This document shows positions 1-29,794 of a DNA stretch of 29,794 nt, piece after piece. Numbering within the stretch: position 1 is the stretch's first letter; each line of letters begins with the position of its first letter. The DNA is from a virus, in the IMG/VR virus record IMGVR_UViG_3300022213_000023, positions 1 through 29,794 of that record; one strand, written 5' to 3'. The notes under the pieces were generated by a model. The model was not told where the DNA came from and made no database searches. It was given only the letters and a program-made list of their open reading frames with translations. The position numbers were made by a program, and so were the translations under genes.

Positions 1-178
1 GCCCGGCGGGCAGCGGGTGGCCGCAGTCGGCCAGGACCGCCTCGACCCAAGCCAAACACCAGCTCTGGCCGTTGATGCCGAAACGGTCGGTGATGCCGGG
101 GACGACGTTGTAGCCGGTTTCGCGGGTGCCGACCCACGTTTGCGCCATCGCGACCACAGCGTTCGCGGATGACGACAT
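1..178 (-). CDS. Endolysin, N-terminal part (cysteine-peptidase/CHAP-like), cut by window edge
   Basis: Peptidoglycan hydrolase candidate that would degrade the host wall at lysis. Only 59 full codons are inside the window. The ATG at 178-176 overlaps the stop of the upstream gene (TAATG). The visible protein has an alpha-helical start, then VGTRETGYN (residues 16-24) and GQSWCLAWV (37-45). The WC..WV pattern, with Cys41 as candidate nucleophile, is typical of the N-terminus of CHAP/NlpC-like and related cysteine peptidoglycan hydrolases in phages. The matching catalytic His lies beyond the window. Position directly after a holin-like gene and a membrane/coiled-coil gene supports a lysis role. 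The exact family and any C-terminal wall-binding domain cannot be seen. Confidence 0.7.
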   Translation of the reverse strand, partial: MSSSANAVVAMAQTWVGTRETGYNVVPGITDRFGINGQSWCLAWVEAVLADCGHPLPAG

Positions 179-597
179 TAGTTCGCCCCGCCGGTCCACG
201 GCCGGTCCGGCGGGGTGATCCCGCCGTCCGTCATCGCCGCTTCGAGCTGTTCGACGTGGCGGCTTAGCTGGTCGATGCGGCCTATCGCTGTCTGCCGGTC
301 GGCGCTCGCTTGCGCTGCCAGGGCGCGCGCCGTCGACAACTCGGTGCGGAGCAGGTCGACCTCGGAGCGGAGCCCGTCGATGAGCGCGGCCTGCCGGTCC
401 AACTCCCGACGTTGCGCTTCGATGAGCGACGTCAGCTCGCGTCGCACTATCTCCACGGAGCTGTTCGCGTTCGCAATGTTGATCGACTCCACCTCGGCGC
501 GGGCTTTCCGCCGGCCCGCCACATAGGTGAACGCCGCTCCGATGGCGCCGATTGCGGCCGCAACGCCGCTAGGTCCGATTATGTCACTCGTCCGCAA
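178..597 (-). CDS. Membrane-anchored coiled-coil protein of the lysis cassette
   Basis: A 139-aa protein with one N-terminal hydrophobic segment (about residues 10-28, Ala/Gly/Ile-rich), then RRKAR as a positive stop-transfer, then a long heptad-like helix (about 45-120; many Leu/Ala/Arg/Glu) and a short Pro/Gly-rich tail. The start is TTG at 597: no ATG or GTG fits, and a GGAGG lies 6 bases before it inside the end of the upstream gene, giving a 14-base overlap. It sits between a holin-like gene and an endolysin. It could be a second holin, an antiholin or a spanin-like envelope protein; the sequence does not choose between them. Confidence 0.75.
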   Translation of the reverse strand: MRTSDIIGPSGVAAAIGAIGAAFTYVAGRRKARAEVESINIANANSSVEIVRRELTSLIEAQRRELDRQAALIDGLRSEVDLLRTELSTARALAAQASADRQTAIGRIDQLSRHVEQLEAAMTDGGITPPDRPWTGGAN

Positions 598-883
598 TGG
601 ATCCTCCGCCTTTTACGCCCCGCCAGTAGATCAGAGTCACGCCCGGCAGGATCGTCGCCGCTAACGGTCGGAGCACCAGAAGGTCGAGCGCCAGCCATGA
701 CGCGTCGCGTGTCGCCCACGCCGTCACGTCCGCGACCAGCGACCCGACGAGCAGACAGGCCACACCCCCATAGGTCGACCCGACCCAGTCCTGTTTCGCG
801 GCGTGCCATGTGCGCGCCATGAGAGCGACGGACAGGACCAGCGACAGGGCAGCCAAGAGAGGGACCCATCGTGCCATCGTCAT
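584..883 (-). CDS. Holin-like small membrane protein
   Basis: A 99-aa protein with three likely membrane segments (about 6-23, 37-57 and 64-86, the last the weakest) and a short charged C-terminus ending IADE. Size, topology and position just before a membrane/coiled-coil gene and an endolysin fit a holin, which forms pores in the cytoplasmic membrane and times lysis. The ATG at 883 is preceded by an AAAGGGGGG tract 6-7 bases upstream, a good ribosome site; the second ATG two codons on is also possible. The assignment rests on topology and neighbours, not on a recognised family motif. Confidence 0.7.
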   Translation of the reverse strand: MTMARWVPLLAALSLVLSVALMARTWHAAKQDWVGSTYGGVACLLVGSLVADVTAWATRDASWLALDLLVLRPLAATILPGVTLIYWRGVKGGGSIADE

Positions 884-896
884 ACGATCCCCCCCT

Positions 897-2063
897 TTAG
901 ATGTTGTTGGCGTCGACCGACCCGGCCGGCAGGCTTGTCGTCGTAGCGAACGACGCGATGCGGTTGCCGACCACGACGCACGCCGCCGTACCTGTCGCGT
1001 TCACCCCGGTGCCCGTCCCACCCGACCCTGAAAGCAAACAGCCCGTCACTATGATCGGTGCGTTGACGGTGCAATGGATCGCGTTCTGGCTGGTCTGAGC
1101 GCCTATGAAACACGCGGAGATCAGCACGTCACCGGCGGTCGTCACCGTGATCGAATGGCTGCCCGACGGCACGCCGCTAACGACGCACCCGACGAGGACG
1201 CTCCCGGCCTCGGCTTCCATCTTCGACCCGCTGAACGTCGACGCTGACACGAGCGACGAGTCGACGAGGAACGTCGAGCTGGACCCGCCCGTGAACCCGC
1301 AAGATGCGACACGGCCGCCGAGGATCGCGTAAGCGCCGGCCACGTTGCGAATTTCGACGCGGCAGCCGACAAGCTGGTTACGCGCGTTGGACGACGTGCT
1401 CACCGTCTTGTAGTTGCGGATCTGGCAATCGACAACTTCGGCGGTGTCGAAGTAGAGGCCGGCGCCGGTCGAGGACGTGTCGATGAACGTGCAGTTGGCC
1501 ACCGTCGCCGACTGGAAGTTCGTGTTCGCACCGTTCTGGCTGGCGACGAACGTGCAGTCGACCACACGGTCGACGCCGTAGCCGTTGACGGACCCGACCG
1601 CGCCGACGAAGAACACGCCGGTTGTGTGGTTGTCGAACACGTCGCAGTCGGTCAGCGACGACAACTCCACCCGCGACGCGGCGGTTAGCTCGACGGTGAG
1701 ATGTTGCAAGGTTGGCTCAACGTCGGCCGTGCCAGCACCGCCGTTCGTGGCGGTGAAGCTGATCTTCGACGTGTACCTGTTGTGCCCGCGGATCGTCACT
1801 CCCCGCCACGCATCCGACGAGGTCGGCCATGCCGGGTTGCTGAGCGCTGTCGAGCAGGTGACGGTCGTGTTCTCGGGGATGCACAGGTCGAACCCGCCCG
1901 CTGCAGCAGCCGTCACCGCCTCGAGGAGCGACCCGTAGTCGAGCACGCTCACACAGTCACCCGCGCCGCCCGAGCGGCGCCGCTCGAGCCGGCGGAGACG
2001 GGCTTCGATGTCGTCGAAGGTCTGCGGGAGCCGCTGGCTTGTCGTCGGCTGCGGAAGCGGCAT
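897..2063 (-). CDS. Right-handed beta-helix tail protein (fibre/tailspike-like)
   Basis: A 388-aa protein. An N-terminal stretch (about 18-32, FDDIEARLRRLERR) looks like a short trimerising coiled coil. From about residue 45 to the end come repeated short strands of the form V.DC.F / VANCTF / VVDCQI / LVGCRV / VLVGCVV, the Asn/Cys-ladder pattern of pectate-lyase-like parallel beta-helices. This fold is used in phage tailspikes and fibres that bind or cleave surface polysaccharide. Many Cys sit in the helix turns. No catalytic triad can be assigned by eye. ATG 2063 has a GGAG eight bases upstream. It is the last tail gene before the lysis cassette, the usual place for a receptor-binding or fibre gene. 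Confidence 0.75.
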   Translation of the reverse strand: MPLPQPTTSQRLPQTFDDIEARLRRLERRRSGGAGDCVSVLDYGSLLEAVTAAAAGGFDLCIPENTTVTCSTALSNPAWPTSSDAWRGVTIRGHNRYTSKISFTATNGGAGTADVEPTLQHLTVELTAASRVELSSLTDCDVFDNHTTGVFFVGAVGSVNGYGVDRVVDCTFVASQNGANTNFQSATVANCTFIDTSSTGAGLYFDTAEVVDCQIRNYKTVSTSSNARNQLVGCRVEIRNVAGAYAILGGRVASCGFTGGSSSTFLVDSSLVSASTFSGSKMEAEAGSVLVGCVVSGVPSGSHSITVTTAGDVLISACFIGAQTSQNAIHCTVNAPIIVTGCLLSGSGGTGTGVNATGTAACVVVGNRIASFATTTSLPAGSVDANNI

Positions 2064-2080
2064 GCGGGCTCCGTTGAGGG

Positions 2081-3373
2081 TTAGAGGTACTGGTAGACGG
2101 GGATCGGTTCGGGCAGGTTGTCGATGATGCCCTCGTCCTGGGTGAGGTCGAGGACCATGTACTCGCCTGTCGGGCCGATCGAAACGCCCCACGTGCTGGC
2201 GCGCATGATGCCCTGGTAGATCATCCCGGCGTCGACGACGCGGGTGTAGAAGCGGGACCCGACCGGGGAGCATCCGCCGCCGCCGGCAGGGTCCTCGATC
2301 CACAGGAACGGCCAGCCGCCAGCGAAATCGCCGACGCGTAACGTCACCCGAGCGGAGAACATTGGCAGGCCGCGCCGGCGGACGAACTCCTGGGCGGTAG
2401 CGCTGACGAGCGTGTCTGGCAGGTCGTCATCGCGGTAGACCAAATCGCGGCGGGGGACGTTGAGAGGATCGTTGTATCCCCACATCTCGTACGTCTCGCC
2501 CGCGCCCATCACGAACGCCCGGGTACGCGTCGACCGGGTCGACAGGGTGTAACGCGCCGTGTGCGCCGACTCGGACGTGCCAGAACCCCACTCGATCGTC
2601 AGGCCCGACGCCGAGTAGTCGGCGCCGGCCTTGCCAGGGTGGACGGACACCAGCGCCTCGTTACACGCGTAGGTGACGTTCCGGCCGAGCCACTGCTGCC
2701 ACTCGAACGGCCCGGCGATCGACAGTGCGTCGACGACCTCGTTAATCCGTCTCGTGTCACGGATCGTGGTCGAGAAGTCGAGCGTGCCGAGCGCGCCCGC
2801 ATGCTGGTAGGTGCGCATCCAGCACGAATTGAACTCGCGGTTGAGAACGTCGTCGAGGGTGGCGAGCACCCCGCCCGTCCATGACAGGTCCGCGGTGAGC
2901 ATGATGTCCTGCCACGCGGACGTGAACTCCTCGCCGGTCAGGACGATCGTCGGCTGTGTCGTGTCGCCGTCGATGTCCCGCAAGAACCCGGCCCATACCA
3001 GCGCCGACCCGCGGAACAGCCACATCGTGAACGCCTCAGGCACGAAGCTGCGATAGTCAGCGTCGATGCCGGTGAACGCGCCCTCGTCCCACAACTCGGC
3101 GTAACGCCACCGGTCGACCTCGACGCGGACCTGGCCGGGCGCGTTCACCGCCCACTGCACCTGGGCGCTGTCACCCTCCGACGGTTGGATGTCGAGCGTC
3201 ACCGAATCCCAGCCGTCCTGCACCCAACGGTGGTTCACGTCCGCTGACCGGTCGATGCGAGGGTTCTCGATAACGAGCGTCCACTGCGGCGGGGCGGCGT
3301 CGAGCGCGGCGATCGCCGGGGGGGCGCCACCACCGCCCGACCACACGCCGTAGATCGTCAACAGGTCAGGCAC
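2081..3373 (-). CDS. Minor tail protein, baseplate hub / ReqiPepy6 Gp37-like
   Basis: A 430-aa protein. After a Gly/Ala/Pro-rich start (residues 10-28) it reads PQWTLVIENPRIDR...DSVTLDIQPSEGDSAQVQW, then MWLFRGSALVWAGFLRDI (about 117-134) and IVLTGEEFTSAW. The pattern 'value-record, applied frame, fG.v.., l.l.geef' is that of the actinophage Gp37-like minor tail family, related in position to Tal/tail-associated baseplate hub proteins. GTG start at 3373, five bases after the upstream stop. It lies downstream of the tape measure and distal tail genes, which fits a tail-tip role. No peptidase or lysin motif was seen. Confidence 0.7.
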   Translation of the reverse strand: MPDLLTIYGVWSGGGGAPPAIAALDAAPPQWTLVIENPRIDRSADVNHRWVQDGWDSVTLDIQPSEGDSAQVQWAVNAPGQVRVEVDRWRYAELWDEGAFTGIDADYRSFVPEAFTMWLFRGSALVWAGFLRDIDGDTTQPTIVLTGEEFTSAWQDIMLTADLSWTGGVLATLDDVLNREFNSCWMRTYQHAGALGTLDFSTTIRDTRRINEVVDALSIAGPFEWQQWLGRNVTYACNEALVSVHPGKAGADYSASGLTIEWGSGTSESAHTARYTLSTRSTRTRAFVMGAGETYEMWGYNDPLNVPRRDLVYRDDDLPDTLVSATAQEFVRRRGLPMFSARVTLRVGDFAGGWPFLWIEDPAGGGGCSPVGSRFYTRVVDAGMIYQGIMRASTWGVSIGPTGEYMVLDLTQDEGIIDNLPEPIPVYQYL

Positions 3374-3377
3374 GGGG

Positions 3378-3977
3378 TCAGCTCTCCGCGTAGGTGCGCA
3401 GGAACATGGCGGGCAACTGCGCTGTCGGGAACGGCGTCGACGTGGACGCCACCGTCGTCCACGACTGGCCGTCAGCGGAACGGCGCATCGTCAACGTGCC
3501 AGACGAGGCAATGTCGTCCTCGACCCGGACCCAACGCCAGTCCGCCGCTACGAACGGGCTGATCAGCGTGTCGCCCGGGTTGTCGTAGATCCACCAGTAG
3601 ACGTCGCCGGAATCGACGTAGATCTGCGCCGCCCAGTCCGTGTCGCCGCGCAGCACCATGTCCATGTAGGTGGTCGTCTGGTGTGGCTCCCACTCCCACG
3701 TGATCGACCGCTTCGACAGGTTGAACGTCGGCGAGTCGAGCTGCGACCATGCGCCACCTGTCGTCGACATTGTCACCCCGCCGCCCGCGACCGTGACCGG
3801 CTCCCCGGTCAGCGCCCACCCCGACTTGAGCGTCGAACCTTCGAACGGTTCGGCGAGGTAGCCGGGGCTCGAAGTGACCGGCGCGGCGGGCGGAGCGGAC
3901 GGCGGCACCCAGCGGCGGCGGGCGCGCACCATCGGCGCGTGCCGATGCGCGACGGGGCGCCGCCGGGTGGCGAGCAT
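3378..3977 (-). CDS. Tail-region protein with concanavalin-like beta-sandwich domain
   Basis: A 199-aa protein. The first 40 residues are very basic (ATRRRP, VRARRRW) and then Pro/Ala-rich. The rest (about 50-199) is a beta-sandwich of the laminin-G/DUF1349 type: alternating strands with GDTDWAAQIYVDSGDVYWWIYDN, WRWVRVEDD, and MRRSADGQSWTTVAS, the last strand pair being typical of that fold. The same module, in diverged form, occurs near the N-terminus of the 1581-aa repeat protein (positions 26770-26182). Such domains often bind carbohydrate. The ATG at 3977 overlaps the upstream stop as TGATG. A carbohydrate-binding tail-tip role is inferred. Confidence 0.65.
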   Translation of the reverse strand: MLATRRRPVAHRHAPMVRARRRWVPPSAPPAAPVTSSPGYLAEPFEGSTLKSGWALTGEPVTVAGGGVTMSTTGGAWSQLDSPTFNLSKRSITWEWEPHQTTTYMDMVLRGDTDWAAQIYVDSGDVYWWIYDNPGDTLISPFVAADWRWVRVEDDIASSGTLTMRRSADGQSWTTVASTSTPFPTAQLPAMFLRTYAES

Positions 3978-4453
3978 CAGCCGATCTCCTCCACCCACAG
4001 GGTGCCGGACACGGTCACCGAGTCGGCCGGAGCGGCGCCGAGACGCACCACGAGCCGTTCCGATGGTGACACCAGCGGGCGGGTCTCCGGCGACCACAGC
4101 CACGTCGTCGGCACCGCGCGGACGTTCCACCCGGTCGCGACCAGCGTCGTGATCGTGCCGCTCGTCATCACTGTCGTGTTGTTCGCCTCGGCGGTGAACG
4201 CCGCGGCGCCAGCGTTCGCTTCGAGCGGGGCGGGAGTGACGCTCGACCCGCCAGACCCGGACGTCGTCCCGGACGTGCCCCGCCGGATCGTGATCGGCAG
4301 CATCTCCTCCGCGGCGTCGCCCACCTCGGTCGATTGGGCGAGTTCGAGCTGGTGCACGACCAGGACGCGGGTCGCGGGGGCGGTGATCTCGAAGAAGTCC
4401 TGGGCGGCGGTGACGGCCACCTCGACGAACGGGACGGTGTACAGCTTGCCCAC
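3977..4453 (-). CDS. Conserved phage protein, probable virion component
   Basis: A 158-aa protein. It opens GKLYTVPFVEVAVTAAQDFF and contains VHQLELAQSTEVGDA, LPITIRRGTSGTTSGSGG, AEANNTTV and a C-terminal VSGTLWVEE. This set of motifs recurs in small proteins of the structural region of many tailed phages whose exact role is unknown; the all-beta look suits a capsid or tail surface component. Start is GTG 4453, with GAGGAGG six bases upstream; reading further upstream only gives an Arg/Pro-rich shadow over the preceding gene. It lies 11 bases after the distal-tail-like gene and is followed by an overlapping gene. Confidence 0.6.
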   Translation of the reverse strand: MGKLYTVPFVEVAVTAAQDFFEITAPATRVLVVHQLELAQSTEVGDAAEEMLPITIRRGTSGTTSGSGGSSVTPAPLEANAGAAAFTAEANNTTVMTSGTITTLVATGWNVRAVPTTWLWSPETRPLVSPSERLVVRLGAAPADSVTVSGTLWVEEIG

Positions 4454-4464
4454 TGGGGGCCTCC

Positions 4465-4944
4465 TCAGAGCAGGGTTTGAGCGCCGCTGCCGGCGATGAC
4501 TGGGTCGGTGGCCCGGAAACGGACCTGCCACGAGCCGACCTGGTGGGCGAGCATCAGCTCGGTGCGGACCATGCTGGCGGGCTCGTAGCGGCCTGTCGCT
4601 GTCCACACGACACCGCCGAGCTGGTAGCTGAGCGTCGCCGTGCCGGCCAGCAGCGGCGCGGTCGCTGTCGCCAGATCGGCTTGCAAGGCGAGCAGGCCCG
4701 CGTTGTCGGCCCACCAGCCCCACAGCTCGAACAGCCAGCGCCTGTCGAGCGGCATGTCTCCGCCCGGGCGGATCCCCGCCGCGTAGGTGAGCGGCACGTC
4801 GTTGGTGGCCATGTTGACCGCGGGCTGCGGGTTGAAGTCCTCGACCCAGGCGAGATAGCCGCTCGTGGCGGGCTGGCCTACGGGGTCGCGGAGGACGATG
4901 ACGTCGTTCAGGGCGATGTCGCCCTCTTGGGTCGGGGCCGGCAT
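4465..4944 (-). CDS. Distal tail-like minor tail protein
   Basis: A 159-aa protein directly after the tape measure (stop of that gene at 4946, ATG at 4944, one base between). It carries RRWLFELWGWWADNAGLLALQAD (about 68-90), the helix-plus-strand region resembling the ring-forming part of siphovirus distal tail proteins, and ends VRFRATDPVIAG, a motif common at the end of the first Dit domain. It would join the tail tube to the tail tip. It is shorter than most Dit proteins (about 200-300 aa), so a minor tail protein of another type remains possible. Confidence 0.6.
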   Translation of the reverse strand: MPAPTQEGDIALNDVIVLRDPVGQPATSGYLAWVEDFNPQPAVNMATNDVPLTYAAGIRPGGDMPLDRRWLFELWGWWADNAGLLALQADLATATAPLLAGTATLSYQLGGVVWTATGRYEPASMVRTELMLAHQVGSWQVRFRATDPVIAGSGAQTLL

Positions 4945-4945
4945 G

Positions 4946-7900
4946 TCAGAGCACTCCCGCCGCTACACGCCACTGAAGCTCCTCGAACATCGTCCTGGGG
5001 GGCTCCTGTGTGACGAACTTGTCGATGAAGATCGGGGTGGCGTTGCCTGCCCGGTCGAGTTCGGATCGGACGACGTCGCGCATCTTCGACACGGGTGACA
5101 CTATCTCGGGCTGTGAGCCCTCGCCGACAAGAGCGAGCGTCGGAGCGCTGATGTAGCCGCCGTCGGCGAGTTCGGGGATCTGCGGGACCCGGATCGTGAC
5201 ACCGCCGATCTTGCCGACACCAGGAATGCCAGTGTCGATCGACGGCAACGAGAAATCGAGACTGTTCCACCCTCTGATGATCAGATTCACGGCGCCCTTG
5301 AAAGCCTCCCACAGCCCGTCGAACATGCCAACGAACGCCCCCGACAGCCGGTTCTTGAGCCCGGTGAAGAACCCGACGAACGTGTCGACCTTGTCTTTCG
5401 CCGTGGACACGAGCTCGCCGATCCGGTCGAGCGCGCCGGTCACGAAGTCTCGGATCGCTCCGACAACGTCGCCGAAGATCGGGATTACCTTGTCGCGGAT
5501 GAACGCCCACAGGTCGCTCAACGCCGGGATGACCCGGTCGACCAGGAAGCTGACCGCGTCCTTGAACGCAGCGACGACGTGGTCGACGAGCCAGGTGACA
5601 ATGTCGGCCAGGATCGGGATGACCTTCTCAGCGATGAACGACCAGTAAGCCTTGAAAGCGGGGACCAGCACATCGAGCACGAACCCGACGACCGCCTTGA
5701 TCGCGCCGACCACATGGTCGCCGAACCATTCGACGATCGCGACGGCGGCGGGGACCAGCTTGTCGATGATGAACCCGGCGACGGCGGCGAACGCCGGGAC
5801 GAGCGTGTCGACGATGAACCCGGCGACCGCTTTGATCACGGTGGCGAACACGTCGAACGCTGCCGAAGCGATCGACGCGAACTTCTTGACAGCTTCGACC
5901 ACGACGTCGAGGAGGAAGCTGCCGATCTTGCCGAGGATCGGCAGGACCGTGCCGACGATGAACGACCCGACCGCCTTCAGGATGCCGAGCACGAAGCGGG
6001 CGTACGCGGCGTAGAAGCGGGCGAGGGCGGGGATGAGCGTGCCGAAGATGAACCCGGCGATCGGTTGCAGCACGTTGAAGACGGCACGGCCGAACCCGAC
6101 GATGGCCGGCACGATCGTCCCGGTGACGAACTCGGCGACCTTGAAGAACGCGTCGCGCAACGCCCGGCCGACAGCGTCGACGATGTTGCGGAACGTCTCG
6201 GACTTCTTGTAGGCGATGACAAGACCGGCGGCGAGCGCGGCTATCGCGGCGACCACGAAGAACACCGGGTTGGCGCTCATGACCGCGTTGAGGATCGCCT
6301 GCCCGGCGGCGGCGGCCTTCGTCGCGATGGTCGTCGCGACCAGCGCGACTTTCTGAGCGACCCACACCGCAGCGGCTTTGACGCCCTGCGCGATCTGAAT
6401 GACGATCTGCTTGGTCTGCGCGGCCATCGCCTTCGCGTGCGACGCGGCGCCCTTCGCCGCCCCGGTGATGCTGCCCTTGAGGTTCGTGAACGCTGCGGAC
6501 AGCTTCGAGATCGGCCCTGTCTGCTTGGTCGCCTCGAGCGCGGCACGGCCGAAACTGACGCCGAAAGTCTGCGCTGTCGACTGCAAGATGCCGATCGCGG
6601 AGGTGACGTTCCCGATCCCGGTCGTGACAGCGCTCGCCGTTTTGAACGCGACGAACGCCCCAGCTGCCCCGGCCAGTAGGGGCACGAGGACGTCGAGGTG
6701 GTCGGCGAGGAAGCCGATCGTCGCGGCGAGCACGTCGAGCGCGACGCCGAGGACCGGGCCGGCCACGGCGGCGACCCCGGAGAACGTCGTCAGGACAACG
6801 GGTAGCACATCGGTGATCAGCGTCGTCAACACGGCGACAAGCACGGGTATGACCCGCTGTGCCAGGTCGACGAGCGGCGGGATAGCTGCGACGACGAACG
6901 TGGCGACGGCGCCGCCCAGGTTGACGAGCCCGTCGATGACCGGGGAAAGCGACGATGCAAGCGACCCGAAGAACCCGCCCAGGTCGACCGTGCCGAGCGC
7001 TGCGATGATCTGCCGGCCAGCGTCGACGACCGTGGGGAGCAGGCTGACGATGGCGTCGATCGCCGGCTGCACCGCTTCGCCGATCGATTCGAACGCCGGG
7101 CGGACGGTGTCGATCATCGTCGTCACCGCCGTTCGCACAGCGTCGAAGGCGGCGCCGATGTCGAAGCTGGCTACCTTCTCGGCCAGCGCGCCGAACAGGT
7201 CGCGGGCAACCTCGAGCGCCGGTTGCACGGCGGCGCGGAACGTCTCGGACCGCTGGTAGAGCGTGTACAGGGCGACGGCGAGGCCGGCGGCGCCGGCCGC
7301 GGCGATGCCGAGCGGGTTGGCGAGCAGACCGCCGCCGAGCAGCGACAAGGCGCCCGAGACCTGGCCGACGATGGACTGCACGGCGGTAAAGCCCTTGAAC
7401 GCTGCGACGGCCGCCACCACGCTCGGGGCGAGCGTCCGTGCCGCTTCGGTGATCTCGTCGAAGTGTTCGATGACGAACCCGATCGACGCGGAGATCCCGT
7501 CGAACACTGCACGGGCGGCGACGCCGACCGTCTCGACGACGCCGACGAAGCCGTCCGACGTGATCCCCTCACCGGAGAACGCCGCAGCGAACGCGCTCGC
7601 TGCGATGACTGCGGTGTCGATCAGGTTGCGGGCCTCGACGGCGACTGTCTCGACGACGCCGACGAAGCCGTCGCTGGTGATCCCCTCACCGGAGAACGCG
7701 GCGGCGAACGCGCCCGCCGAGGTGCCGATGAGAATGACCAGGTCACGGATCGCGACGCCGATCGTTTCGACGATTCCGAAGATGCCGTCGCTGGTGATCC
7801 CGTCGCCCGACAGCGCTCCGATGAAGGCGCGGCCGAGGTCGGCTGCTCGGGCGGCGAGCGGGCCGACAACGGCGGACACCCGGTCGAAGGCGGGGAGGAG

Positions 7901-9007
7901 GTTGCGGTTGAGCGCTGAGACGACAGCGATCACGGACGGCAGGAGGGCCGTGCCGATGCGGGACTTCAGGTCGGTGATCTGCGCGGCGAGGATCCGCTGC
8001 TGGTTCGCGAGCCCGTCCGACGTCCGAGCGAAATCGCCCTGGGCGATCGACGTGTCAGCGAGGATCAGCGAGTACGCGGCTTGTGCTTTCGTCGCCGCGT
8101 CGAGCGTGTCGGGTATCTTCCCGTCGAGCACTCCGGCGAGCGCAGCGTTCGCCTGTTCGGCGTCGCGCACGGCGTCGGCGTACTCGACGCTCGCCTCGCC
8201 CTTCTCCTCGAGCGTCTTCGCTACCTTGCGGGCCGCCTTGTCAGCGGCCTCCTCGGCCGCGGACAGTTTGCGCACGTCGACGCTGGAATCGACGAGGCCG
8301 AGCCGGAACGCCTCAGCCTTGATCCTCGCGTCGTTGAGGTTGACGCCGAAGCGGCGCAGCGGCTCCGTTTCGCCGACGAGGCCCGACCGGAGCGCCAGGA
8401 GAACGTCGTCGACTTCGGCGTTGTTGAACGACGCGAGGTCCGTGGCGAGCCCGATGATCTCGGTCGACATGCCAGCGGCGACGCCCTCGCCGAGACCCAT
8501 GGCTCGGAACAGGTTACCGAACGTGCCGGCAGCTTCGAGGGCCTGCTGCTGTGACTGGCCGAGCGATGTCGCCGCCGTTTTCGACCAGCCGACGATCTCG
8601 TCTGCCGAGTCGCCGAACACGGCGCCGACCTTGCTGAGCGACTCGCTGAGGCTCGACGCCTCGTCGACAGCGCCCTTGAGGAACCCGCCGACCTGGACGG
8701 CGGCGAACGTCGCCGCGAGCCCGGTCGCGATCCCGCCAAGCCCCGACGTGAACTTATCGACGAAGCTGCGGGACGCGCCACCACCAGCGCGTCCCGCATG
8801 CCCGTCGACATCGCGCAGATTCGCGGCGAACCGCGAACCTGCACCCTTGCCGAGATCCAAGTTCTTGACGAACGCGTCGGAGACGTCCTTGCCCGCCGAG
8901 CGGCCCACATCGGCGAGCGGGCCTTCCAGCTCTTTCGACGCCTTAGCCGCGAACCCGCGGGCGGAGGGGACGAGAGAGACATACGCCTGCGCGACCTCGA
9001 CGGCCAT
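4946..9007 (-). CDS. Tail tape measure protein
   Basis: A 1353-aa protein that sets tail length; at the usual 0.15 nm per residue it predicts a tail of about 200 nm. The N-terminus (MAVEVAQAYVSLVPSARGF) and the following Gly/Ala helix-rich part with DEASSLSESLSKVGAVFGDS are characteristic. A tandem duplication occupies about residues 379-496. Residues about 850-1200 are long hydrophobic helices with a repeated pattern (FI.D.LVPA, FV.D.VIPAL, FIRDKVIPIF). The C-terminus carries LADGGYISAPTLALVGEGSQPE, a very common tape-measure ending. No peptidoglycan hydrolase motif was seen. ATG 9007 follows the chaperone stop by six bases, with GGAGAGGGG upstream. Confidence 0.96.
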   Translation of the reverse strand: MAVEVAQAYVSLVPSARGFAAKASKELEGPLADVGRSAGKDVSDAFVKNLDLGKGAGSRFAANLRDVDGHAGRAGGGASRSFVDKFTSGLGGIATGLAATFAAVQVGGFLKGAVDEASSLSESLSKVGAVFGDSADEIVGWSKTAATSLGQSQQQALEAAGTFGNLFRAMGLGEGVAAGMSTEIIGLATDLASFNNAEVDDVLLALRSGLVGETEPLRRFGVNLNDARIKAEAFRLGLVDSSVDVRKLSAAEEAADKAARKVAKTLEEKGEASVEYADAVRDAEQANAALAGVLDGKIPDTLDAATKAQAAYSLILADTSIAQGDFARTSDGLANQQRILAAQITDLKSRIGTALLPSVIAVVSALNRNLLPAFDRVSAVVGPLAARAADLGRAFIGALSGDGITSDGIFGIVETIGVAIRDLVILIGTSAGAFAAAFSGEGITSDGFVGVVETVAVEARNLIDTAVIAASAFAAAFSGEGITSDGFVGVVETVGVAARAVFDGISASIGFVIEHFDEITEAARTLAPSVVAAVAAFKGFTAVQSIVGQVSGALSLLGGGLLANPLGIAAAGAAGLAVALYTLYQRSETFRAAVQPALEVARDLFGALAEKVASFDIGAAFDAVRTAVTTMIDTVRPAFESIGEAVQPAIDAIVSLLPTVVDAGRQIIAALGTVDLGGFFGSLASSLSPVIDGLVNLGGAVATFVVAAIPPLVDLAQRVIPVLVAVLTTLITDVLPVVLTTFSGVAAVAGPVLGVALDVLAATIGFLADHLDVLVPLLAGAAGAFVAFKTASAVTTGIGNVTSAIGILQSTAQTFGVSFGRAALEATKQTGPISKLSAAFTNLKGSITGAAKGAASHAKAMAAQTKQIVIQIAQGVKAAAVWVAQKVALVATTIATKAAAAGQAILNAVMSANPVFFVVAAIAALAAGLVIAYKKSETFRNIVDAVGRALRDAFFKVAEFVTGTIVPAIVGFGRAVFNVLQPIAGFIFGTLIPALARFYAAYARFVLGILKAVGSFIVGTVLPILGKIGSFLLDVVVEAVKKFASIASAAFDVFATVIKAVAGFIVDTLVPAFAAVAGFIIDKLVPAAVAIVEWFGDHVVGAIKAVVGFVLDVLVPAFKAYWSFIAEKVIPILADIVTWLVDHVVAAFKDAVSFLVDRVIPALSDLWAFIRDKVIPIFGDVVGAIRDFVTGALDRIGELVSTAKDKVDTFVGFFTGLKNRLSGAFVGMFDGLWEAFKGAVNLIIRGWNSLDFSLPSIDTGIPGVGKIGGVTIRVPQIPELADGGYISAPTLALVGEGSQPEIVSPVSKMRDVVRSELDRAGNATPIFIDKFVTQEPPRTMFEELQWRVAAGVL
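7521..7871 (-). repeat. Three tandem 117-bp repeats inside the tape measure gene
   Basis: Units begin at 7521, 7638 and 7755 and are in frame (39 codons each). The first two are nearly identical over the block encoding GVVETV and FSGEGITSDG; the third (7755-7871) is diverged but keeps the same frame and the ETIG and SGDGITSDG counterparts. Exact 117-base spacing shows internal duplication, a known way for tape measures to change length. Confidence 0.9.
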
Positions 9008-9013
9008 GAGCGC

Positions 9014-9711
9014 TCATCCCCTCTCCAGCCCGATCAGGGCGTCGATCTCTGCGGTTGTGCGCGCCAGACGCGGGCGGATCTTCTTAACGTCGCGGCCGGC
9101 TTCGTCAAGACCGGGACGGCGGATCGGTTTCGGCCGCTGCGACCCCTTGCGGGCGCCCCTCTGCCAGTTCGCCGCGTGCAACGCGTCGACCGCGGCGGCG
9201 AGGAGATGTTCAGCCGCTCCCCAGTCGGCCGCCTCGCCGACCATGAGCCGCACCGTTGCCGCCTCGCGTGGCAGGCCGGCTATCAGGACGCCGAGACGGC
9301 GCCACGACAGGGACCCGCCAAGGTCGCGCAAGTCGACCCGGTAGAAACGTTGGAGGTCGGCCTCCACTGCCCCGCCGTGCTCGCAGAGCAGGGCATGGAG
9401 GCCGCTCAGCCCCCCGCGTTGACCACGCCGAGATGCGACTGGTACGCCTCGAGCAGCGCCGCGAATTCGCGTGCGCCGAACACCTGGGGGAGGGCCTCGA
9501 AGTCGGCCCACTGATCGCCGAGAAGGCGGCTCAGCCCGGCCATCGGGTCGCGTGTCAGTTCGTCCACGGCCCTCATGTCCGGGTTGGCTGGCAGTTCCCA
9601 GCCTTGGCCGCCGAACGTGAACTCGAACGCGGCGCCGTCAGCGTCGCGGGCGACAGCGTCGAGGTCGAAGCCTGACGGTGCCTGTTTCTTCGGCGTGGTT
9701 CGCCCTGGCAT
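9014..9711 (-). CDS. Tail assembly chaperone, frameshifted long form (gpGT-like)
   Basis: Product of a -1 ribosomal frameshift: read from ATG 9711 in the first frame to the slippery site 9415-9409, then from 9409 to the stop at 9014 in the -1 frame, giving about 232 aa. The extension starts LSGLHALLCEHGG and includes LSWRRLGVLIAGLP and ADWGAAEHLLAAAVDALHAANWQRG, the standard gpT-type pattern of siphovirus chaperones. No good independent start or ribosome site precedes the second frame; the open frame above 9409 is a shadow of the first gene. It would bind the tape measure and recruit tail tube protein. Its position between tail tube and tape measure genes is canonical. Confidence 0.9.
9406..9711 (-). 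CDS. Tail assembly chaperone, short form (gpG-like)
   Basis: A 101-aa protein made when no frameshift occurs. It starts at ATG 9711, with GGAGG eight bases upstream; an upstream in-frame ATG at 9768 lies in a predicted hairpin region and lacks such a site. It has a basic, Pro/Lys-rich start, then FEFTFGGQGWELPANPDM and LSRLLGDQWADFEALP, ending in YQSHLGVVNAGG. Small acidic-helical proteins of this kind between the major tail protein and tape measure are gpG-type chaperones that coat the tape measure during tail assembly and are absent from the finished virion. Confidence 0.88.
   Translation of the reverse strand: MPGRTTPKKQAPSGFDLDAVARDADGAAFEFTFGGQGWELPANPDMRAVDELTRDPMAGLSRLLGDQWADFEALPQVFGAREFAALLEAYQSHLGVVNAGG
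9409..9415 (-). other. -1 programmed frameshift slippery site GGGGGGC
   Basis: On the minus strand the zero frame reads GCG GGG GGC TGA, so the heptamer G GGG GGC ends one codon before the stop of the short chaperone. Slipping back one base re-pairs both tRNAs on GGG GGG and continues CTG AGC GGC into a 131-codon open frame. The X XXY YYZ form and the location are those of known siphovirus chaperone frameshifts. Confidence 0.88.
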
Positions 9712-9749
9712 GCGCGGTCCTCCGTGTGTTCGCGCGGTGGGAGTTGGAT

Positions 9750-9793
9750 GCTGGGCGGGGCCGTCCACCGCGCAATGACCGGCCCCGCCCAGC
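9750..9793 (-). terminator. Perfect 14-bp inverted repeat after the major tail protein gene
   Basis: Arms GCTGGGCGGGGCCG (9750-9763) and CGGCCCCGCCCAGC (9780-9793) pair perfectly around a 16-base loop, between the stop at 9809 and the chaperone start at 9711. No U-tract follows. It may be a partial terminator of the U-less kind or an mRNA-stabilising hairpin that lowers chaperone output relative to the tail tube protein. Confidence 0.65.
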
Positions 9794-9808
9794 GATCAGA
9801 CAGACCTG

Positions 9809-10351
9809 TCAGCTCGCTCCGACGGTCTGCGTGTACACATAGGCCTTGACACCAGACGTGTCCGGGTAGCAGGTGATCGTGATCGGATAGGAGATCGCGT
9901 CGCCGTTGACGATGCTCACGTCGCCCTTCTCTGTGACCTGCCCGTCAGGGATCGCGATGCGGACGAGGTTCGTGTCGTCGATCACGTGGATCACGAACGC
10001 GCCACGGTAGCCCTGCTCGCCCTTCACCTCCGCCGTGCCATAAGCCCCGGCGTCGGTGTAGTTGCCGTAGTACAGCTCCAGCGTGTTCTCGGACGTTTCG
10101 AGCATCGTCCACGCGACGGTGTAGTCGTGACCGGTCTGGATCTTGCGGACGACGTCGGCGTTCTGCCACGCGACGAGGTCGGTGACATCGATGCTCGTCG
10201 ACGTGGTCACCCCGTCCTCGGAGATGTAGCCGACGTCCAAGAACGCGCCGTTCAACGCGTCTGTCGGGTTCGTGGGTACGGCCGTGCCGGACGGCGCGAA
10301 ATAGACGGCGCCGGTGACGCCAACCTGGACATTTGCCGCAGTGAGGGCCAT
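9809..10351 (-). CDS. Major tail (tube) protein
   Basis: A 180-aa protein that forms the tail tube. It starts MALTAANVQVGVTGAVYFAP (ATG 10351, GGAG eight bases upstream) and continues with GAFLDVGYISEDGVT, which is the standard beginning of actinophage major tail proteins, followed by a beta-rich core ending ISYPITITCYPDTSGVKAY. Length and start match the family. It lies between the tail terminator gene and the chaperones, and is flanked on both sides by GC hairpins, in keeping with a need for high and separate expression. An Arg/Pro-rich upstream extension of the frame to 10642 is a shadow of the neighbour. Confidence 0.92.
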   Translation of the reverse strand: MALTAANVQVGVTGAVYFAPSGTAVPTNPTDALNGAFLDVGYISEDGVTTSTSIDVTDLVAWQNADVVRKIQTGHDYTVAWTMLETSENTLELYYGNYTDAGAYGTAEVKGEQGYRGAFVIHVIDDTNLVRIAIPDGQVTEKGDVSIVNGDAISYPITITCYPDTSGVKAYVYTQTVGAS

Positions 10352-10381
10352 GTGTGCTCCTTGTGCCGATGCGCGGAATGA

Positions 10382-10428
10382 CCCGCCAGCGGCGGGAATG
10401 GATAGGACGCCCGCGCCCCCGGTCGGGG
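10382..10428 (-). promoter_or_regulatory. Intergenic hairpins upstream of the major tail protein gene
   Basis: The 86-base gap 10352-10437 is one of the two longest in the window, only slightly longer than most. It holds a 6-bp perfect stem with 3-base loop (CCCGCC 10382-10387 with GGCGGG 10391-10396) and a 4-bp stem CCCC/GGGG (10417-10428). No U-tract follows and I could not find a convincing -35/-10 pair. A role in processing or attenuation between tail terminator and tail tube is inferred. Confidence 0.4.
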
Positions 10429-10437
10429 ACGTTCGGG

Positions 10438-10830
10438 CTAGTGCGTCGCCCTGAGTGCGAGCTGCACCGAGAAGACGAATCGCTCCTGGCCGGACTCGGG
10501 GTCCGGGGAATGGACAGGCCCGCCTACCTCGTCGACCCGGTAGACCGTGCCGAAACCGACGAGTGCGGATCCTTGGGCTGCGTGCAGCCAGCCTCGGGCC
10601 AGCTGCGCGAGGTCGTGCGCGTCCTGTTCGGTGACCGCCCACGCCTCGACCGTGATCAGCGCCTCGTCGGTGACCAAATTGCGGCGGGCGCCGCCGAGCC
10701 GTTCGACGCGGACGAACTCGGCGGGGCGAGGGTTCGGCACCCTGGTCCGCACCGGCTGGGTGAGCGCGGCGTCGAGGATCGACACCGCTGCCGCCTGCGC
10801 GTCGACGAACAGGATCGGCGGGGTGCTCAT
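10438..10830 (-). CDS. Tail terminator protein
   Basis: A 130-aa protein expected to cap the head-proximal end of the tail tube and present it to the neck. It begins PPILFVDAQAAAVSILDAAL, has VRVERLGGARRNLVTDEALITVEAWA (about 40-65) and ends RFVFSVQLALRATH; this order (helix, V.R.GG...., t.e...v...aw, DAHDLA helix, f.v.l..R) is that of actinophage tail terminators. ATG 10830 overlaps the upstream stop by four bases (ATGA). Its place just before the major tail protein gene is canonical. Confidence 0.85.
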   Translation of the reverse strand: MSTPPILFVDAQAAAVSILDAALTQPVRTRVPNPRPAEFVRVERLGGARRNLVTDEALITVEAWAVTEQDAHDLAQLARGWLHAAQGSALVGFGTVYRVDEVGGPVHSPDPESGQERFVFSVQLALRATH

Positions 10831-11069
10831 CGTGCCGCCTGCACGGCGGCGGTCAGCGTGTGCCGGATCGCTTCGTTCCGTGCCGCTGCTGCACCGACGG
10901 TGCGCACCGACGCCCGGGCACGGTTACGTCCCACGTCCGAGTCGACGACATGCCCACGGCCCGCAGCGGCGGCCACTCTCGCGGCACGCCGCTCGAGGTC
11001 AGCGAGCACAGACCTGGACCGGAGGATCTTCACGAGCGCTGCACCGTCGACCTTCACGACGTTGGACAC
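10827..11069 (-). CDS. Small neck / HK97 gp10-like protein
   Basis: An 80-aa protein beginning SNVVKVDGAALVKILRSRSV, with a helical LADLERRAARVAAAAG and a C-terminal AAARNEAIRHTLTAAVQAAR. This short form of the gp10-like (neck or tail-completion) family is common in actinophages just upstream of the tail terminator. Start is GTG 11069, with GAGG four bases upstream; the gene overlaps the end of the preceding glycosyltransferase by 16 bases, so the two are translationally linked. Upstream in-frame sequence is a shadow. The sugar cassette separates it from the other head-completion genes, with which it normally adjoins. Confidence 0.75.
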   Translation of the reverse strand: MSNVVKVDGAALVKILRSRSVLADLERRAARVAAAAGRGHVVDSDVGRNRARASVRTVGAAAARNEAIRHTLTAAVQAAR

Positions 11070-11740
11070 TTCGCCTCCTCGACGATCGCTCGCATGGATT
11101 CGCGGTGGCCGATCGCCAACCAGTAGCGGCGGCGCAACGCTTCGGACTCTTGGCTGCCGACGATGCGGGACACCCGTTCGGGGGTCGGATGCCACAGGTG
11201 CCAGAGCGGCGCACGGCCCCGCCACGGCTGGCCGTGGAGCGTGCCGAGCGCGTACCCCCAGGCGTGGTCCTCGCCGCCCCAGCCGGCGAAGCGGCGGTCG
11301 AGCGGCACGTCAACTAGCACGCCGCGGCGGGCGACGAGCATGCCGCCAGCGGCGACGCCCGTGTACGGCGTCTGTTCGGTGTGCGCCATCCACACCCGGC
11401 CGAGGTCGAGCCTGTCGGATGTCACCTCGTCGGAGGCCGTTTCGTCGAGCCGCCAGACCAGACGGTGGGGGATCGCCCACGGGGCGCCACCCTCGACAGC
11501 GGCAACGGCGGCGGTTATGCCGTCGCACCACACGTCAGCGTCGGCGACGACGACCAGGTCGGCGCCGCTCGCTGCCACCGCGGGGTTCACCGCGTCGGCT
11601 TTGCGCCACGGCCCGCAGCCGCCCGTCTCTGCAACTGTCGCGGCGAAGCCGGCGTCGAGCCAGCGGCCCAGCACCCAGGCGAGCGCCCGGTCCCGGTGCG
11701 GGCAGCCGCCACGCCACGGGATCACAACCTCGACGTTCAC
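11054..11740 (-). CDS. Glycosyltransferase, GT-A fold with GWGGED motif
   Basis: A 228-aa protein. It starts NVEVVIPWRGGCPHRDRALAWV, has VADADVW (65-71) as the metal/nucleotide-sugar DxD site, and FAGWGGEDHAWG (151-162), the signature found at the acceptor/catalytic end of the galactosyltransferase C-terminal family (Glyco_transf_7C) and of polypeptide GalNAc-transferases. It is predicted to transfer a sugar from a nucleotide donor in the cytoplasm; the acceptor is unknown. GTG 11740 overlaps the upstream stop as GTGA. Last gene of the five-glycosyltransferase cassette and overlapping the neck gene that follows. Confidence 0.85.
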   Translation of the reverse strand: MNVEVVIPWRGGCPHRDRALAWVLGRWLDAGFAATVAETGGCGPWRKADAVNPAVAASGADLVVVADADVWCDGITAAVAAVEGGAPWAIPHRLVWRLDETASDEVTSDRLDLGRVWMAHTEQTPYTGVAAGGMLVARRGVLVDVPLDRRFAGWGGEDHAWGYALGTLHGQPWRGRAPLWHLWHPTPERVSRIVGSQESEALRRRYWLAIGHRESMRAIVEEAKCPTS

Positions 11741-12561
11741 ACGCCGGCCCACACCGGGTCGGCGACCAGCGGTTCTTGCCGCTCGCCGTCGATAACGACC
11801 GTCTCCCACGGCACCCGCCGCCAGAACCACTTGCGGTAGATGTTGTCGACGACTTCGGCCTCGCCGCGTTCGTCGAGGATGGCGCCCCACTGGCGCCAGT
11901 GCGCGCCATGGTCGGCGGGCAGACGGTCACCGGCCGCCCGGTACGCCTCCGCGCCGTTACGGACCTTGCGCACGAACTGCTCGGCGGACCGGTACGGGTA
12001 GTGGTGCACCGTCAGACTTTTCGGCACGCTCGCCGCGACGACACCGCTGTACGACGCCCCATGGTTGCCCTGATGGATGACCAGATCGGGCCGCCACCGG
12101 CACGCCACCTTCGGCAACGGCAACGGGTGGGCGCGACGCCAGCCCATACGCTTCGTCGGACACGTCTCACCATCGCGGTCCATGCCGGTCGGGACGTGGT
12201 CCCACAGCTCGGCCTCGGCGCACATCATCCCCGGCCCGATGTCGGCGAGGATGTCCGCGACACGCCCGAAATGCGAGCACCACCATTCGTCCGCGTCCCA
12301 CGGGATCACCCAGTCGGCGCCCATCCCGCCAGCCACGCCCGCCAGCCGGGTCATCTTCTCGGACTGCAAATAGGCCGGCTCGGGATCGTCGAGCACGGTC
12401 AGCGGCAGATCACGGACGAGATCCTCGAGGATCTCGCGGGTGCCGTCGACGCTGCGGTTGTCCGCGACGATGACGTGGTCGACCTGGCGGGCCATGTTGC
12501 GTGTTGTCGACTCGATGATGTCGGCTTCGTCGCGCACCATCGCCACACCGATCGCGGTCAC
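11737..12561 (-). CDS. Family 2-type glycosyltransferase (Glyco_tranf_2_4-like)
   Basis: A 274-aa protein. VAMVRDEADII (6-16) and DHVIVADNRSVDGTREIL (28-45) match the 'kNEa...hv.v.Dn.S.DgT' start of this family, and PWDADEWW (87-94) is the DxD donor site. The second half, with HHYPYRSAEQFVRKVRNGAEAY, matches the usual C-terminal 'H.~R....~.K' part of these enzymes. Start is GTG 12561, which overlaps the methyltransferase stop as GTGA and has GGGAGG seven bases upstream. The frame remains open five codons further up, to 12576, but without a site. Substrate unknown. Confidence 0.88.
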   Translation of the reverse strand: MTAIGVAMVRDEADIIESTTRNMARQVDHVIVADNRSVDGTREILEDLVRDLPLTVLDDPEPAYLQSEKMTRLAGVAGGMGADWVIPWDADEWWCSHFGRVADILADIGPGMMCAEAELWDHVPTGMDRDGETCPTKRMGWRRAHPLPLPKVACRWRPDLVIHQGNHGASYSGVVAASVPKSLTVHHYPYRSAEQFVRKVRNGAEAYRAAGDRLPADHGAHWRQWGAILDERGEAEVVDNIYRKWFWRRVPWETVVIDGERQEPLVADPVWAGV

Positions 12562-13178
12562 CTGTGCGCCTCCCATATCGTCGGATGGACGACCCGCCGA
12601 GGCGGGCAGTCGTCAGTCCACAGATCCATGCCCGCCACGAGCAGGTTCTGCCGGTAGCACGCCTGCACCTGCGGGTCCGAGTGGTCCCAAATCCGCCAGC
12701 GGAGAAAGCCGCTCACGTCGCGGCCATAGGCCTCGAACCTGGCAGACCAGTAGTCGGGCCACTGTTCGTTTATGTGGCCCACACCGCCCTGCCCCGGCGT
12801 CGCCGCCGAGAACAACACGATCGGGGCGAGTTCGCACAGCTCGGCTACCAACCCGTCGGCCCGGTCAGCGGGCAGATGCTCGGCGACTTCGAGGCAGACG
12901 GCCAGGTCGAACTGGCCGAGCGCCCCGGTGTCGAGCGGCCGGCGCAGATCGCGCGGCACCCAGCGGTCGAGCAGGCATGGCGTCTCCGCGCCGTCGACAC
13001 CGACAGCAGCCCAGCCTTCGGCCTCGAACCGCTTCGCGAACCAGCCCTCACCGCAACCGACGTCGATGACGCTGCCCGGCTCGCCGCCGAACAGCTCGTC
13101 GATAACGAGCGGGACGATGGCATCCGCCGAAGCGACCGACCCGGCACGAATCAGTTCGAAGAACCCCGCGTCGTACAC
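12558..13178 (-). CDS. SAM-dependent class I methyltransferase
   Basis: A 206-aa enzyme. Motif I is VIDVGCGEGWFA (37-48), the ribose-binding acidic residue lies in VGVDG (59-63), and motif IV is DLAVCLEVAEHL (91-102). The C-terminal part GHINEQWPDYWSARFEAYG is typical of phage and bacterial methyltransferases that sit in glycosylation loci. It likely methylates a sugar hydroxyl, or the acceptor of the neighbouring glycosyltransferases. Start GTG 13178 has GGAGG eight bases upstream; a 22-base gap separates it from the preceding gene, the only clear gap within the cassette. A DNA methyltransferase is unlikely: no target-recognition domain or DPPY/NPPY motif. Confidence 0.87.
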   Translation of the reverse strand: MYDAGFFELIRAGSVASADAIVPLVIDELFGGEPGSVIDVGCGEGWFAKRFEAEGWAAVGVDGAETPCLLDRWVPRDLRRPLDTGALGQFDLAVCLEVAEHLPADRADGLVAELCELAPIVLFSAATPGQGGVGHINEQWPDYWSARFEAYGRDVSGFLRWRIWDHSDPQVQACYRQNLLVAGMDLWTDDCPPRRVVHPTIWEAHR

Positions 13179-13200
13179 GCAGCCTCCATGGCCAGTCTAC

Positions 13201-13872
13201 TCAATAGCCCACACCGATCCGTTCGCCTCCGATGTGGTGCACCCATTCGCCCGAACCGCGGGCGCCCCAGTAGGCGCACATCGCCTTCGGGTCGGCGAAC
13301 AGCCTGGCTGACCAGACACCCTCGGAATGTGCGCCCTCGGGCCAGCCGAGAGCGCACAGGTCGGTGCGGTGCAGCGACGGGTTCGTCGTCCAGAACATGC
13401 GGTGCGTGAGCATGTCGTGTCCGGCGATCGTGGCGTCGTGGAACTCGCCGGGTCGGAGTTCGACAACGCCGCCAGCTTCGATCTCCTCGGGGTTCCACGG
13501 CTGGCGGCGCAAAGCGACCTGGCGCAGTCTCGGCTCGGCCTCCATCGCCTCGACCATCCCGCTCAGATCGACATGATGGGTGAAAGTGAAATCGTCCTCG
13601 GTGGAGAACACCCACCGTTCGGACACGCGCTTAGCGAGCCACTGCCAGATCCGCTGGTATGCCGGCCCGAAACCCGAGCGGGGCCCGTCGCCGAGGATCA
13701 CCCAGCCGTCCCCGCCGAACCGTTTCCGCAGCCACATCCGGTAGCTGGCGTCCCCGGAATCGTCGTGAATCACTCTGAGCGAGATCGGCCCGTCGAGCTG
13801 CGCCAAAGCGGACGGGATGGTCTGCTCGATGCACGCCCGCCGCCCATCCGTCATCACCAGCAGGACGATCAC
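13201..13872 (-). CDS. Glycosyltransferase-like protein
   Basis: A 223-aa protein. It opens MIVLLVMTDGRRACIEQTIPSAL, has SLRVIHDDSGD (31-41) in the place of the UDP-binding strand of GT-A enzymes and WVFSTEDDFTF (87-97) as probable donor-metal site, with EDD instead of DxD. The C-terminal half (HDMLTHRMFWTTNPSLHRTDL, GSGEWVHHIGGERIGVGY) is also found in phage and viral glycosyltransferases of unknown acceptor. Start GTG 13872 overlaps the upstream stop as GTGA. Evidence for family is weaker than for its neighbours, but fold and context agree. Confidence 0.72.
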   Translation of the reverse strand: MIVLLVMTDGRRACIEQTIPSALAQLDGPISLRVIHDDSGDASYRMWLRKRFGGDGWVILGDGPRSGFGPAYQRIWQWLAKRVSERWVFSTEDDFTFTHHVDLSGMVEAMEAEPRLRQVALRRQPWNPEEIEAGGVVELRPGEFHDATIAGHDMLTHRMFWTTNPSLHRTDLCALGWPEGAHSEGVWSARLFADPKAMCAYWGARGSGEWVHHIGGERIGVGY

Positions 13873-14471
13873 GTCACCCCCAAAGAGATCCGCCGATGCC
13901 ACCACACCCGCGCCGCCTGCGGCATCCCCCGGTTACGGCTCTTCGGGCGCACCCACGCCCGGTAGACCGCTGCGGGGACCGCCTCGACCGACGCCCCGGC
14001 GCGCCACATGCGCAGCCACAGGTCCCAGTCCTCGTAGATCGGCCAGTCACGCCAGCCGCCCGCCTCGCGCACCAGCCTGGTGCGGGCCAACGCGCCGACG
14101 ACCAGCCAGTTGCCGGCCTCCAAGCATTCGCCGGTGCAGTCGTGATCGTGGCCGGCGACGCGGGGCATCTTCGGGTGCACGTCAGGGCCGAGCACGGAAA
14201 CGTAACGCACGGCGGGGGCGCGCAGATCGGCGGCCCCGCCGGCCATCGCGTCGAAGTATCCGGGTTCGAGTTCGTCGTCGGCGTCGAGGTGGCACACCCA
14301 TTCGGTGCCGACCATGCCGAGCGTCTGGTTGCGGGCTTCGTGCAGCGTGCGGCCGTGGGCGTGGACGACGGGCACGCCGAGCCGTTCCGCTGACGGGACC
14401 GCCCGCTCGCGGGCGAGCGCCTGCCATTCGTCGCCGCCGAAGGTCGCTACGGCGACGGTCACGTCGAGCAT
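13869..14471 (-). CDS. Family 2 glycosyltransferase
   Basis: A 200-aa protein. It starts LDVTVAVATFGG, has the donor site CHLDADDELEPGYFDAM (60-76) and the late motif PIYEDWDLWLRMWRAGA (144-160), where ED is the usual catalytic-base position of GT2 enzymes. NWLVVGALARTRLVREAGGW before it is the standard acceptor-loop pattern. The start ATG 14471 is inside the end of the upstream gene (13-base overlap). This is the clearest GT2 member in the cassette. The sugar and acceptor are not predictable from the sequence. Confidence 0.92.
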   Translation of the reverse strand: MLDVTVAVATFGGDEWQALARERAVPSAERLGVPVVHAHGRTLHEARNQTLGMVGTEWVCHLDADDELEPGYFDAMAGGAADLRAPAVRYVSVLGPDVHPKMPRVAGHDHDCTGECLEAGNWLVVGALARTRLVREAGGWRDWPIYEDWDLWLRMWRAGASVEAVPAAVYRAWVRPKSRNRGMPQAARVWWHRRISLGVT

Positions 14472-15145
14472 GTGACCTGCTCCCACAGGTGGCGCCGCCG
14501 CTCGAAAACGAGCCTGCCCTGGGCCATGCGGAGACGTTGCGCGGCGTAAAGCGGATCCATCGGCGCCTTGCCCCAGTTCGGGTGCAAGTGCTCGACGATG
14601 CTGCCCGTCGCGTGCGCCCACACGCCCCGCATCTTCGCGGTGGCGACCATCTCGTCGTCGACCCATTCGTGCGGGTAGCCCTCGTGGAGGACTTTGCCGG
14701 GCTCGTCGATCGTGCCGTGCTCGTCGACATAGGCGCGGGTGACGAGCATGTGCGTCGCGTGGTCGCCGGACATCACCCGGGCGTTGCCGAGATCGTTGGT
14801 GCCGACAACCTGCGCGCCTTCGGCCAGTTTCGACTCGGCGGACTCCAACCAGCCTGGGTGGAAGCGTAGGTCGTCGGCACCGAGGAACAGGATAGGCTCG
14901 TCGCTCGACCGGTGCGCGGTGTTGATCTTGCGGGCCCAGTCGCCGGGCATCACAGGCCGGTCGATGACCAGCAGGTCGGCGCCGGTCGCCTTGCAGGCGT
15001 CATGCTCCGCGGTGTCGCCGGGCGAGGCGACGAACAGCAGCCGGTAGGCGCCTTCTGGTGTCGCAGCGGCGAGCGACTCGGCGAGCGGCGCCGCGTTGTG
15101 CGGGCGGCGCAGCACCGGCACGACGACCAGCACCCGGGCTGTCAC
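14459..15145 (-). CDS. Actinophage-type glycosyltransferase
   Basis: A 228-aa protein, first gene of the sugar cassette. It starts TARVLVVVPVLRRPHNAAPL, the usual start of a glycosyltransferase common in actinophage late regions, with ILFLGADDLRFHPGWL (85-100; ADD as donor site), VVGTNDLGNARV (113-124), a DDE at 163-165 and VEHLHPNWGKA (184-194). Start GTG 15145 overlaps the stop of the head-closure gene as GTGA, so it is translated from the same message as the neck genes. Predicted cytoplasmic transfer of a sugar to a virion protein; acceptor not known. Confidence 0.9.
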   Translation of the reverse strand: MTARVLVVVPVLRRPHNAAPLAESLAAATPEGAYRLLFVASPGDTAEHDACKATGADLLVIDRPVMPGDWARKINTAHRSSDEPILFLGADDLRFHPGWLESAESKLAEGAQVVGTNDLGNARVMSGDHATHMLVTRAYVDEHGTIDEPGKVLHEGYPHEWVDDEMVATAKMRGVWAHATGSIVEHLHPNWGKAPMDPLYAAQRLRMAQGRLVFERRRHLWEQVTCST

Positions 15146-15480
15146 CCCTCGACCACCCGCAATGGCACCTCGAAATGGTGCGTCGATTCGCCTGGCCGGC
15201 GCGCCGGGTTCGGCGGGCCGACCACCTCGAACGTGATGCCAGACCAGACGACCCGGTCCGTCGCAGCGATGTCTTCGCATGCGAGGAAGAACCCGACCCA
15301 GTCGGACACCTCGCCGTCGCGTGACGTTGTGACCTCGCTCGAGGTGCGCTGGCTAACCCAGCCGACCGTCGCTGTCGACGTCGGCGAGGCCCAGTCGCGG
15401 ATCGTGTTGCCGTAACGGTCGACGGCTATTGATGACCGGAGGATCGTGACCGGGTCGACGATCAGGCTGTCGATGCTCAC
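15142..15480 (-). CDS. Head closure / head-tail stopper-like protein
   Basis: A 112-aa protein beginning SIDSLIVDPVTILRSS, with RYGNTIRDW and GWVSQRTSSEV, and a beta-rich core ending FEVPLRVVEG. The order 'v.i.r....d.yG....dw......~.gwv.p....e......' is common in actinophage head-to-tail stopper proteins located after the gp6-like connector. Start GTG 15480 overlaps the upstream stop as GTGA; the longer frame to 15495 has no ribosome site. Position between connector and gp10-like gene supports the role, although six sugar genes now intervene before the gp10-like gene. Confidence 0.72.
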   Translation of the reverse strand: MSIDSLIVDPVTILRSSIAVDRYGNTIRDWASPTSTATVGWVSQRTSSEVTTSRDGEVSDWVGFFLACEDIAATDRVVWSGITFEVVGPPNPARRPGESTHHFEVPLRVVEG

Positions 15481-16058
15481 CGGCCTGCCGTCCACGCCAC
15501 GGCCGGCAGCGGCGGGAACGCCCGCCGTAGCCGGGCCTCTTCGGCGGCCATGAGCCCGCCCGCGCCCTGCGCCGCCGCCGAACCCATGCTGTAGCTGTAG
15601 CCGGCGATCGTTTCTTGCTGGATGCCGGACCGGTCAGCGGGCTGGCCGAACGCCCGGGCGGCCATCTGAGCGACCATGCCGACCACCCATGACGGGGCGC
15701 TGTCACCCGAACGGGTGAGCGTGATATCGACCACGTCAACCGCAGAGCCGTCCTGGTCGAAGGCGAGCGGCTGGCTCAGCATGACGAGATGCATCCCATC
15801 CCACGTGCCATCCAGGTCAGTGCCTGTGATCGTTTTCACCGCAGAGACGGCGGAGATGTCGCGCATGGCGAGCCACACTCTGCCGTCGCGCACCGACCGG
15901 CGGATCGTGCCGGTCCACATCCCGAACGGCCGCCCGGTGACCTGCCGCACCGCCGAGGATGCCTGGTCGAGCAGGGCCGTAACGCGGGTCTGTTCGGCGA
16001 CGGTGAGTGTCCGACCGAGCGCGTTCTCGACGTCGGCGTATGTCGCGATAGCCGCCAT
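15477..16058 (-). CDS. Head-tail connector (gp6-like adaptor)
   Basis: A 193-aa protein. The N-terminus, IATYADVENALGRTLTVAEQTRVTALLDQASSAVRQVTG, is the helical start of gp6-type connectors that form a ring under the portal; VSAVKTITG and WVVGMVAQMAARAF follow as expected. The C-terminal part is Ala/Gly-rich and ends in a proline/arginine tail. ATG 16058 has a GGAGGG four bases upstream. It is the first gene after the major capsid protein, the usual position. Confidence 0.83.
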   Translation of the reverse strand: MAAIATYADVENALGRTLTVAEQTRVTALLDQASSAVRQVTGRPFGMWTGTIRRSVRDGRVWLAMRDISAVSAVKTITGTDLDGTWDGMHLVMLSQPLAFDQDGSAVDVVDITLTRSGDSAPSWVVGMVAQMAARAFGQPADRSGIQQETIAGYSYSMGSAAAQGAGGLMAAEEARLRRAFPPLPAVAWTAGR

Positions 16059-16087
16059 GCACCCTCCACTGTTCTATGGGGAATGGC

Positions 16088-16129
16088 CTGGTCGGGGCAG
16101 GGGGAAGCGGAGACCCCCACCCCGACCAG
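16088..16129 (-). terminator. Strong interrupted hairpin after the major capsid gene
   Basis: Outer arms CTGGTCGGGG (16088-16097) and CCCCGACCAG (16120-16129) pair over 10 bp, and inner arms GGGGG (16100-16104) with CCCCC (16114-16118) extend the stem after a small internal loop. It starts 5 bases past the capsid stop codon. There is no U-tract. Likely a weak terminator or a 3' stabiliser of the capsid message. Confidence 0.65.
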
Positions 16130-16134
16130 ATCAA

Positions 16135-17067
16135 TCAGCTGCCAGACAGGTTCATCAGGCGGACGTAGGACTCGACGTCCTCGCAGTAGAAGCCGTACTC
16201 GGCCTCTGCGCGGACGGCGATCAAGTTGTGCTCCCACAGCGAGGTCAGCGTGCCGTTGATCGTCACGGACGCCTGGTTCGACGTGGAGTAGTTGATGCCG
16301 CCGACGACGCCCCACACGCACTTCGACCAGTCGCCCGCGTAGCCGACGACGGTGGTCAGGTCAGTCGTCGCGACACCGTCAGACATCCACGTCTCACGGC
16401 CCATCGTGCGGCCACGGCGGGCCAGCTGGGTCGGGTTCGACGCCGCCGGGGCGGTGTCGACGAGAGGGCTGTCGATGAAGATCGGCCTGCCGTTCGTGTC
16501 GATGGACGCGTTCAGGGTCGGTTCGACGATGTCGTCGAAAACGAACCCCGTCAGACGCTTCCCGTCGCCAGCGAGCAGGAACAAGGCGTTGTTCAGGTCG
16601 GCCCACACGCCGCCCGTCGCGCTCGACGACGCGCCGAGCTCGACAGCCTTCGTGGACTGGTCGAGATACATGCCGAACGGGGTCGACGTGCCGTGCAGCA
16701 CCGCGGAGTCGAACGCCGTGGCGAACGCCTCGGCGATCTGCGGGCGGATCAGGCCGATGTAATTGCCGGGGTTGGCCCGGACGACCTCTTCCGAGACCAC
16801 CGCGATCGCGGCAATCTTCTTCGGGGTCATCGTGCGCAACGCCATCGTGCCATCGCTCGCGGCCTTCTGTCCGGCCTCAGAAACCCACGCCGCGGCCATC
16901 TTGCCGGTGACGACGGGGATCTCCTGGCCGGACGCGCCGAGCGGGACCTGACGGGCGATCGACTGGACGACGCTCATGCGCGCCGCCTCGTCGAAGTACG
17001 CCTGGGCCCGTTCGGGCTGGATGAAGCCGGAGAAATCGGTGGTAACAGTTGCGGCGGTGATCGCCAT
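16135..17067 (-). CDS. Major capsid protein (HK97 fold)
   Basis: A 310-aa shell protein. It shows the usual family order: short N-arm; VVQSIARQVPLGASGQEIPVVTG; VSEAGQKAASDG, the E-loop start (about 63-75); MTPKKIAAIAVVSEEVVRAN (80-99); AFATAFDSAVLHGT (112-126); and a C-terminal NLIAVRAEAEYGFYCEDVESYVRL. No long N-terminal scaffold (delta) domain is present, which fits the separate scaffold gene upstream. ATG 17067 has a GAGG upstream. A hairpin lies on either side of the gene. Confidence 0.95.
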   Translation of the reverse strand: MAITAATVTTDFSGFIQPERAQAYFDEAARMSVVQSIARQVPLGASGQEIPVVTGKMAAAWVSEAGQKAASDGTMALRTMTPKKIAAIAVVSEEVVRANPGNYIGLIRPQIAEAFATAFDSAVLHGTSTPFGMYLDQSTKAVELGASSSATGGVWADLNNALFLLAGDGKRLTGFVFDDIVEPTLNASIDTNGRPIFIDSPLVDTAPAASNPTQLARRGRTMGRETWMSDGVATTDLTTVVGYAGDWSKCVWGVVGGINYSTSNQASVTINGTLTSLWEHNLIAVRAEAEYGFYCEDVESYVRLMNLSGS

Positions 17068-17088
17068 TCGGGGACCTCACAAGGGTCA

Positions 17089-17111
17089 GCCCGGCCGTAT
17101 CGGGGCCGGGC
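17089..17111 (-). terminator. 8-bp hairpin between scaffold and major capsid genes
   Basis: GCCCGGCC (17089-17096) pairs with GGCCGGGC (17104-17111) around a 7-base loop. It starts nine bases past the scaffold stop codon, in a 53-base gap. No U-tract. Possible mRNA processing or stabilising element that sets different scaffold and capsid levels. Confidence 0.5.
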
Positions 17112-17120
17112 GGGGTGGTC

Positions 17121-17747
17121 TTAGGGGCTGAGCCCGACCAGTCGCTTCAACGCGTCGCCGAGCCCGTCGTCTCCGAGCGGGGCCGAAGTCGCTCCGCCAC
17201 GCCCTGCGCCCTGGCCGATGTCGGCCACAGGCAGAGGTGAGGGCAGCACAGGAGACGGGGGAGGCGGTACGAGACCGTCGACGAACGCCTTCACAGCGTC
17301 CGTGTCGACGGTCGCCCCGTCGCCGAGGAAACGAGCCACGTCGATCGCTTCTGTCAGCGTCGAGAGCGTCTCGTCTGGCAGCCGGCCGGCGGCAGCGGCA
17401 CGAATCTCCGCGTGGACGAGTTTCGCTCCGACGTCGCGGAGGATGCCCTGTCGGGCGGCCTCGGCGGCGTCAGCGACGGCCCGTTCCTGCTCGGACATGG
17501 CTTCCCGCTTGACCCGCTCCAACTCGGAGACGGCGTCTTTGTTCGCCTTTGCCCGGTCTTCGTGCTTGCGCGCCTGGGCTTTCCAACGCTCCAGTTCTTC
17601 TTGTGCGGCTTGAAGCTGCGCAGCGATGGTCTCGTCGGCGCCCCCTGCGGGACCTGTCGCCGTCGGTTCGGTCTGCTGCGGTTCGGTCGGGGTTGCGTCC
17701 CCTGCGGGACTGCCAGCGCTGGGCGCTGGCGTGTTGGTGTCAGCCAT
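17121..17747 (-). CDS. Capsid scaffolding protein
   Basis: A 208-aa protein. It has a Pro/Thr/Gly-rich disordered N-terminus (1-40), a charged coiled coil (about 42-105; LQAAQEELERWKAQARKHEDRAKANK and more), a helical part LPDETLSTLTEAIDVARFL, and a Pro-rich then Gly-rich C-terminus ending LGDALKRLVGLSP. Composition, length and place directly before the major capsid gene identify the scaffold, which directs procapsid assembly and leaves before maturation. No protease motif is present. ATG 17747 has GGAG seven bases upstream. Confidence 0.88.
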   Translation of the reverse strand: MADTNTPAPSAGSPAGDATPTEPQQTEPTATGPAGGADETIAAQLQAAQEELERWKAQARKHEDRAKANKDAVSELERVKREAMSEQERAVADAAEAARQGILRDVGAKLVHAEIRAAAAGRLPDETLSTLTEAIDVARFLGDGATVDTDAVKAFVDGLVPPPPSPVLPSPLPVADIGQGAGRGGATSAPLGDDGLGDALKRLVGLSP

Positions 17748-17764
17748 GCGGCTCCTTTGGTGGT

Positions 17765-17778
17765 GGCCCGTGCGGGCC
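17765..17778 (-). terminator. Short hairpin between MuF-like and scaffold genes
   Basis: GGCCC (17765-17769) pairs with GGGCC (17774-17778) around a 4-base loop, two bases past the stop of the MuF-like gene and before the scaffold ribosome site. Too short to be a proven terminator; noted because the same form recurs at 22154-22167. Confidence 0.35.
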
Positions 17779-17780
17779 GG

Positions 17781-18590
17781 TTAGAGATCGTCGGGACCGG
17801 TGAACGTGTCGCCGCGGCGGACCAGGATCGGGCCCAGTTCGCCGTGCTCATGAGTCGCGATCAGGTTCCGGAAATCGGCGACGCGGCGCCCGGTGGCGTC
17901 CGTCTCGCCGAATCGTTCAGCGATGCGGGACTGGAGGTCGTCGAGCGTGTCGGGAGCGAGCACCCGGCCAGGATCCGCCGCCCCTTTGATCGGGGCTACG
18001 CCACAGTCACAGCCGGGATGGACCGGCAGCAGGTCGCCGCGGCGGTAACGCTGCGTGCTCGCCAGCACGCACAAGGCGCACGACGACCCGCCCGACAGGA
18101 CCCGCCGGAAACCGACGACGCCGTCACGACGGCGCAGCACGTCACGCGCGGCGTGCGTCCGAGCCAACTGCAAGTCCGTGCGCACGCCCAGTTCGGCGCG
18201 GGCACGCCCATGGGCGACGGCCACCTCGAGCGGCGCGCCGTTCGCCAGCGACCTCCACACCCTCGCACCCGCCCGTTCGAGCACCTCCGCCGCTGGCACA
18301 CCACGAGCGCCCGTAGCTACCGCCCTCGACACGCCCAACGGGCGCACCGTGGACCCCTCGTCCAGCGACAGCAGCGCTGCCAGCCACGCGTCTTCCGTCG
18401 CCGCCGAAGCGACCTGGCCTGCCTCGACAACCGCCGCGGACTGCGCCGCCCACTGGGCGACGTCGTCGCCACGCCACGAACCGAGCGCATCCCACGAAGC
18501 GAGAACCCGGGCGCCGGTCAGCGCACGAATCGACGCGTGACGGGCGGCGAACAAGGAGAACAGTCGGCGAAGTTCAGCCTCCGAAGCCAT
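17781..18590 (-). CDS. MuF-like minor capsid protein
   Basis: A 269-aa protein. After a helical N-terminus it carries SCALCVLASTQRYRRGDLLPVHPGCDCG: Cys171, Cys174, His191, Cys194 and Cys196, the Cys/His cluster of the phage Mu gpF-like family, with RTHAARDVL before it. MuF-like proteins associate with the portal inside the head and may be injected with DNA. It ends with an acidic, Asp/Pro-rich tail without a fused toxin or effector domain. ATG 18590 is inside the end of the portal gene (17-base overlap). Confidence 0.88.
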   Translation of the reverse strand: MASEAELRRLFSLFAARHASIRALTGARVLASWDALGSWRGDDVAQWAAQSAAVVEAGQVASAATEDAWLAALLSLDEGSTVRPLGVSRAVATGARGVPAAEVLERAGARVWRSLANGAPLEVAVAHGRARAELGVRTDLQLARTHAARDVLRRRDGVVGFRRVLSGGSSCALCVLASTQRYRRGDLLPVHPGCDCGVAPIKGAADPGRVLAPDTLDDLQSRIAERFGETDATGRRVADFRNLIATHEHGELGPILVRRGDTFTGPDDL

Positions 18591-20001
18591 CAGGCACCGG
18601 GACGGCAGGAGCCGCCAGGATCGCGTCCGTTAGCCGTTCGGCCTCCATGCGGTCAACCTGCTGCGGCGAGAAGCCGAGAACGTCCTGCATCACCGTCCGC
18701 CATGGCACACCGGCCGCTGTCGCCTTCGACGCGGCGTCGTACCTCTCGCCGAGCGAGAACCGTTCGACAGGCGCCCACAGCACCTCCATGTCCGGCATCG
18801 CCGCCCGCTCGGGATCGCCAGCGAACCTGAACGCGTAGGACATGACCCGCTCCCACGCCTCGGTCATCTGCGAGATGCGGTCCTCGGTGCGGAACACGAG
18901 CCCTTCGCGGGCCAGCGACGCGCCCTCCGCCGAACCTGACGCGGCGTCGGGCGACAGGTAGAAAAGCGGGGTGCGTGTGACCGCCGCTAGGTTCTGCACG
19001 TCGTCCTTGATCGCCTGGCGGACCGGGCCGAGATCGACCTGGCCCGATTCCCACATCTCCGCCGTTTCGGGCAGCAGCCACAACGCGCCCGGATCAGCGG
19101 CGAAAATGTCGGAGTAGTCGATCTCGTTGCCGTTCTCGTCGGCGTTCGCCATGCCCTTCACTGCCCGCTGGCGGAACGCTTGCAACGTGGCGATCTGGAG
19201 CTGTTGGAGGACCTGGTAGTCGATCCGGTCGAGGATCGACAGGTGCGCTTCGATCTCGCCCTGCGGGCCGCCCTTGATCGACGGCTTATTCGCGAACTCG
19301 ACGACGGGTACGAGACTGTCAGGGACCCGCACCGGCTCGTCCGCCGCCCGCCACTCCGACGGGGCCAGCAGCAGCGGCGCGTCGGGCCGGTTCGACCCGT
19401 GGATCCGCTCGAAACGCCACACCTCACCCGGGAGGTACACGTAGGCCCGGTCGATGCCGTCCTCGCGGAACAGCTTCAGAGCCGCACGCGCCCGCCGCCG
19501 GTACACCTGATGCGGAGCGACGATGACTTCGGCAGGGTCCTCGATCGAGATGACCGGCGCGCCGATCTCAGGGTCGACACCGCCGACGATCACGAAAGCC
19601 CGGCCGAGACCCAACGCGGCGCGATGCACCAGCGCCGAGTCGGCGTCCAAACTGTTCGCCTGCCAGATCCGCCACGCCTGCTGGTCGCCGTCCTGCCCGC
19701 CGTCCGCCCCGGTGCGGAAACCAACCGGGCGCATCCGCTCGCGGGGCGCCTCGACGACGAGTTCGGCGAAGTTCGTGCCGCTCATCGCCCGCAACTTGGA
19801 ATAGGCGAACCGGGTGGCTTTCGTCGCCAGGTTCGGCGCGAGATGGGTCCCGTCGATGTAGTCGGCGAGGTCGGCGAGATGGCGGCGCCGGTCGAGCAGC
19901 TCCGCGCCGAGGCGTAGCAGCCACCAGCCCGGCGCGCCGGTCCGGCCCCACATAGCGTCGGACGGATCAGCCGCTTGGAGCGCGACAGCGAGATCAGCCA
20001 T
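18574..20001 (-). CDS. Portal protein
   Basis: A 475-aa protein that forms the ring at the DNA entry vertex (SPP1 gp6-like family). Typical elements are YIDGTHLAP early, TNFAELVVEAPRERMRPVGFR, AFVIVGGVDPEIGAPVISIEDPAEV, LSILDRIDYQVLQQLQIATLQAFRQRAVKG, the helical stem region, and TPLFYLSPDAASGSAEG. Length is normal for the family. ATG 20001 is preceded by GAGGAGGG. It lies between large terminase and MuF-like genes, as expected. Confidence 0.95.
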   Translation of the reverse strand: MADLAVALQAADPSDAMWGRTGAPGWWLLRLGAELLDRRRHLADLADYIDGTHLAPNLATKATRFAYSKLRAMSGTNFAELVVEAPRERMRPVGFRTGADGGQDGDQQAWRIWQANSLDADSALVHRAALGLGRAFVIVGGVDPEIGAPVISIEDPAEVIVAPHQVYRRRARAALKLFREDGIDRAYVYLPGEVWRFERIHGSNRPDAPLLLAPSEWRAADEPVRVPDSLVPVVEFANKPSIKGGPQGEIEAHLSILDRIDYQVLQQLQIATLQAFRQRAVKGMANADENGNEIDYSDIFAADPGALWLLPETAEMWESGQVDLGPVRQAIKDDVQNLAAVTRTPLFYLSPDAASGSAEGASLAREGLVFRTEDRISQMTEAWERVMSYAFRFAGDPERAAMPDMEVLWAPVERFSLGERYDAASKATAAGVPWRTVMQDVLGFSPQQVDRMEAERLTDAILAAPAVPVPDGFGG

Positions 20002-20015
20002 TCACCCTCCTCAGG

Positions 20016-21686
20016 TCAGATAATGCGCCGAGGCGCGAAAGCCGCTCTGCGCTGGCTGACACCGCCAGCCACCGCGTCGAGCCGGCCCTGCCAGGCCAGA
20101 ACCGCGGCCACCGCCGCGTCGATCTTCCTAGGCGAATCGGGATGCTCCTTACGGATCTGGATCCCGGAACGAGTCGGATGCCTGCGCGCGTTGAGCACGT
20201 GGCGCGTCAGAACAAAAGAGCCGTCATGGGTCAGCTCGCGGTCGACGACCGCCGAATGCATCTGCTCGAGCGCCCGGACGACAATGCCGGACCGGCCGCT
20301 CGACATCCACCACTCGCACGGATGGTCGCGTGACGCCTTCACCCGCAGCTTCGTGCCGAAATCGCGCTCCCACGCCGCGACCCACGTCTCCCACTTCGCC
20401 GGGTCGCAGTAGAACGCGCACACGTCCCAGCGGGCGAACGCCTGGCGGACCGCCGCGTCGACCTCGGTCGTGGGGACCTGCCACCCGTTCCCGGCGACGC
20501 CTTGCGGCTGTTCCCACACGGCCACCTCGAAGAGATGCCCGTCCGACACGCGGCAGCCGATCAGCGCCGTCGCGTCCGTCACACCCCGGGCCCGAGATCG
20601 CGACCCGTCGAACCCGAGCGTGATCAGGTCCCGGTCGGCGACGACCTTGCCGGCGTCAGCGCACCCCGCCCATTCGGGCTGCGTGAGCCACGAATCGGCG
20701 CTCGACGTCCTCTGGTTCAGCCAGAACCGGCGGGAGTCGGACGGGTCAGAGCGGGGATCCCATATTTCGTGCATGATCCGCTCGATGTCCATCACCGGCC
20801 AGAAATCGCCGTACACCTCGCGCAGTGCCGCCTCGAGCGACTCGGGGTCTCCCATGTCGACATCGGCCGGGGCCTCCCGGTGGTCCCACAGCAGGCGGGC
20901 GGCGCGCACCTTGCCTTCGGCGATCTGCGAAGCGTAGGCGTGCGATTTCTCCGCGACGCTGTCCTCGCCCGGCGCGTACATCGTCGACGTTTCCAACGAC
21001 CACGGCTCCGACGCTCGGCGCTTGCCGAGGTTGCGGCGCACCGTCGCGACCATCCGCTGATGCTCGGGCAGCACCAGCAGGTGCGACTCGTCGACAACGA
21101 CGAACGTCTCCTTGCCGCCGTCTTTCGACGCGTTGCCCGAAGTCGACGGGCGGATCTCTCCGCCGCCCGGCAGGAACGTCCTCGTCAGGCCCGCAGCGTC
21201 ACCGGACAGGTCGGCGCCAAGCTCGCACTCCTTGAGGTTGTAATAGACGTTGTCGTAGGTGTTGCCCGCCTGTTGTTCCTCTGTGGCGAGGCAGCGGATG
21301 AACGGCGACTGCACGACCCTGCCGAGCGGCTCGCCAGGGGGGCGCGGCTCGCTCTCCCAGCCCCGCCACCGGTACGTCTCGCCGCCCTGCGCCCACCCGG
21401 CGAACCTGGCAGGGCCCAACGCCTCGAACAACACCAGGAACCCGGCGAGCTCGGACTTCGCCCGGCCCTTCGCCCGGCTGAGGAACGCAGAGTCGTACAA
21501 CCTCCGACCGCTCACGTCGAGGGCGTAGCAGTCGACCACGAACCCGGCGAACTCGTCGTCGAGACGGACCGGATCGCCTTGCACGTCGCCGGGACCGTGA
21601 CGGCACCACCGTTCGATCCATTCCACCGCCAGCCAGCCGAGCGACCGTTTCCGGTCGTGGTCGGGGGCGGTGATCCGCTCACGCAC
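20016..21686 (-). CDS. Terminase large subunit
   Basis: A 556-aa DNA-packaging motor with ATPase and nuclease parts. The P-loop is the deviant form SRAKGRAKSE (70-79), with Ala in place of the Gly before the Lys; Walker B is ETFVVVDESH (193-202), with Glu200 as catalytic glutamate. The nuclease has GFDGSR (Asp360), FYCDPAKWE (Asp428) and a late RKIDAA Asp near the C-terminus. Start GTG 21686 overlaps the small-subunit gene by 8 bases; a longer frame to 21767 is only overlap with that gene. Position next to TerS and portal is standard. Confidence 0.94.
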   Translation of the reverse strand: MRERITAPDHDRKRSLGWLAVEWIERWCRHGPGDVQGDPVRLDDEFAGFVVDCYALDVSGRRLYDSAFLSRAKGRAKSELAGFLVLFEALGPARFAGWAQGGETYRWRGWESEPRPPGEPLGRVVQSPFIRCLATEEQQAGNTYDNVYYNLKECELGADLSGDAAGLTRTFLPGGGEIRPSTSGNASKDGGKETFVVVDESHLLVLPEHQRMVATVRRNLGKRRASEPWSLETSTMYAPGEDSVAEKSHAYASQIAEGKVRAARLLWDHREAPADVDMGDPESLEAALREVYGDFWPVMDIERIMHEIWDPRSDPSDSRRFWLNQRTSSADSWLTQPEWAGCADAGKVVADRDLITLGFDGSRSRARGVTDATALIGCRVSDGHLFEVAVWEQPQGVAGNGWQVPTTEVDAAVRQAFARWDVCAFYCDPAKWETWVAAWERDFGTKLRVKASRDHPCEWWMSSGRSGIVVRALEQMHSAVVDRELTHDGSFVLTRHVLNARRHPTRSGIQIRKEHPDSPRKIDAAVAAVLAWQGRLDAVAGGVSQRRAAFAPRRII

Positions 21687-22122
21687 CGACCAGGCGCTGG
21701 CGGCGCTCAGCCAGCGACGACACGCCAGCATCCTGGACCGGCGCAGCGGCCCGGTCGGCGCCGTCATCGACGATCTTCCACCGCAAAGCGGCGAGCCCCT
21801 TCGGAGTCAAACCGAGCCGGTCGTCGGCCTCCATCATCGACTTGCGAAACCGGAGCAGCATGCCCGGCTCTTCGGCTGTGGCGATCTCGTCCTCGAGCTG
21901 CGCCCGGCCAGCGATGAAGGCCAGGTCGCCGTCGGACCACGCCGCAGCCTGCGGCGTCGCCCACGCCCACCGCCACCACGCCCGACCCTTCGGGCCGATC
22001 TTGACCCACGCGGGAGGTTTCGGCGCAGGCCCGGGACGGCCCGTGGCGGGCAGGTGTGTGGTCGGGATCGTCGGCGCGTTGCGGCGCACACGATCAGGGT
22101 TCGGTAGCGGTCCTGTGGGCAT
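21679..22122 (-). CDS. Terminase small subunit (P27-like)
   Basis: A 147-aa DNA-recognition partner of the packaging motor. RRNAPTIPTTHLPATGRPG (13-31), PAWVKIGPKGRAWWRWAWATPQAAAW and GRAQLEDEIA are the hallmarks of the actinophage small terminase family. The C-terminus, SLAERRQRLVGA, runs into the large subunit gene. ATG 22122 has GGAGGA about seven bases upstream. Helix-turn-helix details are not distinguishable by eye. Confidence 0.9.
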   Translation of the reverse strand: MPTGPLPNPDRVRRNAPTIPTTHLPATGRPGPAPKPPAWVKIGPKGRAWWRWAWATPQAAAWSDGDLAFIAGRAQLEDEIATAEEPGMLLRFRKSMMEADDRLGLTPKGLAALRWKIVDDGADRAAAPVQDAGVSSLAERRQRLVGA

Positions 22123-22153
22123 GACGGGTTCCTCCCATGCGGGATGGCGGAGC

Positions 22154-22167
22154 GGCCCTTGCGGGCC
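22154..22167 (-). terminator. Hairpin with GNRA-type loop between fibre and terminase genes
   Basis: On the minus strand GGCCC GCAA GGGCC forms a 5-bp stem with a GCAA tetraloop, ten bases past the stop of the repeat-protein gene, in a 54-base gap. No U-tract. Similar in stem to the hairpin at 17765-17778. Confidence 0.4.
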
Positions 22168-22176
22168 TTCTTACGA

Positions 22177-25100
22177 TCATCCGAGGTCGTCACCGATCTC
22201 GATGCGGACCCAGCCGACCGTCGGCGCTGACAACGGGCCGCCCGACACGTCCAGCTCGAACTCGCCGTCGAAAACGCCAACGGTGTCAGTGTCGCCGGCC
22301 TGCCACACATACCGGAGGCGGGCCACGCCGTCAGTGACCGAAACGACTGTCGCAGCCTGACGGTTGACCTTGAGCGCTGTACCGCCATGCGACCTCATCA
22401 GGAAAACGGCTGGGGTCACACCGGCGGTCACAAGGTCGCCGATGTCGAACGCCGTGCTGCTGTAGGTCACGTCGACCTCGAGGATGGGTAGGAGGTCGTC
22501 TTGTTTCATGCTGTGCACGGTGGTCGCGACGCCTGACACCTGGCCCCCTCGGATGACAGCGGCGGTCAGCCGCCTGACGATGACAGTGGACGAGACGGTC
22601 GGGCTGACGACCACGGCGCCGACTGCCGGGCTGACGACTGTGACAGCGGCGAGCCCTCCGCCGCTGTCGAAGGACAGGACCGGGCGGGCTGCTGCCGTGA
22701 CGGCCGCGGTTTCTGCGGTGACCTCGATGGCGGGCGCTGGGCTGGCCGACGTGACGGCCGCTGTGGCGGCACCGGCGGCGGCTTCGACGCTCGACGACAC
22801 GATCTGCACGGTCGCGTCGGCTGCTGTGGCGGCACCGGCGGCGGGCAGCGCCGGGGCGCTGACAGCCGGCGAGGTAGGCGACGCGATGCCAATGACGGTG
22901 GCGGCGCCTGCCGTGGCGGCGGTGCCGCCAGAGGTCTGAGCGGTCGCGTCGTGCGCCGTTCCCGCTGTCGAGGCGGGCCCGGCGGTAGAAGCGATCGTGG
23001 TGGTCGGATCGTGGCCGGCGGCCGTGCCGTCCGAGGATCCCGCCGTCGCAGTGATCGTTGTGGCGGCGGTCGGGTCATGCGCTGACCCGGCTGTGGTCGC
23101 CGCCTGCGGGACGGGTTCGACGATCGCTGCTGGCGAGAACGCGGCGGCGGCGCCCGCCGCGTGTTCTGCGGCTGCGGCGACGTTGTCGCCGGTTGTCGCC
23201 GTCGCGTCGACCGCCTGGCCGGACGCGGTGGCGGCCGTCGGCGTCGTTGTGACCGTCGCTGCGGGACCAGCAGCGGTGCTCGTAGCGGGGGCGGTGCCCG
23301 CCTGCGCTTCGACGCTGGTCGTGGCGGTGGCGTCGTGCGCCGACCCGGCCGCTGTCGACTGGGCGGCGGTCACCGCGACCGAGGCTGCCGCGTTGGCGGT
23401 GGTGGCCGTCGCGTCAGACTGCGACGAGATCGGCGCTACAGCCGCGGACGTCGCCGCTGCTGTAGCGCTCACCGCCGCTGTTTCTGCTAGCGCCTCGATC
23501 GTGGTCGTAGCGGTGGCGTCAGCGGCGGCGCTGGTAGCGGAAGCGGCGCCGGACGTGATCGTGACCGCGGTGGATGGCGGCGAGGCGGCGACGGTCGCGA
23601 CGGCGGCATCGGCGGTGGCGTTGGTCTGGCCCGACGCCGAGACGGTCGCGTCGTGCGCCTGGCCGGTCGATGTGGCGGGTGCGACGGTCGCCGCTACCGC
23701 AGCATTGGGCCCGGTCGCCTGCCCGGATGCCGCTGCGGTTTCCGCGACGGCCTCGACGCTGGTCGTAGCGGTGGCGTCGTGCGCCGACCCGGCCGCTGTC
23801 GACTGGGCGGCCTGCACAGCCGTCGAGGCGGCCGTGTCTGCGGCGGTCCCGGCCGCCGCCGCCAGCCCGGCAGTGGTGGCGACGGTCGAGGTCGCATCCG
23901 TTGCGGTCGCCGAGCCAGACGCCGATCCGGCAGCAGCGGCGACGCTCGTCGTGGCGGTGGCGTCGTACGCGACGCCGGTGCTGGCAGCGGTCGCCGCTGT
24001 CAGAGCGGTCGCCGCTTGCGGGGTCTGCGCTTGGCCGGTGCCGGCAGCAGCCCCGGCGGTAGCGTTGACCTGGTCGGAGGTGGTCGCTGTCGCGTCGCTG
24101 CTGGTGCTGGTCGCTGCCGCGGTGGCGGGCGTCGCCGCTGCTGTCGCGGTGAGACCCGACGCTGTGCCCGTGGCGGTGGCGGTCGTAGCAGGCGCGGAGA
24201 CCGAGACGGCGCCGGTGGCGGCGTGAGCTGTGCCGGTCGCGGTGGCGGTGGCCGCCAGCGCAGCGACCGAGGTCGTCACGGTGGCGTCCGACGCGGCGAC
24301 CGTGCCGGTAGCCGCGTCCGCGCTCGGCCCGATCGTCGTTTGCGGGTTGGACGCGGCGGCTGTCGCGGTCGAGGCTGTCGCGGCGGCGGCAACGCTGGTC
24401 GTCGCGGTCGCGTCGTAGGCGGCGCCGGTGCTGGCAGCGGCGCCGGATGTGACCGTGACCGTGGGAGACGGCTGCGAAGCGGTAGCGACGGCGGCGGCGG
24501 TCGCTGCGGTGGCGTTGGTGGACGCCTCGGTCGACACCGTCGCGTCGGATGCGGAGGCGGAAGCGGTGGCGGCGGCCGGGCCGGTCGAGACGTCGGCGGC
24601 GGCGGTCGACGCGGTTGCGGTGGTCGTGGCGGCCTGGGCGGCGGCGTCGACGGCGGCGGTCGCGGTGGCGTCGAGAGCGGCGGCGGTAGTAGCAGCTGTG
24701 GTAGCGGTGGGGGCTACTGATGCGTTCGGCGCGTTCGCGTTCGCCAAGCCCGACGCGGTGCCGAGCAGCGGCGCGACAGCGTCCGAGGCGTCATAAGCGG
24801 CGACGCCCACGGCAGCGGCGGAGGCAGTAGGAGCGATCGTCGTCGTCGCACCAGCAGCGGCAGCGGTCGCGGTCGCGGTGGCGGCCGAAGCGGCAACCGA
24901 CCCGGCGACAGCGGACGCCGAGCCAGTGGCGGTGGCGGTGCCCGTCTGAGCGGCGATGCTGGCCGTCGCGTTGTTCGCGGTGGCCGCCGCGGTGGCGGTC
25001 TCGGCGGCGGCGTTCGTCGCTGTCGTGATCGAAACGGTCGCGTCGCCCGCTGTGGCGGCGCCGGCTGCGGCGCCGGCGGGCGCCGCGATGCTGGTCGTGG

Positions 25101-26922
25101 CGCCGCTCGAGGTGCCCGCGGCGGTGGCGGCCTGCGCGGTTGCCGCGACGGTGATAGTGGCGTCGCTCGCCGTGCTGGTAGCGGCGGCGGCCTCTGCGAC
25201 TGTCGCGACGCTAGGAGTCGCGCCGCTCGCGGAGGCCGCCACCGTGGCGGCCTCGACGACGGTCGCGATGGTGGTAGTAGCGTCGGACGCTGTGCTCGAC
25301 GCTGCGGCGTGGCCGGCGTCGACGTTTGTGCCGCCCGCCTCAGCGTTGACGGTCGCGTCGTGCGCCGCTGCGGAGACCTGGGTTGCCGGGTCGGCGTAGC
25401 TGTTGATAGCGGTGGCGCTGGTCAGCGCTTCGGTGAGTCCCGAGTCGAGCTGCACCGCGGCACGACCAGCGGGGTTCCCGCCGACAGCGGTTGTGACGAC
25501 AGCGACCCGGACCGCCGAGCCGGACAGGCCCGTGCATGAGACGGTGACGACGATGTCCTCGCCGGTCGATGACGTGACCGACCAACCGGTCGAGTTGATG
25601 CCACGTTGCGTGTCGCCAGTGTCGAGCACCGCGACCGAGTCGATGGTCGGGTCGCCGGTCCCGGACTGTTTGCGGGCGCGGAGCGTGACCTGCACGGTCT
25701 GCGAGCCGATCAGGTCAGCGGCGAACGCCTCGGTCTGCCACGTGTGCGACCACGACGTGTTACCTGTGTCTTCGGTGAAGGTCGTGTCGGTCGCGCCGAG
25801 CGCGTTGTCGGGCGTCGTGCAAGACCCGGTGACCGACGAAGTGAACCATGTCGTGTCCACCGTCGGGGTCGACACCGACGCGCCCTGACCTCGAGCGGAC
25901 GCCTCAGCGCGGCCCGCGGATGCCTTGACGCTGGTGGTCGCATCGGACGCCGTACCTGTCGCGGACCCGGCACCAGCGGCGGCCTCTTTCGACAGGACTA
26001 CCTCGACGTCGGACGCCGAGACGGCAGCCATGGCGGTCTCCGCGGCGACTGAGACGCCAGCGGTAGCGGTCGCGTCGGACGCCTGACCGGTCGCCGCCGC
26101 GACACCCGCGGACGCCCTGACGCTGGTGGTCGCACCGGACGCCTGACCGGTCGCCGACGCTGACACGGCCACCGGCAGCGCCACACGCAACGTGTTGATG
26201 ATGTAGGTGAACTCGGCGTTATTCGCCGGGCTAGGGGGGCCGGAAGGCCAAACGTTGCCAGCGAAGATGCCCGCCCTCGTGACGGTCAGAGTGTGCGCAA
26301 ACGTCCCTCTGACCGTCCACGACGAACGGTCCGCGGACGTGCTGAAAGTCCACGTGTTACCGGTCCGGTTGACACGGATCGCCGTGACCGACCCGGCAGT
26401 AACGTTCACGTTCGCCTTTGTCGTCGACGTCCCCGACGTCGTTGTCGCCGCGAACGCCTTCTGGTTCGTGCCGTCGTGGAACGTGTCGAACCGGATCCAG
26501 TTCGACGAGTCCTGCTCGATGAGAACGCCCTGCAACTGGTACTTCTGCGTCGGCTGGTTCTCGAGCGCCAAGTCGAGCTCGAAGTCGTCGTTGGCGATCG
26601 GCTGAGTGATGCGAAGGGAGTTGTTCGTGTCCCAGGCGTCGTGCTCGTTCGCCCCCCCGGGCACGGCCAGGGTCACGACGCCGCCACTGACGCTCACCGT
26701 GCCGCCATCGCCGACCGGGTCCGTCACGGTCCAACGCGGGTCCAGTGACACGCCGTCGAAGTAGTCGGAGACGAACTCCCCGGCGCTCACTACCGTCGCA
26801 CTGGACGCCTGACCGGTCGCCGATGCGGCACCAGCGGCGGCGTTCGTCGCGACGACCAGCGCAGCGAGCGGGACGCTGCCCAGCTCGACCTGGGCGCCGT
26901 CGAAGAACCGGCGGGATGGCAT
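22177..26922 (-). CDS. Giant Ala/Thr/Ser-repeat fibre-like protein with BppU-like C-terminus
   Basis: A 1581-aa protein, the longest in the window. Residues about 50-247 form a concanavalin-like beta-sandwich (LDPRWTV..., NWIRFDTFHDG, FSTSADRSSWTVRG). Residues about 248-346 are repeat; 347-509 form a second all-beta domain (TDTTFTEDTGNTSWSHTW, IDSVAVLDTGDTQRG). Residues about 510-1410 are a 20-residue repeat around [DG]AT..[IV], about one third Thr/Ser and mostly Ala otherwise. Residues 1472-1581 (from MKQDDLLPILEVDV) resemble the BppU N-terminal baseplate domain, ending LRYVWQAGDTDTVGVFDGEFEL. It would be a long fibre or whisker. The ATG 26922 overlaps the upstream stop (TGATG). No enzyme motif is visible. 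Confidence 0.82.
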   Translation of the reverse strand: MPSRRFFDGAQVELGSVPLAALVVATNAAAGAASATGQASSATVVSAGEFVSDYFDGVSLDPRWTVTDPVGDGGTVSVSGGVVTLAVPGGANEHDAWDTNNSLRITQPIANDDFELDLALENQPTQKYQLQGVLIEQDSSNWIRFDTFHDGTNQKAFAATTTSGTSTTKANVNVTAGSVTAIRVNRTGNTWTFSTSADRSSWTVRGTFAHTLTVTRAGIFAGNVWPSGPPSPANNAEFTYIINTLRVALPVAVSASATGQASGATTSVRASAGVAAATGQASDATATAGVSVAAETAMAAVSASDVEVVLSKEAAAGAGSATGTASDATTSVKASAGRAEASARGQGASVSTPTVDTTWFTSSVTGSCTTPDNALGATDTTFTEDTGNTSWSHTWQTEAFAADLIGSQTVQVTLRARKQSGTGDPTIDSVAVLDTGDTQRGINSTGWSVTSSTGEDIVVTVSCTGLSGSAVRVAVVTTAVGGNPAGRAAVQLDSGLTEALTSATAINSYADPATQVSAAAHDATVNAEAGGTNVDAGHAAASSTASDATTTIATVVEAATVAASASGATPSVATVAEAAAATSTASDATITVAATAQAATAAGTSSGATTSIAAPAGAAAGAATAGDATVSITTATNAAAETATAAATANNATASIAAQTGTATATGSASAVAGSVAASAATATATAAAAGATTTIAPTASAAAVGVAAYDASDAVAPLLGTASGLANANAPNASVAPTATTAATTAAALDATATAAVDAAAQAATTTATASTAAADVSTGPAAATASASASDATVSTEASTNATAATAAAVATASQPSPTVTVTSGAAASTGAAYDATATTSVAAAATASTATAAASNPQTTIGPSADAATGTVAASDATVTTSVAALAATATATGTAHAATGAVSVSAPATTATATGTASGLTATAAATPATAAATSTSSDATATTSDQVNATAGAAAGTGQAQTPQAATALTAATAASTGVAYDATATTSVAAAAGSASGSATATDATSTVATTAGLAAAAGTAADTAASTAVQAAQSTAAGSAHDATATTSVEAVAETAAASGQATGPNAAVAATVAPATSTGQAHDATVSASGQTNATADAAVATVAASPPSTAVTITSGAASATSAAADATATTTIEALAETAAVSATAAATSAAVAPISSQSDATATTANAAASVAVTAAQSTAAGSAHDATATTSVEAQAGTAPATSTAAGPAATVTTTPTAATASGQAVDATATTGDNVAAAAEHAAGAAAAFSPAAIVEPVPQAATTAGSAHDPTAATTITATAGSSDGTAAGHDPTTTIASTAGPASTAGTAHDATAQTSGGTAATAGAATVIGIASPTSPAVSAPALPAAGAATAADATVQIVSSSVEAAAGAATAAVTSASPAPAIEVTAETAAVTAAARPVLSFDSGGGLAAVTVVSPAVGAVVVSPTVSSTVIVRRLTAAVIRGGQVSGVATTVHSMKQDDLLPILEVDVTYSSTAFDIGDLVTAGVTPAVFLMRSHGGTALKVNRQAATVVSVTDGVARLRYVWQAGDTDTVGVFDGEFELDVSGGPLSAPTVGWVRIEIGDDLG
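22690..25395 (-). repeat. Coding repeat array, 60-bp (20-codon) basic period
   Basis: Successive DAT/GAT positions lie exactly 20 residues apart in the first five units (for example DATTTIATVVEAATV then GATPSVATVAEAA then DATITVAATAQAA); later units of 22-24 residues carry 2-4-residue inserts such as DATATTSV. About 40-45 units fill the region. DNA copies are diverged, so this is an old array kept by selection on protein pattern, not a recent tandem duplication. Boundaries are approximate. Confidence 0.8.
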
Positions 26923-27734
26923 CAGACCGCCATGAAGCGCACGTCGCCCCCCACCGAGGGTGTCAATGCCAAGCCCGGAATGACCATCCAGAACAGGCAG
27001 GCGTCATCGACCACTTCGGGCACGCCGCCGAACATGCCGCCATCGGCGAGCGAGAGACTGGTCTGACCGGACGCCGTATCGACCATGAAAGCGGCGAGCG
27101 GCCTGAACAATGTCACCCCGAAGTTCCCCGCGGAACCTGTCGTCGATAGGACGGTGACGGACTCAACCGACCGGAAACCGGTGTCGCCGGCCTGCGGCGG
27201 GATGAGCACGAGGCGGCTCAACTCGCGGAAGTTCGCGCTCCCGAACACGACCGCCGTCGACGTGCGACCCGACGTGCCCGCCTGATTCGTGTAGGACACG
27301 GTCACCGACGCGGCGGTCGTGCCGACCGCCGCGTAGATCGACAGAGCACACCACACGCCCGCGCCGGACGTGTAACGCGTCAACGCCGCCGTCGGCAAGT
27401 TCGTCGTCTGCGGAGTTGTCACCGTGCCGGACAAGCCGCCCTGATGGGACAGGCGGTCGCAGAGAACCCACAGGCCCGCCATCGTCGTCGCGAGCCGACC
27501 GCCGACAATGTACGACTGTTCGCTGTCGGCATCCGATTGGCCGAGCGCTCCAGCCGTGGACCGCGTCGGTACTACCGCTGTCGACGGCGCCGCGCCGAGG
27601 AGCGGCAACGACTGCCACAGATCCCAGACCCGTCCGGCGATACCGGTCGTAACGCCCAACTTGTGGAACGGGGCGAGTTCTCGTGGGCCGGTCAGCGCGG
27701 CGGCGTAAGCATCCCAGTCCGCGAGTGCGCCCAT
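26922..27734 (-). CDS. Virion-like protein, paralogue A
   Basis: A 270-aa all-beta-looking protein paralogous to the next gene upstream. Shared blocks are VTVSYTNQAGTSGRTSTAVVFG (about 147-168), LCDRLSHQGGLSGTV, ALTRYTSGAG and a C-terminal GVPEVVDDACLFWM. The N-terminus (ADWDAYAAAL) is helical. Homologous proteins occur in the structural regions of other tailed phages, but I cannot name a role; capsid decoration or tail-fibre base are both possible. ATG 27734 is one base after the upstream stop, and the stop overlaps the start of the giant repeat protein, so the two are probably translated together. Confidence 0.7.
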   Translation of the reverse strand: MGALADWDAYAAALTGPRELAPFHKLGVTTGIAGRVWDLWQSLPLLGAAPSTAVVPTRSTAGALGQSDADSEQSYIVGGRLATTMAGLWVLCDRLSHQGGLSGTVTTPQTTNLPTAALTRYTSGAGVWCALSIYAAVGTTAASVTVSYTNQAGTSGRTSTAVVFGSANFRELSRLVLIPPQAGDTGFRSVESVTVLSTTGSAGNFGVTLFRPLAAFMVDTASGQTSLSLADGGMFGGVPEVVDDACLFWMVIPGLALTPSVGGDVRFMAV

Positions 27735-27735
27735 A

Positions 27736-28587
27736 TCACGCCTCCACCGTCGACACGCACCCCATGACCTCCGGGGAGGTCGTCAAGGACGGCAGCCACA
27801 GCAGCCCGAGACAGGCATCCGTCGCGATCTCCGGCAACCCGGGTAGGCCGGTCGTGAAGTCCCGCCAGGCGCCAACCCCAGCAGTGGAAATGGCGGACGT
27901 CGCGAGCGGGCGGGCGATCGTGATCCCCCACGCGCCCGCCGTGCCAGTCGACCCGGCCAGCGTCGCGGACTGCACGGACTGCACGCCCGTGTCTCCCGAC
28001 TGCAACGGCACCATGCGGATCTGGTTGCCTTCACGGAACCAGGTACCGCCGATCGCGACCGCCGTCGACGTGCGACCGGAGGTAGCCGACTGGTTCGTAT
28101 AACTGACGGTCACCGTCGTGCCCGTAGACCCGAGAATGGTCGTGGTATTACCGTAGATCTCATACCACATGATGTTCCCGGTGCCGCCCGTGTAGCGGGT
28201 CAGCGTCCCCGTAAACGACTGCGCGCCGGTCGTCGTGCCCGACAAGTTCCCGTTCGCGCCCAGCCGGTCGTACAAGATGAGCGTGCCCGCGACGAGACCC
28301 GTCGCGGCGAACTGGACAAGCCACTTCTGACGGCCACCGCCCGGGTCGGCCTGCAACAGCCCGCCCGCGGTCGTGTTGTCCGGGTTTGCCCACGTCGTCG
28401 GCGCAGACCCAGCCCCCGGGAACCCGTCGTAGGTCCACAGGCTGTACGGCCGACCCGCGATCGGAATCGCGACGGGCGCGGCGCCACCGATACGCGCGAC
28501 CTTATGAAACCAGAGGTTCTCCGGCGTCCCGGAATTGCCGCCCGTCATGCGGTTGACGAGGTCGGACAGGTCAGAAATCGCGGTCAT
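27736..28587 (-). CDS. Virion-like protein, paralogue B
   Basis: A 283-aa protein with the same core as its downstream neighbour: TVTVSYTNQSATSGRTSTAV (about 157-176), LILYDRLGANGNLSGT, LTRYTGGTGN and a C-terminal LPEIATDACLGLLWLPSL. Its N-terminus differs (AISDLSDLVNRMTGGNSGTPENLWFHK). Start ATG 28587 has GGAAGGG five bases upstream. The pair probably arose by duplication and may form a mixed oligomer. Function is not recognised; position next to a fibre-like gene suggests a surface component. Confidence 0.7.
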   Translation of the reverse strand: MTAISDLSDLVNRMTGGNSGTPENLWFHKVARIGGAAPVAIPIAGRPYSLWTYDGFPGAGSAPTTWANPDNTTAGGLLQADPGGGRQKWLVQFAATGLVAGTLILYDRLGANGNLSGTTTGAQSFTGTLTRYTGGTGNIMWYEIYGNTTTILGSTGTTVTVSYTNQSATSGRTSTAVAIGGTWFREGNQIRMVPLQSGDTGVQSVQSATLAGSTGTAGAWGITIARPLATSAISTAGVGAWRDFTTGLPGLPEIATDACLGLLWLPSLTTSPEVMGCVSTVEA

Positions 28588-28617
28588 CTGTTCCCTTCCG
28601 TCTCGCCACTGCGCCGA

Positions 28618-29079
28618 TCAGGCGACGCTGAAACTGAGGATCCCAGCGGCGTTCCACACGACAGTGAACGTGCCGTTCGTCACCGAGTTCGACCCGCCGA
28701 AGTAGTTGTAACAGATCCCATAATCGCCGACCACCGTGTCGTCGTAGACCAGGCAGCCGAACACGCTGGCGAGATCCGCGGCGGAACCCGACGCCGTGTC
28801 CGTCGCGTCATAGGTGATCGTCGTCGTCGCCGACGTCACATCATGCCCCGACAACGCCACACCGGCCTGCGCCCACTGCCCGGCTTCGTAAACCTCGTTC
28901 GCCGTCGCCCACTGGTCGACGTTATACGCCGAGTTCGCGAGACTGACCGTGTTGTCCGGCGTGATCGAGTTGTTGAACAAAGCGACTTTCGGCACGTCAG
29001 TATCGAGATCGAAAGCTGTCGTACGGTCGAGCGCACCGACGACAAACGCCGTGAACACCTTGCTGTTGGACCAGGCCAT
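28618..29079 (-). CDS. Conserved phage virion-like protein, 153 aa
   Basis: It starts AWSNSKVFTAFVVGALDRT, then DTDVPKVALFNNSITPDNTV, AYNVDQWATANEVYEAGQW and a C-terminal GTFTVVWNAAGILSFSVA. Proteins with this pattern occur often in structural regions of tailed phages, usually without a proven role; the beta-strand C-terminus suits a virion surface protein. ATG 29079 has AAAAAGAGG eight bases upstream. It leads the block of structural-looking genes that precedes the terminase. Confidence 0.65.
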   Translation of the reverse strand: MAWSNSKVFTAFVVGALDRTTAFDLDTDVPKVALFNNSITPDNTVSLANSAYNVDQWATANEVYEAGQWAQAGVALSGHDVTSATTTITYDATDTASGSAADLASVFGCLVYDDTVVGDYGICYNYFGGSNSVTNGTFTVVWNAAGILSFSVA

Positions 29080-29081
29080 GG

Positions 29082-29402
29082 CTACGCCTCTTTTTCGTGA
29101 CTGTGACTGATACGGATGGTCGCGTCGGCGGCGCCAACACGGCCGGCGGGCACCGACCCGCCGGGCACACGCGGTGGATCTGACAACGGGCCCAACCCGG
29201 CGACAGCTGCCTCGGCGGCGTCCATCACCGCCCGGGCCTCATCGACACGAACACGAGCAAGACCCCGCTCGCCCTCGAGCGACACCAGCTCGGCCCGCAA
29301 CCGGACCTCGCGGACGTCAAGAGCATCAACAGCGTTCAACGCCTCGGCGTACACCCGACGCTGATACGCCGCCACCGCCGCAGCCTTCTCAGGAGTCGTC
29401 AC
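29082..29402 (-). CDS. Small coiled-coil protein of unknown function
   Basis: A 106-aa protein. Residues about 3-65 form a long charged helix (EKAAAVAAYQRRVYAEALNA, VREVRLRAELVSLEGERG, VRVDEARAVMDAAEAAV), followed by a Pro/Gly-rich tail ending RISHSHEKEA. It could be a coiled-coil adaptor or assembly helper; no family is recognised. Start GTG 29402 overlaps the upstream stop as GTGA, so it is translationally linked to the zinc-ribbon gene. Confidence 0.6.
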   Translation of the reverse strand: MTTPEKAAAVAAYQRRVYAEALNAVDALDVREVRLRAELVSLEGERGLARVRVDEARAVMDAAEAAVAGLGPLSDPPRVPGGSVPAGRVGAADATIRISHSHEKEA

Positions 29403-29740
29403 AGCACACCTTTCACGTTCGCCGTGGGCGCAAAAACGGTAGCGTCGTTCGACCCGTCCGCCCGATCGGTCCGCACCGCCATCACCGGACGCCCATCCAG
29501 GAAAGCGACTCCCGTCTCATCCCCGACGTAATCGCCCCGCTCGACAAGCTCATGCCGGGCCGCGTACCGCCCGAGACCGTCACGACCAGCAGGCACCTCG
29601 ACGAAAGGGGCGGTCAACCCGCCGTGTCGAGGGCAGGCGTGCATCGGCGTATGCGGACGGGCCTCAGTCGTGACATGACGGGCCTCACACGACGGGCACT
29701 GCCACCGCCGCACAGGCGGCCCCAAAACGACATGCGCCAC
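29399..29740 (-). CDS. Small zinc-ribbon protein
   Basis: A 113-aa protein. WQCPSCEARHV (Cys15, Cys18) and HACPRHGGL (Cys36, His39) form a probable Cys/His zinc ribbon, followed by acidic and beta-rich sequence (ELVERGDYVGDETGVAFLDG). Small zinc-ribbon proteins are common at gene-region borders in actinophages; their role is unknown. Start GTG 29740 has GGAAGG ten bases upstream. A longer frame to 29791 would begin close to the window edge without a site and overlaps the likely upstream stop. Confidence 0.6.
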   Translation of the reverse strand: MAHVVLGPPVRRWQCPSCEARHVTTEARPHTPMHACPRHGGLTAPFVEVPAGRDGLGRYAARHELVERGDYVGDETGVAFLDGRPVMAVRTDRADGSNDATVFAPTANVKGVL

Positions 29741-29757
29741 AACCAGCCACCTTCCTG

Positions 29758-29794
29758 CTAGGCCGACCCCAACTCGTACGCACAGCGACACGCA
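29758..29794 (-). CDS. Possible C-terminal end of an upstream gene
   Basis: Eleven codons before a TAG at 29760-29758 (reading ACRCAYELGSA) stay open to the window edge, and the stop lies 17 bases before the next start, the usual spacing here. Too short to prove or to name. Confidence 0.3.
   Translation of the reverse strand, partial: ACRCAYELGSA

Follow-up and report, generated by a model that had tools for sequence, protein, structure and literature searches.

What might a set of sugar-transferring enzymes do in the middle of a phage head-tail operon? The stretch of DNA analysed here, hereafter called the window, comes from an uncultured phage; it is a viral fragment of 29.8 kb from IMG/VR and has its main genes on the minus strand. 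Read 5′ to 3′ on that strand, these are several unknown genes (one encoding 1581 aa), terL, portal, protease, scaffold, MCP, Ad1 and Hc1, then GT1-GT2-GT3-MT-GT4-GT5, followed by the neck, tail terminator, tail tube, chaperone and tape measure genes. The original prediction, made before any database search, was that the phage builds a glycan on its own virion. No glycan has been measured, but the comparative evidence supports this claim, and virion glycosylation is the best-supported reading of the locus on three lines: the placement of the cassette among head genes, the homology of GT5, and a C-terminal serine signature on the capsid protein (MCP) and the tail tube protein (TTP).

The cassette and its six enzymes

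The cassette (minus strand, 11054-15145) consists of six intact ORFs: GT1-GT5 encode glycosyltransferases of GT-A type, and MT encodes a SAM methyltransferase (Table 1). Most of these ORFs overlap one another by ~3-15 bp, the sole exception being a 22-bp gap ahead of MT, and the outermost genes overlap their neighbours, GT1 with Hc1 and GT5 with neck. The flanks further include Ad1 (phrog_2377) upstream and the tail terminator (phrog_123) downstream. In Samy, NC1 and xhp1, related phages without the cassette, Ad1, Hc1, neck and terminator adjoin directly, and the insertion is therefore real. Two parts of the original prediction thus held: that head-closure and neck genes are normally contiguous, and that they are separated here by five GT-A-type transferases and a SAM methyltransferase, as borne out by ORFs, Pfam, PHROGs and AF2/Foldseek.

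Table 1. Coordinates of the cassette genes, their immediate neighbours and the two predicted acceptors, listed 5′ to 3′ on the minus strand.
Feature	Position	Strand	Remarks
MCP, predicted acceptor	16135..17067	-	phrog_10 2e-57; C-terminus ...RLMNLSGS; last Ser codon 16138-16140
Hc1, head closure	15142..15495	-	5′ neighbour of cassette; phrog_501 4e-17
GT1	14459..15145	-	228 aa; cassette gene no. 1; GTG start overlaps Hc1 stop; GT-A fold
GT2	13869..14471	-	GT2-family transferase, DADD motif; Pfam PF13632 7e-8
GT3	13201..13872	-	'galactosyl transferase' phrog_3047, 2.8e-18
MT	12558..13178	-	SAM methyltransferase (class I), located after GT3 and before GT4; optional; PF13489 1e-10
GT4	11737..12576	-	GT2-family transferase, DADE motif; Pfam PF13704 3e-10
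GT5	11054..11740	-	cassette's last gene; 'galactosyl transferase' phrog_1721 2.6e-13; DAD and WGxxD motifs
Neck protein (gp10-like)	10827..11069	-	3′ neighbour of cassette; phrog_387 2e-12
TTP, tail tube, predicted acceptor	9809..10351 (start approximate)	-	phrog_117 5e-48; C-terminus ...TQTVGAS; last Ser codon 9812-9814

A DNA-level search of the window against phage records matched nothing. All six genes recur at the same position in a contig that is 83% identical to the window over 13.6 kb, and comparison of the two gave dN/dS values of 0.12-0.24 for all six cassette genes and of 0.10-0.26 for structural genes. The cassette is thus not there by chance and is maintained under purifying selection like that on the structural genes.

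All five transferases combine a GT-A fold with an acidic metal-site motif, as established for GT2 and GT4 via Pfam, for GT1 and GT3 via AlphaFold (AF2) models and Foldseek, and for GT5 via its motifs and remote PDB matches; their enzyme activity is inferred. Acidic metal-site-like motifs are invariant across the GT alignments. GT1 is weak at the sequence level (phrog_14945, 6.8e-6), its model has a pLDDT of 92, its top Foldseek matches in the PDB are GT-A enzymes without exception, and its ADD and DxE motifs are invariant. The GT3 model (pLDDT 90) likewise matches GT-A enzymes, so that structure prediction, one of the checks proposed with the original prediction, has been run for part of the set and returned the GT-A fold in both cases. 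Searches against 50,697 phage records gave no tblastn match for GT1, the phage GX15bay as sole match for GT2, and only GX15bay and two weak matches for GT4. MT carries SAM-binding motif I and the Methyltransf_23 domain (PF13489), with DVGCGEGW invariant in the alignment, and its distant PDB matches include O-methyltransferases. Its substrate is not established, and the O-methylation first suggested for this locus remains an inference only, MT being an optional member found in a minority of cassettes.

No membrane-spanning segment was detected in GT1-GT5 or MT by Kyte-Doolittle analysis at the usual threshold of 1.6. Each product is, judged by sequence, an ordinary soluble enzyme, although its activity is unproven. 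This result bears on a first alternative, namely that the cassette remodels host-surface glycans for receptor masking or superinfection exclusion. Phage glycosyltransferases are known in serotype conversion (PMC12619734), and integrases on some related contigs could be taken in its favour. Against it stand the lack of membrane segments in all six proteins and of any flippase-like partner seen in the cassette, the membrane-spanning flippase or transferase components of Gtr-type serotype conversion being absent from GT1-GT5 and MT. The late structural-operon position, the homology of GT5 to virion-modifying transferases and the link to C-terminal serines of MCP and TTP argue in the same direction. 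We consider this alternative very unlikely and rejected it on the absence of membrane segments.

Head-gene settings of the cassette

Related loci were gathered in two ways and then surveyed with HMMs: a scan with GT5 gave 28 loci, and a profile of GT1 picked up 170 out of 189 candidate contigs, of which the best 80 were kept. Note that the presence of GT1 or GT5 in the surveyed loci is guaranteed by this retrieval, but the other genes, their order and their setting are not, and that many of the records are fragments. GT1 was found in at least 170 IMG/VR contigs, and the order GT1-GT2-GT3-(MT)-GT4-GT5 is repeated over many of them. The original prediction had singled out the size of this transferase set, and here it requires correction in scope: such sets occur widely among uncultured phages and are not specific to the window. 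Minimal forms consist of GT1+GT5 or GT1+GT2+GT5, and MT, where present, mostly lies directly ahead of GT4. Named hosts are Parafrankia soli (NRRL B-16219), in which the cassette occurs as part of a prophage, and one Actinomycetes MAG; other MAGs give weaker or fragmentary matches. Integrases are also seen on some related contigs.

The insertion point is shared with the 83%-identical relative but varies across the survey, in which at least three junctions are occupied: MCP|Ad1 (13 loci), Ad1|Hc1 (15) and Hc1|neck (4, the window counted), with more cassettes at contig ends. These counts contain near-duplicate loci; a PHROGs check of the flanks confirmed at least one example of each junction. At least five slot changes are required on the cassette tree (36 loci) and at least six on the portal tree (37 loci), both being quick trees whose counts are only indicative. 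All three slots occur within a single portal clade (portal 50-60% identical to that of the window), with L046 at the first junction, L084 at the second, and L113, L008 and the window at the third. The cassette also adjoins head genes in four non-homologous modules: L045 (portal phrog_113, MCP phrog_1650), L059 (MCP phrog_4523), L087 (portal phrog_776, MCP phrog_777) and L088 (portal phrog_533, MCP phrog_283). Recurrent placement among head genes is thus shown and, if the virion-glycosylation reading is right, the cassette has repeatedly changed place, both from one head-gene junction to another and from one head module to a non-homologous one.

Two further alternatives can be weighed here. According to the first, the cassette is cargo without any role in the particle, present in the operon by chance. 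The unproven activity of the enzymes leaves room for it, but the gene order conserved over many contigs, the repeated head-gene placement and the dN/dS of 0.12-0.24 make it very unlikely. According to the second, the transferases act on phage DNA, adding sugars to hydroxymethylated bases and so protecting it from restriction. Multi-transferase phage loci that hypermodify DNA have been described (Pyle 2024, cited in PMC12619734), and the L087 contig carries a TET/JBP-like gene. Yet TET/JBP was present in just 1 of 38 records and thymidylate synthase/dCMP-hydroxymethylase-like genes in none of 37 viral records (which may be incomplete), the cassette is located in head operons away from replication genes, and the C-terminal signature of the capsid protein would be left without explanation. 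DNA modification was rejected on these nearly empty searches, and we regard it as very unlikely.

Relationship to known virion glycosylation systems

In Che8, Corndog and Myrna, the capsid and tail tube have been reported to carry sugars added by phage-encoded enzymes (PMC12363180, PMC11600133); the glycans of mycobacteriophages have been placed at the C-termini of these two proteins (PMC12619734). O-linked glycans are reportedly described in Freeman 2023. In Corndog (cluster O), portal and protease are separated by an O-methyltransferase (gp35) and three glycosyltransferases (gp36-38) of the same operon (PMC4351075); our comparisons instead used Wildflower, a Corndog-type phage whose operon has the same arrangement. 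The GT5 profile matches Wildflower gp35 (117 bits), Che8 gp109 (108 bits) and gp235 of the cluster C phage QBert (89 bits), and the GT3 profile matches QBert gp234 (128 bits). At least one cassette transferase, GT5, is thus homologous to transferases of phages with proven glycosylation.

A close parallel is the Corndog-type operon, in which glycosyltransferases and a methyltransferase likewise lie inside the head operon, one transferase is the GT5 homologue just mentioned, and the MCP and TTP end in serine (-VGS and -GDS). This operon differs in having three transferases and another insertion point, and its methyltransferase and other two transferases do not match the cassette profiles. The virion glycosylation locus of Che8 (cluster F), gp108-110, shares the GT5 homologue gp109 and, weakly, a GT2-like gp108 (30 bits); as in cassette phages, its MCP (NKTGS) and TTP (SDGS) end in serine. 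By contrast, it lies at the far right genome end and lacks a methyltransferase, and the cassette has no clear homologue of gp110, which has been termed essential (PMC12363180). No cassette profile exceeded ~17 bits against Che8 gp110 or Wildflower gp36, representing the Che8 gp110/Corndog gp38 type of transferase; the window being a fragment, one could lie elsewhere.

Two other systems resemble the cassette in part. The cluster of glycosyltransferase and methyltransferase genes in the Caudovirales phage GX15bay contains homologues of GT2, GT3 and GT4 (204, 284 and 282 bits) in the same order, but it is located upstream of terminase, is preceded by a GT4-like and other sugar genes, has a methyltransferase only weakly similar to MT, and no GT1 homologue was found in it. 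Two genes of the M. abscessus prophage prophiGD91-2 are homologous to GT5 (147 and 140 bits), and the prophage has methyltransferases beside terminase and an MCP ending in -SSGS; unlike in the cassette, its sugar genes precede terminase, and no homologue of GT1, GT2, GT3 or GT4 was detected.

The C-terminal serine and the proposed pathway

The shared, acceptor-like C-terminus of MCP and TTP is a feature defined in the present analysis; it was first spotted by eye, and later tests were carried out on sets independent of its discovery. In cassette contigs, 17/19 MCPs and 23/24 TTPs end in serine, mostly as -GS or -AS (-SGS and -GAS in the window itself), as against 56/591 other mapped proteins. 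After clustering at 70% identity, the signature holds for 11/12 MCP and 17/18 TTP clusters (28/30 together), compared with 1/29 for portal. Cassette-bearing MCPs of four other head-gene types end in -EGS, -VGS, -GVS and -EGS. P values computed on such data treat kin sequences as independent, thus overstating certainty, and are rough only.

Among cultured phages with glycosyltransferases, all 13 proteins considered in Che8, Wildflower, Jabbawokkie, Sbash (MCP and TTP assigned by position), prophiGD43A-1, Rabbitrun and prophiGD91-2 end in serine, or 14/16 once phiAsp2 (1/2) and Phrappuccino (0/1) are counted, against 0/16 in eight phages without a glycosyltransferase match. The slot-A MCPs allow a comparison within one protein family. 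In contigs of at least 30 kb free of glycosyltransferases, 3/17 homologues end in serine, typical ends being ...YPFAVLVP or ...LTA; with a complete cassette, 10/10 do so, with a four-residue extension (e.g. ...YPFAVLEPANAS). Where cassette-free homologues stop at ...YPFAVLVP, the cassette versions run four residues further, to ...LEPANAS. The figure becomes 11/13 once L031 and the two reduced loci, L106 and L119, are added. Homologues of the window-type MCP without sugar genes are Ser-ended in 2/36 cases, and two with sugar genes end in -TGS (L213, with GT1 and GT2) and -DGS (L240, with a Che8-type transferase). Several apparent Ser-ended exceptions (L142, L183, L200, L207, L240) have another glycosyltransferase or a methyltransferase close behind MCP. 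The signature thus spans non-homologous MCPs and TTPs and follows the glycosyltransferases, not the MCP lineage; independent sugar systems appear, as inferred from sequence, to have converged on one acceptor.

There are further exceptions. The MCPs of L106 and L119, with reduced GT1-GT2-GT5 cassettes, end in -ASV and -GSA, and in L106 the TTP closes with -GTLT; among transferase-bearing phages, the MCP ends in P in phiAsp2 and in A in Phrappuccino, and the tube candidate of QBert (cluster C; MCP not located) is not Ser-ended. In addition, L173, L188 and L263 have Ser-ended MCPs without any glycosyltransferase seen. Hc1 and tail terminator are also frequently Ser-ended in cassette contigs (9/27 and 8/22 clusters). 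Taken with the exceptions in L106, L119 and phiAsp2, this could indicate that the virion is glycosylated elsewhere, on internal residues or on a neck or decoration protein, and that the serine at the C-terminus reflects assembly or lineage. We find this unlikely, since the signature occurs in non-homologous MCPs and TTPs, tracks the transferases instead of the MCP lineage, and coincides with the C-terminal site of mycobacteriophage glycans on capsid and tail tube (PMC12619734). We did not find a C-terminal serine acceptor rule stated in the literature searched, which did not cover the primary paper (Freeman 2023) or Pyle 2024.

The cassette is therefore likely to be a virion-glycosylation module that attaches an O-glycan to the C-terminal serine of MCP and TTP, with the reservation that neither the glycan nor enzyme activity has been measured. 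In the proposed pathway, six cytosolic enzymes would be translated late from the head-tail operon and would transfer sugars sequentially from nucleotide sugars, in an order and of an identity that remain inferred. These donors would probably be host-made, since neck-type phage records lack genes of the GDP-mannose-dehydratase family, which were sought and found only in L059, L078, L096, L101, L102 and L117 (with other or undetermined head-gene context) and in the Parafrankia host genome. The idea that nucleotide-sugar genes travel with neck-type cassettes was rejected on the same grounds. The product would be a short O-linked glycan, probably methylated in phages bearing MT, attached to the terminal serine (-[G/A]S-COOH); the serine as attachment residue is likewise inferred. 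The resulting glycan-coated virion may benefit from shielding or altered adsorption.

A bolder reading, which we favour only slightly, takes the C-terminal -[G/A]S dipeptide as a glycosylation tag that is portable: a phage that gains one of several sugar cassettes, themselves non-homologous, would also gain a Ser-ended C-terminal extension on MCP and TTP, whatever the fold family of these proteins.

Virion glycosylation by phage enzymes is already known in mycobacteriophages, though so far demonstrated in just a handful of them, and what is added here is a large, relocating and almost uncultured cassette together with an acceptor tag. If the interpretation is correct, a larger dedicated pathway, led by GT1, an enzyme family without a match in the cultured-phage collection searched, would be common among uncultured phages whose hosts are mostly high-GC and probably actinobacterial. 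The C-terminal serine would then offer a rule, simple and open to falsification, that predicts the modified proteins and the site of modification. The question of the acceptor could be tested directly, virion glycosylation would become predictable from sequence, and, should the bolder reading also hold, one could read from the sequences of uncultured phages whether their virions are glycosylated.

Sugar genes outside the cassette

The sugar-type genes lying near Ser-ended major capsid proteins (MCPs) in four other IMG/VR loci encode a PF03407 nucleotide-sugar transferase and/or methyltransferases, and apparently represent systems independent of the cassette.

Features of the window and of compared loci
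Feature	Location	Strand	Remark
Tape measure protein	window 4946-9007	-	also matches endolysin-type PHROG (phrog_971, 8e-58)
1581-aa protein	window 22177-26922	-	5′ of terminase gene; DUF1349 (Pfam 4e-8)
Head-maturation-protease-like gene	L045:5946-8078		also matches RNA ligase PHROG (phrog_2659)
Head-maturation-protease-like gene	L087:7413-9560		also matches RNA ligase PHROG (phrog_2659)
TET/JBP-like gene	L087 full record (103 kb contig) 71270-71734
GT3 in two frames	L026:1658-2301
Sugar-type genes	L142:4093-5394		shortly 3′ of Ser-ended MCP
Sugar-type genes	L183:5208-6388		shortly 3′ of Ser-ended MCP
Sugar-type genes	L200:11002-13315		shortly 3′ of Ser-ended MCP
Sugar-type genes	L207:12154-13402		shortly 3′ of Ser-ended MCP
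GT1-GT2-GT5	L106:9336-12450		MCP ends -ASV
GT1-GT2-GT5	L119:9411-11994		MCP ends -GSA

Individual genes and contigs

DUF1349 was the only domain matched by the 1581-aa protein, for which no PHROG match was obtained. The TET/JBP-like gene shares its 103 kb contig with the sugar cassette, and the divided GT3 glycosyltransferase gene reflects a frameshift or an assembly error.

C-terminal serine: exceptions and Hc1

Both loci with the reduced cassette listed are exceptions to the rule that MCPs of cassette phages end in Ser, the predicted glycan acceptor. The head closure protein Hc1 ends in Ser in 9/27 clusters overall (70% identity), frequently where the cassette lies 5′ of Hc1 (L010, L013, L014, L015, L018, L023, L068, L089), and may possibly be an additional acceptor.
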